From assembly GCF_008830185.1 (NCBI RefSeq), contig NZ_WAGX01000004.1, forward strand, positions 310,001 through 374,000: a DNA stretch of 64,000 nucleotides, in the 5' to 3' direction. Origin of the DNA: Candidatus Galacturonatibacter soehngenii (GTDB lineage Bacteria > Bacillota > Clostridia > Lachnospirales > Lachnospiraceae). This document shows positions 1 through 64,000 of the stretch, piece after piece. Within the stretch, counting starts at the first letter, position 1, and each line of letters opens with the position of its first letter. Below the pieces are notes generated by a model. That model did not search any database and had not been told where the DNA came from. It saw only the letters and a program-made list of their open reading frames with translations. A program made the translations under genes and the position numbers.

Positions 1-43
1 GCGGTGGAAACCTTATTGGCAATTTCCATTTAGTGAGGTAATC

Positions 44-1009
44 ATGCAAGTAATACAGGTAAATCAAAACGAAGCAGGGCAAAGACTTGACAAGCTTTTA
101 ACAAAGTATTTAAACGAAGCACCAAAAAGCTTTTTATATAAGATGCTTCGCAAAAAAAATATTACATTAAATGGTAAAAAGGCAGATGGAAGTGAGAAAT
201 TATCGGTTGGCGATGAGATTAAACTTTTTTTAGCAGAGGAGACAATTCATAAGTTTTCAAAACGGGAAATACAAACGATTTCTGATATCAATTTGGATAT
301 TATATATGAAAATGATCATGTTTTAATCCTGAATAAACCTGCGGGTGTTCTTTCACAAAAGGCGAAGGAATCAGATGTTTCGTTGAATGAAACAATTATT
401 TCTTATTTGCTTTCACAACAAAAAATCACAACGCAGGAGTTAAAAACCTTTCGACCAGCCGTTTGTAATCGCTTGGATCGAAATACAAGTGGAATTGTTA
501 TAGCTGGTAAGACACTCCTTGGATTACAAGAAATGTCAGCGTTGTTAAGGAATAGAGATCTAAGCAAATATTATCGTTGTTTTGTAAAAGGAGTAATAAA
601 AGAACAACAGCTAATTGATGGTTGGCTCTATAAGGATGAAAAAACAAATAAAGTTACGATTCTTTCTAAGGAACGTAAAGGGGCGTCCTATATTAAGACA
701 CAATATGTACCAATTGCAAATGGGAAAGATATTACTTTGCTAGAGGTTAAGTTACTTACAGGTCGCTCTCACCAGATACGTGCGCATTTGTCTTCTATAG
801 GTCATGCAATTATTGGTGATTATAAGTATGGGGATAAAACAATAAATGACTGGTATAAAAAAAATTACAATGTTACAGCACAGCTTCTACATTCCTATCG
901 TTTAGAGCTTCCAGCAATGAAGGAGCCTTTTTTGGATTTGTCAAAAGTAATTTTGATAGCAGAACTACCGCATATTTATCATAAGATACAAAAGGAGAAA
1001 ATGTCATAG
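44..1009 (+). CDS. RluA/RluD-family rRNA pseudouridine synthase
   Basis: This enzyme isomerises specific uridines in RNA, most likely 23S rRNA, to pseudouridine in the cytoplasm. The 321-residue protein has an N-terminal S4 RNA-binding domain (about residues 10-75, with AGQRLDKLL) and the catalytic domain from about 85. The signature NRLDRNTSG carries the catalytic Asp145, followed by a GRSHQIRAHL motif. GAGGT six bases upstream supports ATG 44; the frame is open to the window edge, so a longer form cannot be excluded. The gene runs almost directly into the next one. Which uridines are modified cannot be told from sequence, so no RluB/C/D symbol is given. Confidence 0.9.
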   Translation: MQVIQVNQNEAGQRLDKLLTKYLNEAPKSFLYKMLRKKNITLNGKKADGSEKLSVGDEIKLFLAEETIHKFSKREIQTISDINLDIIYENDHVLILNKPAGVLSQKAKESDVSLNETIISYLLSQQKITTQELKTFRPAVCNRLDRNTSGIVIAGKTLLGLQEMSALLRNRDLSKYYRCFVKGVIKEQQLIDGWLYKDEKTNKVTILSKERKGASYIKTQYVPIANGKDITLLEVKLLTGRSHQIRAHLSSIGHAIIGDYKYGDKTINDWYKKNYNVTAQLLHSYRLELPAMKEPFLDLSKVILIAELPHIYHKIQKEKMS

Positions 1010-1019
1010 GAGGGATGAT

Positions 1020-1967
1020 ATGTATTCTTATCAAATCGTGGAATGGATATTGTTTTTTTATATTTACTGTGTGTTTGGATGGATTTTTGAAAGTACGTAT
1101 GTATCATTAAAGTCAAAAAAATTTGTAAATCGTGGCTTTATGAAGGGACCAATGATTCCCATTTATGGAGAAGGAGCTATTATGATGGTAATTGCAACCT
1201 ATCCAGTGAGAGGCAATATCCCTTTGGAATTTGTTATGGGTATGGTAGGTGCAACTTTATTGGAATTTGTAGTTGGAGCAATCATGGAATACGTATTTAA
1301 GGTAAAATATTGGGATTACAGCAACCAGCCCTTTAATGTAAAGGGATATATTTGCCTAAGTAGCACGATTTGCTGGGGAGTTTTATCGGTATTGCTTGCG
1401 GAATTGATACATATACCAATTGAGCGCTTTGTACTTTCCATAAACGATACGGTTCAATATGGTCTTGTTTTATGTGTATCTGCTCTATTTGTATTTGATG
1501 CAGTTACTTCTGCTAAGGAAGCATGGGATTTACGCATTTTGCTTGTTGCACTCACTAAAGCAAAAGAAGAAATTGTTGCCTTACAACATCAATTGGAAGT
1601 TAAAAAGGATCAGATTGCAGAGCAGCTAACGGATAAAAAAGAGGAATTGGTAGAACAATTGACCGATTATAAAGAAGAGATTACCTCACAATTAGTAGAT
1701 AAAAAAGAAGAGTTATTCGAAGATTTACAGGCAAAAAAGGAATATATTGTTCAGTCTTTAAAGAAAGGTAGCGCAGTAGTAAAAGAAGCCGAAAGTTTAA
1801 AGAAAAAAATTGATGATGAAAGAAAACGATACCAAGCTATGGTCGAGAAGTTAAGTTTACCAAACGTACGTATATTAAGACGTAACCCAGGAGCAACTTC
1901 AAAGAAATTCTATGAGGCGCTTGAAAGCGTAAAAGAGCATTTAGAGATTAAGAGAAAAAATAAATAA
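1020..1967 (+). CDS. CmpB-like (PF06541-type) membrane protein with coiled-coil tail
   Basis: The first ~165 residues form a polytopic membrane domain typical of the 'putative ABC transporter permease' family (PF06541/CmpB), including FGWIFESTYVSLKSKKFVNRG and KGPMIPIYGEG-like segments. The biochemical role of the family is not established, and no ATPase partner is nearby. From about residue 180 the protein becomes a long, charged cytoplasmic coiled coil with four near-identical 11-residue repeats (residues 199-242). AGGAGGG just before ATG 1020 supports the start. It sits between a pseudouridine synthase and recU and is probably co-transcribed with both. Confidence 0.75.
   Translation: MYSYQIVEWILFFYIYCVFGWIFESTYVSLKSKKFVNRGFMKGPMIPIYGEGAIMMVIATYPVRGNIPLEFVMGMVGATLLEFVVGAIMEYVFKVKYWDYSNQPFNVKGYICLSSTICWGVLSVLLAELIHIPIERFVLSINDTVQYGLVLCVSALFVFDAVTSAKEAWDLRILLVALTKAKEEIVALQHQLEVKKDQIAEQLTDKKEELVEQLTDYKEEITSQLVDKKEELFEDLQAKKEYIVQSLKKGSAVVKEAESLKKKIDDERKRYQAMVEKLSLPNVRILRRNPGATSKKFYEALESVKEHLEIKRKNK
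1614..1745 (+). repeat. Four tandem 33-bp units encoding hendecad repeats
   Basis: Four consecutive 11-residue units (IAEQLTDKKEE, LVEQLTDYKEE, ITSQLVDKKEE, LFEDLQAKKEY) lie in the tail of the membrane protein. Hydrophobic positions recur every 11 residues, the period of a right-handed or straight coiled coil rather than a heptad. DNA identity between units is partial, so the repeat is old or held by selection at protein level. Confidence 0.8.
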
Positions 1968-1986
1968 GACAGGAAATGGTGATACT

Positions 1987-2520
1987 ATGCCATCTTGGAA
2001 CTCAAGAGGACTAAGGGGTTCAACCCTAGAAGAATTAATTAATAAAACATTAGAAAAATATAGAGAGTCGGGACTTTGTCTGATTCAGAAAATCCCGACT
2101 CCAATCACTCCGATTAAAATTGATAAAGAGAATCGTCATATTACCCTTGCATATTTTGAGCAAAAGAGTACAGTAGATTATATTGGAGTCGTACAAGGAA
2201 TTCCAGTTTGTTTTGATGCAAAGGAATGTGTGAAAGATACATTTGCTTTGCAAAATATCCATGAACATCAAGTAAAGTTTATGGAAGAATTTGAAAAACA
2301 AGGTGGAATTTCTTTTATATTAATTTATTTTACAGGAAAAGATGAATACTATTATTTGTCTTATAACGAATTGCAAAAGTATTGGAGTAGAATGCAAAAC
2401 GGAGGAAGAAAGAGCTTTCGATACGATGAATTAAATACAAAGTTTTTGTTTATTTCAGGAAACGGGGTGTTTGTTCCTTTTCTAGAAACGATACAAAAGG
2501 ATTTAGATATGAGGGATTGA
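1987..2520 (+). CDS. recU: Holliday junction resolvase RecU
   Basis: RecU cuts Holliday junctions during recombinational repair and chromosome segregation in Firmicutes. The 177-residue protein shows the family order: RGxxLExxIN near the N-terminus, KIPTPI, STVDYIGVV (Asp64), a CFDAKE box (Asp77, Lys79) and HEHQ (Gln95). These match the metal-binding PD-(D/E)xK residues of Bacillus RecU, with Asp replacing the first Glu of FEAKE. It is shorter than the ~200-residue Bacillus protein, mostly at the N-terminus. Its stop codon overlaps the -35 box of the histidine promoter. Confidence 0.9.
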   Translation: MPSWNSRGLRGSTLEELINKTLEKYRESGLCLIQKIPTPITPIKIDKENRHITLAYFEQKSTVDYIGVVQGIPVCFDAKECVKDTFALQNIHEHQVKFMEEFEKQGGISFILIYFTGKDEYYYLSYNELQKYWSRMQNGGRKSFRYDELNTKFLFISGNGVFVPFLETIQKDLDMRD

Positions 2521-2545
2521 CAATAAATTTCCAATGAATTATAAT
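2517..2545 (+). promoter_or_regulatory. Consensus sigma-A promoter of the his operon
   Basis: TTGACA (2517-2522), 17 bp, then TATAAT (2540-2545): a perfect consensus promoter. The -35 box overlaps the recU stop. Transcription should start near 2552, leaving a leader of about 87 nt before hisZ. Confidence 0.85.
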
Positions 2546-2551
2546 AATTCA

Positions 2552-2638
2552 AGGTGATAATAAGGTAGCATGGTAGCACGCTAAAGTGTTGAAATGACCT
2601 TGCTGCAATAAGAATAACAAGAGGAAGGATTTGTTAGG
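2552..2638 (+). other. Leader of the his operon
   Basis: About 87 nt between the predicted start of transcription and hisZ. It holds short inverted segments (AAGGT 2562-region with ACCTT near 2600, TAGC with GCTA) but no strong terminator, no run of His codons, and no T-box AGGGTGG element. GAGGAAGG near 2621 is the hisZ ribosome site. I see no recognised regulatory RNA here. Confidence 0.35.
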
Positions 2639-3883
2639 ATGAAAAAGTTATTACACACCCCAGAAGGTGTAAGGGATATTTATAATTCAGAATGTGAGAA
2701 AAAATTGATTTTACAAAATAAATTGCATCAGCAATTTCATTTATATGGGTATAAAGATATACAAACTCCGACCTTTGAGTACTTTGATATATTTAGTAGA
2801 GAAATTGGAACCATTCCATCTAAAGACTTATATAAATTTTTTGACAGAGAGGGTAATACTTTGGTTCTAAGACCAGATTTTACTCCTTCCATTGCAAGAT
2901 GTGTTGCCAAATACTATATGAAGGAGGATTTGCCTCTTAGACTTTGCTATTTGGGCAATACCTTTATTAATAATTCAGAATATCAAGGTAAGTTAAAGGA
3001 ATCCACGCAAATGGGAGCGGAATTAATTGGTGATGATACCGTTGATGCAGACGCTGAGATGATTGCGCTTGTTATTTCTTCTCTTTTGGAATCTGGTTTA
3101 AAAGATTTTCAAATTGAGATTGGTCAAGTTGACTTTTTTAAGGGGATTCTTGAAGAGGCAAAAATAAAGGAAGAAGATAGTAATTTACTTCGTGAATTAA
3201 TATCGATTAAGAATTATTTTGGCGTAGAAGAACTCGTTTCCAGTCTTTCTATAAGTGAAGAAGTAAAGCAGGTGCTACTTCGACTTCCCCAGCTTTTTGG
3301 TTCTTGTGAAGTTTTAGCAGAGGCAAAACAATTGGCAGGCAATGCTTGCTCTAGACATGCCATTGAAAGGCTTGAGAGCTTATATGAAGTTCTAAAAATC
3401 TATGGACTGGAACAGTATATTTCCTTTGATTTGGGAATGCTTAGTAAATATCAATACTATACAGGTATTATTTTTAAAGCCTATACTTACAAAACAGGAG
3501 AAGCTATAGCAACAGGCGGAAGATATAATCATCTTCTTACCTGGTTTGGTAAAGAGGCACCTTCTATCGGTTTTGTAATTATGTTAGATACCCTAATGTC
3601 TGCATTGATGAGACAACACATAGAGATACCGATACAACATAATATTACAATGGTGTTATACGAAGCAAAGCAACAAAAACATGCTATTCTTCTCGCAAAC
3701 TATCTGAGGGAGAAGAACGAAAAGGTAGAATTGATTCGTATGACGGGTGAGAAAAGTGTATCGGATTATGTAGAATATGGGAAGCGAAATGCTACTTCGA
3801 CCGTTTTGGTGGTAAAAAGTGAAGATGAAATTGATGTAATTGATGTAAATGCAATCGCCAAATCATCAACCATGGAACAATAG
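2639..3883 (+). CDS. hisZ: ATP phosphoribosyltransferase regulatory subunit HisZ
   Basis: HisZ is a histidyl-tRNA-synthetase paralogue that has lost aminoacylation and activates short-form HisG in the first step of histidine synthesis. The 414-residue protein begins with TPEGVRDIY, carries the class II motif-2-like [14 protein letters not shown], and has the [10 protein letters not shown] glycine motif near residue 300. The C-terminal tRNA anticodon-binding domain typical of true HisRS is reduced. It is the first gene of the operon, and its stop codon overlaps the hisG ribosome site, which suggests coupled 1:1 production with HisG. Confidence 0.93.
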
Positions 3884-3896
3884 GAGACTGAAAATT

Positions 3897-4532
3897 ATGA
3901 GATATTTAACATTTGCCCTTGCCAAGGGACGTTTAGCAAAAACTACATTAGCGATGTTGGAACAAATAGGAATCACGTGTGAGGAAATGAAGGATAAAGA
4001 TTCACGCAAATTAATCTTTGTCAACGAAGAGCTAAAGCTTAAATTTTTCCTTGCAAAAGCACCTGATGTTCCAACCTATGTAGAATATGGAGCGGCTGAT
4101 ATCGGAGTTGTTGGAAAAGATACAATATTAGAAGAAGGAAGAAAGTTATTTGAAGTGCTTGATTTGGGCTTTGGAAAATGTAGAATGTGTGTAGCGGGAC
4201 CAAAATCTGCAAATGAGTTACTACAACATCATGAGCTAATTCGTGTAGCTACCAAGTATCCTAACATTGCAAAAGATTATTTCTATAATAAAAAGCATCA
4301 AACCGTTGAAATTATTAAATTAAATGGTTCAATTGAATTAGCACCGATTGTAGGCCTGTCTGAAGTGATTGTTGATATTGTTGAAACTGGCTCTACACTA
4401 CGAGAAAACGGACTTGATGTGCTGGAGGAAATTTGTCCGTTATCTGCGAGGATGGTTGTAAATCAGGTAAGCATGAAGATGGAGAATGAAAGAATCACCA
4501 AATTAATAACAGACTTAAGAAGCCTTTTATAA
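3897..4532 (+). CDS. hisG: ATP phosphoribosyltransferase, short form (HisG)
   Basis: Catalyses ATP + PRPP to phosphoribosyl-ATP, the committed step of histidine synthesis. It is 211 residues, the short form lacking the C-terminal regulatory ACT-like domain, which agrees with hisZ next door. Visible motifs are ALAKGRL at the start, [11 protein letters not shown], and the PRPP loop [22 protein letters not shown] 3897 was chosen because TAGGAG lies ten bases upstream and [12 protein letters not shown] is the family start; an ATG 48 bases earlier would add a tail inside hisZ. Confidence 0.95.
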
Positions 4533-4578
4533 AGCAAAAGAGCATCAGGTAATACAACGATTACAGGAGGAGAAAATA

Positions 4579-5871
4579 GTGAGAACGATTAAAATAGATG
4601 AGGCAAGTAAAAAACGTCTGCTGGAAGATTTACTAAAAAGAAGCCCCAATAATTATGACTCCTACACGGAGGCAGTCAATGCAGTTATTGCAGACGTGAA
4701 AAAACAAGGAGACAAGGCAGTCTTTGCCTATACCAAGCAATTTGATCAAGTAGAGCTTGATGCTACAAACATACGTGTTACAAAGGAAGAAATTGAGGAA
4801 GCCTATGATTTGGTTGAACAAGAATTAATTGATGTCATTCGCAAAGCTTTGATTAATATTAAAAACTATCATGAAAAACAGCGTCAAAACAGTTGGTTTG
4901 ACAGTCAACCAAATGGTATTATCTTAGGCCAAAAAGTTACACCACTTGAAAAGGTTGGTGTTTATGTGCCTGGTGGAAAAGCGGTATATCCATCCTCCGT
5001 TTTGATGAATATTATGCCTGCAAAAGTAGCAGGAGTATCGAAAATCATTATGACGACGCCACCAGGAAAAGACGGTAAGGTAAATCCAAATACCTTAGTA
5101 GCAGCAAACGAAGCAGGAGCAGATGAAATCTACAAAGTAGGAGGGGCTCAGGCTATTGCAGCACTTGCCTTTGGAACCGAATGCATTCCAAAAGTTGATA
5201 AAATAGTAGGACCAGGAAATATTTATGTGGCGCTTGCTAAAAAGGCTGTATTTGGTTACGTAAGCATTGATTCTGTTGCTGGCCCAAGTGAAATATTGGT
5301 AATTGCAGATGAGACAGCTAATCCAAGATTTGTTGCAGCTGATTTGCTTTCACAGGCAGAGCATGATGAATTAGCTTCTGCTGTATTGGTTACAACAAGT
5401 GAAGAGTTAGCCAAAGCGGTTTCAAAAGAAGTGGAGGATTTTGTTGCAGTTTTATCCAGAAAAGAAATTCTTGAGAAATCTTTAGACAATTATGGTTATA
5501 TTCTTTTAGTAAAAGACCTAGAGGAAGCAATTGATGTAGCAAATGAAATTGCATCCGAACATTTAGAAATTGTAACGAAAGATCCTTTTACGGTAATGAC
5601 AAAAATCAAAAATGCTGGAGCCATCTTTTTGGGTGAATATAGTTCGGAGCCTTTGGGTGATTATTTTGCAGGACCTAATCATGTACTTCCTACCAATGGT
5701 ACAGCCAAATTCTTTTCTCCTTTAGGTGTGGATGATTTTATGAAAAAGTCCAGTATCATATCCTATTCAAAAGAAGCATTAGAGCCAATTCATAAGGATA
5801 TTATCAAATTTGCAGAAGCAGAACAATTGACCGCACATGCAAATTCTATCAAAGTAAGATTTGAATCATAG
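4579..5871 (+). CDS. hisD: Histidinol dehydrogenase
   Basis: Performs the last two oxidations of histidine synthesis, L-histidinol to histidinal to histidine, using NAD and zinc. The 430-residue length is normal. Visible features are PGGKAVYPSSVLMN, VGPGNIYVALAKK, SIDSVAGPSEILV, the SQAEHDE zinc-ligand region, ASEHLE and GPNHVLPT. The start is GTG 4579, fixed by AGGAGGA eight bases upstream. All catalytic segments look intact. Confidence 0.96.
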   Translation: MRTIKIDEASKKRLLEDLLKRSPNNYDSYTEAVNAVIADVKKQGDKAVFAYTKQFDQVELDATNIRVTKEEIEEAYDLVEQELIDVIRKALINIKNYHEKQRQNSWFDSQPNGIILGQKVTPLEKVGVYVPGGKAVYPSSVLMNIMPAKVAGVSKIIMTTPPGKDGKVNPNTLVAANEAGADEIYKVGGAQAIAALAFGTECIPKVDKIVGPGNIYVALAKKAVFGYVSIDSVAGPSEILVIADETANPRFVAADLLSQAEHDELASAVLVTTSEELAKAVSKEVEDFVAVLSRKEILEKSLDNYGYILLVKDLEEAIDVANEIASEHLEIVTKDPFTVMTKIKNAGAIFLGEYSSEPLGDYFAGPNHVLPTNGTAKFFSPLGVDDFMKKSSIISYSKEALEPIHKDIIKFAEAEQLTAHANSIKVRFES

Positions 5872-5895
5872 TTGATTTGATAAGGAGGAAGTGAA

Positions 5896-6483
5896 ATGGA
5901 ACGTAAAGGGGCAGTTAAGAGACAAACTAAGGAAACAGACATTGACCTTGAACTAAATTTAGACGGCGTTGGCGTTTCAAGTATAGAAACAGGAATAGGC
6001 TTCTTTGACCATATGCTAGATGGCTTTGCAAGGCATGGACTTTTTGACTTGTCAATTGCGGCAACGGGTGATTTGGTAGTAGATTCTCATCATTTGATAG
6101 AAGATACTGGAATTGTTCTTGGAACAGCCATTAAAGATGCCATTGGAGATAAAAAAGGAATCAAACGATACGGAAGCTGTATTTTACCAATGGACGAAAC
6201 ATTGGTTTTGTGCGCAATCGATTTATCTGGTAGACCCTATCTTGTATTTGACGGCGTGTTTACAACGGACAGAGTAGGATATATGGATACAGAAATGGTG
6301 AAGGAATTTTTTTATGCAATTTCTTATAGTGCCGGCATGAACCTTCACATTAAAGTATTATCTGGTAGCAATAATCATCATATCATTGAAGCTATGTTTA
6401 AGGCTTTTGCAAAAGCACTTGATGAAGCAACGCAGTTTGACGAAAGAATAAAAGATGTATTATCCACCAAGGGAAGTTTATAG
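5896..6483 (+). CDS. hisB: Imidazoleglycerol-phosphate dehydratase
   Basis: Dehydrates imidazole glycerol phosphate to imidazole acetol phosphate, a manganese-dependent step of histidine synthesis. The 195-residue stand-alone form is usual outside enterobacteria. The metal-binding histidine repeats are visible: FFDHMLDGFARHG, DSHHLIEDTG and GSNNHHIIEAMFKA. AAGGAGG precedes ATG 5896. It lies 24 bases after hisD and 47 before the hisIE fusion. Confidence 0.96.
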   Translation: MERKGAVKRQTKETDIDLELNLDGVGVSSIETGIGFFDHMLDGFARHGLFDLSIAATGDLVVDSHHLIEDTGIVLGTAIKDAIGDKKGIKRYGSCILPMDETLVLCAIDLSGRPYLVFDGVFTTDRVGYMDTEMVKEFFYAISYSAGMNLHIKVLSGSNNHHIIEAMFKAFAKALDEATQFDERIKDVLSTKGSL

Positions 6484-6530
6484 TTATAGTAATAAGATGC
6501 TATAAAATATAAGACAAGGAGACATACCAA

Positions 6531-7811
6531 ATGTTTAAAAAGATAATAAGTTGTCTTTACATAAAAGATGGAAAGGCAGTAAAGGATAAAAATAATGATG
6601 AACCTATCAGCTTGGACCCAGTTTCTTTCGCAAAGTATTTTAGTGACAATGGTGCCGATGAAATCATTGTTTTTGACTTATCAAAAGATGATGCAGAGCA
6701 TGAAACCTCGATTGGTATTATCAAGGAAATAGCAAGGGTAATTGAAGTTCCATTGATTGCAGGCGGTAATATCAAAAGAGTAGAAGACGTAAAAAAGCTT
6801 CTTTATGCAGGTGCTACGAAAGCGATGCTAAATTTCTCAAAGGAAAGTAATGTGGTATTAACAAAAGAGGTATCCAAGCGTTTTGGGAAAGAAAAAATAG
6901 CTGTTTGCCTTGATTCAAAAAGACAGTTAACTCAGAATAAGGAATTAATTGAAGAATATATCGATACAATAGTTACAATCCATGACTTAGAGATGGAAGA
7001 AATTGTAAGGGATACAAAAACACCACTAATTCCACTTATGGATACCATTGATTTAGGAAAGATCATAAAGGCTCTCTATCATGAGAATGTGGTGGGAGTT
7101 GGAGCTACGTTACTAAATCAGCAAGAGACTGACTTAATCCGAGTTAAATCTGCATGTAAATTGGCAGAGATTCCAGTCGATTTATTCGAAAGTGAAATGA
7201 AGTGGGATGATTTTAAGAAAAACCCAGAAGGAATGATTCCAGTCATTGTACAAGATTATAAAACAAATGAAGTGCTTATGCTTGCATATATGAATGAGGA
7301 GGCCTTTCGAAAAACGATTGAAACGGGTAAAATGACTTATTTTAGTCGAAGCAGAAATGAACTTTGGGTAAAAGGTTTGACTTCTGGACATTTTCAATAC
7401 GTGAAATCGCTTACCATGGATTGTGATAGTGACACAATGCTTGCAAAAGTTTCGCAAATTGGAGCAGCATGTCATACAGGAAGTCGCACTTGCTTTTTTA
7501 AAAAGGTAGTAGAAAAAGAATACAATGAAACCAATCCACTTAAGGTATTTGAAGAAGTATATCAAGTGATACAAGATCGTAAACAAAATCCAAAGGAAGG
7601 ATCTTATACAAATTATCTATTTGAGAAAGGAATTGATAAGATTCTAAAAAAAGTTGGAGAAGAAGCGACGGAAATCATAATTGCAGCAAAAAATCCAGAT
7701 GCAGAAGAGATAAAGTATGAAATGTCTGACTTTTTATATCACGCTATGGTTCTCATGGTAGAAAAGGGTGTGACATGGGAGGATATTACAAAGGAATTAG
7801 CGAATCGATAG
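6531..7811 (+). CDS. hisIE: HisF-like domain fused to HisI-HisE (PRA-CH/PRA-PH)
   Basis: The C-terminal half is a complete bifunctional enzyme for steps 2 and 3 of histidine synthesis. The phosphoribosyl-AMP cyclohydrolase part (about residues 222-335) has [12 protein letters not shown] and [13 protein letters not shown] with Cys298, Cys314 and Cys321. The phosphoribosyl-ATP pyrophosphatase part (about 337-426) has [16 protein letters not shown]. The first ~215 residues align by eye with His[13 protein letters not shown] against CLDVKDGRVVKG, and CLDSKR against AIDAKR. The first catalytic Asp of HisF is Tyr10, GGGI is GGNI, and the second phosphate loop is missing, so this barrel probably lacks cyclase activity. 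hisC, hisH, hisA and a true hisF are not in the window. It is the last gene before the terminator. Confidence 0.9.
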
Positions 7812-7855
7812 GTTTAACAAATATAAAGGATAAATAGCGACTGCATGTCATATTA

Positions 7856-7903
7856 AAATAAAGGCAGCATATAATATAGTAATATTATATGCTGCCTTTA
7901 TTT
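7856..7903 (+). terminator. Terminator of the his operon
   Basis: A perfect 22-bp inverted repeat (7856-7877 with 7882-7903) around a 4-base loop, GC-rich in the middle (GGCAGC/GCTGCC) and flanked by A and T runs. It could stop transcription from either strand. The next gene begins just after it. Confidence 0.85.
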
Positions 7904-7918
7904 ATTGGAGGGATTTTG

Positions 7919-8248
7919 TTGAAACAATCTACGTTAGAACACAGAGTCGCCATGATTCAAAACCTAAGAGAAGCTACTGCAAATAATGAAAAAACGATGA
8001 GTAACATACATAGTATCATGAATAATTCGATGCCTTTAGACGAGACTAGTCATAGAGTTAAGAGTAACATGAAGTACAGAATACTAATTGCGTTGGTATT
8101 GTTTGGCCTTTATGTATTCTCCAGTATGAATAAAATGGAGTATATGGGAGTTGGCGCAGAGGATATCGACCAAATTATAGCACAAAATATGGACTATCAA
8201 GAAGTATTTGAGCAAATGAACATTCCCTTAACAGATTTATCAAAGTAG
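7919..8248 (+). CDS. Small single-pass membrane protein, unknown function
   Basis: I do not recognise this 109-residue protein. A polar, probably helical segment of about 45 residues is followed by one membrane helix (around residues 55-72, RILIALVLFGLYVFSSM) and a short acidic tail of ~35 residues. The start is TTG 7919, because GGAGGG at 7907-7912 is well spaced from it; an in-frame ATG at 7889 would place the start inside the his terminator stem. It lies ahead of a diguanylate cyclase gene. Confidence 0.6.
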   Translation: MKQSTLEHRVAMIQNLREATANNEKTMSNIHSIMNNSMPLDETSHRVKSNMKYRILIALVLFGLYVFSSMNKMEYMGVGAEDIDQIIAQNMDYQEVFEQMNIPLTDLSK

Positions 8249-8309
8249 AAGTAGTTCTACTGTATCCGTAAATAAAACGAACAAGAGGTACGATAGAAAC
8301 GGTTTGGTG

Positions 8310-9950
8310 ATGATGAAATTGAATTGCAAAAAGAATTCCTATGATTTAATAGAACTGTTATTTCTTTTGTGTATTTTGGTTGGAATAATAATTCTTTGCG
8401 TAGTAAGCAGAAAAGATTCTTATGTGGATTCTTCTAAGTCTTTCTCGATAAACAGATATAGTGGATGGACTTTGGACAATAAAAAAGAATCCGTATTTTA
8501 TCACACATTGCCTTCTGATTTAAACATGCAGGCAATTCTTTTTCGTACCCCTTTTCAAAACGTGGAAGTATTTGTAGGAAGTCAGCTGATTTATTGTAGC
8601 AATTATGAAAGTCGAACAAGGTTTAACCAAAATTATGGTTATTACTATCATATTGTAAACCTAATGCCAGACTATGAGAGTAAAAAAATTACCATTCATT
8701 TAAAAGGTGAGTATGTCAATGCAAATGAAAGAAATCTTTTTGCATATATTGGACAACCCCAACAGCTTCTTTATTACATAGTAACTCAAAATATTTTCGA
8801 ACTTGTAATGGGTAGTTCTCTTTTTGTAATAGGAGTGTTACTTTTACTTATATCCATTTTATTTATTAAAAAAATACAGACAAAAATGTCTTTTCACGTT
8901 GGGATATGTGCGTTGCTATTTTCAACAGGATTGCTTCTTTCTACGGATATACTACAGTTAATTTATAATAAATCTATTGTGTTTGTTTCTTTGCAAGATG
9001 GAATAAGTGTATTGTTACCGATATCAGTGCTTCTTAATTTTCGAGAGTTATTTTTCTTGCAAAAAGATAGGGGACTAAAGATTCTTATTCGTATATGTAG
9101 TGTATCTTTCATCAGTCGTATTATGATACAATTGCTTCAGGCCAATGTAGCTTTATTTCCGTTTGAACGTCTGCTTTTTATAATGGGAGTGATTTATAGT
9201 TTTGTATTGATTGCTATCAAAAAGAGAGTGATTGCTCATAAGAATAGAATGATATTTGCTAAAGTAATATGTGTTTTCTTGTTATTAACGATACTATTGG
9301 ATTCTTTTTGTTATTTTAGCATGAGTCATAACGAGATTGCCAAATTTTCAAAGTACATTTATTGTCTGTATGTTTTTTCTATGCTTTATCAATACATACA
9401 AGAATATGTTGAAAAAACAAGAGGTTATACGGAGGTTAAAATGATGGCAAAGCTAGCATACAAAGACGTTATGACAGGACTTTATAATCGTACAGCGTAT
9501 ACAAAGGATATTGCAGAATATGAAAAGCTTATTTGCCTTGCCCCAAAGGAGTTAAATCTAATCTATGTTATTTTTGATTTGAATAATTTAAAGGAGATGA
9601 ATGACTCTCATGGACATGGTGTAGGCGATTATTATATCGTAACGACTGGACAAATTATTAAAAAAGCCTTTGAAAAAGTAGGAAAATGTTATAGAATAGG
9701 TGGAGATGAGTTTGCAGTAATTATGAAAGACAAAACAGTTCAAAATTATTGTGACGCCATTTTGTTACTTAAAAAGTTATTGAAAGCAGTAAATGAAACG
9801 AATGAATTTGAATTTTCATTGGCTTTTGGAGTAGCCGTGTATGAAGCGGGAAAATTTGCTTCGTTGAAAGAACTAATCGACAAAGCAGATAAGAACATGT
9901 ATGATAACAAGAATATTTATAAAGAAAGCAAATTATGTGATGTAATGTAG
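8310..9950 (+). CDS. Membrane-bound diguanylate cyclase (GGDEF)
   Basis: Predicted to make cyclic di-GMP from two GTP at the inner face of the membrane. An N-terminal helix is followed by an extracytoplasmic beta-rich region of about 125 residues, then a block of roughly seven membrane helices (about 160-370), resembling 7TM-DISM sensors. The C-terminal GGDEF domain has DVMTGLYNR and an intact RIGGDEFAV motif. No RxxD inhibitory site lies five residues before GGDEF, so the usual product feedback is probably absent. The start is uncertain: TTG 8304, GTG 8307, ATG 8310 and ATG 8313 are all in frame and no strong ribosome site decides. Confidence 0.85.
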   Translation: MMKLNCKKNSYDLIELLFLLCILVGIIILCVVSRKDSYVDSSKSFSINRYSGWTLDNKKESVFYHTLPSDLNMQAILFRTPFQNVEVFVGSQLIYCSNYESRTRFNQNYGYYYHIVNLMPDYESKKITIHLKGEYVNANERNLFAYIGQPQQLLYYIVTQNIFELVMGSSLFVIGVLLLLISILFIKKIQTKMSFHVGICALLFSTGLLLSTDILQLIYNKSIVFVSLQDGISVLLPISVLLNFRELFFLQKDRGLKILIRICSVSFISRIMIQLLQANVALFPFERLLFIMGVIYSFVLIAIKKRVIAHKNRMIFAKVICVFLLLTILLDSFCYFSMSHNEIAKFSKYIYCLYVFSMLYQYIQEYVEKTRGYTEVKMMAKLAYKDVMTGLYNRTAYTKDIAEYEKLICLAPKELNLIYVIFDLNNLKEMNDSHGHGVGDYYIVTTGQIIKKAFEKVGKCYRIGGDEFAVIMKDKTVQNYCDAILLLKKLLKAVNETNEFEFSLAFGVAVYEAGKFASLKELIDKADKNMYDNKNIYKESKLCDVM

Positions 9951-10006
9951 TGTTGAATTCTTGGTAAAATCACATACACGAAAGAAGAAGATAAGAAAGG
10001 AATTTT

Positions 10007-11866
10007 ATGAGAAAACAAGCATTAACCGATGAAATACTTCTTAGTATAGATAAACCAGCAAGGTATATTGGAAACGAGGTAAATAGTGTAAAAAAGGATT
10101 TAAAGGATATTGAAATTCGTTTTGCAATGTGTTTTCCAGATGTTTATGAAATTGGAATGTCTCATCTAGGAATTCAAATATTGTATGATATGTTCAATCG
10201 CATGGAAGATGTATATTGTGAGAGGGTTTATTCTCCATGGGTAGATTTAGATAAGATTATGAGAGAGAAGCAAATTCCTCTTTTCGCATTAGAATCGCAA
10301 GATCCAATTAAGGAATTTGATTTTTTAGGGATTACCATTCAATATGAAATGTGCTACACAAATATTTTACAAATATTAGATTTAGGTCAAATCCCACTTC
10401 TTGCAAAGGAGAGGGGGGAAGAATTCCCAATCGTGATTGGAGGAGGACCATGTACCTATAATCCAGAACCATTGGCGGATTTTTTTGATTTATTTTATAT
10501 TGGAGAAGGTGAAACCTCTTATTTTCCACTTTTAGAGGCATACAAAGAAAACAAGAAAAAGGGTGGAAGTAAGCTGGATTTCTTAAAAAAGGCGGCGCAG
10601 ATACCTGGAATATATGTACCGTCCTTTTATGAGGTGGACTATAAAGAAGATGGCACTATTTTAGAGTTTCGTCCAATCGTAGAAGAAGCACCAAAAAGTG
10701 TACGTAAAGAAATTGTTATGGATGTGACCGATACGTATTATCCAAGAAAGCCTGTAGTTCCATTTATTAAAGCAACACAAGATCGTGTTGTTCTAGAAAT
10801 CCAAAGAGGATGTATTAGAGGGTGTCGTTTTTGCCAAGCAGGAATGATATATCGTCCAGTACGTGAGAGAAGTCTAGAAATGCTAAAACAATGTGCCTAT
10901 GAAATGCTTCGTAATACAGGACATGAGGAAATCTCACTTAGTTCACTTAGTTCCAGTGATTATTCTCAGCTACAAGGTCTTGTTAATTTCTTGATTGAAG
11001 AGTTTAAAAATAAAGGAGTAAATATTTCCTTACCGTCTCTTCGAATCGATGAATTTTCACTTGAGGTTATGAGTAAAGTACAAGATGTAAGAAAAAGTAG
11101 TCTTACCTTTGCACCAGAAGCAGGAACACAAAGGCTTCGAGACGTTATGAATAAGGGCTTAACAGAAGAAATTATCATAGAAGGTGCTGGTAAAGCATTC
11201 GATAGTGGTTGGAATCGTGTAAAACTATATTTTATGCTTGGTCTTCCGACAGAGACAAAAGAAGATATGGTTGGGATTGCAGAGCTATCCGATAAAATTG
11301 CAAGAAGATATTATGAAATACCAAAAGACCAAAGAAATGGAAAAGTTCAAATTGTAGCAAGTACTTCCTTCTTTGTACCAAAGCCTTTCACACCATTTCA
11401 GTGGTCGCCGATGAGTACAAAAGAGCAATTTATTGAAAAGGCTAAGATTGTAAAAGAAGCAGTCAAAGCGCAATTGAATCAAAAAAGCATTAAATATAAT
11501 TGGCATGAAGCAGATTTGACCGTACTAGAAGGCGTCCTTGCAAGAGGAGATCGAAAAGTAGGAAAAGTTATTTTACAAGCATATCAAAACGGTTGTATTT
11601 ATGATTCATGGTCAGAAACGTTTGATTATGGAAAATGGATGGATGCATTTGAATCGACAGGTGTGGATATCGATTTTTATACGACAAGAGAACGAGATTT
11701 AGATGAAGTGTTCCCTTGGGATTTTATTGATACGGGCGTAACAAAAGAATTCTTAAAAAGAGAATGGAAAAATGCAATGGATGAAAAAGTAACAAAAAAT
11801 TGCCGCATGGGATGTTCTGGATGTGGGGCAACGATATTTAACGGAGGTGTTTGCTTTGAAAATTAG
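10007..11866 (+). CDS. TIGR03960-type B12-binding radical SAM protein
   Basis: A 619-residue radical SAM protein of the TIGR03960 family, whose reaction is unknown. The N-terminal region resembles a cobalamin-binding fold (IRFAMCFPDVYEIGMSHLG to about residue 175). The iron-sulfur motif CIRGCRFC gives Cys269, Cys273 and Cys276, and the SPAM-like barrel continues with LSSLSSSDY and FAPEAGTQRLR. The tail is cysteine-rich (CRMGCSGCG). Its stop overlaps the next gene by 11 bases, and the two are nearly always paired, so they very likely act together. The neighbouring rng and rplU suggest a role linked to RNA or ribosomes, but this is only context. Confidence 0.88.
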   Translation: MRKQALTDEILLSIDKPARYIGNEVNSVKKDLKDIEIRFAMCFPDVYEIGMSHLGIQILYDMFNRMEDVYCERVYSPWVDLDKIMREKQIPLFALESQDPIKEFDFLGITIQYEMCYTNILQILDLGQIPLLAKERGEEFPIVIGGGPCTYNPEPLADFFDLFYIGEGETSYFPLLEAYKENKKKGGSKLDFLKKAAQIPGIYVPSFYEVDYKEDGTILEFRPIVEEAPKSVRKEIVMDVTDTYYPRKPVVPFIKATQDRVVLEIQRGCIRGCRFCQAGMIYRPVRERSLEMLKQCAYEMLRNTGHEEISLSSLSSSDYSQLQGLVNFLIEEFKNKGVNISLPSLRIDEFSLEVMSKVQDVRKSSLTFAPEAGTQRLRDVMNKGLTEEIIIEGAGKAFDSGWNRVKLYFMLGLPTETKEDMVGIAELSDKIARRYYEIPKDQRNGKVQIVASTSFFVPKPFTPFQWSPMSTKEQFIEKAKIVKEAVKAQLNQKSIKYNWHEADLTVLEGVLARGDRKVGKVILQAYQNGCIYDSWSETFDYGKWMDAFESTGVDIDFYTTRERDLDEVFPWDFIDTGVTKEFLKREWKNAMDEKVTKNCRMGCSGCGATIFNGGVCFEN

Positions 11867-12560
11867 AATTAAGTTCCGCAAGAACGGGGTTATGAAGTTC
11901 GTTGGACATCTAGATGTAATGCGTTATTTTCAAAAAGCAATGCGTCGAGCAGATATCGATATTGCCTACTCAGGAGGATATAGCCCACATCAGGTCATGT
12001 CTTTTGCAGCTCCCCTTGGTGTTGGTATTACAAGTGATGCAGAATATATTGATATTGAGATTAATACGCCAATTACAACAAAAGATGCACTTAAGCAATT
12101 AAATGACACAATGGTAGAGGGAATGGAAGTAGTTGCTTTTAAGCAATTACCAGAAGAGAGTAAAATTGCTATGTCCATTGTGGATGCAGCGGATTATGAA
12201 GTCTGTTTTCGAGAAGGCTATGCACCAAGCGGGAATTGGGAAGAAAAAATCTCTTCTTTTTTTGCACAGGAAGAAATCGTAGTATGGAAAAAGACGAAAA
12301 AAAGTGAGAAAGAAGTAGACATCAAACCTTTGATTCATACGATTTCTACAAAAGATGGAAAAATCAGCATGCAGATTGCATCAGGAAGTGCCAATAATTT
12401 AAAGCCAGAACTTGTAATCGAAGCGTTTGCTAATTACATTGGCTTTGATTTGAAAGAATTTTCTTTACTGATACATCGTAAAGAACTGTATGCAAATATT
12501 GGTGATGAGAATCAAAAGGAACTAATTTCTTTAGAGAATATGGGTGAGGACATTGAATAA
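11856..12560 (+). CDS. TIGR03936/DUF2344 radical-SAM-linked protein
   Basis: The 234-residue partner of the preceding radical SAM protein, family TIGR03936 (DUF2344), function unknown. The family start KIRIKFRKNGVMKFVGHLD and the AGGYSPH-like SGGYSPHQVMSFA segment are clear. The start is TTG 11856, set by CGGAGGTG about nine bases upstream; a longer reading from an ATG at 11823 would run through the tail of the previous gene. It overlaps the previous gene by 11 bases and the next by 17, a tightly coupled operon. Confidence 0.85.
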   Translation: MKIRIKFRKNGVMKFVGHLDVMRYFQKAMRRADIDIAYSGGYSPHQVMSFAAPLGVGITSDAEYIDIEINTPITTKDALKQLNDTMVEGMEVVAFKQLPEESKIAMSIVDAADYEVCFREGYAPSGNWEEKISSFFAQEEIVVWKKTKKSEKEVDIKPLIHTISTKDGKISMQIASGSANNLKPELVIEAFANYIGFDLKEFSLLIHRKELYANIGDENQKELISLENMGEDIE

Positions 12561-13785
12561 AGTTGTTATTACCAAAATACCAACGCTTCCAGATTATATT
12601 GTTACAGCACAGTTTGAACATGATAAGCTTGTATTGTTAGACTGTGATAATCGTAAAGAAAAATCCATTTTAAATAATATCTATATTGGAAAAGTAAAAA
12701 ATCTGGTACCTAATATTGAGGCTGCATTTATTGAAATTGAAAAAGGATATGAGTGTTATTATTCTTTGACCGATAATAAAAATCCGATTTTTATCAATAA
12801 GAAAAATAATAATAAGATAACAATTGGCGATGAAATAATTGTACAGGTAGCAAAGGAAAATATAAAAACAAAGCAACCTGTACTTACTTCCAATATTACC
12901 TTGACAGGAAAATATGTAGTGGTGAGTGCGGGTGATAAAAAGCTTGGCATTTCAAATAAGCTCTCACTAAAAGAAAGACAGCGGGTTAAAGAGTTATTTG
13001 CAGAGCAATTGGATGGAGAATTTGGAATCATTGCCAGAACCAATATTAAAAATGCCGCAAAAGAAGATGTATTAAGAGAAGTCCAAAATCTAAAGAACAA
13101 GCTTGCACATTTGATTCATCACGCAAAACATCGTACCTGCTACAGCGTACTTTACGAGGGAGATGACAATTATATATCTATTTTAAAGGGGCTATATGAA
13201 GAAAGCTTGGAACAAATCGTAACCGATGAAAAAGAAATTTATCAAAACATCCATACCTACTTAACCAATCAGAACATGGACGTAAACCGCTATCTCTTGT
13301 TTTATGAAGATTCGTTATTACCTCTTTATAAATTAAAAAACTTAGAATCAGAAATTAAGAATGCCACACAAGAAAGAATATGGCTAAAGTCAGGTGCTTA
13401 TTTAGTGATTCAGCCTACAGAAGCATTTACGGTGGTTGATATTAATACGGGCAAATTTACAGGAAAGAAAAATACACAGGAAACCTTTTTAAAGATTAAT
13501 CTTGAAGCGGCTAAAGAAATTGCAAGGCAGCTTCGAATTCGAAATATTTCTGGAATTGTAGTAATTGATTTTATTGACTTAGAAAAAGTTGATGCCAAAA
13601 AGCAGCTGATGGAGGAATTTGATAAAATATTAAAAAAAGATCCAATTACGACGCATTTGGTAGGAATGAGTCAATTAAATCTAGTAGAACTTACGAGAAA
13701 AAAAGTGAGAAAATCACTTAGAGAACAAGTGATGGAGCCTTGTCGCTTGTGTCATGCAAGCGGATATATAAGCAAGAAAGAGTAA
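12544..13785 (+). CDS. rng: Ribonuclease E/G family protein
   Basis: An endoribonuclease of the RNase G type that matures or decays RNA. An S1-like RNA-binding segment lies near residues 35-120 (NIYIGKVKNLVPNIEAAFIE). The catalytic metal pair is Asp299 (VVDINTG) and Asp342 (VIDFID), and the zinc-link cysteines are Cys400 and Cys403 in CRLCHASG. The 413-residue length fits RNase G rather than the long RNase E. GTG 12544 is used, though TTG 12553 is also possible; both lie inside the previous gene's 3' end. The order radical SAM pair-rng-rplU is common in clostridia. Confidence 0.9.
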   Translation: MRTLNKVVITKIPTLPDYIVTAQFEHDKLVLLDCDNRKEKSILNNIYIGKVKNLVPNIEAAFIEIEKGYECYYSLTDNKNPIFINKKNNNKITIGDEIIVQVAKENIKTKQPVLTSNITLTGKYVVVSAGDKKLGISNKLSLKERQRVKELFAEQLDGEFGIIARTNIKNAAKEDVLREVQNLKNKLAHLIHHAKHRTCYSVLYEGDDNYISILKGLYEESLEQIVTDEKEIYQNIHTYLTNQNMDVNRYLLFYEDSLLPLYKLKNLESEIKNATQERIWLKSGAYLVIQPTEAFTVVDINTGKFTGKKNTQETFLKINLEAAKEIARQLRIRNISGIVVIDFIDLEKVDAKKQLMEEFDKILKKDPITTHLVGMSQLNLVELTRKKVRKSLREQVMEPCRLCHASGYISKKE

Positions 13786-13794
13786 GGAATTCAT

Positions 13795-14616
13795 ATGTTA
13801 AAAGTAGACTTGCATACGCATACACAAAGATCAGATAGTTCAAACACTGCCCAAGAAACGATACAACTAGCAATTGAAAATGGAATTGATGTAGTATCTT
13901 TTGTAGATCACGACACGATACCTGATGTAGAACAAGAAAAAGCATTAGTAAAAGCCTATCCCATTCAAATCATTTCTGGAATCGAATGTGAATGGGTGGA
14001 TTATCAGACAAATCAAGCCGCTCATATACTTGGGTATAACATAAAAGATTATTCCTATCTGGAAAGGCTTTGTGAAACCGTATTAGAGCAACGGGATGAA
14101 AATACAAGAAAGCAAATTAAAATTGTACAAGACTTAGGCTATGATATTACGGAAGAAGAAGTGCGGGCGGTTACGCAAGAACCCTGCTTGTATACGCAAA
14201 ATATATTACAAGTACTTTGGCAAAAAGGTATGATTACTGAAGTATTTGGAGAATTTAATAAAAAGGTTTTTAAAAAGGGTGGGATAGCCTACAAAACAAT
14301 AGAATATCACAGACCAGAAACATTGGTTTGCGCTATTGTAAAAGGTGGAGGTAATGCAGTACTTGCTCATCCAGGGCAGCAAAAAAACTTTTATCTAATT
14401 GAAGAACTGGTAAACTGCGGACTTTCAGGTATTGAATTGGTACATCCCTCCAATACATTGGAGGATCAAAAATTAATAAAACAGTATGCAAAAACCTATC
14501 AACTTTTCATGACAGGAGGAAGTGACTGTCATGGTATTTTATCAAATAGTGGTGGGAAAATTGGAGATTTTTATATAGAAACCCAGCAAATAGAAAATAT
14601 ATTTATAAAATATTGA
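13795..14616 (+). CDS. PHP-domain phosphoesterase (TrpH/YciV-like)
   Basis: A 273-residue PHP-family metal-dependent phosphoesterase. The metal-binding motifs are DLHTHTQRSD at the start, SFVDHDTI, GIECEW, AHPGQ and GGSDCHG. Closest in layout to the TrpH/YciV/RNase AM group, which hydrolyses nucleoside 3',5'-bisphosphates or trims RNA 5' ends; the exact substrate is not certain. It begins nine bases after rng and its stop codon lies within the -35 box of the rplU promoter. Confidence 0.82.
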   Translation: MLKVDLHTHTQRSDSSNTAQETIQLAIENGIDVVSFVDHDTIPDVEQEKALVKAYPIQIISGIECEWVDYQTNQAAHILGYNIKDYSYLERLCETVLEQRDENTRKQIKIVQDLGYDITEEEVRAVTQEPCLYTQNILQVLWQKGMITEVFGEFNKKVFKKGGIAYKTIEYHRPETLVCAIVKGGGNAVLAHPGQQKNFYLIEELVNCGLSGIELVHPSNTLEDQKLIKQYAKTYQLFMTGGSDCHGILSNSGGKIGDFYIETQQIENIFIKY

Positions 14617-14641
14617 CGTGACTTTATAATTATGCTATTAT
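14613..14641 (+). promoter_or_regulatory. Promoter of rplU-prp-rpmA
   Basis: TTGACG (14613-14618), 17 bp, TATTAT (14636-14641). The -35 box overlaps the stop of the PHP gene. Transcription should begin near 14648, exactly where the L21 leader starts. Confidence 0.8.
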
Positions 14642-14647
14642 ATACGA

Positions 14648-14706
14648 GTATGCCGCACAGCGAGGTCAAAGAAGTGCAAACTCACCGAAGCTGGCGAGTA
14701 ATGATA
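14648..14706 (+). ncRNA. Ribosomal protein L21 leader (autoregulatory RNA)
   Basis: The leader contains the conserved core GCCGCACAGCGAGG and a following stem CTCACC...GGCGAG, as in the Rfam L21_leader family found ahead of rplU-rpmA in Firmicutes. It is thought to bind L21 and repress the operon. The AGGAGG ribosome site for rplU follows at 14709. Confidence 0.75.
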
Positions 14707-14720
14707 ATAGGAGGTGCCAT

Positions 14721-15029
14721 ATGTACGCAATTATAGCAACAGGTGGTAAACAGTACAAAGTAGCCGAAGGCGATATCATTAGAGTTGAAAAACTTGGAGT
14801 AGAAGCTGGAGAAACTGTTACATTTGATCAGGTTCTTGCTGTAAACGACGGAAGCTTAAAAGTAGGAGAACCTACAGTAGCAAACGCAACTGTTACTGCA
14901 TCAGTAGTAAAAGAAGGTAAAGCGAAAAAGGTTATCGTTTACAAGTATAAGAGAAAATCAGGTTATCACAAGAAAAACGGTCATAGACAAGCGTTTACAC
15001 AAGTTAAGATCGAAAAAATTAATGCTTAA
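14721..15029 (+). CDS. rplU: 50S ribosomal protein L21
   Basis: A structural protein of the large subunit that contacts 23S rRNA and L20. The 102 residues start [14 protein letters not shown] and end with the signature [15 protein letters not shown], both diagnostic. TAGGAGGTG precedes ATG 14721. First gene of the rplU-prp-rpmA operon, downstream of the L21 leader. Confidence 0.98.
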
Positions 15030-15052
15030 TTGGCAAAAACATAAGGTCGATT

Positions 15053-15382
15053 ATGATTCAGATTACATTTTATAAAAATTCAAATGGTGATTATATTGGT
15101 TTTAAGTCTTTAGGTCATGCAGGATATGCGGACAGAGGACATGATATTGTATGTGCAGCCGTGTCTGTACTTGTTATCAATACCATTAATTCTTTAGAAG
15201 CGTTTACTGAAGATAAGATAAAGATTAAATCAGATGAAAACAAAGGACTCATAGAGTTTCGTTTCACCAATCACATCAGTGAGAGAGGAACTTTACTTAT
15301 GGAATCCTTAGAACTTGGATTAAAAGGAATAAGACGGGATTATAACGACGGATATATTAGAATGAAACTCAAGGAGGTGTAG
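15053..15382 (+). CDS. prp: Ribosomal-processing cysteine protease Prp
   Basis: Prp removes the N-terminal extension of ribosomal protein L27 in Firmicutes. The 109-residue protein has the catalytic pair in GHAGYADRGHDIVCAA: His22 and Cys34, the same numbers as in the Staphylococcus enzyme. Its place between rplU and rpmA is the standard one, next to its substrate, four bases before the L27 start. Confidence 0.95.
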   Translation: MIQITFYKNSNGDYIGFKSLGHAGYADRGHDIVCAAVSVLVINTINSLEAFTEDKIKIKSDENKGLIEFRFTNHISERGTLLMESLELGLKGIRRDYNDGYIRMKLKEV

Positions 15383-15385
15383 GTC

Positions 15386-15676
15386 ATGATGAGAATGAAC
15401 CTTCAATTTTTCGCTCATAAAAAAGGTGTTGGTTCTACTAAGAATGGTAGAGATTCAGAATCTAAGAGATTAGGTGCTAAAAGAGCTGATGGTCAGTTCG
15501 TAAAAGCTGGAAATATTCTTTACAGACAACGTGGTACAAAGATTCATCCAGGTATCAACGTAGGACGTGGTGGAGATGATACTTTATTCGCTTTAGTGGA
15601 TGGTGTTGTTAGATTTGAAAGAAAAGGTAGAGATAAAAAACAAGTTTCTATCTATCCTGTAGCTAGTAACGAATAA
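15386..15676 (+). CDS. rpmA: 50S ribosomal protein L27 with cleavable leader
   Basis: L27 reaches the peptidyl-transferase centre with its N-terminus. This 96-residue protein begins with a short leader ending in LQFFA before HKKGVGST, the Prp cleavage context (cut after FFA). The body shows [13 protein letters not shown] and [19 protein letters not shown] precedes the paired ATG codons at 15386 and 15389; either may be used. Cleavage is inferred from the adjacent prp. Confidence 0.97.
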
Positions 15677-15693
15677 AAGTTCAGTAGAACCAT

Positions 15694-15757
15694 AAGCCGT
15701 TTTTATTCTCACAGATTAAGAGATAACTTTTATCGTGAGAATAAAGACGGCTTTTTT
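15694..15757 (+). terminator. Terminator after rpmA
   Basis: A long hairpin: AAGCCGTTTTTATTCTCAC pairs imperfectly with GTGAGAATAAAGACGGCTT around a ~25-base loop and ends in TTTTTT at 15752-15757. Confidence 0.85.
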
Positions 15758-15819
15758 GAGCAGAGTATAGAATAAAGATAAAATGTGTTTTTCTTAACAA
15801 CACTTTGTGACATTTGATG

Positions 15820-15873
15820 TTTCGTATTTCTTTCAAAAGTAGAGCGAAACTAAGATTTGAAACAAATACGAAA
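15820..15873 (+). other. 18-bp inverted repeat upstream of obg
   Basis: TTTCGTATTTCTTTCAAA (15820-15837) and TTTGAAACAAATACGAAA (15856-15873) pair at 17 of 18 positions around an 18-base loop. No T-run follows, so it is not a simple terminator. It sits in the 190-base gap between the rpmA terminator and obg and may be a leader structure or protein-binding site. No clear promoter could be placed in this gap. Confidence 0.55.
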
Positions 15874-15948
15874 ACTCAAATAAGTAATTTGGTAACATAT
15901 ATGAATTTACGATATTTAATAAATGTATAAAAAGAAAAAGGTGATAAA

Positions 15949-17232
15949 ATGTTTGCAGATAGAGCAAAAATATATATCCGCGCTGGTAAAGGTGGAGATG
16001 GACATGTAAGCTTTAGAAGAGAATTATTTGTACCAAATGGAGGACCAGATGGTGGAAACGGCGGAAAAGGCGGAGATGTAATCTTTGTTGTAGATGAAGG
16101 ATTAAATACATTGACAGATTTTCGTCATAAAAGAAAATATTGTGCTGCTGATGGAGAACAGGGCGGAAAAAAGAAATGTCATGGAGCAAATGGACAAGAT
16201 ATTATCATAAAAGTACCAGCTGGTACAGTCATAAAAGAGGCAGAATCAGGTAAAGTAATTGCAGATATGTCAGGTGACAATGTTAGAGAAACTATATTAA
16301 AAGGTGGAAAAGGTGGTCTTGGTAATATGAACTTTGCGACCGCTACCATGCAGGCTCCTAAGTATGCTCAACCTGGACAGCCAGCAAAAGAACTGCATGT
16401 TACATTGGAACTAAAGGTGATTGCAGATGTAGGTTTAGTAGGTTTTCCTAATGTTGGGAAATCAACCTTATTATCAAGAGTAACCAATGCAAAACCAAAG
16501 ATTGCTAATTATCATTTTACAACTTTAAATCCGAATCTTGGAGTAGTTGATTTGGATGATCAAAAAGGCTTTGTAATCGCAGATATCCCAGGGTTAATTG
16601 AAGGTGCTTCAGAAGGTATTGGGCTTGGACATGAATTCTTAAGACACATTGAACGTACAAAGGTAATCATTCATATGGTGGATGCTGCATCAACAGAAGG
16701 TAGAGATCCAATACAAGATATCTATACCATTAATCAAGAATTATCAAGTTATAATGAGCAGATAGCAAAAAGACCTCAAGTGATTGCAGCAAATAAGATT
16801 GATGCCATTTTTGAAGGTGATGAAGATCCTATACAAAAGATTCGAGATGAATTTGAACCACAGGGAATCAAAGTTTTTGCCATTTCAGCAGTAAGTGGAA
16901 AAGGATTGAAGGAATTACTATACTATGTAAATGAATTGCTAGAAGGGCTAGACCCTGAACCAATCGTATTTGAAAAAGAGTTCTTTGAAGACGAAATACC
17001 TATGATAGATGAACCTTATACGATTGAAGTAGACGAAAACGGTGTATATGTAGTAGAAGGACCAAAGATAGATAAAATGTTAGGTTATACGAACTTAGAA
17101 TCCGAAAAGGGATTTGCCTTTTTCCAACGTTTCTTAAAGGATAGTGGAATCCTTGAGGAACTAGAACAGGCTGGCATCCAAGAAGGTGATACAGTTCGCA
17201 TGTATGGACTTGAATTTGACTATTATAAATAA
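15949..17232 (+). CDS. obg: GTPase Obg (CgtA)
   Basis: An essential ribosome-associated GTPase for 50S assembly and stress responses. The 427-residue protein has the glycine-rich Obg fold (about 1-158), the G domain with GFPNVGKST (G1), DIPGLIEGA (G3), NKID (G4) and SAVSG (G5), and the C-terminal OCT domain (about 345-427) found in Firmicutes. AAAGGTG precedes ATG 15949. First gene of an obg-yhbY-nadD-yqeK-rsfS group. Confidence 0.97.
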   Translation: MFADRAKIYIRAGKGGDGHVSFRRELFVPNGGPDGGNGGKGGDVIFVVDEGLNTLTDFRHKRKYCAADGEQGGKKKCHGANGQDIIIKVPAGTVIKEAESGKVIADMSGDNVRETILKGGKGGLGNMNFATATMQAPKYAQPGQPAKELHVTLELKVIADVGLVGFPNVGKSTLLSRVTNAKPKIANYHFTTLNPNLGVVDLDDQKGFVIADIPGLIEGASEGIGLGHEFLRHIERTKVIIHMVDAASTEGRDPIQDIYTINQELSSYNEQIAKRPQVIAANKIDAIFEGDEDPIQKIRDEFEPQGIKVFAISAVSGKGLKELLYYVNELLEGLDPEPIVFEKEFFEDEIPMIDEPYTIEVDENGVYVVEGPKIDKMLGYTNLESEKGFAFFQRFLKDSGILEELEQAGIQEGDTVRMYGLEFDYYK

Positions 17233-17274
17233 ATAAAACGTATGGTAAGTAATATTAGGAGGATTTCAAAATTT

Positions 17275-17574
17275 ATGACAAGCAAACAAAGAGCATATTT
17301 AAAGAGTCTTGCAAGTGTTTTAGACCCAATATTTCATGTTGGAAAAGCAAGTGTGACTCCAGAAGTAACGGCTGCGATTGGTGAGGCACTTGAAGCGAGA
17401 GAGATGATTAAAATTAGTGTGTTAAATAACTGTGCAGATGATCCAAAAGAAATCGCACAGATGATTGCAGAAAGAACCAGATCACAAGTAGTGCAGGTAA
17501 TCGGTAAAAAAATTGTTTTATACAAGCCTGCAAAAGAAAAAGAAAAGCAAAAAATTGTACTGCCAAATAAATAA
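17275..17574 (+). CDS. yhbY: YhbY-family RNA-binding protein (CRM domain)
   Basis: A single CRS1-YhbY (CRM) domain protein of 99 residues that associates with pre-50S particles. The core shows HVGKASVTPEV and the basic segment MIAERTRSQVVQVIGKKIVLYK. The start was set at ATG 17275 because AGGAGGA lies at 17257-17263 and SKQRAYLKSLA is the usual beginning; an ATG 33 bases earlier precedes that ribosome site. Placement after obg is typical. Confidence 0.9.
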   Translation: MTSKQRAYLKSLASVLDPIFHVGKASVTPEVTAAIGEALEAREMIKISVLNNCADDPKEIAQMIAERTRSQVVQVIGKKIVLYKPAKEKEKQKIVLPNK

Positions 17575-17597
17575 AACATTTATTAGGAGATGATTCC

Positions 17598-18221
17598 ATG
17601 GAACGTGAGTGTAAAAAAAAGATAGGTATTATGGGTGGCACATTTGATCCAATCCATGTTGGACATCTTATGCTTGCGGAACAGGCATATGATAAATTTA
17701 ACCTGGATAAGGTTTTGATTATGCCTGCTGGTAATCCTCCCCACAAAAAAAATGAAGTGTCTGCACTAACAAAGCATAGAGTACAAATGACCAGACTTGC
17801 AATCGAGGGCAACAAGCATTTTGAACTCTCTTTGATTGAAGTGGAAAGAAGTGGATACACATACACCTATGAAACCTTAGAAAGTCTAACCAAAGAAAAT
17901 CCAGATGTAGAGTATTATTTTATCTTAGGTGCTGACTCTTTAATGGAAGTTGATAAATGGAAAGAAACACAAAGAATATTTCAATGTGCTACCATTTTAG
18001 TTGCAACAAGATACAATCTCGAATCAAAAGAATTAAATAAAAAGATAAAAGAGGTTGCAAAGCAGTATAATGGTAAGATATACTTATTAGATACGCCGAA
18101 TATTGATTTGTCATCGACTTTAATTCGAACTTCGGTTAGTACAGGAAAATCGATTAAATACTACGTTACAAGTGATGTGGAGCGTTATATCTATAAAAAT
18201 AAGCTATATAAGCATTTTTGA
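17598..18221 (+). CDS. nadD: Nicotinate-nucleotide adenylyltransferase
   Basis: Joins ATP and nicotinate mononucleotide to give deamido-NAD in NAD synthesis. The 207-residue protein has the nucleotidyl-transferase motif GGTFDPIHVGH near residue 13 and the late SSTLIR motif that contacts ATP. TAGGAGATG precedes ATG 17598. It heads the widespread nadD-yqeK-rsfS set. Confidence 0.95.
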   Translation: MERECKKKIGIMGGTFDPIHVGHLMLAEQAYDKFNLDKVLIMPAGNPPHKKNEVSALTKHRVQMTRLAIEGNKHFELSLIEVERSGYTYTYETLESLTKENPDVEYYFILGADSLMEVDKWKETQRIFQCATILVATRYNLESKELNKKIKEVAKQYNGKIYLLDTPNIDLSSTLIRTSVSTGKSIKYYVTSDVERYIYKNKLYKHF

Positions 18222-18238
18222 AGTAGGGTGTGTTACGG

Positions 18239-18844
18239 ATGAAAGAAATTAACTTAGAAAAATATCGAAAAAAGTTAAAGACGAAATTAGACAAAGAAAG
18301 GTATGAGCATACCATTGGAGTTATGTATACGGCAGGTGCTCTAGCCATGCGATATGGGTATGATATAAAGTCAGCTATGCTTGCAGGTCTTATGCATGAT
18401 TGTGCAAAATGCATCCCAAATGATAAGAAGATTGCTTTATGTGAAAAGCATAATATTAATATTACGGAATGGGAAAGAGAGAATCCGTTTTTGCTTCATA
18501 CCAAATTAGGGGCTTTTCTTGCCATGCACAAGTATCAAATTCGAGATAAAGAAATTATCAGCGCTATTTTAAACCATACAACTGGTAAGCCAGATATGGA
18601 CTTGCTTGATAAGATTATTTTTGTGGCTGATTATATTGAACCAAGAAGAGATAAGGCTCCATTTTTAGAGGAACGTAGAAAAATGGCCTTTGTTGATATA
18701 GATATGGCCACATTTGAAATTTTGAATGATACATTGGAATATTTAAAAAGTAGGCCTGGAAGTATTGACCCTATGACAGAAAAGACATATGAATATTATA
18801 AAGAATTAATTGACTCAAGAAAGGATTTGAATCAGGATGAATAA
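18239..18844 (+). CDS. yqeK: YqeK-family HD hydrolase (Ap4A hydrolase)
   Basis: YqeK enzymes split diadenosine tetraphosphate symmetrically to ADP using iron. The 201-residue protein has the HD motif in MHDCAK, a second histidine in LLHTKLGAFLA and the NHTTGKPDM segment. ATG 18239 was preferred over GTG 18230 because AGGGTG at 18224-18229 is too close to the latter. The 3' end overlaps rsfS by 8 bases. Confidence 0.92.
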   Translation: MKEINLEKYRKKLKTKLDKERYEHTIGVMYTAGALAMRYGYDIKSAMLAGLMHDCAKCIPNDKKIALCEKHNINITEWERENPFLLHTKLGAFLAMHKYQIRDKEIISAILNHTTGKPDMDLLDKIIFVADYIEPRRDKAPFLEERRKMAFVDIDMATFEILNDTLEYLKSRPGSIDPMTEKTYEYYKELIDSRKDLNQDE

Positions 18845-19187
18845 TTCAAAAGAAATGACAAAGATAGCATTTCAGGCATTAGAAGATAAAAAAGCAGAAG
18901 ATATTCGCATCATTGATATATCAGGAGTATCTGTACTTGCAGATTATTTTATTATTGCAAATGGTACGAATGAAAATCAAGTTAAAGCATTAGTTGATAA
19001 TGTACAAGAAGAGCTTTACAAAGCAGGTTACGAGGCAAAACAAGTAGAAGGATATCGCAGTGCAAGTTGGATTTTGCTTGACTATGGTGATATTATCATT
19101 CATGTTTTTTCAAAGGAAGATAGATTGTTCTATGACTTGGAAAGAATATGGAGAGATGGAAAAGAAGTGGACGCTTCAAGATTATAA
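18837..19187 (+). CDS. rsfS: Ribosomal silencing factor RsfS
   Basis: RsfS binds L14 and blocks subunit joining when nutrients are scarce. The 116 residues include the family core ISGVSVLADYFIIANGTNENQ (shown in part) and the SASWILLDYGDIIIHVF segment. The ATG lies inside the yqeK stop region, a translation-coupled overlap. Confidence 0.95.
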   Translation: MNNSKEMTKIAFQALEDKKAEDIRIIDISGVSVLADYFIIANGTNENQVKALVDNVQEELYKAGYEAKQVEGYRSASWILLDYGDIIIHVFSKEDRLFYDLERIWRDGKEVDASRL

Positions 19188-19226
19188 AAATAGTATGTTA
19201 TACGAAAGATAATAAAGGTGCGATGA

Positions 19227-19427
19227 ATGTTAAATAAATTAATAATTGGAGTAGTACTATATATAGGAATTTCATTTTGTGTTAAACCAGAAAAATATGT
19301 TAGGAATGCTAAGAGTAAAGAGGAGCTAGAAACACGTATTAAATTGATTAGAGGCGTTGGAATATTTACTCTTGTTATAATGATTTTAACAATCGTGGGA
19401 TTGTCTGTTTTTTTAAGGCTTATTTAA
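19227..19427 (+). CDS. Small membrane protein, unknown function
   Basis: A 66-residue protein with two hydrophobic helices (about 4-17 and 44-65) joined by a basic loop. I do not recognise it. AAAGGTG lies just upstream, and it follows rsfS by 39 bases and precedes a good terminator, so it is probably the last gene of the obg-rsfS transcript. Confidence 0.5.
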   Translation: MLNKLIIGVVLYIGISFCVKPEKYVRNAKSKEELETRIKLIRGVGIFTLVIMILTIVGLSVFLRLI

Positions 19428-19464
19428 CGTTATTTATTATTTGTTCTATTGAAGAAGGAATTAT

Positions 19465-19503
19465 AAAAACAGTACAGTAAAATAATATTACTGTACTGTT
19501 TTT
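19465..19503. terminator. Bidirectional terminator between convergent genes
   Basis: AAAAACAGTACAGTA (19465-19479) and its exact complement (19489-19503) form a 15-bp stem with a 9-base loop, A-rich on one side and T-rich on the other. It serves the plus-strand rsfS transcript and the minus-strand lexA. Confidence 0.85.
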
Positions 19504-19514
19504 GCGTATAATCA

Positions 19515-20132
19515 TTACTTGAATAAACGAAACACACCAAATACTTTTCCTAATATAGAAACATCATCTACGATTATTGGGTCCATGGTATCGTTTTCTG
19601 GTTGAAGACGATAATGTCCTTTTTCTTTATAAAAGGTTTTAACAGTAGCAGAATCATTTAATAATGCAACAACTATTTCTCCGTTTCTTGCAGTTGATTG
19701 TTTTGCTACTAAAATCTGGTCGCCATTATAAATGCCTGCATTAATCATGCTATCACCTTTTACAGTGAGCATAAAACTGTCCTGATTTGGCATAAATTCA
19801 GATGGGATTGGAAAATAATTTTGAATATTCTCTTCAGCTAGTATTGGACTTCCAGCAGCTACAGTACCTACAATAGGGACATTAATGACTTCACGTCTGG
19901 TCAAATTAAAGGTGTCATCTATAATTTCGATTGCTCTAGGCTTAGTGGGGTCACGACGTATATAACCATTCTTCTCGAGGGTTTCAAGATGAGAATGCAC
20001 GGATGAAGTAGATTTTAAATTCACTGCTTCGCATATTTCACGAACTGCAGGTGGATACCCCTTACTTAATATTTCTTTCTTTATGTATTCTAATATTTCT
20101 GATTGCTTAGCTGTTATTTTGCCCTGAGCCAT
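19515..20132 (-). CDS. lexA: SOS repressor LexA
   Basis: LexA represses DNA-damage genes and cuts itself when bound to RecA filaments. The 205-residue protein has the N-terminal winged helix ([22 protein letters not shown]), the Ala-Gly cleavage bond in TVAAGSPIL (about 93-94), and the Ser/Lys pair in KGDSMINAG (Ser128) and DSATVK (Lys165). ATG at 20132 was chosen over a TTG six bases earlier because the AAGGAGG site is correctly spaced. The upstream SOS box shows autoregulation. Confidence 0.96.
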
Positions 20133-20166
20133 TCGCAAATTCCTCCTTAATTCTTATTACTTACTT

Positions 20167-20195
20167 ATCATACCATATCTCTTACTTGATTGCAA
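20167..20195 (-). promoter_or_regulatory. lexA promoter
   Basis: On the minus strand TTGCAA (20195-20190), 17 bp, TATGAT (20172-20167). Its -35 box abuts the LexA operator, so bound LexA would block RNA polymerase. Confidence 0.75.
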
Positions 20196-20206
20196 ACGAA
20201 TGTTCG
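20193..20206. promoter_or_regulatory. LexA (SOS) box
   Basis: CAAACGAATGTTCG matches the Gram-positive LexA consensus CGAACRNRYGTTCG at 13 of 14 positions. It lies about 60 bases before the lexA start and overlaps the -35 element. Confidence 0.8.
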
Positions 20207-20327
20207 CCAAAATAAACATGGGATAACTAAGAGTTTATAACGTGAACGTTAATAACTTATGCTTGTTAAATGATAGCAATCTGTTATTATTTAAGTATAG
20301 ACTTTAGTGCTAGAATAAAGAGTAAAA

Positions 20328-20341
20328 CAAGTGATCACTTG
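20328..20341. other. 14-bp perfect palindrome in the lexA-acetyltransferase gap
   Basis: CAAGTGATCACTTG is a perfect palindrome about 40 bp upstream of the acetyltransferase promoter. The rest of the 352-base gap (20133-20484) holds the lexA promoter and operator and the acetyltransferase promoter; I see no further gene in it. Confidence 0.4.
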
Positions 20342-20379
20342 ATAGGATTAGTTAGAGATTTAGGTATGTAAATAAGCAG

Positions 20380-20408
20380 TTGATATGCTAAGAATAGCGT
20401 GATACAAT
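20380..20408 (+). promoter_or_regulatory. Promoter of the GNAT acetyltransferase
   Basis: TTGATA (20380-20385), 17 bp, TACAAT (20403-20408), each one mismatch from consensus. The predicted leader is about 70 nt. Confidence 0.6.
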
Positions 20409-20484
20409 AATTCTTTAAATACCGCTAAATAAAGAAATAGCAACAATAAAATGGGGTTAAGTAAATACTAAGAAAAGGGGATTT

Positions 20485-21045
20485 ATGAATTTAGAAACAA
20501 AAAGATTATATATAAGAAGATTTGAAAAGAGTGATGGAGAGGACTTGTTTGAATATTTATCTGATGAAGATGTGGTTAAATTTGAACCATACCATGTGTT
20601 TACAAAAGAGCAAGCATTACAAGAAGCAATTAAAAGATCTAGTAGAAAAGATTTTTTTGCAATTTGTTTGAAAGAAAGCAATAAATTAATTGGGAATCTT
20701 TATTTTAACCAAGGTGATTTTGATACATGGGAATTAGGTTATGTTTTTAACAAAAGCTATCAAAAGAATGGCTTTGCGACAGAAAGTGTGTATGCGTTGC
20801 TTAAATTTGCCTTCTTAGAACTAAATGTAAGGAGAGTGGTTGCATATTGCAGTCCCAAGAACGTTCCTTCTTGGAGATTAATGGAGAGATTAAAGATGAG
20901 ACGAGAAGGACTCATGCTTCAAAATGTTTATTTTAAGACCAATGAGTTAGGAGAACCAATTTGGCTTGATTCGTATCAATATGCAATATTAAGAACTGAA
21001 TGGGACAAAATTAAGAATAATGATGAATATCAAGACTTTTTATAA
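20485..21045 (+). CDS. RimJ/RimL-type GNAT acetyltransferase
   Basis: A 186-residue acetyl-CoA N-acetyltransferase. It begins LETKRLYIRRFEKSD, the usual RimJ/RimL opening, and has the acetyl-CoA loop in YQKNGFATESVYALLKFAF and the C-terminal NVPSWRLMERLKMRREG motif. The substrate (ribosomal protein N-terminus, another amine or an antibiotic) cannot be read from sequence. It is 28 bases upstream of pdp and shares its transcript. Confidence 0.85.
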   Translation: MNLETKRLYIRRFEKSDGEDLFEYLSDEDVVKFEPYHVFTKEQALQEAIKRSSRKDFFAICLKESNKLIGNLYFNQGDFDTWELGYVFNKSYQKNGFATESVYALLKFAFLELNVRRVVAYCSPKNVPSWRLMERLKMRREGLMLQNVYFKTNELGEPIWLDSYQYAILRTEWDKIKNNDEYQDFL

Positions 21046-21073
21046 GAAATAAATAGAAAACGAGGTGCTTTAT

Positions 21074-22378
21074 ATGAGAATGTATGATTTAATCATGAAA
21101 AAAAGAAATGGAATTGTATTGACACAAGAAGAAATTAACTTTATGGTGGAGGGCTTTACCAATGGAAGCATCCCAGATTACCAAATGTCTGCCATGATGA
21201 TGGCGATTTATTTTCGTGGAATGAATGAAGACGAAACATTATATTTAACTATGGCAATGGCTCATAGTGGTGATATTCTTGATTTATCTCGAATCAATGG
21301 CTTAAAAGCAGACAAGCATAGTACGGGCGGTGTCGGTGACAAAACTTCTCTTGTATTAGGGCCAATGGTCGCAGCTCTTGGTGTACCAGTTGCAAAGATG
21401 TCTGGAAGAGGACTTGGTCACACAGGAGGAACCATTGATAAATTAGAAAGCTTTGAAGGATTTTCAGTTGATATTTCGACAGAGGACTTTATTAAAAACG
21501 TAAACTCTATTAAGATGGCAATTATTGGTCAGACAGCAGATTTAGCACCAGCGGATAAAAAACTGTATGCACTAAGAGATGTAACAGCTACAGTTGACAA
21601 TATGTCATTGATTGCCAGCAGTATCATGAGTAAAAAGCTTGCAGCAGGTGCAGATACGATTGTTTTAGATGTAAAGACTGGTAGTGGTGCTTTTATGAAG
21701 ACAGAAGAAGATTCCTTCGCGCTTGCAAAAGAAATGGTGCAGATAGGAAAAGGTGCTGGTAGAAATACGGTTGCCATTGTTTCTGATATGGATCAGCCAC
21801 TTGGGTATGCAGTTGGCAATGCCCTTGAAGTAAAAGAAGCAATTGATACGCTAAATGGAGAAGGCTCAAAAGAGCTACTTGAATTATGTGTTACACTAGG
21901 CTCTTACATGTTAGTTGGTACGAAAAATGCGGCTACAATTGAAGAGGCAAGAGAAAAACTATATCAAACAATAGAAGATAAAAGTGCATTAAATAAATTT
22001 GCTGAATTTATTCGAGCACAAGGAGGAAATGATGCTCCTATCTTTGATACCTCCTTGCTTCCAAATGCATCTTTAATTGAAGAGATTAAGGCAACAACAC
22101 AAGGTTATGTAGAGCATATTATTACAGATGAAATTGGTATTGTTTCCTTAATTCTTGGAGGTGGAAGAGAGACAAAGGAAAGTGAGATAGACTTGGGTGT
22201 AGGTCTTGTTTTACACAAAAAAGTAGGAGATTACGTGAATATAGGCGATAGCCTTGCTACTATTTATGCAAATGATAAGGATAAACTACAAGCCGCAAAA
22301 GAAAGATTTAAAAAGACTTATTCTTTTACAAATGAAAAGAAAGAAAAGCCTAAGTTTATAAAAGGAATTGTAGAATAA
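21074..22378 (+). CDS. pdp: Pyrimidine-nucleoside phosphorylase
   Basis: Splits uridine, deoxyuridine or thymidine with phosphate to base and (deoxy)ribose-1-phosphate for salvage. The 434-residue protein has [16 protein letters not shown] (phosphate loop), [17 protein letters not shown] and [12 protein letters not shown] 21074 follows GAGGTG; GTG 21065 is part of that site and is less likely. A hairpin terminator follows. Confidence 0.95.
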
Positions 22379-22421
22379 TAAATTCATGTAAAAATTCAAA
22401 TAAATTTCACATAGCTTACAT

Positions 22422-22457
22422 AAAAAGCTGGTATAATAAGAGAGTTACCAGCTTTTT
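22422..22457 (+). terminator. Terminator after pdp
   Basis: AAAAAGCTGGTA pairs with TACCAGCTTTTT around a 12-base loop, ending in a T-run. Confidence 0.85.
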
Positions 22458-22529
22458 ATATATAGACTAGCACAACTTTTTCTTACAAATGCAGGCAAGC
22501 AACGCCTTGTTCCTATTTTGGGCTGCATT

Positions 22530-22558
22530 GAATCTTTTAAACTGAATTTGCATATATT
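22530..22558 (+). promoter_or_regulatory. Possible sporulation (sigma-E-type) promoter of yqfC
   Basis: GAATCTT (22530-22536), 14 bp, CATATATT (22551-22558) resembles a sigma-E promoter (GAATATT-like / CATANNNT). yqfC and yqfD are sigma-E genes in Bacillus, which makes the match worth noting, but it is weak on its own. Confidence 0.35.
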
Positions 22559-22606
22559 AGCATTAGCTACATACAGATGTTAAGCAGACAGGAGGTTTGT
22601 AACGAG

Positions 22607-22903
22607 ATGAAGAAAAGAGTTGCTGCTAGTCAAAAGAACAATCGGTTAATGGAAAACGTAGCAGATACTCTAAAGCTCCCCAAGGATTTGCTTTTGGGTG
22701 CGGCTATATTAACGGTAACCGGGCAATGTGAAGCATATGTGGAAAATTATAGTGGAATTATAGAATATACGGACAAGAAAATAAAACTGCAAACAAAGAC
22801 TTGCCGAATTGAAATCAACGGTGACCGGTTGATGGTAGTTTATTATACGAACGATGAAATGAAAATAATAGGTCAGATAGATGAAATAAAATATCAGCAC
22901 TAG
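22607..22903 (+). CDS. yqfC: Sporulation protein YqfC
   Basis: A 98-residue member of the YqfC family, expressed in the mother cell in Bacillus and needed with YqfD for sporulation in some species. The family core is LPKDLLLGAAILTVTGQ and the tail MKIIGQIDEIKY. ATG 22607 is set by AGGAGG at 22590-22595; the ATG 30 bases earlier lies before that site. It opens the conserved yqfC-yqfD-phoH block. Confidence 0.88.
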   Translation: MKKRVAASQKNNRLMENVADTLKLPKDLLLGAAILTVTGQCEAYVENYSGIIEYTDKKIKLQTKTCRIEINGDRLMVVYYTNDEMKIIGQIDEIKYQH

Positions 22904-22914
22904 GGAGTGTGAAA

Positions 22915-24150
22915 ATGTTAATTAATCTTATGAAATTCATAAGAGGATATTTAAAAATACAAGTATATGGTTTTTCTCCCGAACGATTTATCAATTTATG
23001 TAGCAATCGAAATATTTTAATATGGGGGCTAGAAAATCAAAATCACCAATACGAGATGTTTTTAAGCGTAAGAGATTTTAAAAAACTAAAGCCTATTTTA
23101 AAAAAAACGAATACAAAGTTAAAAATTACAGAGAGGCATGGACTTCCTTTTTTTTTATACAAATACCGAAAACGGAAAATGTTTTTTGGTGGAATCATTT
23201 TATTCTCGATCATTCTCTATATACTTTCTTTGTTTATCTGGGACATTGATGTAAGTGGAAACTACTCAAGAACCGATAACGTGATACTTGATTTCCTAAG
23301 TCAAAATGATGTTTACCATGGTATGTTAAAGAAGCAAATTAGCTGTGAGCAGATCGAACAAATGATTCGAAGTGAATACGATGACATAATATGGGCCTCA
23401 GCACAAATAAAAGGTACAAGATTGTTAATTCGAGTGCAGGAAAATACAGATGTTGGTATGATTACGGAAAATGCGACACCAAGTGATATAATTGCAACAA
23501 AGGATTGTATCATAACTAGTATTATTACAAGAAAAGGTACACCGATGGTCACACAAGGCTCAGTGGTCAAAAAAGGTGATGTTTTAGTATCAGGCAGAGT
23601 TGATGTCTATAACGACAATGGAGAAATAGCTGATTACCAGTATTACGCAGCAGATGCGGATATATATGCCAAGACATTAGAAGAATATAATGAGGAATTT
23701 GACATAAAATATACAAGTAAAAATTACACAGAAAATGAAAAGTTAAGGTTTTATTTAAGAATCCTTAATAAAAAAATAAATATACGAAGTGGGAAAATTA
23801 GTTATAATGAATACGATATGATTACGAATGAATCACAATTAAAGATTGGAAACAATTTTTATCTACCTTTCATACTCGGAAAAGTACAAATAAAAGAGTA
23901 TGTTTCAACGACCAGCACTTACACAAAAGATGAAGCAATCGCAAGAGGAAATAAGATGCTCAAAGAATTTTGTGAAATTTTAATTGAAAAAGGGGTTCAA
24001 ATTGTAGAAAATAATGTTAAAATACATATAGGTAAAAAATCCTGTAAAATAGACGGTTTTCTTGTTGTGATTGAAAAGATTGGGAAACGAGTTGATACAG
24101 AGATTTTGTCAATTCCTGAAGAAAGGACTAATACGGATGAGCTTGAATGA
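22915..24150 (+). CDS. yqfD: Sporulation membrane protein YqfD
   Basis: A 411-residue sporulation protein with one clear membrane helix (about residues 85-105, ending LFIWDIDVSGN) and a large outer domain containing a ring-like region (CEQIEQMIRSEYDDIIWASAQIKGTRL, shown in part as its core). The exact role is unknown; the family is sporulation-specific. ATG 22915 follows AGGGAGTG by six bases. It overlaps phoH by 14 bases. Confidence 0.88.
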   Translation: MLINLMKFIRGYLKIQVYGFSPERFINLCSNRNILIWGLENQNHQYEMFLSVRDFKKLKPILKKTNTKLKITERHGLPFFLYKYRKRKMFFGGIILFSIILYILSLFIWDIDVSGNYSRTDNVILDFLSQNDVYHGMLKKQISCEQIEQMIRSEYDDIIWASAQIKGTRLLIRVQENTDVGMITENATPSDIIATKDCIITSIITRKGTPMVTQGSVVKKGDVLVSGRVDVYNDNGEIADYQYYAADADIYAKTLEEYNEEFDIKYTSKNYTENEKLRFYLRILNKKINIRSGKISYNEYDMITNESQLKIGNNFYLPFILGKVQIKEYVSTTSTYTKDEAIARGNKMLKEFCEILIEKGVQIVENNVKIHIGKKSCKIDGFLVVIEKIGKRVDTEILSIPEERTNTDELE

Positions 24151-25135
24151 AATTGTGATGGAAATGCCAGTTGAGCATGCAAAAAATGTTTTTGGCCAAT
24201 TTGATTTCTTTATAAAAAAAATAGAAAAAACTTTAAGTGTAACGATTGTAGCAAGAGATGGAGAACTCAAAATTTTGGGTTCCCAAGTTGCTACAACGAA
24301 AGCTAAAAATATAATAAATCAGCTAATTGAGTTGTCAAAAAGAGGCAATATTATCAATGAACAAAATGTTGATTATGCAATATCTTTATCTTTTGAGGAT
24401 AATGAAGAAGCACTTGTAGAGATTGATAAAGAATTGATTTGTCATACTATAAATGGCAAGCCAATCAAGCCTAAGACAATTGGACAAAAAAATTATATTG
24501 ATTTAATAAAGAAGAACATGATTGTATTTAGTATTGGACCAGCAGGGACAGGAAAGACCTATCTTGCAATGGCGATGGCAATTACTGCGTTTAAGAATAA
24601 TGAAGTCAGTCGAATTATTTTAACAAGACCAGCAATTGAAGCTGGTGAAAAGCTTGGTTTTTTACCAGGTGACTTACAAAGTAAGGTTGATCCGTATTTA
24701 AGACCGCTTTATGATGCCTTGTACCAGATTATGGGGCCAGAAAGCTTTGCTAGAAATATGGAAAAGGGCTTAATTGAGGTTGCTCCCCTTGCTTATATGA
24801 GAGGTCGAACTCTAGACAATGCTTATATTATTTTGGATGAGGCTCAAAATACAACACCAGCACAAATGAAAATGTTTTTAACCAGAATTGGCTTTGGTTC
24901 AAAAGTAATTGTAACAGGTGATAATACGCAAAAAGATTTACCCGTTGGAACAAAATCAGGACTTGAAGTGGCAATGAAGGTGCTTAAAAAAGTGGAAGGA
25001 ATCGGATTTTGTACGTTAACGAGTCAGGATGTTGTAAGACATCCATTGGTTCAAAAGATTGTAAAAGCCTATGATGACTACGAGTCAAAATCAAATACGT
25101 CTTCAAATACAAAACCTAAGATAAGAAAGAGATAA
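24137..25135 (+). CDS. phoH: PhoH-family ATPase
   Basis: A 332-residue PhoH/YbeZ-type P-loop ATPase, usually encoded beside YbeY and thought to work in RNA metabolism. Walker A is GPAGTGKT (Lys140) and Walker B is YIILDEAQNT. ATG 24137 is chosen because MSLNEIVMEMPVEHA fits and GAAAGGA lies upstream; a longer reading from 24071 would sit inside yqfD. Two bases separate it from the next gene. Confidence 0.93.
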   Translation: MSLNEIVMEMPVEHAKNVFGQFDFFIKKIEKTLSVTIVARDGELKILGSQVATTKAKNIINQLIELSKRGNIINEQNVDYAISLSFEDNEEALVEIDKELICHTINGKPIKPKTIGQKNYIDLIKKNMIVFSIGPAGTGKTYLAMAMAITAFKNNEVSRIILTRPAIEAGEKLGFLPGDLQSKVDPYLRPLYDALYQIMGPESFARNMEKGLIEVAPLAYMRGRTLDNAYIILDEAQNTTPAQMKMFLTRIGFGSKVIVTGDNTQKDLPVGTKSGLEVAMKVLKKVEGIGFCTLTSQDVVRHPLVQKIVKAYDDYESKSNTSSNTKPKIRKR

Positions 25136-25137
25136 AC

Positions 25138-26331
25138 ATGAAAGATAAGTACAATCATTCACGAGCCTATTACGGCATTATGACTATCGTCATGTATGTA
25201 GTTACCATTGCCTTAATTTTGGCAACATCATTGATGAAGGGGAAAAATACGGGAGATATTATAGCGAATATTTTAGTTAGTATTGCATTCATTACTGTTA
25301 TCGTGTTTTATTTGGCGAAGGAACGGTTTGCTAAGGTTAATTTTACGAAACAGTTAGCAAGTTATGGAAGGATTATTAATGTATATTGGTTGCTTTTTAT
25401 ATTTTCCTTTATACTAACTTTTGTTCCTGGTGATATTAGACCAATGTTCATTATTGGAATTATTATGACTCTTGTCTCGAATGAGTATCTTGGGATATTG
25501 TTTCAGATTTACCTATCCGTTATGATGACTTTAATTTCAACAGATACAATTGAGATATTAGTCTTTTATTTGCTGTCAGGCTTAGTTGGCTGTGCAGTTG
25601 CAAAATATTTTACGCAAAAAAAGAACATGTTGTATGCAGCTATTATTATGCTTACATCAAATCTTTCATTAACAGGAATACTTGAATATCTGCATAATGA
25701 TACTTATGACAGTAAGTATATCATTAGTTCATTGCTTTGTACCTTTGGTGGTATTGTTGTTATAATTCTTGCTCTTCCTTATGTATATTACCGGGTTGAT
25801 AATAAACTTAAGGCAAAGTTAAGTCACATTACGGATCCAGATTATGAACTAATTGTAATGCTTAAGAACTATTCCAAAGATTTATATGAGCATTCTTATC
25901 GAGTGGCCAAGCTCTCAGAACGGGTTGCATATAAAGTTGGGGCAGATTCTTTGCTGGCAAGAGCTGGTGGATATTATCATAAAATAGGTAAATTAGAAGG
26001 AAAGGATTATATCAAGCATGGAGTCGAAATCGCATTGAGTTATTCATTCCCTCAAGAATTAATTGATATTATGAAACAGCATACAGGTCGTACGCAGGTA
26101 CCAAAGAGTATAGAAGCTGCTATTGTTATGTTAGCCGATACGATTATATCTGCCTTTGAATACTTAGAAGATAAGCAAAATGAACTTGTATTTGATAAAG
26201 ATATCGTAATTGATCAAGTCATAGATACGAAGCTTGATAAAGACATGCTAGATGAATCTGGACTATCTTTAAAAATGTATCGTGATATCAAGAAATGTTT
26301 TAAACAGGAGGAAATGATATATGACCTTTAA
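25138..26331 (+). CDS. Truncated PgpH/YqfF-like membrane protein with degenerate HD motif
   Basis: This occupies the place of yqfF (pgpH), a cyclic-di-AMP phosphodiesterase. Bacillus YqfF is about 711 residues with a large outer domain; here there are only 397, with seven or so membrane helices (about 15-220) and then the HD-like domain. His252 (YEHSYRVAKL) aligns with the first metal ligand, but the HD dyad reads YYHKIGK (His281-Lys282) in place of HDIGK. Loss of the Asp suggests the phosphodiesterase is inactive or altered. A regulatory or structural role is possible. Confidence 0.82.
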   Translation: MKDKYNHSRAYYGIMTIVMYVVTIALILATSLMKGKNTGDIIANILVSIAFITVIVFYLAKERFAKVNFTKQLASYGRIINVYWLLFIFSFILTFVPGDIRPMFIIGIIMTLVSNEYLGILFQIYLSVMMTLISTDTIEILVFYLLSGLVGCAVAKYFTQKKNMLYAAIIMLTSNLSLTGILEYLHNDTYDSKYIISSLLCTFGGIVVIILALPYVYYRVDNKLKAKLSHITDPDYELIVMLKNYSKDLYEHSYRVAKLSERVAYKVGADSLLARAGGYYHKIGKLEGKDYIKHGVEIALSYSFPQELIDIMKQHTGRTQVPKSIEAAIVMLADTIISAFEYLEDKQNELVFDKDIVIDQVIDTKLDKDMLDESGLSLKMYRDIKKCFKQEEMIYDL

Positions 26332-26818
26332 CATAGAAGTCGAAACCAAGTTAGAATTTGATTTTGATTATAAAGAAATGATTCATCGAGTAATCAACGA
26401 AGTTCTTGATTACGAAGCGTGTCCTTATGAATCAGAAGTCAATTTGATATTGACAGATAATGAAGAAATACATAAAATTAACAAGGAATATCGAGATATT
26501 GACCGTCCAACGGATGTACTATCATTTCCGATGATTGATTTTGAAATTGCTGGTGACTTTTCACTTGTAGAAGAAAAAGAAGAGGACTATTTTAATCCTG
26601 AGACTGGTGAATTAGTACTAGGTGATATCATTATTTCGATTGATAAAGTGTTAGAACAAGCTACAAATTACAATCACTCTGTTATGAGAGAATTTGCATT
26701 TTTAATTGCACATAGTGTGCTTCATTTGTGTGGTTATGATCATATGGAGCCAGAAGAAGCTAGAACCATGGAAGCAAAGCAGCGTGCGATTCTAGAGAAG
26801 CTTAATATTCTTCGGTGA
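26321..26818 (+). CDS. ybeY: Endoribonuclease YbeY
   Basis: A metal-dependent RNase needed for 16S rRNA 3' maturation and ribosome quality control. The 165-residue protein has the zinc motif HSVLHLCGYDHM, with three histidines, and the upstream DRPTDVLSFPM segment. CAGGAGG precedes ATG 26321, which overlaps the previous gene by 11 bases. Confidence 0.95.
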   Translation: MTFNIEVETKLEFDFDYKEMIHRVINEVLDYEACPYESEVNLILTDNEEIHKINKEYRDIDRPTDVLSFPMIDFEIAGDFSLVEEKEEDYFNPETGELVLGDIIISIDKVLEQATNYNHSVMREFAFLIAHSVLHLCGYDHMEPEEARTMEAKQRAILEKLNILR

Positions 26819-26824
26819 ATTACG

Positions 26825-26886
26825 TAATGGTGATCGCATTACAAAAGAATAATTGCGGGAAAGTTTCACTTTCAATATCCGCAAAT
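26825..26886 (+). other. Two small stem-loops between ybeY and the flippase gene
   Basis: GTAATG...CATTAC near 26824-26842, and AATTGCGG (26851-26858) with CCGCAAATT (26878-26886) enclosing GAAAG/CTTTC. Neither is followed by a T-run, so termination is weak at most; they may be mRNA processing or stability elements. Confidence 0.35.
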
Positions 26887-26898
26887 TAGAGGTGTATG

Positions 26899-28545
26899 AT
26901 GGGTAAAAGAAGAAGTGAGTCGAATTTTATTATACAAGGAAGCATCTTGGCAATCGCATCTGTGATTTGCAGGCTGATTGGTATTATATATAGAATTCCG
27001 TTAACGAATATAATTGGTAATGAAGGGAATGGGTATTATTCCTGTGCATTTGAAGTATATTCTATTATGCTTTTGCTATCCTCTTATAGTCTACCAGTTG
27101 CAGTATCAAAACTAGTATCTGCAAGACTTGCCAAGGGAGAAAAACGAAATGCGTATAGAATCTATAAAGGAGCACTTATTTTTGCAGGAATAGCAGGAAT
27201 TACAGTTTCTGTCATTACATATTTTGGGGCAGACTTTTTGGCAGGGACATTAATGTCTCAACCAATGAGTTCTCTTGCATTAAAAATATTGGCACCTACT
27301 TTGGTATTAAGTGCAATTATGGGAGTACTAAGAGGGTATTTCCAAGGGCTTGGAACTATGATTCCTACTGTGTTTTCACAAATTATTGAGCAGATAGTAA
27401 ATGCAGGTGTAAGCGTTGCGGCGGCCTTTTATTTATTTTCTTATGGACAAAAGTTAGATGCATTATTATTTACTGAGTCGTATGCTCCTGCTTATGGGGC
27501 AGCAGGAGGTACGTTAGGTACAGGTGCAGGCGTGCTATTTGGTCTTTTATTTCTTCTATTTCTCGCACTCATGTATAAACAAGTAATTAATAGACAAATA
27601 AGAAGAGATAGAACCAGGTACAACGAATCCTATTCCGATATTTTCTTAATTCTAATACTCACGATTGTTCCAGTTATTCTAAGTACTGCTATCTATAATA
27701 TCAATTCAATCATTGATCAAGGTGTATTTAATAAGATTATGATGATACAAGGAAATGCAAGTAATGACATAGCGGAATTATATGGAGTTTTTACAGGAAA
27801 ATATAAACTACTTACAAATGTTCCATTGGCAATTGCAAATGCATTGGCAGCATCTACAGTACCAACGCTTTCAAGAGCATTAGCAGAAGGAAAGGAACAT
27901 GTTGCGGTAAGAAAGATTAGTACATCTATTCGATTTACTATGATAATTGTCATTCCTTGTGCGGTTGGTTTAACCGTTTTGGCATCACCTATTTTGCAAT
28001 TATTATTTCATGACTCAAGTGAACTACCAGCTAGATTATTACAAATAGGTTCTATCTCAACGGTCTTATATGCATTGTCCACATTGACCAACGGCATATT
28101 GCAGGGATTGAATCATATGAATATCCCAGTTAGGAATGCAGTAATCTCTTTAATTCTTCATCTGGTTGCATTGGTTATTATGTTGGGTGTATTTAAATGG
28201 GGTATCTACGCAGTTGTATTTGGCAATATTATCTTTGCTTTAATTATGTGTATTCTTAATGGAGTAGCCATTCGAAAAGTGGTTGATTATGAACAAGAGA
28301 TAAAATCTACCTTTGTCATCCCTGGTATTGCAGCTATCTTTATGGGAGTAGTTGTGTATTTGATTTACTTCGCTTTGTTTAAAGTAGTTAGTAATAGCAT
28401 TTCTACTTTACTGGCTATTATCATAGGAGGAATCGTATACTTTATCTTACTCGTAGCATTAAAAGGAGTTGCAAGAGAAGATTTGGAGCGAATACCAAAG
28501 GGATATATCCTTATTTCTATCGTGGAAAAGTTTCATTTAATGTAA
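26899..28545 (+). CDS. SpoVB-like polysaccharide/lipid flippase (MOP superfamily)
   Basis: A 548-residue integral membrane protein with about 14 helices, of the MOP/MATE-like group with MurJ, SpoVB and Wzx. It opens with FIIQGSILAIASVICRLIGI and has the IYRIPLTNIIGNEGNGYYS motif common to SpoVB homologues. It probably flips a lipid-linked wall or cortex precursor. Two adjacent ATG codons (26896, 26899) are possible; AGAGGTG favours the second. Neighbouring sporulation genes support, but do not prove, a SpoVB role. Confidence 0.82.
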   Translation: MGKRRSESNFIIQGSILAIASVICRLIGIIYRIPLTNIIGNEGNGYYSCAFEVYSIMLLLSSYSLPVAVSKLVSARLAKGEKRNAYRIYKGALIFAGIAGITVSVITYFGADFLAGTLMSQPMSSLALKILAPTLVLSAIMGVLRGYFQGLGTMIPTVFSQIIEQIVNAGVSVAAAFYLFSYGQKLDALLFTESYAPAYGAAGGTLGTGAGVLFGLLFLLFLALMYKQVINRQIRRDRTRYNESYSDIFLILILTIVPVILSTAIYNINSIIDQGVFNKIMMIQGNASNDIAELYGVFTGKYKLLTNVPLAIANALAASTVPTLSRALAEGKEHVAVRKISTSIRFTMIIVIPCAVGLTVLASPILQLLFHDSSELPARLLQIGSISTVLYALSTLTNGILQGLNHMNIPVRNAVISLILHLVALVIMLGVFKWGIYAVVFGNIIFALIMCILNGVAIRKVVDYEQEIKSTFVIPGIAAIFMGVVVYLIYFALFKVVSNSISTLLAIIIGGIVYFILLVALKGVAREDLERIPKGYILISIVEKFHLM

Positions 28546-28625
28546 AAAATTGAATAATTTAGAAAAATTAGCTGATACTATATGTAAAAAGATAACATGT
28601 GATACCTTTATGGAGGGGTGAAGTT

Positions 28626-29231
28626 ATGAAGAAAACATATGTACTCAGCTTATTTTTATTTGCATTGCTTTCTGTTTCTGTTTATTTTTTGACATACAAG
28701 GTTTCAAGAGATATTTATGAAGAGGAAAGTAATCAAACTGAAATAAAGAGTGAAGATTTACTCATATCGGCAGATACCAATACGGACCAAACTGTAACCA
28801 ATTCAACTAAGTATATTTTAGAATACTATAATTCCAAAGAATTTACCTTAAAGGAGCAGTCGCTTCCTACACCAGCTGATTTTGTTGGTTTAACGAGAGA
28901 AGAACTAATCGAATTTTTAAAAAGCTATGAATCGTCACCTTCTTTGGAGGATAAACAGTTAGGATTGGAAAGCTTTGAATTAGTATCCTTTTCAAAGGAT
29001 AAGATTGTCCTTAGAAAGACATATCATCCTTATGCAGATAATTATAGATATTTTTTAGTAGCAGAGAATGGTTTTGTTACGGTTTATTATGCTGATAAAA
29101 GTACGGTTTATGAATATACGAATATATCAACAGAAGAACTTCCAGAAGAACTTAAGGAAGAGGTTATAAATGGTAAGTATATCACAACGTTGGACGAACT
29201 ATATAATTTCTTAGAGAATTATTCCAGCTAG
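28626..29231 (+). CDS. BofC C-terminal-domain membrane-anchored protein
   Basis: A 201-residue protein with an uncleaved-looking N-terminal signal anchor (about 3-22) and an outer domain whose end resembles the BofC C-terminal domain: YRYFLVAENGFVTVYYADK and a tail with ELPEELKEEVINGKYIT. Bacillus BofC checks SpoIVB-triggered sigma-K processing; the equivalent role here is inference. ATG 28626 follows GGAGGGGTGA; an ATG 27 bases earlier precedes that site. Confidence 0.7.
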   Translation: MKKTYVLSLFLFALLSVSVYFLTYKVSRDIYEEESNQTEIKSEDLLISADTNTDQTVTNSTKYILEYYNSKEFTLKEQSLPTPADFVGLTREELIEFLKSYESSPSLEDKQLGLESFELVSFSKDKIVLRKTYHPYADNYRYFLVAENGFVTVYYADKSTVYEYTNISTEELPEELKEEVINGKYITTLDELYNFLENYSS

Positions 29232-29248
29232 AAAGTAATAGCTATGAA

Positions 29249-29297
29249 AAATGCTGTTTGTATGGATTAAGTAAATTAACCTATATAGACAGCATTT
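29249..29297 (+). terminator. Weak terminator-like stem
   Basis: AAATGCTGT (29249-29257) pairs with ACAGCATTT (29289-29297) across a 31-base loop, followed by an A/T stretch. Probably ends the BofC-like transcript. Confidence 0.4.
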
Positions 29298-29365
29298 GTA
29301 TTATATTATGCATTCGTTTTTTCATTCCTTTCAAAGAAAAATTTATAGTAAATAAAAAATGTATA

Positions 29366-29374
29366 TGATATAAT
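29366..29374 (+). promoter_or_regulatory. Extended -10 promoter ahead of the flavoprotein genes
   Basis: TGATATAAT is a perfect -10 box with a TGn extension, about 70 bases before the flavoprotein start. No good -35 box is present. Confidence 0.4.
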
Positions 29375-29443
29375 TATTGATTAAAGGGTTATAAAAGGTA
29401 GTAAAGCATAACTGCAAAAGGGAAGGAGTATCTTTAAGGTACT

Positions 29444-30667
29444 ATGAATAAACAAGAAATTATAGTAATTGGAGCTGGAGCTGCTGGTGTTATGGCGGCC
29501 ATAACGGCGGCAAGAAATCATGCGAAGGTTACCATATTGGAACATACACAGCGTTTTGGAAAAAAACTTTTGGCAACTGGTAACGGAAGATGTAATTTGA
29601 CTAATTTATCCCAGTTACCAGAGCATTATCGAAGTGATAATCATAAATTTCCGATGCAAGTCATATCGCAATTTAACGAGAAGCAGACCTTACAATTTTT
29701 TGAAGAAATTGGAATCTATACCAAGCAAAAACTTGGATATGTGTACCCTTACTCAGAACAAGCAAGTGCGGTGCTTGATTTATTAAAGCTTGAGTTAGAT
29801 AGGCTACATATCAATATTATATATTCTGTTTCAATAAAAGAAATAAAAAAGAAACAAAGATTTCAAATTTTAACCGATACAGTTACTTATACATGTGATA
29901 AAGTAATAATGGCAATGGGTTCAAAAGCGGCACCCAAAACAGGGTCTGATGGAAGTGGATACGCTCTTGCAAAGCAAATAGGTCATCGCATCATAACACC
30001 ATTACCAGCATTGGTTCAATTAAGATGCAGTGGAGACTATTTTAAAAGTCTTGCAGGAGTTCGATGTGAAGCAAGACTTCGTTTGATGATAGATAAAAAA
30101 GTGGTTGTAGAAGATAAAGGCGAATTGCAGCTGACAGATTATGGTATATCAGGAATACCGACATTTCAAATTAGTAGATATGCGATAAGAGCTGTAGAAA
30201 AGGGGAAGGCAGTCAGTGTTTATATTGACTTTATTCCAGATAAGAATGAAAAAGAAATAATATCTTTTCTATATTCACAGATTCGTCATGACCCAAAGAA
30301 AAAGATGGAAGATATTTTAATTGGATTATTCAACAAAAAATTAGTACCCGTCCTATTAAATCAAGCAAATCTATCAGGAAAATCATTGGGAAAAGAGTTA
30401 AAGGAAGTTCAAATCAATCGTTTGATACAAAAAATAAAAGCTTTTGAAGTTAAGGTTACATCTTATAACTCCTTCGAACAAGCACAAGTATGTTCGGGTG
30501 GAGTTGATACAAGAGAATTATTTCCAGATACGTTAGAATCACTTAAAATGCCAGGAATTTACTTGGCAGGTGAATTACTTGATGTAGATGGAATTTGTGG
30601 AGGATACAATCTTCAATGGGCTTGGTCAAGCGGTTATGTAGCAGGTAAGTCTGCAAGCATGTCATAG
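29444..30667 (+). CDS. HI0933/BaiN-family flavoprotein
   Basis: A 407-residue FAD-dependent oxidoreductase of the HI0933/YhiN/BaiN family. The N-terminal dinucleotide motif is VIGAGAAGVMAAI, followed by FGKKLLATGNGRCNLTN, and the C-terminal GELLDVDGICGGYNLQWAW segment is diagnostic. Substrates are unknown for most members; BaiN itself acts on bile acids, but that cannot be assumed here. It starts a run of closely spaced genes. Confidence 0.88.
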   Translation: MNKQEIIVIGAGAAGVMAAITAARNHAKVTILEHTQRFGKKLLATGNGRCNLTNLSQLPEHYRSDNHKFPMQVISQFNEKQTLQFFEEIGIYTKQKLGYVYPYSEQASAVLDLLKLELDRLHINIIYSVSIKEIKKKQRFQILTDTVTYTCDKVIMAMGSKAAPKTGSDGSGYALAKQIGHRIITPLPALVQLRCSGDYFKSLAGVRCEARLRLMIDKKVVVEDKGELQLTDYGISGIPTFQISRYAIRAVEKGKAVSVYIDFIPDKNEKEIISFLYSQIRHDPKKKMEDILIGLFNKKLVPVLLNQANLSGKSLGKELKEVQINRLIQKIKAFEVKVTSYNSFEQAQVCSGGVDTRELFPDTLESLKMPGIYLAGELLDVDGICGGYNLQWAWSSGYVAGKSASMS

Positions 30668-30680
30668 GAAAGAGGAAGAA

Positions 30681-32273
30681 ATGATTCGAGTACAACAACT
30701 AAAACTAAATCCAGGGCATAAAGAGGAAGAAATACTTAAGAAAATAAGTAAGCAGCTTCGAACTACCCCTGATGCAATAAAAGAATATACAATCATCAAG
30801 CAATCCATTGATGCAAGAAAAAAGAATGATATTAAATTTATCTACACCATTGATGTCTTGCTTGACAAGGAAAAAGATGTATTAAAAAGGATTCACGACC
30901 CCAATATATCAGTTGTCGTCGAGAATAAATACGTATTCACAAGTAAAGGAACAAAAGAACTAACAAAGAGGCCAGTTATCATTGGAAGTGGCCCTGCAGG
31001 GCTTTTTTGTGCACTGATGTTAGCAAAGGAAGGTTACAAACCCCTTGTCCTAGAAAGGGGAGAATGTGTAGAAGAACGCATAAAATCAGTGGATGCGTTT
31101 TGGAAGTCTGGAACGTTAAATACCAATTCAAATGTGCAATTTGGAGAAGGAGGAGCTGGAACGTTTTCAGATGGAAAATTAAATACATTAGTAAAAGATC
31201 CCTCAGGTAGAAATAAAAAGGTGCTGGAAATATTCGTAGAAGCAGGCGCACAAAAAGAGATTACTTATATGAACAAACCTCATATAGGAACCGATATTTT
31301 GGCTAAAGTAGTTAAAAATATAAGAGAGCAAATTATAGCATGTGGTGGTGAAGTTCGTTTTGATGCTCAAGTAACGGATATAGAAATAAAGAAGGATACG
31401 ATAGCGAAAGTGATTGTCAATCACAAGGAAGAAATTGAGACAGATGTCGTTGTGCTAGCAATTGGGCATAGTGCAAGAGATACCTTTGAGATGCTTCTAT
31501 CCAAAAAAATTGATATGGCAGCAAAAGCATTTGCTGTTGGAGTGAGAATTCAACATCCACAAGAAATGATTAATGCATCGCAATATGGAGTGAGAAAACA
31601 TCCACATTTACCAAATGCAGAATATAAAATTGCAAAGTCGCTCAGTAATGGACGTGGCGTTTATTCATTTTGCATGTGTCCAGGCGGTTACGTGGTAAAC
31701 GCGTCCTCAGAAGAAGCAAGACTTGCAGTAAATGGAATGAGTTATAGCAAACGTGACGGTGAAAATGCAAATAGTGCAATCATTGTGAGTGTATCCCCTA
31801 ATGATTTTCCATCTAATTCTCCTTTGGGCGGCTTAGAATTTCAGCGAAGCCTTGAAAAACGTGCGTATGAAGTTGGAAAGGGAGCTGTACCTATCCAATT
31901 GTATCGTGACTTTAAAGAGAATAAAACGACTACGGGTTTGGCTGGAATAACACCTCAGATAAAAGGAAAATATACATTAGCCAATGTTAGAAGTATTTTT
32001 CCAGAGTTTATAGCAGAGTCTTTGATGGAAGGTATTGACCAGTTTGAGAAAAATATAAAAGGATTTAGTAGAGAAGATGCAATTGTTGCTGGCGTGGAAA
32101 GTAGAACGTCTTCTCCTGTTCGCATTACAAGAGGTGAATCCTTTGAATGTAATATCAAGGGGATTTATCCTTGTGGTGAAGGAGCTGGATATGCAGGTGG
32201 TATAACCTCTGCCGCTATGGATGGAATCAAAGTAGCAGAAGCAATTGCGAAAGAATATCAACCATTCAACTAA
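30681..32273 (+). CDS. COG2509-type FAD-dependent dehydrogenase
   Basis: A 530-residue flavoprotein of the COG2509 group ('uncharacterised FAD-dependent dehydrogenase'). A ~95-residue N-terminal domain of alpha-beta type precedes the FAD fold (VIIGSGPAGLFCALMLA). Further signatures are NVQFGEGGAGTFSDGKLNT and the C-terminal CGEGAGYAGGITSAAMDG. The function of the family is not known. It lies 13 bases after the other flavoprotein, so the two may share a pathway. Confidence 0.85.
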   Translation: MIRVQQLKLNPGHKEEEILKKISKQLRTTPDAIKEYTIIKQSIDARKKNDIKFIYTIDVLLDKEKDVLKRIHDPNISVVVENKYVFTSKGTKELTKRPVIIGSGPAGLFCALMLAKEGYKPLVLERGECVEERIKSVDAFWKSGTLNTNSNVQFGEGGAGTFSDGKLNTLVKDPSGRNKKVLEIFVEAGAQKEITYMNKPHIGTDILAKVVKNIREQIIACGGEVRFDAQVTDIEIKKDTIAKVIVNHKEEIETDVVVLAIGHSARDTFEMLLSKKIDMAAKAFAVGVRIQHPQEMINASQYGVRKHPHLPNAEYKIAKSLSNGRGVYSFCMCPGGYVVNASSEEARLAVNGMSYSKRDGENANSAIIVSVSPNDFPSNSPLGGLEFQRSLEKRAYEVGKGAVPIQLYRDFKENKTTTGLAGITPQIKGKYTLANVRSIFPEFIAESLMEGIDQFEKNIKGFSREDAIVAGVESRTSSPVRITRGESFECNIKGIYPCGEGAGYAGGITSAAMDGIKVAEAIAKEYQPFN

Positions 32274-32320
32274 ATTATGTTTGATGAACAAAAGATTGAA
32301 TTTCATAAAGGGGAAACAAA

Positions 32321-33166
32321 ATGAATACAAGAGAATTATTAAAGGATAAGAAGACAATCGTGGTAAAAGTAGGTTCTTCTTCACTTATTCATCCAGAAAC
32401 GGGTAATTTGAATTTAATAAAGTTAGAAAAGTTGATTCGAGAGTTGTGTGATCTTAGAAATCAAGGCAAGGATGTTGTATTGGTATCTTCAGGAGCAATT
32501 GGAGTTGGTAGAGTGGCATTGGGATTAAATGAAAGACCAAATACCATATCTTTAAAACAGGCATGTGCAGCAGTTGGTCAGGCAAAGCTTATGATGACCT
32601 ACCAAAAACTTTTTGCAGAATATAACCAAAATACGGCCCAAATTTTAATGACTAAGAATACGATGGTTAATAATTTAAGCCGTATCAATGCAAAGAATAC
32701 GTTTGATGAATTGCTTAGTATGGGGGTAATTCCTGTTGTCAATGAAAATGATACGGTATCAACTTACGAAATGCAGTTTGGTGACAATGATACATTATCT
32801 GCAATTGTTGCATCTTTGATAAAGGCAGATGTGCTTATTTTATTATCTGATATTAACGGCCTATACACAGATGACCCAAACACAAATAAACATGCAAAGT
32901 TTATTGATTGCGTGGAGACTATTGACCAGAAGCTACTTGACATGGCAAAAGGTTCTTCAGGAAGTGATGTGGGAACAGGAGGTATGGCTACAAAGCTACA
33001 AGCAGCTAGAATCGCAACCGAATCGGGAACCGATATGATTATTGCAAATGGAGAAGATATGGGTGTGATACATAGGATTATAGAGGGAGAAAATGTAGGA
33101 ACTTTATTCAAACAAAATAAGAATGAAGATTTTTATTTGATTGATTTTATAGAAGAAAATTTATAG
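32321..33166 (+). CDS. proB: Glutamate 5-kinase lacking the PUA domain
   Basis: Phosphorylates L-glutamate at the start of proline synthesis. The 281-residue protein is an amino-acid-kinase fold with VVKVGSSSL, VSSGAIGVG, the INGLYTDDPN loop and GTGGMATKLQAA. It ends where longer ProB enzymes (about 370 residues) continue into a C-terminal PUA domain, so this is the short form. proA is not adjacent, which is unusual; it must be elsewhere. Confidence 0.92.
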   Translation: MNTRELLKDKKTIVVKVGSSSLIHPETGNLNLIKLEKLIRELCDLRNQGKDVVLVSSGAIGVGRVALGLNERPNTISLKQACAAVGQAKLMMTYQKLFAEYNQNTAQILMTKNTMVNNLSRINAKNTFDELLSMGVIPVVNENDTVSTYEMQFGDNDTLSAIVASLIKADVLILLSDINGLYTDDPNTNKHAKFIDCVETIDQKLLDMAKGSSGSDVGTGGMATKLQAARIATESGTDMIIANGEDMGVIHRIIEGENVGTLFKQNKNEDFYLIDFIEENL

Positions 33167-33206
33167 TTTTAATATAGGGAAGTAATCAGAAAGGTAAGGC
33201 GGTTAA

Positions 33207-34058
33207 ATGAAACAGGCAGGATTAATCTTAGAAGGTGGAGGAACAAGGGGAGTATTTAGTGCAGGTGTTCTTGATTATTTTATGGAGCAAAACTTATACC
33301 TTCCTTATGTAATTGGAGTTTCTGCTGGAGCATGCAATGCTGTAAATTATGTTGCGCATCAACATGGAAGAAGCAAAGAATGTATGATTGATTATTTAAG
33401 AGATGGAAGTTATGCAGGCCTTAAATATTTAATTAAAAAGCGAAGTTTATTTGACATGGATTTAATCTTTGATGTGTTTCCAAATAGTGAGATTCCTTTT
33501 GACTATAAGACTTTTTTTGAATCTGATCAAACTTGTATCTTAACTGCAACAAATTGTTTGACTGGAAAAGCAGAATACTTAAGTGAAAAAAAGAACAAAA
33601 AAAGAATTATGGCAATATGCAGAGCATCAAGCAGTTTACCTTTGGTAGCACCAATTGTAATGGTAGATGATATTCCAATGATGGATGGAGGAATGTCTGA
33701 TTCCATTCCGATTAGAAAAGCTTTAAAGGATGGATGTAAAAAAGCCGTAATTATTTTAACAAGAAACAAAGGTTATATAAAAAAAAGAACACCGAGAATT
33801 AATAAAGTGTCACAAATGGTTTATAAAGAGTATCCAAATCTTGTAAAAGCAATAAAAAGAAGGCCCGACCGATACAACAAAACCATTGAATATATAGAAA
33901 AATTAGAAGAAGCGGGCAAGATATTCGTAATTCGGCCAGAAGAACTTGTTGTGAAACAAGCTGAGACGAATCCTGATGTCTTATATAAATTCTATCAACA
34001 TGGATATGAAATAGCAAAACAACTTTATCCAAGTTTAATAAAATACTTAGAAGCGTAA
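33207..34058 (+). CDS. Patatin-like phospholipase
   Basis: A 283-residue patatin/RssA-type lipid acyl hydrolase. The oxyanion loop EGGGTRGVFSAG, the nucleophile elbow GVSAG (Ser39) and the MMDGG motif (Asp160) make an intact Ser-Asp dyad. It resembles the COG4667 (YjjU-like) subgroup and is probably cytoplasmic, as no signal peptide is visible. The substrate is unknown. Confidence 0.88.
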   Translation: MKQAGLILEGGGTRGVFSAGVLDYFMEQNLYLPYVIGVSAGACNAVNYVAHQHGRSKECMIDYLRDGSYAGLKYLIKKRSLFDMDLIFDVFPNSEIPFDYKTFFESDQTCILTATNCLTGKAEYLSEKKNKKRIMAICRASSSLPLVAPIVMVDDIPMMDGGMSDSIPIRKALKDGCKKAVIILTRNKGYIKKRTPRINKVSQMVYKEYPNLVKAIKRRPDRYNKTIEYIEKLEEAGKIFVIRPEELVVKQAETNPDVLYKFYQHGYEIAKQLYPSLIKYLEA

Positions 34059-34070
34059 TTGGAGGAGAAA

Positions 34071-34292
34071 ATGTTAGAAGAAAGAATAACACGAATCAAT
34101 GAACTATACAGAAAGTCAAAAGCAGAGGGACTTACCGAAGCTGAAAAAAAAGAGCAGGCAGATTTACGAAGAGAATATATCGAAAATATTCGAGCTAACC
34201 TAAGAGGGCAGCTAAATAATATCAGCATAGAAAATGAAGATGGAAGCATTGAGAACCTAGGTGAAAAATATGCAGGAAAAAAAGGACATTAG
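34071..34292 (+). CDS. DUF896/YnzC-family protein
   Basis: A 73-residue helical-hairpin protein of the DUF896 (UPF0291, YnzC) family, recognised by RINELYRKSKAEGLTEAE and LRREYIENIRANLRGQL. The function is unknown. ATG 34071 follows GGAGGAG; a TTG 12 bases earlier would merge the start with that site. The 3' end overlaps the next gene by 23 bases. Confidence 0.88.
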   Translation: MLEERITRINELYRKSKAEGLTEAEKKEQADLRREYIENIRANLRGQLNNISIENEDGSIENLGEKYAGKKGH

Positions 34293-34827
34293 ACATCAAA
34301 TTCTTACCAAGCGATTAGACATTGAAAAAGAGGAACTCTACAGTAAAAGTGAAACGATTTGCAATTCGTTTTTATCCCTTCCACAGTACCAGAATGCAGA
34401 TTTACTCTATATTTATATGGATTTTAAAAATGAAGTTGTAACGAAACAAATTATTGTGGATGCTCATCAAAAAGGGAAGAAAGTTGCAATACCAAAAGTC
34501 CAAAACGATCAGATTGTATTTTATTATTTGGAACCAAATGATAAAGAATTAAAAGAAGGATTTTTTGGAATTCGAGAGCCTGAAATGACAAAACCTGTTA
34601 AAGATAAGTCGGGAATTATGGTCGTTCCAGGGATTGCCTTTGATGAGAAAGGATATCGGGTTGGTTATGGAAAAGGTTATTATGATCGCTACCTACAAGA
34701 GAATAAAGTGGCGCAAAAGATTTCCCTTGTACTTGAACTTCAAATGATAGAAAAAGTGCCTTATGATGCATATGACATACCAGTTGATATGATTATAACA
34801 GAGAAAAGACTCATTCATTGCCGATAA
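34270..34827 (+). CDS. 5-formyltetrahydrofolate cyclo-ligase
   Basis: Converts 5-formyl-THF to 5,10-methenyl-THF with ATP. The 185-residue protein starts with a basic helix (KKDIRHQILTKRLD), has the ATP-binding region VPGIAFDEKGYRVGYGKGYYDRYL, and ends normally. ATG 34270 is preferred over GTG 34261, whose codon forms part of the AGGTG ribosome site. It overlaps the DUF896 gene. Confidence 0.92.
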   Translation: MQEKKDIRHQILTKRLDIEKEELYSKSETICNSFLSLPQYQNADLLYIYMDFKNEVVTKQIIVDAHQKGKKVAIPKVQNDQIVFYYLEPNDKELKEGFFGIREPEMTKPVKDKSGIMVVPGIAFDEKGYRVGYGKGYYDRYLQENKVAQKISLVLELQMIEKVPYDAYDIPVDMIITEKRLIHCR

Positions 34828-34837
34828 AAGTTTGAAA

Positions 34838-34866
34838 TTGACATATTTTAAGATTACGATTATAAT
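34838..34866 (+). promoter_or_regulatory. Consensus promoter of ldh
   Basis: TTGACA (34838-34843), 17 bp, TATAAT (34861-34866): a perfect sigma-A promoter. Transcription should start at about 34873, upstream of the terminator-like hairpin. Confidence 0.85.
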
Positions 34867-34885
34867 TGAAATGGATTCAAAGACG

Positions 34886-34924
34886 AAATCCGTGTACATA
34901 GAGCAATATGTACATGGATTTTTT
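34886..34924 (+). terminator. Terminator/attenuator hairpin in the ldh leader
   Basis: A 14-bp stem (34886-34899 with 34908-34921, one G-U pair), an 8-base loop and a T-run to 34924. It lies downstream of the ldh promoter and upstream of its ATG, so it could attenuate ldh; it could equally end the upstream folate-gene transcript. GGATT at 34873-34877 can pair with AATCC at 34887-34891, which would break the terminator stem. Confidence 0.65.
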
Positions 34925-34966
34925 GTGTCTATGGACTCTATGATAAAAATTTGAAAGGAATCTATT

Positions 34967-35932
34967 ATGAGAATCAATAAAAGTAAAGTTGCAATTGTTG
35001 GATGTGGCCTAGTGGGAGCTTCTACAGGTTTTAGTTTGCTAACACAAGGTGTTTGTGATGAAATAATAATGATAGATATCAATAAGGAAAAGGCGCTTGG
35101 CGAGGTACTAGATATGCGCGATGATGTAGAGTATCTCAATCGTAATACAAAAGTTATGACTGGGGATTATGCTGATTGCAAGGATGCTGATATAGTGGTT
35201 ATAACCGCAGGTGCGCCTCCTAAAAAAGGGCAAAGCAGATTAGATACACTTGAAGTATCGGCGAAAATAGCAAAAAGTATTGTGGAGCCAATTATGGCAG
35301 CAGGATTTGACGGTATCTTTATTGTCATATCTAACCCAGTTGATATCATTGCTCACTATGTACAAAAAATCTCTAATCTACCAAAGAATCAAGTGATTGG
35401 TACTGGTACTGCACTTGATTCTGCAAGGCTTAAAAACATAATAGCAGAAATCGTTCATGTAGACCCAAGAAGTGTATATGCATACTCATTAGGAGAACAT
35501 GGAGATTCTCAAATGGTTCCTTGGTCTTTGGTAACGGTTGGTGGGAAAAAATTCTATGATATTGTGCTAGATAACCCTGAATTAATGAAAGGAATCGAAC
35601 TAGATGACATCGTAAATAAGACGATACGTGCAGGATGGGAGATATATGATAGAAAAGGAACAACTTCCTTTGGAATCGCAACAGCCGCTGTTGGAATCAT
35701 CAAAGCAATCTTAAATGATGAGAATAAAATAATTCCAGTATCCACTTATCTAGACGGAGAATATGGACAGTCAGATGTGTATCTTGGAGTACCAGTTATT
35801 TTAAATCGCAACGGTGTATCTGATATCCTAGAGCTTCATATGCTAGAAGACGAGAAACAACGCTTTAATCGTTCTGCTGAAACAGTAAGAGCATATGCGA
35901 AAGATTATTTTAAGAAAGTGGGATTGCTATAA
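34967..35932 (+). CDS. ldh: L-lactate/malate dehydrogenase family protein (probable lactate dehydrogenase)
   Basis: An NAD-dependent 2-hydroxyacid dehydrogenase of 321 residues that would reduce pyruvate to lactate during fermentation. It shows the dinucleotide motif VGCGLVGAS, SRLDTL (substrate Arg), GTALDSARLK and the catalytic His in SLGEHGDSQ. The specificity loop reads AGAPPKKG: the position that is Gln in lactate and Arg in malate dehydrogenases is Pro85. The preferred 2-oxoacid is therefore uncertain. AAAGGA precedes ATG 34967. It is transcribed alone. Confidence 0.85.
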   Translation: MRINKSKVAIVGCGLVGASTGFSLLTQGVCDEIIMIDINKEKALGEVLDMRDDVEYLNRNTKVMTGDYADCKDADIVVITAGAPPKKGQSRLDTLEVSAKIAKSIVEPIMAAGFDGIFIVISNPVDIIAHYVQKISNLPKNQVIGTGTALDSARLKNIIAEIVHVDPRSVYAYSLGEHGDSQMVPWSLVTVGGKKFYDIVLDNPELMKGIELDDIVNKTIRAGWEIYDRKGTTSFGIATAAVGIIKAILNDENKIIPVSTYLDGEYGQSDVYLGVPVILNRNGVSDILELHMLEDEKQRFNRSAETVRAYAKDYFKKVGLL

Positions 35933-35956
35933 TTTTTATAGAAGAAGTTATTCCAC

Positions 35957-35993
35957 AAAAAAGATGCTGATTTATTCTTCAGCATCCTTTTTT
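35957..35993. terminator. Terminator between ldh and the minus-strand DUF6774-like gene
   Basis: GATGCTGA (35963-35970) pairs with TCAGCATC (35979-35986), flanked by AAAAAA and TTTTTT. It ends ldh and overlaps the last codons of the opposing gene. Confidence 0.8.
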
Positions 35994-36280
35994 ATGGATT
36001 GAAGGATATCTTTTAAGGTTAATCCTGATTTATCTAATAAATTTTCAGCTTCCTTTTCTTTGTTTAGTAATTTCTCAGTTTCTTTTTCTAGATCTTTTTC
36101 TGCTTTGAGTAGTTTTTCTAATTCTTTTTTACAAAAAATATTTTGTGCAATGATGGTTCTTAATGTATCGTTAAGTTGGGCGATCATTGCACAGATAATG
36201 GGAAGCTCCTCTTCAGGACAATTTTCTGCAATGAAACATGCAATGGCAGTAACATATGTAACAAGCTCACATGATTTCAT
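35972..36280 (-). CDS. DUF6774-like small protein
   Basis: A 102-residue protein beginning MKSCELVTYVTAIACFIA, a cysteine-containing hydrophobic helix typical of DUF6774 family members, with LNDTLRTIIAQ following. The second half is a Lys/Glu-rich coiled coil. Function unknown. The reverse-strand GGGGGTGG before the ATG is a good ribosome site and supports this strand over an overlapping plus-strand frame. Confidence 0.7.
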   Translation of the reverse strand: MKSCELVTYVTAIACFIAENCPEEELPIICAMIAQLNDTLRTIIAQNIFCKKELEKLLKAEKDLEKETEKLLNKEKEAENLLDKSGLTLKDILQSIKKDAEE

Positions 36281-36421
36281 TCTACCACCCCCTTATATAT
36301 ATAATATGCATTTTCAAGTTCTCAGTGCAGGAAAAAATAATATTTTTTCTTCATATTTTTGTAATGAATGAAAAAGTTATTAATTTTTTCTCATTTTAAT
36401 GTTTACTTCATAATAGTTTGG

Positions 36422-36427
36422 TATGAT
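36422..36427 (+). promoter_or_regulatory. Extended -10 box of the charged-tail membrane protein gene
   Basis: TGGTATGAT is an extended -10 element about 37 bases before the start codon; the -35 region is poor. Confidence 0.35.
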
Positions 36428-36463
36428 AATAAGATAAGCTTAAAAGTTTTGGAGGACATAAAG

Positions 36464-37774
36464 ATGGAGTTACTAAAAATATTTGATCTGTCAGATATTA
36501 CAAATATATTATCAGGACAATATATGGAAGTGTTATCAAAGTATTTATTACCTGCAGCAATACCAGTATTCATTATTGCGCTAGTAAACTGTTTCTTAGG
36601 GCATAAAGTGTTCAAGGTTTTAATTGGAATGGCAGGAGTGCTAATTGGTGGTCTTCTAGGTGTGGGCATGGTAAGTGGAATCTATACACTTTCTTCTAAT
36701 AAACTGCCAAGCGTAGGAATCATGATGTTGGCTGCGGGAATTGGTGCAGTGATAATAGGATTTTTCTCATATAAGCTCTATAAAGGAGGAGCTTTTTGTA
36801 TGGGATTTATAACGGGTGTGATACTTGGTATAGCCATTATGAAGTGGATGAATAAGGATGAGTATATCATTGCAGGTGTCATTGGTGGCCTTTTAATGGG
36901 GTTACTAGCCATTGATTTGTATCGCCATGTCGTTATTTTGCTAACAGGTACGAATGGTGGATTCGTAAGTGCCGCCTGCCTAGCCATTATATTAAAAAAA
37001 GAAGATCCACTTTTTATTTTAAAATTTGGTATTGTGTTATCTTTCATTGGTATTCTTGTGCAATATATTCTATTATTTGTTGGTAGAAAAAATGCAGAAG
37101 ACGATGAGGAAGAAGAAGTAAATATAAAAGAGGAAAGACAAAATAGAAAAAGGAAAGAAACAAAGGAAGATAAAAAGGAACATAAAAAGATAACAAAAAA
37201 GAGAAAAGCTAAAAAGAATGCTTCAAAGAATAAAAAGAAACAGCAGGGTAAGAAGGGATATGACTATGAAGCCGAGTTCTTTTTGGTTGAAATAATAAGT
37301 ACGATAGCACAAAAAATAAAAGATTTTGTTGTAGATAAGTTTGACTTTGAAGAAGATGATGAAGAAGATATATATGAAGATGAGGATGTATTAGAGGAAG
37401 AGGAATATGAAGATGAGGATGAAATAGAAGAGGAGCTTGATGAGGAAGAGTTAGAAGAAGTGGATGAAAAAAAAGAGGATGATAAAGAATACGCAGACTT
37501 AAAGAATTATCAATTGAGAAAAGATGAGCTTGAGAAAAGCGTTCTTAATGATACAACAAGTTATAGTCAAATCCAAAACGAGGATATTATTATTGAAGAC
37601 ATTCTAGACAAGAATAAACCAGTAGAGATTGTAAGCGAAGAAGAGGAAGATGATTTTGATTTGGAGGATTTAACACAAAAACTAGAAGAAGAATTAAATC
37701 ATAGTCTTGAGATTGAAAAAGATAAGGAATTAGAGGATTTGATTATTAATGAAGTTTATAAGAATCTGCAATAA
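36464..37774 (+). CDS. DUF4203-like membrane protein with charge-segregated cytoplasmic tail
   Basis: A 436-residue protein. Residues 1-210 hold about seven hydrophobic helices rich in Gly, like DUF4203/TM7SF3-type proteins (VLIGMAGVLIGGLLGVG). The rest is a hydrophilic tail: a Lys/Arg-rich block (about 220-265), a short amphipathic segment (EFFLVEIISTIAQKIKDFVV), then very acidic Asp/Glu-rich stretches (about 300-350 and 390 on). The function is unknown. ATG 36464 is fixed by GGAGG nine bases upstream; an in-frame ATG at 36368 has no ribosome site. Confidence 0.7.
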   Translation: MELLKIFDLSDITNILSGQYMEVLSKYLLPAAIPVFIIALVNCFLGHKVFKVLIGMAGVLIGGLLGVGMVSGIYTLSSNKLPSVGIMMLAAGIGAVIIGFFSYKLYKGGAFCMGFITGVILGIAIMKWMNKDEYIIAGVIGGLLMGLLAIDLYRHVVILLTGTNGGFVSAACLAIILKKEDPLFILKFGIVLSFIGILVQYILLFVGRKNAEDDEEEEVNIKEERQNRKRKETKEDKKEHKKITKKRKAKKNASKNKKKQQGKKGYDYEAEFFLVEIISTIAQKIKDFVVDKFDFEEDDEEDIYEDEDVLEEEEYEDEDEIEEELDEEELEEVDEKKEDDKEYADLKNYQLRKDELEKSVLNDTTSYSQIQNEDIIIEDILDKNKPVEIVSEEEEDDFDLEDLTQKLEEELNHSLEIEKDKELEDLIINEVYKNLQ

Positions 37775-37829
37775 AAGAAGACAAAGGAAAAGGAACAATT
37801 AGGTATCTTATCTTTTTGTTGAAAAGCGT

Positions 37830-37858
37830 TTGACACAAACGGGACTTTCTACTATACT
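37830..37858 (+). promoter_or_regulatory. Promoter of miaB
   Basis: TTGACA (37830-37835), 17 bp, TATACT (37853-37858), one mismatch from consensus. Predicted leader about 20 nt. Confidence 0.85.
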
Positions 37859-37884
37859 TTTAGGGTATGATTAAAAGTTAAAGG

Positions 37885-39339
37885 ATGGATAAGAAAGTGA
37901 TTAAGATTGATTTTGATACAATAGATATTTCAAAAGAAGAACCAATAACAGAGCCAGAAAGACAATATTATTTTATTGCAAAAGCAAGAGCGTTAGTTAA
38001 GAAGAAGGCGGACGAGTTAGGAAGAACTCTTACTTGTAAGGTTACGACGTTTGGTTGTCAGATGAACCAAAAGGATTCAGAAAAACTTCTTGGAATCTTA
38101 GAATTAGTGGGATATGAACAGGCGGAGACTGAAAAAGCTGATTTTGTAATATATAACACCTGTACGGTTCGTGATAATGCTAACCAAAAAGTGTACGGGC
38201 GTCTTGGATACTTAAACGGAGTAAAACGAGAAAATCCAAATATGCTAATTGCTCTATGCGGTTGTATGATGCAAGAGTCTGAAGTAGTAGAAAAGATTAA
38301 GAAAAGCTATTCTTTTGTTGATATTATTTTTGGTACTCACAATATTTTTAAATTTGCAGAGTTACTTTACACAAGATTACAATCAGAGCGAATGGTTATT
38401 GATATCTGGAAAGGTACCAATGACATAGTAGAAGATTTACCAACAGAACGTAAATACAGCTTCAAAGCAGGAGTTAATATCATGTTTGGCTGTAATAACT
38501 TTTGTAGTTACTGTATCGTGCCATATGTAAGAGGAAGAGAAAGAAGCAGAAATCCAAAGGATATTATACGTGAAATTGAAGATTTGGCAAGTCAAGGTGT
38601 GGTAGAAGTTATGTTATTAGGTCAAAATGTTAATTCCTATGGAAAGTCTTTAGAGGACCCAATGACATTTGCACAGCTACTACAAGAAATTGAAAAGGTA
38701 GATGGAATAGAGCGTATTCGTTTTATGACTTCTCATCCAAAGGATTTATCAGATGAATTAATTGAGGTGATGAAACATTCGAAAAAGATATGTAAGCATA
38801 TGCATTTACCTTTACAATCTGGAAGTACGAGGATTTTAGAGAAAATGAATCGTAGTTATACAAAAGAAAGCTATCTAGAATTAGCTCAAAAGATACGTAA
38901 AGCGATTCCAGATATTTCAATTACTACGGATATTATTGTAGGCTTCCCAGGAGAAACAGATGAAGATGTGGAAGAAACCATTGATGTTGTAAAGAAAGTT
39001 CGCTATGATTCTGCATTTACATTTATCTACTCAAAACGTTCAGGAACTCCAGCAGCAGTTATGGAAGGACAGGTGCCAGAAGAAATCAACAAGGAACGCT
39101 TCGACCGCTTGCTATCTGTTGTGCAACAAATCTCAAGAGAAATGACACAACGTTTTTCAGATCAAGAAGTAGAGGTATTAGTAGAAGAGGAAAATCAGCA
39201 AGATGCAAGTCTGGTGACAGGAAGAATGAGTAATAATATCATTGTCCACTTTAAGGCAGACAAAAGCTTGATAGGCAAAATTGTAAAAGTAAAGCTATTA
39301 GAATGTAAAGGATTCTACTACATGGCTGAATTAATTTAA
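37885..39339 (+). CDS. miaB: tRNA methylthiotransferase MiaB
   Basis: Adds a methylthio group to i6A37 of tRNAs using two iron-sulfur clusters. The 484-residue protein has the UPF0004 domain with Cys58 (TFGCQMNQ), YNTCTVRDNA and LCGCMMQ; the radical SAM motif CNNFCSYC (Cys203, 207, 210); and a C-terminal TRAM domain from about 420. ATG 37885 directly abuts AAAGG, so GTG 37897 is an alternative start with better spacing. It stands alone with its own promoter and terminator. Confidence 0.95.
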   Translation: MDKKVIKIDFDTIDISKEEPITEPERQYYFIAKARALVKKKADELGRTLTCKVTTFGCQMNQKDSEKLLGILELVGYEQAETEKADFVIYNTCTVRDNANQKVYGRLGYLNGVKRENPNMLIALCGCMMQESEVVEKIKKSYSFVDIIFGTHNIFKFAELLYTRLQSERMVIDIWKGTNDIVEDLPTERKYSFKAGVNIMFGCNNFCSYCIVPYVRGRERSRNPKDIIREIEDLASQGVVEVMLLGQNVNSYGKSLEDPMTFAQLLQEIEKVDGIERIRFMTSHPKDLSDELIEVMKHSKKICKHMHLPLQSGSTRILEKMNRSYTKESYLELAQKIRKAIPDISITTDIIVGFPGETDEDVEETIDVVKKVRYDSAFTFIYSKRSGTPAAVMEGQVPEEINKERFDRLLSVVQQISREMTQRFSDQEVEVLVEEENQQDASLVTGRMSNNIIVHFKADKSLIGKIVKVKLLECKGFYYMAELI

Positions 39340-39348
39340 GAAAGAATG

Positions 39349-39394
39349 GAGCTTTTGTAAAGAAGAATAATTGTTTACAAAAGCTCTATTTTAG
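39349..39394 (+). terminator. Terminator after miaB
   Basis: GAGCTTTTGTAAA (39349-39361) and its exact complement (39374-39386) form a 13-bp stem with a 12-base loop, then a T-rich stretch. Confidence 0.8.
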
Positions 39395-39477
39395 TTGTTT
39401 TCCAAATAAAGATTGAATATAATATCCATGGATGAGAAAAAGGTATGAAGATAAGACCCAAAAGGGAGGAAAATAAT

Positions 39478-39939
39478 ATGACAAAATATATTAAATCAAT
39501 ATTACCAATTATGCTATTAATTTTAAATTTATTTGCTATTACTGCTTGTAGCAATGTCCGATCAGATACTGAAAAACCAAGTGAAACACTACCTTCAAAG
39601 TCTGTGGAGCAAGATACCAAAAAGACTCTTGATGAGCAAAAAAACGATGAGATTGAAATAACATTAAGTATTTATAACATGGAAAATGAAGCTATTTACA
39701 GTGAGAATATAAAAACCGAAACGAAGAATTTACTTGAAGTAATGAGTAATATTGAAGAATTAAAGCTAGTAACTGAAGACAGTGAGGGTGGTAAGTTTAT
39801 CGTTTCAATTATGGATATTTCATATGATTACGGACAGTATTGGGAGTGTTACATAAATGGAGAAGAGTTGCTAGAAAACATTAGTTTATATGAAATTAAG
39901 AATAATGATGTTATTGAATTTCGCTATGAAAAGTCTTGA
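39478..39939 (+). CDS. DUF4430-domain lipoprotein
   Basis: A 153-residue exported lipoprotein. The signal peptide ends in the lipobox ITAC (Cys about 23), followed by a Ser/Glu/Lys-rich linker and a DUF4430 (transcobalamin-like) domain from about residue 65, with YWECYINGEEL near the end. Such domains occur in surface proteins that bind ligands; the ligand is unknown. AGGGAGG sets ATG 39478; an ATG 33 bases earlier lacks one. Confidence 0.75.
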   Translation: MTKYIKSILPIMLLILNLFAITACSNVRSDTEKPSETLPSKSVEQDTKKTLDEQKNDEIEITLSIYNMENEAIYSENIKTETKNLLEVMSNIEELKLVTEDSEGGKFIVSIMDISYDYGQYWECYINGEELLENISLYEIKNNDVIEFRYEKS

Positions 39940-39977
39940 TTTTGGGATAACTGTTATATAGGTATGGTATACCCATT

Positions 39978-40015
39978 AAAAAAGGATGAAAAGAGAATTA
40001 TCTCTTTCATCCTTA
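39978..40015 (-). terminator. Terminator of the cold-shock gene
   Basis: A 14-bp stem with one bulged A (AAGGATGAAA-AGAGA with TCTCTTTCATCCTT). On the minus strand it is followed by TTTTTT. Confidence 0.75.
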
Positions 40016-40035
40016 ATTGTTGTTTTTGGTTTGAA

Positions 40036-40239
40036 TTAAGCTACTGTTACGTTAACAGCCTGTGGTCCACGGTTTCCATCAACGATGTCAAATGAAACTT
40101 TAGCGCCTTCTTCTAATGATTTGAATCCTTCTGAAACGATTCCAGTAAAGTGTACGAATACATCTTCTCCGCCGTTATCGTTAGTGATAAATCCAAATCC
40201 TTTTGTTGAGTTAAACCATTTAACTGTACCTTTGTTCAT
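40036..40239 (-). CDS. csp: Cold-shock protein (CspA family)
   Basis: A 67-residue single-strand nucleic-acid-binding protein that melts RNA structure in the cold. It shows [15 protein letters not shown] (RNP1) and DVFVHF (RNP2) and is full length. TAGGAGGT precedes the minus-strand ATG. It has a perfect promoter and a 130-nt structured leader. Confidence 0.96.
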
Positions 40240-40295
40240 AAAAAGATACCTCCTAATAATAATAATAATCGTATTTCATAATAGGTATTAAAAAA

Positions 40296-40347
40296 TCACA
40301 TGCTTTCGTAAATCATGAATTAATTAATGACTTACAAAAACATGTGA
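40296..40347 (-). ncRNA. Structured 5' leader hairpin of csp
   Basis: TCACATG (40296-40302) pairs with CATGTGA (40341-40347), and GTAAATCAT (40308-40316) with ATGACTTAC (40327-40335), one mismatch. The element lies inside the ~130-nt untranslated leader predicted between the csp promoter and its start codon. It could be a temperature-responsive fold, as in other cold-shock mRNAs; that is inference. A short AAT-repeat follows nearer the ribosome site. Confidence 0.5.
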
Positions 40348-40375
40348 AATCAAAATTCATTATAAATACTATTAC

Positions 40376-40404
40376 ATTATAATCGGAAAGTTAAAATATG
40401 TCAA
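40376..40404 (-). promoter_or_regulatory. Consensus promoter of csp
   Basis: On the minus strand TTGACA (40404-40399), 17 bp, TATAAT (40381-40376): a perfect promoter. Transcription should start near 40369. Together with the csp leader and the dpaA promoter it accounts for most of the 327-base gap 40240-40566. Confidence 0.88.
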
Positions 40405-40519
40405 GGTAAACAAATTAAATTACAGATAATTTACATTGTTAACTGAGTAGTGTCATAATTGTACTTTATGTTGGACACGTTTTGCTAAATTTAGTATTAT
40501 AAAATCAACCTTGTAAAAT

Positions 40520-40547
40520 CACAAAAATGTAATCCTTACATATACTA
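40520..40547 (+). promoter_or_regulatory. Possible sigma-K promoter of dpaA-dpaB
   Basis: CAC (40520-40522), 16 bp, CATATACTA (40539-40547) matches the sigma-K pattern (AC, 16-17 bp, CATANNNTA). Dipicolinate synthase is a sigma-K gene in Bacillus. The leader would be very short, with the ribosome site at its 5' end, which lowers confidence. Confidence 0.4.
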
Positions 40548-40566
40548 TAACGAAAGGAGGCAGCAT

Positions 40567-41433
40567 ATGTCAATGAACAAAAATATAGCAGTAATAGGCG
40601 GAGATAAAAGGCAAGTTCATATGTGCATGTTATTAGCTTCACAAGGATTTTCTGTTATAAGCCTTGGTGTAGAATCCGACTTTGCTAATACGAAAAATGT
40701 AGCAGTTGCAGATTCCTTAGAAGAGGTTATGAATTCGTCTAACCTTATTATTGGACCAATACCATTTTCTAGAGATGGCATCCATATATTTTCAAATACA
40801 GAGGTAAATATCAGATTAGAAGAGTTTGTCTCATTCATTCAAGATAATCATACTATTTTAGGTGGAAATATAAATACACTTATTATTGATGCAGTAGAAA
40901 ATAAAAATGCCAAATATTTTGACTTTATGAAAGATGATGACATTGCAGTCAAGAATGCAGTAGCAACAGCAGAGGGAACTATCTTAGAAGCAATTCGACT
41001 CAGTGATATTAACCTTTCTGAAAGTGAATGTCTAGTGTTAGGGTATGGTAGGTGTGCAAAAGTTCTGGTAAATCGTCTTAAGGCATTAAATGCAAAGGTA
41101 ACCATAGCAGTAAGAAGCAAGGAGCAGATTAACCAAGCAAGAAATGATGGTTTATCAGCGCTATTTCTTAATGAAGCTCCTGCTCATCTAAAACAATTTG
41201 ACTTTATTTTTAATAGTATACCTGCAATGATTATTACTTTGGCATGGCTTATGGCATGTAAGAAAGAGGTTGTTATCATTGATATTGCATCAAAACCAGG
41301 TGGAACTGACTTTGAAGAATGTAAGAGACTAGGGATTCAAGCTGTTTTGGCTTTGGGTCTTCCAGGAAGATATGCGCCTAAAACTTCTGCCAAAATATTA
41401 ATTGATTCCATTGGACATCTGTTGCCCCGTTAA
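40567..41433 (+). CDS. dpaA: Dipicolinate synthase subunit A
   Basis: With DpaB it makes dipicolinic acid, the calcium chelator of the spore core, in the mother cell. The 288-residue protein has an N-terminal GGDKRQVHMC segment and a Rossmann fold with CLVLGYGRCAKVLVNRLKAL. AAAGGAGG precedes ATG 40567. Direct evidence that the organism forms endospores. Confidence 0.94.
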   Translation: MSMNKNIAVIGGDKRQVHMCMLLASQGFSVISLGVESDFANTKNVAVADSLEEVMNSSNLIIGPIPFSRDGIHIFSNTEVNIRLEEFVSFIQDNHTILGGNINTLIIDAVENKNAKYFDFMKDDDIAVKNAVATAEGTILEAIRLSDINLSESECLVLGYGRCAKVLVNRLKALNAKVTIAVRSKEQINQARNDGLSALFLNEAPAHLKQFDFIFNSIPAMIITLAWLMACKKEVVIIDIASKPGGTDFEECKRLGIQAVLALGLPGRYAPKTSAKILIDSIGHLLPR

Positions 41434-41452
41434 TTATGTTAGGAGTAATTTT

Positions 41453-42031
41453 ATGCAGTTAAAAGGCGTAAACGTAGGCTTTGCTATTACAGGATCATTT
41501 TGCACCTTTGAGAATGTAAAAAAAGAAGTCGTTAATTTAGTAAATGAGGGAGCGAATGTGATTCCCATTTTCTCTTATAATGCTATGAGCATAGATACTC
41601 GTTTTGGAAGGGCTTTTGACTTTGTTAGTGAAATCAAAGAAATCACATCAAATGATCCCATTACATCCATAGAAGCAGCAGAACCGCTTGGCCCAAAAGG
41701 AATGATAGATATTATAATAATAGCTCCATGTACTGGTAATACAATCGCAAAATTAAGTAATGCAATTACGGATACACCTGTATTAATGGCAGCAAAAGCA
41801 CATATGCGAAACAATAAGCCGTTGGTTATCTCTATTTCCACCAACGATGCGTTAGGTTTGAATCTTAAAAATATAGGTACGATGCTGACTGCAAAAGGTG
41901 TCTATTTTGTACCATTTGGTCAGGATAACTTTAGTGGAAAACCAAAATCAATGATAGCAGATACCACCAAAATCATAGCGACTCTTGAAAAGGCATTAGA
42001 CGGAGAACAGATTCAGCCGATATTGATCTAA
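41453..42031 (+). CDS. dpaB: Dipicolinate synthase subunit B
   Basis: The flavoprotein-fold partner of DpaA (192 residues). The opening GVNVGFAITGSFCTFENV and the APCTGNTIAKLSNAITDTPV segment are characteristic. ATG 41453 follows TAGGAG; a frame extension from 41402 would begin inside dpaA. The pair forms a two-gene unit. Confidence 0.94.
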   Translation: MQLKGVNVGFAITGSFCTFENVKKEVVNLVNEGANVIPIFSYNAMSIDTRFGRAFDFVSEIKEITSNDPITSIEAAEPLGPKGMIDIIIIAPCTGNTIAKLSNAITDTPVLMAAKAHMRNNKPLVISISTNDALGLNLKNIGTMLTAKGVYFVPFGQDNFSGKPKSMIADTTKIIATLEKALDGEQIQPILI

Positions 42032-42043
42032 TTCATATTGTAA

Positions 42044-42111
42044 GGGCAGAATATTGCAAAGATAATTTTGAGGCTATCAACAAAGTTTGAAAGCCTCAGA
42101 ATTATCTGCCC
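42044..42111 (+). other. Long imperfect inverted repeat after dpaB
   Basis: GATAATTTTGAGGCT (42061-42075) pairs with AGCCTCAGAATTATC (42092-42106), one mismatch, and an outer GGGCAG (42044-42049) can pair with CTGCCC (42106-42111). There is no T-run, so it may be a processing, stability or rho-independent-like site of low strength. Confidence 0.5.
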
Positions 42112-42228
42112 AAAATCACAGCACGCTAAGTGAAGTAGTTGCGCTACAATTAATACCTTTGCTATAATAAAAGAAACGATTATTCGCCAAGAAAAGCGAT
42201 AGGTAAAAAATTGAGTTGGAGGAACCTT

Positions 42229-42594
42229 ATGTTTCTTATTATGGGAATTAGTCAAGCTGAAAAGATGTTGAATTTCAATCAGCTTACTGTATGTAAATGT
42301 TGCGGTAAATATGGACGAGTTGAAGTGTTTATGAATTACACGTATTTTATGCTATTTTTTATACCAATATTGAAATGGAACAAGCAGTATTTTGTAAAAA
42401 TGAATTGTTGTGGCTCAAGCTGTGAAATCAGCAAAGAGCTTGGAAAAGCCATTGAACTTGGACAAGTAAGTGAAATAAACCTGACAGAGCTTTCCTTTTA
42501 TGCGAAGGAAAATAGCGTAAAACATTGCGAGTATTGTGGGTTTACCACAAGTGAAGACTTTCAGTTTTGTCCAAAATGTGGGAGAAATATTTAG
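42229..42594 (+). CDS. Zinc-ribbon protein, unknown function
   Basis: A 121-residue protein with two cysteine clusters: CKCCGKYG with NCCGSSC, and a C-terminal CEYCGF...CPKCGRNI zinc ribbon. A hydrophobic stretch FMLFFIPILKWNKQY lies between the first pair. The family occurs widely in clostridia without a known function. TTGGAGGA sets ATG 42229. It is followed by a strong terminator. Confidence 0.7.
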   Translation: MFLIMGISQAEKMLNFNQLTVCKCCGKYGRVEVFMNYTYFMLFFIPILKWNKQYFVKMNCCGSSCEISKELGKAIELGQVSEINLTELSFYAKENSVKHCEYCGFTTSEDFQFCPKCGRNI

Positions 42595-42648
42595 GAGAGA
42601 ATTGTTTTGATTTTAATTATGTAGGGTAATTGCATTTGGTTTTAAGAA

Positions 42649-42697
42649 GAATATTCCAGAGTGAAAGGATAAAGAATCACTCTGGAATATTTTTTTT
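42649..42697 (+). terminator. Terminator after the zinc-ribbon gene
   Basis: AATATTCCAGAGTGA (about 42650-42664) and its exact complement (42677-42691) form a 15-bp stem with a run of T after it. Confidence 0.88.
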
Positions 42698-42774
42698 GCA
42701 ATTGAGTTATTGAAAAATAATAATCAGATTTTTTGTATTTAAAGTAGCAATATATGCTAAGCGGTTGGCAAACT

Positions 42775-42809
42775 TTGATAGGAAGAAAAGATGAAAATAT
42801 CGTACGATA
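42775..42809 (+). promoter_or_regulatory. Candidate promoter with palindromic operator ahead of the GH36 gene
   Basis: TTGATA (42775-42780), 17 bp, TATCGT (42798-42803). The -10 box is part of a perfect 12-bp palindrome, TATCGTACGATA (42798-42809), which could be the operator of a repressor. The leader would be about 40 nt. Confidence 0.4.
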
Positions 42810-42851
42810 CGATTAAGAAATATTCTTGTCATAGTTAAGAAGGAGGCAAAG

Positions 42852-45056
42852 ATGGGAATCTTGTATTTTGAAAAAGAAAAAGTATTTAAGCTAGATACCC
42901 CTAAAAGCACCTATATGCTTGGAATAATTGGAGAAGAAGGCTTTATAGCACATATTTATTACGGAAAAAGAATAAAGAGTCATAGATTAACTTACCTAAT
43001 TGGAATGGGAGAACCAGCAATGGTTCCTGATGAGAATGCTTTTGATCGTGTGATTTTTATGGGGACATATCCCAAAGAATATCCAACACATGGATTGGGT
43101 GACTATAAGGAAGCCGCCATTGGTGTACGTACAAAAAGCGGGCATACTGCGTTAAAGTTATGTTATAAAGAACATCAAATCTATGAAGGAAAGCCAAAAC
43201 TAGAAGGATTGCCAGCTACCTTTGCAACAAAGGAGGAATGTACAACACTTGAATTAGTCTGTGAAGATACCCATTTAGGTTTAAAGGTTGTATTAATGTA
43301 TAACGTCTTTGAAGAAATTAATGTAATTACAAGAAGTGTAAAAATTATCAATGAAGGGCAAGAGGAACTCTATCTTACAAAGGTGTTAAGTGCCAGTTTG
43401 GATATGAATAATCATAATTTCGATCTCATAACGTTGCATGGTGATTGGGCTAGAGAATGTAGAATCAATTGATATCCACTGACTATGGGTACTCATAACG
43501 TTAATTCTGTCTGTGGAAAAACAGGACATCAATCACAGCCGTTTCTTGCATTGGCTACGCATACATCAGATCAAGAGCAGGGAGAGGTTTATGCCATACA
43601 TCTTGTGTATTCTGGAAATTTTATAGCGCAGACGACATTAGAACCAGATGATAGATTGCGTTGTGTCATAGGAATCCATCCGCAAGATTTTTGCTGGAAA
43701 CTAGAAAAAAATCAATCGTTTCAATCGCCTGAAGCAGTTTTAACATATACGGTTGAAGGAATGGGAGGCATGACTAGGAATTTTCATGATTTATACAGAA
43801 AGCATCTGATAAGAGGAAACTATTCGAATCGAAAACGCCCCGTTTTAATTAACAATTGGGAGGCAACTTACTTTGATTTTAATACGAAGAAATTACTGTC
43901 AATTGCAAAAGAAGCATCTAGGCTTGGAATTGAGATGCTAGTCGTAGACGATGGCTGGTTTGGTAAAAGAAATGATGACAGTAGCTCTTTGGGAGACTGG
44001 TTTGTTAATACGGAAAAACTACCAGAAGGACTTTCTTTTTTAGTAAGTGAAGTCAACAAATTAGGAATGAAATTTGGAATCTGGATGGAACCTGAGATGG
44101 TATCGCCTGATTCGGACCTATACCGAGCACATCCAGACTGGGCAATTGCAATACCTGGTAGAAAAGCAGGATTACGCAGAAATCAATATGTGTTAGATCT
44201 TTCCAGACAAGAAGTAATAGATGCGATATATGAAATGATTGCAGCATTATTGCAAAGTGCCAACATCGAATATGTAAAATGGGATATGAACCGACCTCTA
44301 TGTGATCTTGGCACACTTGGGTTACCACCTGATAGGCAGGGAGAGTTATTACATCGCTATGTTCTTGGCGTTTATCAGTTACAGGAACGTATGATGAAGC
44401 AATTTCCATATTTGCTTTTAGAAAATTGCTCAAGTGGTGGAGGACGTTTTGATCCAGGTATGCTTTATTATGGACCACAGATATGGACTTCTGATGATAC
44501 CGATGCCATAGAACGACTTGCAATTTTAGAAGGAGCAGCGTTGCTTTATCCTTTATCAGCATTAGGGGCGCATGTCAGTGATTGCCCCAATCATGTTACT
44601 GGAAGGAGTACCCCATTTCGAACAAGAGGTATCGTTGCTTTGGCAGGAACCTTTGGTTACGAGCTGGATGTAACAAAAATCTCAGAGAAAGACAAAAAAC
44701 TAATTCCACAACAAATAGAGGAATATCACAGATACAATGACTTAGTGCGAGAAGGTGATTACTATCGCATTGCCTCATATGCTAAGAATTCTACCTACGA
44801 CTGTTATATGGTTGTATCAAAGGATAAGAAAGAGGCACTTGTTACGTTTATTCATGTATTGCTTCATCCAGGAGAATTTGTTCACATCATACATTTAATG
44901 GGGCTGAATCCTGATGGTGTTTATAACATTGATGGAGAAGTTCGTACATATACAGGTGAAGAATTGATGTATGGAGGTTATCGAATTTGTACTTCATGGG
45001 GAGGAAATGATTTCACAGGTCAAATAATTCATCTGGTTCAAACGCTAGATAGATAG
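42852..45056 (+). pseudogene. GH36 alpha-galactosidase interrupted by an in-frame TGA
   Basis: The reading frame encodes a full-length (734-codon) GH36 alpha-galactosidase that would release terminal alpha-galactose in the cytosol, but codon 207 (43470-43472) is TGA. Both sides are in the same frame, so this is a nonsense change, not a frameshift. The context WARECRIN-stop-YPLTMG aligns with the family's WARER...RRPL, where Arg is usual, so a single CGA-to-TGA transition would explain it. The catalytic residues are downstream and intact: Asp478 in VKWDMNR and Asp548 in WTSDDTDAIERL, the same numbers I recall for Geobacillus AgaA. AAGGAGG precedes ATG 42852. No ribosome site precedes the next ATG (43485). 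It may be a recent pseudogene, a read-through gene or a sequencing error. Confidence 0.88.
43470..43472 (+). other. In-frame TGA within the GH36 gene
   Basis: TGA at codon 207. ATG 43485 lies only four codons downstream in the same frame without a ribosome site. Confidence 0.9.
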
Positions 45057-45078
45057 TAGATAATAGGAGCGAGATAAA

Positions 45079-47955
45079 ATGGAGTTTAATTTATTTAAAA
45101 ATAACAAAATTGCAGATTTTTATATTGAAGAAACTGCTTTTTCGGGGGTTAAAAAAATTACAGAAAAAGTCAGTAACGATATTTATATGGTAACAGGCGC
45201 AAGACCTCATATCCATAAGGATATTCATGTAGCATCAGAGCTGATTATTGTAGGAACAGTTGGAAAAAGTGCTATTATAGAGCAGATGAATCAACAAGGA
45301 AAGTTGGATTTATCTACAATTCTTTCGAAAAGAGAAGTATTTTCTTTTCAGATAGTAAAGCAACCATTGCCAAATGTTGAGCAGGCGCTTGTTATCGTTG
45401 GTAGTGATAAACGTGGAACTATTTATGGGCTATTTCACTTATCAAAACGATTAGGGGTATCTCCCTTTGTAGACTGGTGTAATGTGATACCAGAAAAGCA
45501 AATGGAAATTGTATTTACAAAGTCAGACAATGTAGTTTCGAGAGAACCATCTGTAAAACTAAGAGGTTTTTTCATTAACGACGAGTGGCCAGCTTTTGGT
45601 AACTGGTGTATGAAAAATTATGGTGGTTTCAATGCAAAGGCATATGAGCATGTATTTGAACTTTTGTTGCGCCTAAAAGGAAATTATCTGTGGCCAGCTA
45701 TGTGGAGTGCTAGGTTTCAAGATGATGGACCAGGACTTTTAAATGCAAAGCTGGCAGATGAGTATGGTATTATCATGGGAATGTCACATCATGAACCATG
45801 CTTAAGACAGGGAGAAGAATATAAATATCTTCGTGGAAAGGATTCTATCTATGGAGATGCTTGGAATTTTCGCAAGAACAAGGAAGGAATCACAAGGTTT
45901 TGGCAGGATGGTTTAAAGCGTAGTGGTAAATTTGAAAATGTGATTACTGTTGGCATGCGTGGAGAAGCGGATACAGCTATCCTTGGCAAAGAAGCTACAT
46001 TGGCAGATAATATTAAACTACTTTTAGATGTATTAAAAACACAAAGAAGTCTGATACAAGAAAATGTGAATGAGGATTTGAGTCAGGTTCCTAGAATGAT
46101 TGCACTGTATAAAGAGGTTGAGGAATTTTTCTATGGAAATGAAGAGGTAGAAGGCTTGATAGGCTGCAAAGAGTTAGAGGATGTCATTTTAATGCTTTGT
46201 GATGATAATTTTGGAAACCTCAGAACACTTCCAACGCAGGAAATGCGTAAGCATAAAGGCGGATACGGTATGTATTACCATTTCGATTATCATGGGGGAC
46301 CAATTTCGTATGAATGGATTAACAGTTCCTATTTGCCAAAAATATGGGAACAGATGTCAATGGCATATGATTTTGGTATTAGGGATTTATGGATCGTTAA
46401 TGTTGGAGATATTTGTACACAGGAGTTTCCATTGTCCTTCTTTTTAGATTTGGCTTATGATTTTGAAAAATGGGGAACAGCAGCTATCAACCAGCAAGAA
46501 AACTACGCAAGACAATGGATAAAGCAACAGTTTCATGGCATATTTAATCAAGATGAACAAGAAAAAATATATAAAATCTTAAACGGCTATACAAGAATTG
46601 CTCATAAACGAAAGCCTGAAGCTATGAATGCAGATATTTATCATCCTGTAAATGAAAGAGAAACGAAAAAAACATTAGAAGAGATTCAAATGCTGCTTAA
46701 TTTGGCAGAAGAGCTTTATCAAAAGGTTTCACCCAAAAATCTGACTGCTTATTTTTCATTGGTTTATTACCCTGCAGTTGGTATTTTAAATCTATATAAG
46801 ATGCAGCTACTTACTGGGTTAAATCACTACTTTGCAAAGCTTGGGGTAATGATTGCGAATGACTATGCAAAAGAAGTAGCGAATTGCCTGCAACGTGATT
46901 GTAGCTTAATAGAAGAATATCATACAATGGACAATGGAAAATTCTTTGGTATGGGAATGTCTGAGCATATTGGCTTTACAAACTGGAATGAGGAGGGCTG
47001 TCAAAAGCCAATTTTGATGCAAGTAATGCCAGCAAATAAGCCAAGAATTATAGTAATGGTAGAGGGGACTAATCAGCATGTAGAAGGGAGTGCATGGCAT
47101 CCTAACAGGTTGTATCTAAAGGATTTTTTAGAGCCAGATATCTGTGTCGCATCGATTGCGTTATATAATTTAAGTAACCTAAAGGCAGATTATACGATTA
47201 AAAATAATGTGGAATGGCTTACATGTTCTATGTTAAATGGAACACTTGATGGTGAACATTGCATGGAGCAAATTGAAATTAGAATTCATCGCGATAAATT
47301 AGTTAAAGATGCAAAAGGAGAAATCTGTATCACAACACCTACTGGCGATTGTGTGATTGAAATTCCAGCAGAAAAAATAGATACAAAAAAATGGAAGCAT
47401 AATACGTTTTTTATGCAAAAGGATTACATATCCATTGAGGCAGAGCATTATACAGAGTGTAAGCCAGGGCGAGAACAGTCTGCCTTTTTGTGTATCAATG
47501 ATTATGGTAAAACGAAATCGGCTATGAAAGTATATCCAACCACTGCATATTTTACGGCAGGGGTAGATGCACCATACTTAGAGTATCACTTTGTAGTGAA
47601 AGAAGAAGGGAACTATGAAGCAGAGTTTTATATGCAGCCTTCTAATCCAGTCACACCAGACAACAAGATTTTATATGCAGTATCCTGTAATGAGGAGGTA
47701 ATAAAAGTCTATAATGCAATAGAATCAGGGCAAAAGGTAGGAGATTATGGATATCTGTGGGCAAATGGTGTATTAAATAATATTCGAAGAAGAGTACAGG
47801 CAATTGAATGTAAAAAGGGATGCAACAAGCTACGTATTTATGCGGTCACACCTGGATTTGTGTTAGAAAAGCTAGTAATTTATCCAAGTGGGAAAAAACC
47901 GCCAGAATGCTTTCTTGGACCAGCAGAAACCTATTACGTTGGGCGAGATAAATGA
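45079..47955 (+). CDS. GH115 alpha-glucuronidase-type glycoside hydrolase
   Basis: Family GH115 enzymes remove (4-O-methyl)glucuronic acid side chains from xylan and related glycans. The 958-residue protein has the family segments LRGFFINDEWPAFGNW, NYLWPAMWSARFQDDG, GMSHHEPC, VGMRGEAD and IVNVGDICTQEFPLSFFLD, and a C-terminal beta-rich region from about 690. There is no signal peptide, so it acts in the cytosol on imported oligosaccharides. TAGGAGCGAG precedes ATG 45079, 22 bases after the GH36 gene, so the two are one transcript. Its stop is three bases from the stop of the opposing araC-type gene. Confidence 0.87.
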   Translation: MEFNLFKNNKIADFYIEETAFSGVKKITEKVSNDIYMVTGARPHIHKDIHVASELIIVGTVGKSAIIEQMNQQGKLDLSTILSKREVFSFQIVKQPLPNVEQALVIVGSDKRGTIYGLFHLSKRLGVSPFVDWCNVIPEKQMEIVFTKSDNVVSREPSVKLRGFFINDEWPAFGNWCMKNYGGFNAKAYEHVFELLLRLKGNYLWPAMWSARFQDDGPGLLNAKLADEYGIIMGMSHHEPCLRQGEEYKYLRGKDSIYGDAWNFRKNKEGITRFWQDGLKRSGKFENVITVGMRGEADTAILGKEATLADNIKLLLDVLKTQRSLIQENVNEDLSQVPRMIALYKEVEEFFYGNEEVEGLIGCKELEDVILMLCDDNFGNLRTLPTQEMRKHKGGYGMYYHFDYHGGPISYEWINSSYLPKIWEQMSMAYDFGIRDLWIVNVGDICTQEFPLSFFLDLAYDFEKWGTAAINQQENYARQWIKQQFHGIFNQDEQEKIYKILNGYTRIAHKRKPEAMNADIYHPVNERETKKTLEEIQMLLNLAEELYQKVSPKNLTAYFSLVYYPAVGILNLYKMQLLTGLNHYFAKLGVMIANDYAKEVANCLQRDCSLIEEYHTMDNGKFFGMGMSEHIGFTNWNEEGCQKPILMQVMPANKPRIIVMVEGTNQHVEGSAWHPNRLYLKDFLEPDICVASIALYNLSNLKADYTIKNNVEWLTCSMLNGTLDGEHCMEQIEIRIHRDKLVKDAKGEICITTPTGDCVIEIPAEKIDTKKWKHNTFFMQKDYISIEAEHYTECKPGREQSAFLCINDYGKTKSAMKVYPTTAYFTAGVDAPYLEYHFVVKEEGNYEAEFYMQPSNPVTPDNKILYAVSCNEEVIKVYNAIESGQKVGDYGYLWANGVLNNIRRRVQAIECKKGCNKLRIYAVTPGFVLEKLVIYPSGKKPPECFLGPAETYYVGRDK

Positions 47956-47958
47956 TTC

Positions 47959-48897
47959 CTATGTAATGGAATGTATTTTGCTGTATAAAGCTCTGTATTC
48001 GCTTGGAGTACAATTCTTTTGATTCTTAAAAATGCGGTTGAAGGTGGAAATACTTGAAAAACCAGCCTGTAAGGCAATCTCTGTAATGGAGAGATTAGGT
48101 TCAGCAAGTAAGCTTTCTGCCGCTTTAATTCGTTTAAAACTAAGATAGTCATAAAAGGTAGAATCACTATATTGCTTAAATAATCTGGTGAAATGATATT
48201 TGGAAAATCCACTATAAGAAGCAACATCATCTAAAGTTAATTCCTCCATATAATGGGAATCAATGTAATCTAAAACGCTGTTGAATTTTTGCATATATTC
48301 CTTTTGCTTATAGATTCGTACATTTGGAAATATATCAGTGTTACTGAGGCGGTTTCTTCCTAGCATAACAAACAAATGAACCAGTTGGGCATATATAGCC
48401 AGTTCACGAAAATCATTGTTACTAAAATATTCATTTCTCATTTGTAAAAGCAGTTGATAAACCTCCTCGTAAATCTGTGGATAGGTCTGTTTTGTAATAT
48501 AAAGGCAACCATTTAATAAAGATTGTATGCCTGAAAACCCCTTTAATTTGATAATGTTAGATATATCAAACAAGAAGATAAAACGTTTTCCTGTTTCGGG
48601 AGCAATTAGCTGATGTGTTTCGCCAGGTGGAATGAGGATAATATCCCCTGGCAGGATATGATAAGTAGTAGAGGAGGCAACTACTTCATAATAATTTTCA
48701 ACTGGCATAATGATTTCTAAAGCAGTATGCCAGTGAGGGCTGTAACAATGAGACTGTTCATTATACCAAATGCGGATTATTGTGTCATTTTGGTAATTGA
48801 CTATTTCATAATCACCTTTTACTGTACGTCCTTTCCAGTCACTGTTTTGTGTGTAAAAATCTAAGCAGTTGTTTTTTGTCTGATTTACTCTAGTCAT
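47959..48897 (-). CDS. AraC-family transcriptional regulator with cupin sensor
   Basis: A 312-residue regulator. The N-terminal cupin (about 50-130: SPHWHTALEIIMPV, LPGDIILIPPGETH) should bind a sugar, and the C-terminal pair of helix-turn-helix motifs (about 210-308) reads LTLDDVASYSGFSKYHFTRLFK and SITEIALQAGFSSISTFNRIFK (shown by their cores). It is divergent from the ABC transporter operon and convergent with GH115, so it probably activates both. GGGGG precedes the minus-strand ATG. Confidence 0.92.
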   Translation of the reverse strand: MTRVNQTKNNCLDFYTQNSDWKGRTVKGDYEIVNYQNDTIIRIWYNEQSHCYSPHWHTALEIIMPVENYYEVVASSTTYHILPGDIILIPPGETHQLIAPETGKRFIFLFDISNIIKLKGFSGIQSLLNGCLYITKQTYPQIYEEVYQLLLQMRNEYFSNNDFRELAIYAQLVHLFVMLGRNRLSNTDIFPNVRIYKQKEYMQKFNSVLDYIDSHYMEELTLDDVASYSGFSKYHFTRLFKQYSDSTFYDYLSFKRIKAAESLLAEPNLSITEIALQAGFSSISTFNRIFKNQKNCTPSEYRALYSKIHSIT

Positions 48898-49292
48898 ATA
48901 ATTCCCCCTATAAAAAGATAGTAAAATATGCAGATATTGCGAAAATAAGTAGATAATATAATTTAAATATGATAAAAGTTACAAAAATATACCAATTAAA
49001 TTAAAAACATTATCGAATACATTAACAAAAGAGTATCATATTATCGATAAAAAGTAAATAATGCATAATAAAACAAGTAAATAGCAAAAATAATTGGGCA
49101 ATATTTGAATATTAACTAGCAATAAATGATAAGCGGCAATATTTGAAAATGTTAAGATATATTTATAGTCAATTAGTAGTTTATTCGTAATAAATTAATC
49201 TGATTCCTACGGGAAAATAATTAGTGATATCAGATAATTTTGTATTAAAACAGTAATGATAGGGAGTTATTTAAAAAATTAATGGAGGCATT
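48898..49292. other. Divergent control region between araC-type gene and transporter operon
   Basis: A very AT-rich 395-base gap. I see no gene in it. It holds the exact direct repeats listed separately, several short palindromes (for example ATATTATCGATA near 49040 and TGATATCA near 49225) and the AraC gene's GGGGG ribosome site at its left edge. No promoter is close enough to consensus to be certain; TTGAAA (49143) with TATAGT (49164) is spaced at 15 bp. Confidence 0.6.
49097..49147 (+). promoter_or_regulatory. Direct repeats, candidate AraC operator
   Basis: GGCAATATTTGAA occurs exactly at 49097-49109 and 49135-49147, with a partial copy GCAATAAATGA at 49119-49129 between them. The first GCAATA copies are 21 bp apart, about two helical turns. 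AraC-type proteins bind such direct repeats upstream of the genes they activate. Confidence 0.5.
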
Positions 49293-52205
49293 ATGAAAGA
49301 GGCTGTTAAAAAAATACTAATAACGATTGGAGTAATTCTTATAATAGGAGTTATTTACTTTATTAAGATCAAGACAACAGTAAATGATAATTATGCCGAT
49401 AAGTATGACCAAATAGACTTTGCAATGGGGGAGAACGGATCAAATAGGGAGGGTACTTATTGTGCATACTTAAACAATCATGCTAATGCTCAAAATCCGA
49501 AAAAGAACATTGACATTGATCTTTATAATTATGATTATGGTAAGAATGTAGAGGTTTTTCAAAATTATGAAGGCGAAATGAAAGTTCTTTATACGGGAGA
49601 TGAATCAAAAGTTACATGGAGTGTTGATGTAGTGGAAGCTGGTTTCTACAATGTGTATCTAGAGTACATGACAGTGGAATCAAGAGGGGTTGCAGTGGAA
49701 CGCTCCCTACTTATTAATGGTGAAAATCCTTTCAAGGATGCAGCAAATCTGGTGTTTAACAGATTATGGACAGATGATGGAGAGGTTCGTACGGATAATC
49801 AGGGTAATGAAATACGCCCAACACAGATAGAAGCCTATGAATGGCAAAGTGCCTATTGCAAGGATGGGAGGGGTTATGAAATAGAACCGTATCGGTTTTA
49901 TTTTGAAAAAGGGAAAAATAGCATCACCTTAGAAGCAGTAAATGAACCAGTGATTTTAAGGAAACTTGCACTGACAGCAGTCAGTGAGAGAAATGACTAT
50001 AAAGTCTATAGTAAAAATCTTCCACAGGTGACAAATACGATATCTGATTTCGAGTTAAAAATTCAAGGAGAGGATTCCACGCTACGTTCCGAATCATCAC
50101 TTTACGCCAAATATGATAGAGCATCACCGACAACAGAGCCAAACAGTGTAACGAAAACAGTTTTAAATTATATAGGTGGCGAGACATGGAACTCGTCAGG
50201 ACAATGGATTGAATGGGAATTTCAAGTACCAGAAGATGGGTATTATAACATTACAGTAAAAGGCAGACAAAATTATGCAAGGGGTAGCATATCTTGCAGA
50301 AGTTTATACATAGATGGTGAAGTTCCATTTAAGGAAGTCGAGGCAATTTCTTTTCATTATGGTAATGACTGGAATGTAATGACTTTAGCAGATGAAGATG
50401 GAACACCATATAAGTTTTATTTGACAAAAGGTAGACACCTGGTAAGGCTGGAGGCTACCCTTGGCAATATGGGTGAGATTTTAGAGGAACTAGAAGATTC
50501 TACCTATAATCTAAATCAGATATATCGTAAAATTTTAGTTTATACTGGGGCAGATCCAGATGACTATCGTGATTATAATTTGGAGCAAGTCTATCCAGAA
50601 GTAATTAAAGCAATGGATATTGAATCCAAACGACTCTATAAAATTATTGATGATGTTGTAAGTTACACTGGACAAAAAGCAGAAAAGATTGCCACAGCCC
50701 AGACATTAGCCCAGCAGTTGGAACAGTTTGTTGAGAGGCCAGATAAGATAACGGTTCACTTTATTCCATTTAAAGATAATATTACGGCACTTGGTACGGC
50801 AATTTTAAACATGAGTGAAACAAAGCTTGATATTGATTATTTGATTATAAGCAGTGATGGATTTGAAATACCAAACGATAAGGCAAGCAAATTTGCAAAG
50901 GTATGGCATGAAATAAAATCCTTTGTAGCCACCTTTTTTGTAGATTATGATGCAGTGGGGGATGTTTACAGCGATGAGGATCCTAGTGTTGTAAAGGTAT
51001 GGATTGTAACTGGACGTGATCAGGGAACTATCTTAAAAACAATGGTAGACGATACCTTTACACCTGAACATAAAGTCAAGGTAAATGTTGAAATTGTAGA
51101 AGCTAGTGCACTGTTAAATGCTGTAGTGGCAGGAAGAGGGCCAGATGTTGTTTTGTCTGTTGGTGCAGACCAACCAGTAAATTATGCACTGCGAAATGCC
51201 GTAGAGGATTTAACTCAATTTAAGGATTATAGCGATGTGCTTGATGTGTTCTATGAAAGTGCATACCGTCCTTACGAATATAATAATGGCATATATGCAA
51301 TACCAGAAACCCAGACCTATAACGTTTTGTTTTACCGCAAGGATATTTTAGAGGAGCTTGCACTAGAAATACCAAATACCTGGAAGCAGTTGATTGAGAT
51401 GCTTCCTACTATTCAGGGCAACAATATGGAGGTAGGAATTCCAACAACAGCAAGTGCTACATTGCCTGATGCATCACTTTATTATACATTACTCTACCAA
51501 AATGGAAGTGATATTTATGATGAAGAAGCGAAAAGGACCATTATTGATAATGAAGCAGGTGTGAATGCATTTACTATGTATACAAGTTTTTTTACCGAAT
51601 ATGGTATGCCAAGGGAATACGATTTTGTAAGCCGCTTTCGTTCAGGACAAATGCCTATTGGAATTGCAAACTATAGTATTTATAACACACTAATGGTATC
51701 AGCACCTGAAATTCGAGGTTTATGGGATTTTACATTGATCCCTGGCACGGTTATTACTAAGGATAATGGGCAAGAGTCGATAAAACGTTCGGTTTATTCA
51801 ACTGGAACCTGTAGCATGATGATTAAAACAGAGGATGAAATAAAAAAACAAAACGCATGGAAATTTATGAAATGGTGGGCACAGACAGATGTACAAGTGC
51901 GTTTTGGACGTGAATTAGAAGCATTGCTTGGTTCTTCCGCAAGATATGCAACGGCGAATAAAGAAGCCTTTAGCCAGTTGGCATGGAGTGCTGGTGAGAG
52001 AGCAATTCTTAATGAGCAGTGGAAATCTACAGTAGGATTTCGTGAGGTTGCTGGTGGATATTATACGAATCGTCACATCATCAATGCAGTTAGAAAGGTA
52101 ATGAATAAAAATGAAGATCCAAGAGAGACCGTTCTTGATTATGCTATTACAATCAATGAAGAAATCATAAAGAAGCGAACCGAATTTGGACTTTCGATAG
52201 ATTAA
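49293..52205 (+). CDS. Membrane-anchored solute-binding protein with duplicated carbohydrate-binding-like domains
   Basis: A 970-residue extracytoplasmic protein. An N-terminal helix (about 7-25) with no lipobox or clear cleavage site anchors it. Two related beta-sandwich-like domains follow (about 90-235 and 265-415): RSLLINGENPFKDA at 137 and RSLYIDGEVPFKEV at 336 show an internal duplication, both followed by PY(R/K)FY and a KG-rich strand. A helical linker (about 430-560) leads to a family-1 sugar-binding-protein domain (about 566-960; VVAGRGPDVVLSVG, NVLFYRKDILEEL). Unlike normal 400-residue lipoprotein binding proteins it is tethered and can probably hold a polymer while delivering oligosaccharides to the permeases next door. 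GGAGG precedes ATG 49293. Confidence 0.85.
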   Translation: MKEAVKKILITIGVILIIGVIYFIKIKTTVNDNYADKYDQIDFAMGENGSNREGTYCAYLNNHANAQNPKKNIDIDLYNYDYGKNVEVFQNYEGEMKVLYTGDESKVTWSVDVVEAGFYNVYLEYMTVESRGVAVERSLLINGENPFKDAANLVFNRLWTDDGEVRTDNQGNEIRPTQIEAYEWQSAYCKDGRGYEIEPYRFYFEKGKNSITLEAVNEPVILRKLALTAVSERNDYKVYSKNLPQVTNTISDFELKIQGEDSTLRSESSLYAKYDRASPTTEPNSVTKTVLNYIGGETWNSSGQWIEWEFQVPEDGYYNITVKGRQNYARGSISCRSLYIDGEVPFKEVEAISFHYGNDWNVMTLADEDGTPYKFYLTKGRHLVRLEATLGNMGEILEELEDSTYNLNQIYRKILVYTGADPDDYRDYNLEQVYPEVIKAMDIESKRLYKIIDDVVSYTGQKAEKIATAQTLAQQLEQFVERPDKITVHFIPFKDNITALGTAILNMSETKLDIDYLIISSDGFEIPNDKASKFAKVWHEIKSFVATFFVDYDAVGDVYSDEDPSVVKVWIVTGRDQGTILKTMVDDTFTPEHKVKVNVEIVEASALLNAVVAGRGPDVVLSVGADQPVNYALRNAVEDLTQFKDYSDVLDVFYESAYRPYEYNNGIYAIPETQTYNVLFYRKDILEELALEIPNTWKQLIEMLPTIQGNNMEVGIPTTASATLPDASLYYTLLYQNGSDIYDEEAKRTIIDNEAGVNAFTMYTSFFTEYGMPREYDFVSRFRSGQMPIGIANYSIYNTLMVSAPEIRGLWDFTLIPGTVITKDNGQESIKRSVYSTGTCSMMIKTEDEIKKQNAWKFMKWWAQTDVQVRFGRELEALLGSSARYATANKEAFSQLAWSAGERAILNEQWKSTVGFREVAGGYYTNRHIINAVRKVMNKNEDPRETVLDYAITINEEIIKKRTEFGLSID

Positions 52206-52217
52206 TGGGGGGTTGGC

Positions 52218-53156
52218 ATGAAAAATTATATCAAAAAATATGTAATATTGCGCCGAAATGAATTTAAAATCATGGTGAAAAAAATGAAAAAAAGCAAAGC
52301 ATGTTACTTATTTCTGGCGCCATACGCAATATTGTTTACCATGTTTTACATATTGCCAGTATGCTCCTCAATATTTTTTAGCTTTACTTATTACAATATA
52401 CTGGAATCACCTAAATTTATAGGAGTACAAAACTATATTAATTTAATTTTGCAGGATGATATTTTCCTAACCGCAATCAAGAACACATTTTTGATTGCGG
52501 TTATCACAGGACCACTAGGTTATATTATGTCGTTTCTGTTTGCATGGCTTATTAATGAGTTGCCTAGGTGGTTAAGAACCATTGGAGTTATTGTATTTTA
52601 TGTACCCTCCATTGCAGGAAATGTTTTCATTATTTTCGCCATCTTCTTTCGTGGTGATGCTTATGGTTATGTCAATGCATTTTTAATGAATGCTGGTATA
52701 ATTGGTGCACCAATTTTATGGCTGACTAACCCTAAATATATGCTTAAAGTTTGTATGATTGTAATTCTATGGATGAGTCTTGGAACGGGATTTCTTTCTT
52801 TTGTAGCAGGTCTTCAAGGAGTTGACCGTTCTCAATTTGAAGCTGGTTATATGGATGGTGTAAAAAATCGTTGGCAGGAATTGTGGTATATTACATTGCC
52901 AAATATGAAACCCATGTTAATGTTTGGTGCGGTAATGGCTATTACACAGGCGTTTGGTGTTTGTGATGTTACTATGGCGTTATGTGGTTATCCAAGTACG
53001 GATTATGCAGCAAGAACGGTGGTAACTCATCTATTTGATTACGGATTTTCCAGATTTGAAATGGGGTACGCATCAGCAATAGCAACCACATTGTTTTTGA
53101 TTATGATTATATGTAACAAAGCAATTCAGAGTTTATTAAGAAGAGTGGGAACCTGA
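52218..53156 (+). CDS. Sugar ABC transporter permease (MalF type)
   Basis: A 312-residue inner-membrane permease of the CUT1 family with six helices after a basic N-terminal tail. The EAA loop reads FEAGYMDGVKNRWQELWYIT, where it would contact the ATPase. It starts 12 bases after the large binding protein and pairs with the next gene. No ATPase is encoded nearby. Confidence 0.92.
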   Translation: MKNYIKKYVILRRNEFKIMVKKMKKSKACYLFLAPYAILFTMFYILPVCSSIFFSFTYYNILESPKFIGVQNYINLILQDDIFLTAIKNTFLIAVITGPLGYIMSFLFAWLINELPRWLRTIGVIVFYVPSIAGNVFIIFAIFFRGDAYGYVNAFLMNAGIIGAPILWLTNPKYMLKVCMIVILWMSLGTGFLSFVAGLQGVDRSQFEAGYMDGVKNRWQELWYITLPNMKPMLMFGAVMAITQAFGVCDVTMALCGYPSTDYAARTVVTHLFDYGFSRFEMGYASAIATTLFLIMIICNKAIQSLLRRVGT

Positions 53157-53157
53157 T

Positions 53158-54060
53158 ATGAGTAAAAAGATAAAAGAAAAGACAATAAAATCATCCAAAC
53201 ACAAAAAAATAATAAAAAAAAGAAAACCCAATCGTTCTTTTGTTGGTGATATTCTAATATACTTCGTGTTATTTTTATTTGCACTGGCAATGGTATTTCC
53301 ACTTGTGTTTGCAATTAGTAGTTCATTAAAACCGTTAGATGAATTGTTTTTATTTCCGCCAAAGTTATTTGCACAAAATCCAACACTGGATAACTTTCAA
53401 GATCTGTTTGTAACCATGGGAAAATCATGGGTAACTTTCTCTCGATATATTTTCAATACGGTATTCATTACTGCTGTAGGTACAACAGGGCATTTGATTA
53501 TTGCATCGTTGGGGGCATTTGTACTTGCCAAATATGATTTTCCTGGTAAAAAACTTTTTTTTACAATTGTTGTAACCGCTTTAATGTTTAACGGGTATGT
53601 AACAGCAATTCCAAACTATTTAATTATTAGTAAACTGGGATGGGTAGATACCTACTGGGCAATTGTTATTCCAGCATTTGCAGCACCTATGGGTTTGTTT
53701 CTTATGAAACAGTTCATGGAAGGAATCCCTATGTCACTGGTTGAAGCCGCAATGATTGACGGAGCTGGTCTTGGAAAAATATTCATGCGAATTGTTATGC
53801 CAAATGTAAAACCAGCTTGGCTTACGCTCATCATCTTTTCTGTTCAAAATCTATGGAATAACAAAGCGGCAACATTTATTTATTCTGAAGAGAAAAAAAC
53901 GCTGGTTTATGCACTGCAACAGATTCAAAGCGGTGGTATTGCAAGAACTGGTCAGGCAGCTGCAGTAACTGTCATCGTTATGATTGTTCCAATTACAATT
54001 TTCATCCTGTCTGAGAGCCAGATTCTTGAAACAATGGCAAGCTCTGGTTTGAAGGAATAA
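53158..54060 (+). CDS. Carbohydrate ABC transporter permease (MalG type)
   Basis: The 300-residue partner permease. A very basic N-terminal tail of ~30 residues precedes six helices, and the EAA loop is VEAAMIDGAGLGKIFMRIVM. The C-terminus ends SSGLKE, like MalG-type proteins. It starts one base after the previous stop. Confidence 0.92.
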   Translation: MSKKIKEKTIKSSKHKKIIKKRKPNRSFVGDILIYFVLFLFALAMVFPLVFAISSSLKPLDELFLFPPKLFAQNPTLDNFQDLFVTMGKSWVTFSRYIFNTVFITAVGTTGHLIIASLGAFVLAKYDFPGKKLFFTIVVTALMFNGYVTAIPNYLIISKLGWVDTYWAIVIPAFAAPMGLFLMKQFMEGIPMSLVEAAMIDGAGLGKIFMRIVMPNVKPAWLTLIIFSVQNLWNNKAATFIYSEEKKTLVYALQQIQSGGIARTGQAAAVTVIVMIVPITIFILSESQILETMASSGLKE

Positions 54061-54080
54061 AGAAGATGGAGGATGATAAG

Positions 54081-55601
54081 ATGTTGAACAGGAAAATAAA
54101 AAGTTTGATTGTATTAACTGTAGTGGTTTGCATACTTATTGGTACGGTTACGAAGGTAGAAGCAGATGACGGTTTGAAAAAAGGATATACCTACAATTAT
54201 GATTATTGGTCAGATGTTTTGTATTCGCCTGATGCATACAGTACAGTAGGCGTATATACATCGGTGGAATTGGGGTTGGAGCAAGGGTTTAATAATGCCA
54301 CAGGGATGTATGTGCGTGGTGATACCCTCTATATCTGTGATACAGGAAATAATCGGATTGTGGAATTACAAAAAGTAAGTAAGGATACTTTTGAACTAGT
54401 ACGTATCATTCATATGATTAAGGGAGAGGTAGCAGTAAAAACATTATCCGCTCCAACAGATGTCTGTGCATCAGAAGATGGATATTTATATATCTGTGAT
54501 AAAGGAAATGGGCGTATTTTAAAGCTTGATGATGATTTGAATTATGTAATGGAATTCACAAAACCAACGGATGCAACCTTTGATCAGACGACTGCTTTTT
54601 TGCCAAATAAATTAGAGGTGGATGGAGTAGGTAGAGTTTATTGTATCGCAGATAATGTTAATAAAGGTATGATTAAATACGATTCGGATGGAACCTTTGC
54701 TGGATTTTATGGAGCTAGTGAAGTTACTTATGACTGGACCGATTACCTTTGGAAGAAATTTGCAACGAAGGCACAGCGGGCAGCAATGGAATCCTTTGTT
54801 CCAACCGAATATGACAATTTATATAGAGATTTGGAGGGTTTTATCTTTGCATGTACCACAAATGTTACTGGGGCAGGGCTTGATGCTGGTACTGATTCGC
54901 CAATTCGCAGACTGAATTTGCTGGGAAAAGATATTTTAATTGAAAACGGTAATTTTAATGTGATTGGTGATATCTACTGGGGGGAGGCTGGTGGTTATAA
55001 AGGTCCTTCTTTAATTACGGATATTACTGCTCTGGATAATGGTATTTATTTTGCGCTTGATAAAGTAAGAGGAAGAATTTTTGGCTATGACACACAAGGG
55101 CACTTGCTATATGCTTTTGGCGGTAATGGTAACTTGGATGGATATTTTAAATTACCAGTAGCGATTGAACATATGGGTAAGGATCTTATTGTACTGGATT
55201 CAAAAGATTCTAGCTTTACCGTATTTACTCCAACGGAATATGGGAGTTTGATTTATAAAGCAATTGAAGAATACGATATAGGAGATTATGATGCTTCAGG
55301 TACCACATGGCAGCAAGTAAAAGCCTTAAATGGAAATTATGATCTTGCCTATGTTGGCATTGGAAGAGCACTAATGCGTCAGGGAAATTATAAAGAAGCT
55401 ATGACCTATTTCAAACTAAAATGGGATACACACAATTATTCCAAGGCATTTAAGCAATATCGAAAAGAGTGGGTGGAAGAACACATTGGTTTAATGGTTG
55501 TAATTCTTATATTTTTATTCGTAGTTCCAATGTTGGTAGGAAAAATAAAAAAAATCAAGCATGAAATTGATGTAGCAGAAAATATAGAAAGATTGATGTA
55601 G
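54081..55601 (+). CDS. NHL-repeat propeller protein with C-terminal membrane anchor
   Basis: A 506-residue exported protein. A signal peptide (about 1-25) is followed by NHL-type beta-propeller blades (about 60-395: GDTLYICDTGNNRIVEL and GYLYICDKGNGRILKL are clear copies). Next comes a TPR-like helical pair (about 415-460, GIGRALMRQGNYKEAMTYF) and one membrane helix near the C-terminus (about 470-490), ending in a charged cytoplasmic tail. It is not an enzyme by any visible residue. Its fixed place between the permeases and the Yip1/DUF5696 genes suggests a role in the transporter. ATG 54081 is preferred over 54066, as GGAGG lies between them. Confidence 0.8.
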   Translation: MLNRKIKSLIVLTVVVCILIGTVTKVEADDGLKKGYTYNYDYWSDVLYSPDAYSTVGVYTSVELGLEQGFNNATGMYVRGDTLYICDTGNNRIVELQKVSKDTFELVRIIHMIKGEVAVKTLSAPTDVCASEDGYLYICDKGNGRILKLDDDLNYVMEFTKPTDATFDQTTAFLPNKLEVDGVGRVYCIADNVNKGMIKYDSDGTFAGFYGASEVTYDWTDYLWKKFATKAQRAAMESFVPTEYDNLYRDLEGFIFACTTNVTGAGLDAGTDSPIRRLNLLGKDILIENGNFNVIGDIYWGEAGGYKGPSLITDITALDNGIYFALDKVRGRIFGYDTQGHLLYAFGGNGNLDGYFKLPVAIEHMGKDLIVLDSKDSSFTVFTPTEYGSLIYKAIEEYDIGDYDASGTTWQQVKALNGNYDLAYVGIGRALMRQGNYKEAMTYFKLKWDTHNYSKAFKQYRKEWVEEHIGLMVVILIFLFVVPMLVGKIKKIKHEIDVAENIERLM

Positions 55602-55614
55602 GACGGAGGCAGGT

Positions 55615-56271
55615 ATGCAAGTTTCATTAAAGAAAAAAGAAACCTACGGTCATTATTTTGCAACCCTAAGATATGCAATGTATGTTATAACCCATCCATT
55701 GGATGGCTTTTGGGACCTGACTCATGAGAATAGAGGATCGCTTGCAGCAGCCAATACAATAATTATCTTAACGTTGCTGGTAAGGATAATGAAACTTCAG
55801 TTTACAAGTTTTTTGTTTCTTCAGGTTTATTGGGAAGGAATCAATATCTTCTTATATATTGCAAGTATTTTATTTCCACTGGTATTGTTTTGTGTAGGAA
55901 ACTGGGGGTTAACAACGCTGTTTGATGGAAAGGGAAAACTGTCACAGATTTATATGGGAACAGCCTACGCTTTAACACCATATCCACTCATTCAGTTTTT
56001 TATGATTTTATTTAGTAATGTAGTAACAGATGAAGAGGGTGCCTTTTATTATTTTGCCGCCGCACTTTCTGTTGGATGGGTGGCAATGCTAATTATTTGT
56101 GCCATGATGGAGATTCATGAATATACACTAAGTAAGACAATATTATTTATCATTGCAACATTTTTTGCAATGATGGTCATGGTCTTTCTTTTAATGCTAT
56201 TTTTTAGTATGACTAGCCAAGGTATTGCATATTTCATTTCCATCGTGAAAGAAATCATGTTCCGAATGTGA
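55615..56271 (+). CDS. Yip1-family membrane protein
   Basis: A 218-residue integral membrane protein with five helices, of the Yip1 type (PF04893), recognised by the opening HPLDGFWDLTHENRGS and the mid-protein TLFDGKGKLSQIYMGTAYALTPY. Bacterial Yip1 proteins have no settled role. The gene follows the NHL gene by 13 bases. GGAGG lies just before ATG 55615. Confidence 0.8.
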   Translation: MQVSLKKKETYGHYFATLRYAMYVITHPLDGFWDLTHENRGSLAAANTIIILTLLVRIMKLQFTSFLFLQVYWEGINIFLYIASILFPLVLFCVGNWGLTTLFDGKGKLSQIYMGTAYALTPYPLIQFFMILFSNVVTDEEGAFYYFAAALSVGWVAMLIICAMMEIHEYTLSKTILFIIATFFAMMVMVFLLMLFFSMTSQGIAYFISIVKEIMFRM

Positions 56272-56292
56272 CAGGTTGGAGGGTAAAAGGAT

Positions 56293-58890
56293 ATGAAGAA
56301 AGATAAGGTGGTAATAGCCATGGAGAGGAAAGCAGCCTTGAAAGGAAAGGTAAAAAGTCTTTTGGTTCCTATTCTGATTTTACTAGTAATCATAGCTGTC
56401 ATTTTGGTAGTAGTAATATATAAAGAGGACGAAACAGCAGAGGAGATTATTAAGGTAAATGAATTTGAAGGTACAGATAAGGAAATTATACTGGAAAACG
56501 ATAAACTGAAATTTGTCATGGATTCATCTACTACACAGTTTTTTGTGACTGTAAAATCCACAGGGGAGACGTGGTATTCCAATCCGTTAAATGCAGAGGA
56601 TGATACGATAGCACTTCCCACAGACATTGAGAATTTAAAATCTACACTTCTTTTGACCTACAGTACAATTAATGGTGTTGATACACTGTATAACAACTAC
56701 AAATACAGTATGTCTGCTAGAACTTATAATATTGAGGCAACCAATGATTATGTGAAGGTATATTATTCAATTGGTGAGGTAGAAAAAGAGTATATTGTTC
56801 CAAGAGTCATCACAGCAAAGCGGATGGAAGAGTTATTATCCAATATGAGTCATACAGATACCAACACAGTAGAGCAGTACTATAAAAAGTATGATATTAA
56901 CAATCTTGGTAAAAAGGATAACAAAGAAGAGTTGTTAACACAATATCCAATTCTAAAAGATGAAATTATTTATGTATTGCGTGACGGGGTAAAGGATACG
57001 TTAAAGAAAAAGTTTGAAACATATTTTGGTGATGCAGGATATACAAAAGAGGAGTATGCCAAGGAAAAAGAATTATATTCCTTTGATTCTTCTTCCAAAA
57101 AGCCAGTATTTAATGTCAACATGGTGTATCGACTTGACAAAAGTGACCTGGTAGTAGATATTCCGATGAACGAGATTGAGTATAAAGAAAATTATCCCCT
57201 TCTTACTTTAAATGTATTGCCTTTCTTTGGAGCGGCAGGGACATCAGAAAACGGATATATGGTAGTACCAGAAGGTGGTGGAGCCATTATTAATTTCAAT
57301 AATGGAAAGACAGCACAAAACAGCTATTATTCTAATATATATGGTTGGGATATGGCACAGGGAAGAACTTCCTTAGTTCATGAGACAAGAAACTATTATG
57401 GTGTTTATGGAATGGCAAAAAATGATAATTCTTTCATCTGTATGTTAGAGGATGGGGCAGCGTATGCATCTATAGGTGCTGATATTAGTGGAAGAAGCAA
57501 CAGTTATAATTATGTGAATGCCAGTTATAGTATTTTACATAGAGAGCAGTGTGATGTGGCGGATAAATATAATGGAGAGATGTTTGTATATGAACAGAGT
57601 ATTCCAAAAGAAAACATAGTTGAGCGGTACCGTTTTATTGATTCAGGAAGTTATGTGGATATGGCGAATGCTTATCATAATTATCTTGTAGAAAAATTGG
57701 GCGAAAATTTTACAAAGAAAGATGACATTGATGTACCAGTTGCAGTGGAAATCATTGGTGCCGTTGACAAGGTAGGACAGGTGCTTGGAGTGCCAGTTTC
57801 GAAACCATTAGAGCTTACTACTTATAAAGAAGCACAAGAGATACTTGAGACATTACGTACGAATGGTGTAACGAATATGTCTGTAAAATTAAGTGGTTGG
57901 ATGAATGGAGGAATCAAGCAGAGCGTTCTTACTGATGTTAATTTAATAAAAGAACTGGGCCGAAAAAAGGATTTGCAAAATCTAATCTCTTATGCAACTG
58001 AGAATGAAATCAATATCTATTTTGATGGCGTGACAAATTTTGCTTATAACAATAAGCTATTTGATGGCTTTGAGTTATATAGGGATGGTGCGACGCTGGC
58101 TAACAAGCAAAAGGTGGAGCTTTTAGAGTTTGATCCAGTTTATTATGGAGAACAAAAATGGAAGGATTCTTATTATTTATTAAAACCAAAATTTATTACC
58201 AAAATGATGGAGAATCTTTCGCTAGCTGCAAAAAACTACGGAGCAACAGGAGTATCCTTTCGAGACATTGGATACCAGCTTGCAGCAGATTACAGCCAAA
58301 AGCATTTGGTTAGCAGACAGCAGGCAAAAATTGAGCAACTAAACGTATTAAAAACAATTAGTGATTCGGGGCTTAAAATCATGACGAATATGGGAAATGA
58401 CTATACCCTTGGCATTACGAATTTTATCACGAATATGGACTTAAGCGGCTCAAAGTACACCATCATTGACAAAACGATTCCCTTTTACCAGATTGCCATT
58501 CATGGTTACGTTAATTATGCTGGAGAAGCATTAAACCTTGCAACTGATTATCAGGAAGAACTTTTAAAATCTGCTGAATATGGTTCATTATTGTATTTTA
58601 CATTCATGAAAGAAGATACCACAAAGTTACAAAACACTTATTATACACAGTATTTTGGAGCAGCCTTTGATGCGTGGCAAGAGAAAATGATTTCCATCTA
58701 TCAAAGATACAAAAAGGAACTTGGTGGTACTTTTAACCAGAGAATAACAGATCATGAGATACTAAAAAGTGGTATCACTGTAACAACCTATGAAGACGAA
58801 ACAAAGGTATATGTGAATTACAACTATGAAGACTACACGATAGCAGGTGGCAGCAATCTCCCAGCTAGAGACTATCTGGTAATTCGATAA
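56293..58890 (+). CDS. DUF5696 membrane-anchored protein, glycosidase-like architecture
   Basis: An 865-residue protein tethered by one N-terminal helix (about 21-43). Residues 50-470 look beta-rich, and 480-790 look like an alpha/beta barrel, with VAVEIIGAVDK opening it. Candidate acidic residues at strand ends are Asp578 (NIYFDGVTN) and Asp658 (VSFRDIGYQ). A short beta-rich tail closes it. This order (supersandwich then barrel) resembles GH101/GH129-type glycosidases, but that comparison is mine and untested; the family is annotated only as DUF5696. It lies between Yip1 and the second permease pair. GGAGGG precedes ATG 56293. Confidence 0.75.
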   Translation: MKKDKVVIAMERKAALKGKVKSLLVPILILLVIIAVILVVVIYKEDETAEEIIKVNEFEGTDKEIILENDKLKFVMDSSTTQFFVTVKSTGETWYSNPLNAEDDTIALPTDIENLKSTLLLTYSTINGVDTLYNNYKYSMSARTYNIEATNDYVKVYYSIGEVEKEYIVPRVITAKRMEELLSNMSHTDTNTVEQYYKKYDINNLGKKDNKEELLTQYPILKDEIIYVLRDGVKDTLKKKFETYFGDAGYTKEEYAKEKELYSFDSSSKKPVFNVNMVYRLDKSDLVVDIPMNEIEYKENYPLLTLNVLPFFGAAGTSENGYMVVPEGGGAIINFNNGKTAQNSYYSNIYGWDMAQGRTSLVHETRNYYGVYGMAKNDNSFICMLEDGAAYASIGADISGRSNSYNYVNASYSILHREQCDVADKYNGEMFVYEQSIPKENIVERYRFIDSGSYVDMANAYHNYLVEKLGENFTKKDDIDVPVAVEIIGAVDKVGQVLGVPVSKPLELTTYKEAQEILETLRTNGVTNMSVKLSGWMNGGIKQSVLTDVNLIKELGRKKDLQNLISYATENEINIYFDGVTNFAYNNKLFDGFELYRDGATLANKQKVELLEFDPVYYGEQKWKDSYYLLKPKFITKMMENLSLAAKNYGATGVSFRDIGYQLAADYSQKHLVSRQQAKIEQLNVLKTISDSGLKIMTNMGNDYTLGITNFITNMDLSGSKYTIIDKTIPFYQIAIHGYVNYAGEALNLATDYQEELLKSAEYGSLLYFTFMKEDTTKLQNTYYTQYFGAAFDAWQEKMISIYQRYKKELGGTFNQRITDHEILKSGITVTTYEDETKVYVNYNYEDYTIAGGSNLPARDYLVIR

Positions 58891-58901
58891 AATCAAAAAA
58901 T

Positions 58902-58921
58902 CGGCAGTGCATCAGACTGTC
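58902..58921 (+). other. Short stem overlapping the ribosome site of the second permease pair
   Basis: CGGCAGT pairs with ACTGTCG around a 7-base loop, next to the CGGAGG site at 58920-58925. It could limit translation of the following permease. Confidence 0.3.
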
Positions 58922-58936
58922 GGAGGTTGGAAAGGG

Positions 58937-59854
58937 ATGGTTTATAGTATGAAGTGGCAAAAAAAATATAAGGGTCTTCAAAGAAGAAAAGCAATATCTG
59001 GATATTTGTTCATAATGCCTTTTATCATTGGATTTTTGACATTTATGGTAAAGCCCTTTTTTCAGTCGCTTTACATGAGTTTTTGTAAGGTGGAAATAAG
59101 TTCAGGTGGATTTCATATGTTATTTGATGGACTTACAAATTATATAAGAGCATTTACCATTGATACAGAATATAACAGACTATTGACAGAGGATATTGGA
59201 AAAATGACTTATACTGCACTGGCAATTATGGTATTTAGCTTTTTTGTGGCTATGATATTAAACCAGAAATTCAAAGGGCGTGCCTTTGTCAGAGCAATCT
59301 TTTTCCTGCCAGTAATCTTATCTTCTGGCGTAATTCTTGGAATTGAATATGATAATTCTTTACTGGCAAGTGTGCAAGATGCCATTCAAGGCTCAATGGG
59401 AAATTCCAGTATCACAAGTATCATTCAAAAAATTTTAACAACTAGCGGTATGGCGAGTGGAGCGCTGAAAAAGGTATTTGAAATTGTAGATGGTGTATAC
59501 GACGTTGCGATTGCATCGGGAATTCAGATTATAATTTTCTTATCAGGATTACAAACAATATCAAAGAATATGTATGAAGCAGCAGAAATAGAAGGTTGTA
59601 CTGGTTGGGAAAGTCTATGGAAAATAACATTTCCAATGATAAGTCCATTGTTTTTAGTTAATTGGGTTTATACGATTGTAGACTTTTGTATGAGATCAGA
59701 TAATCAGGTCATGGAAAAAATCAGTAATACTATGATTGTAGATTTGAATTATGGCTTTGCTTCGGCAATGGCATGGGTATACTTTGGGATTGTAATTGCA
59801 ATTATTGGTATAAGCTCACTCATTATTTCGAAAGGAGTTTATTACTATGAATAA
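58937..59854 (+). CDS. Sugar ABC transporter permease (MalF type), second set
   Basis: A 305-residue CUT1 permease with six helices (first at about 23-45, GYLFIMPFIIGFL). The EAA loop is YEAAEIEGCTGWESLWKITF. ATG 58937 follows GGAGG at 58921 by 11 bases; GTG 58907 is in frame but precedes this site, and ATG 58949 is possible. It overlaps the next permease by 8 bases. Confidence 0.9.
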   Translation: MVYSMKWQKKYKGLQRRKAISGYLFIMPFIIGFLTFMVKPFFQSLYMSFCKVEISSGGFHMLFDGLTNYIRAFTIDTEYNRLLTEDIGKMTYTALAIMVFSFFVAMILNQKFKGRAFVRAIFFLPVILSSGVILGIEYDNSLLASVQDAIQGSMGNSSITSIIQKILTTSGMASGALKKVFEIVDGVYDVAIASGIQIIIFLSGLQTISKNMYEAAEIEGCTGWESLWKITFPMISPLFLVNWVYTIVDFCMRSDNQVMEKISNTMIVDLNYGFASAMAWVYFGIVIAIIGISSLIISKGVYYYE

Positions 59855-60851
59855 AGAAGCAATGCAAAAAAAATATATGAGTTATTGGCAAAGAAATAAA
59901 AAAACACAGGGCTATTTGTTAAAGAAAGACATTAAGAATTTTTCATATAGAATCATACGCTTCTTTCTTTTGTTTGGTATGTGTTTCTTGATATTACAAC
60001 CGATTTTTAATAAGATCACCATTAGCTTTATGGCAGAAGAGGATTTGTATAACGCTATGGTTATTTCAGTTCCAGAGCATTTTACCACCAGTAATTATAT
60101 GCTGGCAGCAAAGTTTATGAACTATTTTAAAACGCTATGTAATACTTTTTTTGTATCTTTTACAATCGCTATCTTGCAGATTGTGGTATGTACGGTAGTT
60201 GGATATGGTTTTGCCAGATTTGAATTTCCATTCAAAAGGTTTTGGTTTGCCTGTGTTATGTTAGTCATTGTTATTCCACCCCAGACGATTTCTTCTTCCT
60301 TACATTTACACTTTAGGTATTTTGATATGTTTGGAATTATGAAATTGATTACAGGACACACAATTAATTTAAGAGGCTCTGCACTTCCTTATTATATGAT
60401 GAGTGCAGGGTGTATGGGGTTGAAAAATGGATTGTATATATATATGATTCGACAATTTTTTCGTAATATTCCAAAAGAAATGGAAGAAGCAGCTTATGTG
60501 GACGGTTGTAGTACATTAAAAACATTCATTCGTATTATGCTGCCAGATGCAAAACCTATTTTAACGTCATGTTTTTTATTTGCTTTTGTATGGCAGTGGA
60601 CAGATGGTTTTTATTCAAAGATGTTCCTTGGGAATATAAAATTACTCTCCATTCAACTGCCACAGATTGGCGAACAATTAAACAAATATCTGACTCATAC
60701 ATTGAATCAGGCAACAGGAGCATCTGTTGGATATACACAGTGTGTTATTTCAACAGGAACGCTTATGGTAATACTTCCACTTTTGATTTTATATTTATTT
60801 GCACAAAAGGGATTTGTGGAAAGCTTAAGTAGTACTGGTATTAAAATGTAA
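59847..60851 (+). CDS. Carbohydrate ABC transporter permease (MalG type), second set
   Basis: The 334-residue partner. A ~35-residue basic tail precedes six helices; the EAA loop is EEAAYVDGCSTLKTFIRIML and the end is SSTGIKM. It is only distantly similar to the first MalG-type permease by eye, so the two pairs are probably not a recent duplication. Confidence 0.9.
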   Translation: MNKEAMQKKYMSYWQRNKKTQGYLLKKDIKNFSYRIIRFFLLFGMCFLILQPIFNKITISFMAEEDLYNAMVISVPEHFTTSNYMLAAKFMNYFKTLCNTFFVSFTIAILQIVVCTVVGYGFARFEFPFKRFWFACVMLVIVIPPQTISSSLHLHFRYFDMFGIMKLITGHTINLRGSALPYYMMSAGCMGLKNGLYIYMIRQFFRNIPKEMEEAAYVDGCSTLKTFIRIMLPDAKPILTSCFLFAFVWQWTDGFYSKMFLGNIKLLSIQLPQIGEQLNKYLTHTLNQATGASVGYTQCVISTGTLMVILPLLILYLFAQKGFVESLSSTGIKM

Positions 60852-60897
60852 CGCGATATTTTCTAGTTTGGCAAGAAGATTAAAGGAGGAATTTAAA

Positions 60898-62355
60898 ATG
60901 AGAAAATCAAAACGTGTGTTATCAATTATGATGGCAATCACAATAGCTGTAGGTATGTCTGCATGTGGAGGCAGTTCTGATACAGCTAAGGTGGCGAATG
61001 ACAATGTAACAAATACAAATGATGTGGAAGCAAAAGATGCACAAGCGACAGAAGCAAAAGATGCAAATGAAGCAAAACAATATAAACTTCTGACAGACGA
61101 AAATGGAAAGCCATATGATTTGGGTGGAATGGAAATTATTATTGGAGACTGGTGGAGCTCAGGGGAGAAAGAGGAAGCTGCCAGTGCTTATGAAGAGGCA
61201 CGCTTGGAGTATTTAGATTGGATTCAGGAAAGCTATAATTTTACAATCAAAGAGCAGGCAATTACATCCTTTGATGAGTCACCAGAAAATTTTGTAAATT
61301 ATGCGACTACAGGCAAAGATGAAAATTATATTTTTACCTTATATCAGGGGAGTGCCCTAATGTCCGCAATAAACAGTGATTTAATGTATGATCTTTCAAC
61401 ACTGGATTGTCTTGATTTTTCAGAGAGTAAGTGGGAAACTTCCGTGAAAGAATTAATGACGATTGGCAATGCCACTTATGGTATGAGAGGGATTCCACAT
61501 CAAGCAACAGCAGGTATCTTTTTTAATAAGAGATTATTAGAGGAATCTGGTATCGATCCTGATTCAATCTATGAATTACAGGCAAACAAGGAATGGACGT
61601 GGGATAAATTTGAAGAGCTTTGCCAGAAGGTTCAAAAGGATACAGATAATGATGGTGTAATTGATAGGCATGCAATGACAAACTTTACAAGTACTTTATA
61701 TCCAGCAGCTGTTTACTCAAATGGTGGAGCGTTTATTGGAAAAGATGAAAAGGGTTTTTACAATGCCCTAGAATCTGACCCAACAATGGAAGCCTTAAAT
61801 TGGGCACTTGATTTGGTTAGTAAATATGAAATGGTTTATCCAGAAGATTCCGAATGGGATTATACCTTTACCGCATTTGCAAATGGTGAAGCGGTATTTA
61901 CTTGTGCTGAATCATATAAAGCAGGGGACTGGTCCGAGATGGAGGATGACTTTGGATTCGTGTGTTTTCCAATGGGACCTCGTATGGATCATTATGTTAA
62001 TTTTGCTCAAGATAACGTATATGTAATTCCTTCTTGCTATGATGCTGAAAAAGCTTGGAAAATTGCTTTTGCATTTAACTTATACACAGATCCAGTTCCA
62101 GGATATGAAGATTATGAAGGTTGGAAATCTGGCTACTATCAGTCATTTAGAGATACAGAGTCGGTAGATGAAACACTAGCCATTATGGTTAAGAGTGGCG
62201 TTCCTATGTATGAAAAAGCAATTAATGGTATTTCTATGGGGGAAGATCTTTTATGGGGCATCAACGAGGATAATACGCCAGCACAAAAAGCAGAGGCTAT
62301 TAGAAATACTTGGCAGTCATATATAGACCAAACCAATAGTCAGCAAATAAAATAA
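60898..62355 (+). CDS. Lipoprotein sugar-binding protein, second set
   Basis: A 485-residue extracytoplasmic binding protein. The lipobox MSAC places the lipid-carrying Cys at about residue 22, followed by a linker with repeated EAKDA. The SBP fold follows (GIPHQATAGIFFNKRLLEESG, WTWDKFEELCQKV). A calcium-type loop DTDNDGVID sits near residue 245. AAGGAGG sets ATG 60898; an upstream ATG-less extension from 60868 is unlikely. It matches the second permease pair. Confidence 0.9.
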   Translation: MRKSKRVLSIMMAITIAVGMSACGGSSDTAKVANDNVTNTNDVEAKDAQATEAKDANEAKQYKLLTDENGKPYDLGGMEIIIGDWWSSGEKEEAASAYEEARLEYLDWIQESYNFTIKEQAITSFDESPENFVNYATTGKDENYIFTLYQGSALMSAINSDLMYDLSTLDCLDFSESKWETSVKELMTIGNATYGMRGIPHQATAGIFFNKRLLEESGIDPDSIYELQANKEWTWDKFEELCQKVQKDTDNDGVIDRHAMTNFTSTLYPAAVYSNGGAFIGKDEKGFYNALESDPTMEALNWALDLVSKYEMVYPEDSEWDYTFTAFANGEAVFTCAESYKAGDWSEMEDDFGFVCFPMGPRMDHYVNFAQDNVYVIPSCYDAEKAWKIAFAFNLYTDPVPGYEDYEGWKSGYYQSFRDTESVDETLAIMVKSGVPMYEKAINGISMGEDLLWGINEDNTPAQKAEAIRNTWQSYIDQTNSQQIK

Positions 62356-62390
62356 CAGAAAAAGTAAATAAAAGATACAGCAGTATATTT

Positions 62391-62421
62391 ACGGGATGGT
62401 ATACAAAAGATACCTTCCCGT
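62391..62421 (+). other. Stem-loop between the binding-protein and SGNH genes
   Basis: ACGGGA-T-GGTAT pairs with ATACC-TT-CCCGT around a 7-base loop. No T-run follows. Such hairpins often protect binding-protein mRNA and lower downstream expression. Confidence 0.5.
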
Positions 62422-62453
62422 ACTTTGCTACTTGCATCAGAATGGAGGGAAAA

Positions 62454-64000
62454 ATGGAAGGACCAAAAGCACCAATGGATCCCCAAAAGAGACGACCGTT
62501 TTTTTATATTATGCGAGAAAAAGAAGTTTTTGGGGCAAAGCAGATAGATGGAAAGGGAGTTTCCTTTATTTATCAAAATGATGGACGACTAATGAATAGT
62601 GCTTTAATTGTTGGCAATATAACGGACAATAAGATTCTTAATTTATTAAAGACCACAGAAGGATTTAGAAAGTTGGTACACAGTATTGGCGTTTCTGTTG
62701 AAAGCGATTGTAGAGAAGACAGCATTGAATTTGTATTCCAGATGTATGGAAAAAAGGATGTGTATGGAGGCGGCTCGCTACTTAAAGTAAAACTAAAAGG
62801 GGATGGAGCTGAGAGTAGAATTAATCTATCTGATATAGAGCGGACAGAGGACGAATTTGAACCAGGACAGATTCGTTTTGTTTTTGAGGTTCCAGAAAAA
62901 ATTGCAAGGGCTAGTGTCCGATTTTACCTAAATGATGGATATAGGGCACCAGAAGTGGCAGAGGAAGCAGAGATTGATTTTACTTCAAAAGATTATCAGG
63001 CAATGATTGAACGTTCCTTAATACAGACAGGAAATGCAGTCCGAACTATGAAAGCAATCAAAAAAGCTCGTGCAGGAGAAGAGGTAACACTTGCTTATAT
63101 AGGAGGCTCTATTACCCAAGGAGCGGGAGCGGTACCAATTAATAAAGAATGCTATGCATTCAAATCCTATCAAGCATTTGCAAGCAAATATGGAACAGGT
63201 GATAATGTGCATTATGTCAAAGCAGGAGTAGGTGGGACGCCATCTGAACTAGGAATGCTTCGTTTCGAACGAGACATATTACGAGATGGAATCCAGCCAG
63301 ACATAGTAATTGTTGAATTTGCTGTCAATGATGAGGGGGATGAGACAAAGGGAAAATGCTATGAGAGTTTGGTAAAGAAAATTTTATTGCTACCCAATAA
63401 TCCAGCAGTCATATTACTTTTTGCAGTATTTGCAAGTGACTGGAACTTACAAGAGCGTCTTTTTCCAGTTGGAAGGCACTATGATCTTCCCATGGTAAGT
63501 GTGTTGAATGCGGTAACTCCACAGTTTCAAATGAAACATGGTGAGGGAAGAGTGTTATCAAAAAATCAGTTTTTCTATGATGTATTCCACCCAAGTAATG
63601 TTGGTCATACCATAATGGCAGACTGTCTGACAAACTTGTTTTGTGTAGTAGAAAAAATGTTCTATGATAACAAAGATGAATTAGCAGTTGATCCAACATT
63701 CTCACTGTTATTACAAAAGGCAGTAATAGGAGATGAGTTTACTAAAGTAAAACTGATAGATAAAAGGATAAATTATGATATTTGTAAAATTACATCAGGT
63801 GATTTTACAGAGACAGATCGTGAATTGCAGTGTGTTGAAATGGATGAAAACCTAGAGGGAACACCTCAATTCCCATATAATTGGATGTATGATGGAACAA
63901 AGGGTGGCAAACAGCGACCTTATCTTGAAGTAGAGATAAAAGCAAAAGCATTTTTTCTCATTTTTAAGGATTCTGGGGCATTGGATGTTGGAAAAGTAGA
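62454..64000 (+). CDS. SGNH-family hydrolase/esterase, partial at window end
   Basis: The first 515 codons of a longer gene, open to the window edge. Residues 1-185 look like a beta-sandwich domain. An SGNH (GDSL-like) domain follows: block I AYIGGSITQGAG with Ser219, block II GVGGTPSELG, block III EFAVNDEGD, and block V DVFHPSNVGHT with Asp376 and His379. After ~410 another beta-rich region begins. These features fit carbohydrate esterases, so an acetyl-xylan or similar esterase is the likely role. No signal peptide is visible, so it would act in the cytosol. GGAGGG at 62444-62449 sets ATG 62454; the ATG at 62442 is part of that site. Confidence 0.85.
   Translation, partial: MEGPKAPMDPQKRRPFFYIMREKEVFGAKQIDGKGVSFIYQNDGRLMNSALIVGNITDNKILNLLKTTEGFRKLVHSIGVSVESDCREDSIEFVFQMYGKKDVYGGGSLLKVKLKGDGAESRINLSDIERTEDEFEPGQIRFVFEVPEKIARASVRFYLNDGYRAPEVAEEAEIDFTSKDYQAMIERSLIQTGNAVRTMKAIKKARAGEEVTLAYIGGSITQGAGAVPINKECYAFKSYQAFASKYGTGDNVHYVKAGVGGTPSELGMLRFERDILRDGIQPDIVIVEFAVNDEGDETKGKCYESLVKKILLLPNNPAVILLFAVFASDWNLQERLFPVGRHYDLPMVSVLNAVTPQFQMKHGEGRVLSKNQFFYDVFHPSNVGHTIMADCLTNLFCVVEKMFYDNKDELAVDPTFSLLLQKAVIGDEFTKVKLIDKRINYDICKITSGDFTETDRELQCVEMDENLEGTPQFPYNWMYDGTKGGKQRPYLEVEIKAKAFFLIFKDSGALDVGKV

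Follow-up and report, generated by a model that had tools for sequence, protein, structure and literature searches.

CUT1 importers that share an MsmX/MsmK-type ATPase consist of a binding protein and two BPD_transp_1 permeases, with no ATPase encoded in the operon, and the gene cassette analysed here is built from the same parts. Unlike the usual CUT1 operon, it holds two permease pairs with a trio of NHL, Yip1 and DUF5696 proteins between them, and its first binding protein (SBP1) is membrane-anchored and carries CBM35-like modules. A Yip1-family membrane protein is also encoded with an ABC transporter in Bacillus, where YknW of the SDP-toxin transporter YknWXYZ modulates complex assembly (PMC4887032). 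However, YknYZ belongs to the MacB-like exporters and works with a membrane-fusion protein, whereas the Yip1 protein of the cassette has importer permeases as neighbours, together with a propeller and a likely pseudo-glycosidase, a setting unlike that of YknW.

The DUF5696 protein resembles GH129 (NagBb, ZgGH129) and GH101 glycosidases in fold and in sequence over the whole barrel, but differs from them by its membrane anchor, by the loss of the predicted acid/base residue in most members and by its constant location in an importer operon. It also resembles 4F2hc and rBAT, in which one membrane helix and a glycosidase-like ectodomain, lacking catalytic residues in 4F2hc, are tied to a transporter. 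Those proteins are GH13-derived, animal and partnered with SLC7 carriers, and the resemblance is probably an analogy of design, not descent. Like SusC/SusD, the cassette occurs in many paralogous copies per genome, each near different glycan enzymes, but it involves neither an outer membrane nor a TonB-dependent porin, the proteins are unrelated, and a Pfam search of the nine cassette proteins found no SusC/SusD (TonB-dependent) domains.

Little is understood of how Gram-positive fibre degraders capture large oligosaccharides at the surface and transfer them to ABC importers. We found no published description of the cassette, DUF5696 included, in the open-licence papers searched, an absence that carries little weight; the NHL/Yip1/DUF5696 accessory complex proposed below would be so far undescribed.

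Gene content and organization

We analysed a stretch of 64,000 nucleotides from the gut-type bacterium Candidatus Galacturonatibacter soehngenii (contig NZ_WAGX01000004.1, positions 310,001 to 374,000), referred to as the window. Nine ORFs follow one another on the + strand from 49293 to 62355, spaced in order by 12, 1, 5, 13, 21, 16, -8 and 16 bp. The cassette and its neighbours are as follows:

45079..47955, +, GH115 alpha-glucuronidase, upstream of the AraC regulator (Glyco_hydro_115, 432 bits)
47959..48897, -, AraC-family regulator (Pfam HTH_18, HTH_AraC, AraC_binding)
49293..52205, +, SBP1, binding protein 1 (Pfam SBP_bac_8/SBP_bac_1)
52218..53156, +, PA1, permease 1, UgpA/MalF type (BPD_transp_1, 46.6 bits; top NCBIfam UgpA, under cut-off)
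53158..54060, +, PB1, permease 2, UgpE/MalG type (BPD_transp_1, 53.9 bits; top NCBIfam UgpE, under cut-off)
54066..55601, +, NHL beta-propeller, with a TPR segment and a membrane helix at the C-terminus (NHL, 40 bits)
55615..56271, +, Yip1-domain protein, multi-pass membrane (PF04893; hydropathy)
56293..58890, +, DUF5696, anchored GH129-fold ectodomain (DUF5696, 661 bits; AF2; hhalign)
58907..59854, +, PA2, permease 3, core member (BPD_transp_1, 30 bits)
59847..60851, +, PB2, permease 4, core member (BPD_transp_1, 40 bits)
60868..62355 (likely start 60898), +, SBP2, lipoprotein-like binding protein (SBP_bac_1, 42.6 bits)
62442..63998, +, GDSL/SGNH esterase, running beyond the window end (Lipase_GDSL_2 in the full-length gene, L112:443-2182)

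The first-pass annotation had read the nine genes as a single unit with two binding proteins and two permease pairs, and both points held: the coordinates match, the gaps never exceed 21 bp, no terminator-like site was found on the + strand in 48700-62700, and Pfam placed solute-binding domains in the first and last proteins and BPD_transp_1 in four. The identical order in dozens of genomes excludes chance as its source. We classed the importers as CUT1 on the binding proteins and paired BPD_transp_1 permeases, all above Pfam cut-offs. The operon contains no ATPase gene, and the only two OB_MalK-type ATPases of the genome are on other contigs.

In SBP1, an N-terminal membrane anchor at residues 8-26 is followed by two beta-sandwich modules that are related to each other, a helical region and a CUT1-type binding domain at approximately 570-970. 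The binding domain came out poorly in the AF2 model (mean pLDDT 55.9), and the N-terminal module alone was used. Residues 70-231 of this model showed a CBM35 fold (VIA Z 14.3, 124 aligned residues, rmsd 2.2), and module 1 matched module 2 in hhalign (98.9%); Pfam CBM_35 scored 17.3 bits on SBP1, under the cut-off of 28. The nearest solved binding proteins are Lin1841 and Lmo0181 for SBP1 and, for SBP2, the arabino-oligosaccharide-binding protein 6rjy. The listed start of SBP2 is a TTG, but an in-frame ATG at 60898, giving the lipoprotein-like signal MRKSKRVLS...MSACGG, is probably the actual start.

The TPR segment of the NHL protein scored below the Pfam threshold and is backed by the solved TPR proteins among its profile matches; hydropathy placed the C-terminal membrane helix at residues 474-492. 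The Yip1 domain scored 42.3 bits against a cut-off of 28.6, and a sequence search found no related solved structure. NHL and Yip1 form a single fused protein in several lineages, with about five state changes on the tree. A defence system was also considered and discarded, as PADLOC gave no match for the NHL, Yip1 or DUF5696 protein.

Co-occurrence and gene order across Bacillota

Of 150 Lachnospiraceae genomes, 30 carried full-length DUF5696; the cassette subfamilies of NHL and Yip1, as well as SBP1, were present in all of these 30 and in none of the others. At the phylum level, DUF5696 occurred in 41 of 398 genomes, all 41 of which encoded the NHL protein, and Yip1 was present in 40/40 DUF5696 genomes tested as opposed to 0/13 DUF5696-negative genomes. 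In many families of Bacillota, the trio invariably accompanied an ABC importer. Co-occurrence of the three genes was near-perfect in the genome samples, and they were located beside CUT1 permeases; independent occurrence was looked for and not found. Some genomes carry at least ten copies of the cassette.

Gene order was conserved in the 83 loci compared; Lachnotalea glycerini DSM 28816, for example, has the nine-gene locus (L031). NHL-Yip1 was missing from the position directly upstream in six of them: some lie at contig edges, some have overlapped ORFs, one is rearranged, and the locus L125 is a further exception. Such exception counts are upper bounds because some permeases and ORFs receive wrong labels from the profile annotator. 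By profile, PA2-PB2 followed DUF5696 in 73 of the 79 non-edge loci. The half consisting of SBP1 and PA1-PB1 was absent from about one-fifth of the loci, and NHL-Yip1-DUF5696-PA2-PB2 was kept there as an inseparable core. The "double importer" of the first-pass annotation is therefore the commonest form of the cassette but not an invariant one: the pair that accompanies the trio is PA2-PB2, while SBP1 and PA1-PB1 are dispensable.

The DUF5696 ectodomain

The DUF5696 protein is anchored by an N-terminal helix (residues 24-42), and its ectodomain spans residues of about 60-865. Its homology to GH129 covers the whole barrel (hhalign 99.9%, E 7e-34), and the AF2 model, middling in quality (mean pLDDT 70.8) with low-confidence barrel loops, superposed on ZgGH129 (8rzk) with a VIA Z of 28.6 over 560 residues and an rmsd of 4.2. 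GH13 and CD98hc chains reached a Z of only about 17, well under the 24-29 of GH129.

We took the GH129 catalytic residues to be an Asp nucleophile and a Glu acid/base at positions predicted from the alignment and from NagBb. In the window protein, Asp658 is present, and the predicted acid/base position is Asn699. Both predicted carboxylates were kept in only 5 of 63 cassette members, as opposed to all five stand-alone relatives; the pair was incomplete in the other 58, including the window protein. Family members with both Asp and Glu include those of L094, L095, L097 and L098. The predicted nucleophile was retained in 40/63, and both residues were missing in 18/63. At the acid/base column, Asn (25/63) outnumbered Glu (10/63), and the columns close by held no further conserved acid; D666, D726 and E762 were conserved at 86-92%.

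The earlier suggestion that the complex trims a glycan was not supported: the fold is that of GH129, but the predicted pair is incomplete in most members, and a membrane-anchored pseudo-glycosidase is likelier than a hydrolase in the window. Some cassette members may nonetheless be active, judging from the five sequences with both residues and the widely retained nucleophile. The cassette further suggests that Pfam DUF5696 groups active enzymes of the GH129 type together with pseudo-enzymes serving transporters.

Discussion

We propose, with a probability of roughly 55%, that the cassette is a CUT1 importer taking up oligosaccharides of plant polysaccharides, and that an obligate accessory complex captures these and hands them over. 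The NHL-TPR, Yip1 and DUF5696 proteins always accompany PA2-PB2 as the core, as its conservation shows. The propeller and Yip1 protein would make a single unit in the membrane, the propeller lying outside and its C-terminal helix joining the Yip1 bundle. DUF5696 would be a single-helix-anchored ectodomain that binds glycans or serves as a scaffold instead of hydrolysing them, because it has a glycosidase fold without a conserved catalytic pair. The trio may enrich oligosaccharides at the membrane, and assemble the permeases and binding proteins or provide their docking site. Most loci add the second importer, PA1-PB1, with the anchored binding protein bearing CBM35-like modules, and shared ATPases of the MsmX/UgpC type, encoded outside the cassette, would power transport with ATP. 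Conserved operon neighbours need not make up one complex, the structure models covered single chains, and the trio complex is itself inferred.

An active surface glycosidase, trimming oligosaccharides before import, would agree with the fold, the retained nucleophile, the five members with both residues and the intact stand-alone relatives. It could pair the GH129 nucleophile with another proton donor or use another pair, for instance Asp666 or Asp726 with Glu762, all highly conserved. We consider it unlikely, since the acid/base column is mostly not Glu, lacks a nearby conserved acid, and 18 members have neither residue. Moreover, two stand-alone relatives with the normal pair likewise have D726 and E762, which therefore look structural.

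Somewhat less probable still is that the trio mainly assembles or stabilizes the permeases without binding glycans, as YknW does for YknXYZ or 4F2hc for its partners. The role of YknW in transporter assembly (PMC4887032), the inert ectodomain of 4F2hc as part of a transporter subunit and the tie of the trio to PA2-PB2 speak for this, but the glycosidase-fold domain, the propeller and the locus-variable glycan enzymes fit substrate contact equally. A glycan sensor controlling expression or transporter activity appears improbable: NHL propellers do occur as sensor domains outside the cell, the profile matches of the NHL protein include PknD, and an AraC-type regulator adjoins the cassette, but a Pfam search of the three proteins showed no domain for signalling output, and that one-component regulator is already there.

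Capture and hand-over by the trio would give three proteins of unknown role one shared, testable function, in a module near-invariant across many Bacillota families and heavily duplicated in some genomes. Animals have amino-acid transporters with inert glycosidase-like subunits, of which its pseudo-glycosidase subunit would be the bacterial counterpart. More tentatively, an NHL-Yip1 receptor and a pseudo-glycosidase on a CUT1 permease pair might be a general platform in Bacillota with a SusCD-like role, copied up to ten times or more per genome and retuned to plant glycans by the binding protein and flanking enzymes.

The flanking glycan enzymes differ by locus (GH43, GH10, GH3, GH26, GH130, GH67, GH28 and GH78), and cassette copies adjoin xylan, mannan or pectin enzymes. 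In this genome, the cargo may be hemicellulose fragments decorated with glucuronic acid, as suggested by the neighbouring GH115, GH36 and GDSL esterase; GH115 is a probable functional partner of the cassette and the GDSL/SGNH esterase a probable cargo enzyme. The AraC-type gene, divergent from the cassette across a 395-bp gap, is a candidate regulator of it, and several relatives have opposite-strand genes of similar size in the same place.

Results

The nine genes that the first-pass annotation had read as a one-transcript "double importer" were borne out in the window sequence, all on a single strand:

49293-62355, + strand: SBP1, PA1, PB1, NHL, Yip1, DUF5696, PA2, PB2, SBP2

Pfam recognized two solute-binding proteins (SBP1 and SBP2), four CUT1-type permeases (the pairs PA1-PB1 and PA2-PB2), and a trio made up of DUF5696 with one NHL and one Yip1 protein. 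The intergenic gaps range from -8 to 21 bp, our scan of the window found no terminator-like site on the + strand within the cassette, and a divergent AraC-type regulator lies upstream. Two OB_MalK-type ATPases are encoded elsewhere in the genome. The nine-gene order is identical in Lachnotalea glycerini DSM 28816, the closest named genome (80% identity in DUF5696). The cassette is real and conserved and belongs among the CUT1 importers; we found no prior description in the open literature searched, and it is apparently undescribed. Its complex and glycan binding are putative.

Among 150 evenly drawn Lachnospiraceae genomes, the identical 30 hold full-length DUF5696 (E below 1e-90), the NHL and Yip1 subfamilies of the cassette and the SBP1 architecture. 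A chance match of two such sets would have a probability of about 10^-31 for independent genomes, a figure that is indicative only, as the genomes are related. In a phylum sample of 398 genomes, 41 contain DUF5696 and 42 the NHL protein, and every one of the 41 has both. The 42nd genome (G372) has a fragmentary NHL match (C103:7907-8500; 284-aa open frame, profile 10-202), the sole one without DUF5696 and perhaps a remnant. Yip1 was present in 40/40 DUF5696 genomes tested, the window's own apart, and in 0/13 DUF5696-negative genomes. Independent occurrence of the trio genes, which the first-pass annotation had named as the outcome that would count against it, was checked in both samples and not seen, so that objection fails; the association of the trio is obligate. 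G144, which represents the genus of the window in the sample, gave no match to the DUF5696, NHL, Yip1 or SBP1 profiles, so the presence of the cassette varies among members of the genus.

NHL and Yip1 form a single polypeptide in 36/83 loci. On the DUF5696 tree, the fused and separate states require six changes, one of which depends on the contig-edge locus L151, leaving about five fusion or fission events. This fusion is the strongest evidence for a putative physical association. The trio is also tied to PA2-PB2, which follows DUF5696 in 73/79 loci once those at contig ends are set aside; most exceptions are due to mislabelling by the profiles or to edges. Upstream, the SBP1-PA1-PB1 half is present in 61/78 loci, and it is absent above all in multi-copy genomes. 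Thus, the invariant core is NHL-Yip1-DUF5696-PA2-PB2, and the double importer is a frequent arrangement rather than the invariant form.

Five genomes (G226, G186, G207, G273 and G299; loci L134-L153) carry 8 to 19 DUF5696 matches each, a large paralogous expansion adjoining pectin and hemicellulose enzymes. G207 has 10 full-length genes, and G226 has 19 matches, about 14 of them near full length. One DUF5696 gene of G226 (C81:41367-43262) contains a single in-frame TAG, which may reflect sequencing error, decay or recoding.

The NHL protein comprises a signal-like N-terminal segment, a propeller, TPR, and a C-terminal helix that leads into a positively charged tail; this layout is consistent with a propeller outside the membrane. 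In SBP1, an N-terminal anchor is combined with two modules related to each other (hhalign 98.9%), the first with a CBM35 fold (Z 14.3; Pfam score under cut-off), and its binding domain is closest to Lin1841 and Lmo0181. The closest relative of SBP2 is an arabino-oligosaccharide-binding protein. One SBP1 gene (G055:C46:27291-30200) has a single in-frame TGA, for which sequencing error, decay and recoding are again the possible explanations.

The DUF5696 sequence profile matched structures of the glycosidase family GH129 (5opq, 8rzk and 5wzn). The AF2 model (pTM 0.71, mean pLDDT 70.8) aligned over the whole ectodomain with ZgGH129 (Z 28.6 over 560 residues at rmsd 4.2) and with NagBb (Z 25.6), and GH101 was the next structural match in Foldseek. 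Profile-profile comparison with stand-alone GH129-like proteins gave 99.9% (E 7e-34). We examined the columns that we take to hold the nucleophile and acid/base, placed by motif alignment and from NagBb biochemistry. These are Asp and Glu in 5/5 stand-alone relatives, whereas the cassette members have Asp in 40/63 and Glu in 10/63. The predicted catalytic pair has been lost in most: only 5/63 keep both residues and 18/63 have neither, and the window protein has Asp658 and Asn699. The likeliest reading is a pseudo-glycosidase whose fold was retained for binding or scaffolding, and some members may have residual or altered activity. The five proteins with both residues (L094, L095, L097, L098 and L129), four of them one clade of the large-genome family f32, are possibly active. 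Three stand-alone GH129-like proteins that Pfam assigns to DUF5696 (L116:3676-5358, L117:3227-4981 and L114:2433-4325) keep the predicted pair, and those of L116 and L114 adjoin ABC importer genes, with neither NHL nor Yip1 beside them. The Pfam family appears to mix enzymes and pseudo-enzymes.

Discussion

We propose that NHL and DUF5696 could form an extracellular assembly, anchored by Yip1, which would concentrate oligosaccharides and dock the binding proteins and permeases. YknW is a Yip1 protein modulating ABC transporter assembly (PMC4887032), Yip1 proteins occur in bacteriocin ABC clusters (PMC10707071), and 4F2hc is a single-helix protein whose inert glycosidase-like ectodomain serves a transporter (PMC8537225). 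These are analogies to the trio, not membership.

Genes flanking the cassette in relatives encode GH43, GH10, GH3, GH26, GH130, GH67 and GH5, those in multi-copy genomes GH43, GH27-type, GH78, GH28 and GH2, and one f85 locus adjoins a GH26 mannanase with CBM27. The neighbours in the window are GH115, GH36 and a GDSL esterase. Since the flanking enzymes differ between loci, the machine is common and the cargo varies; in the window's genome, the cargo would be uronic-acid-decorated hemicellulose fragments. The GH36 alpha-galactosidase gene of the window (42852-45056) is interrupted by one in-frame TGA, at 43470-43472; the halves on either side of it share the same reading frame throughout, and both match GH36 domains. 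Shortly downstream of the L097 cassette lies a large AraC-type regulator (14590-17247) with GGDEF-like and weak Cache-like regions.
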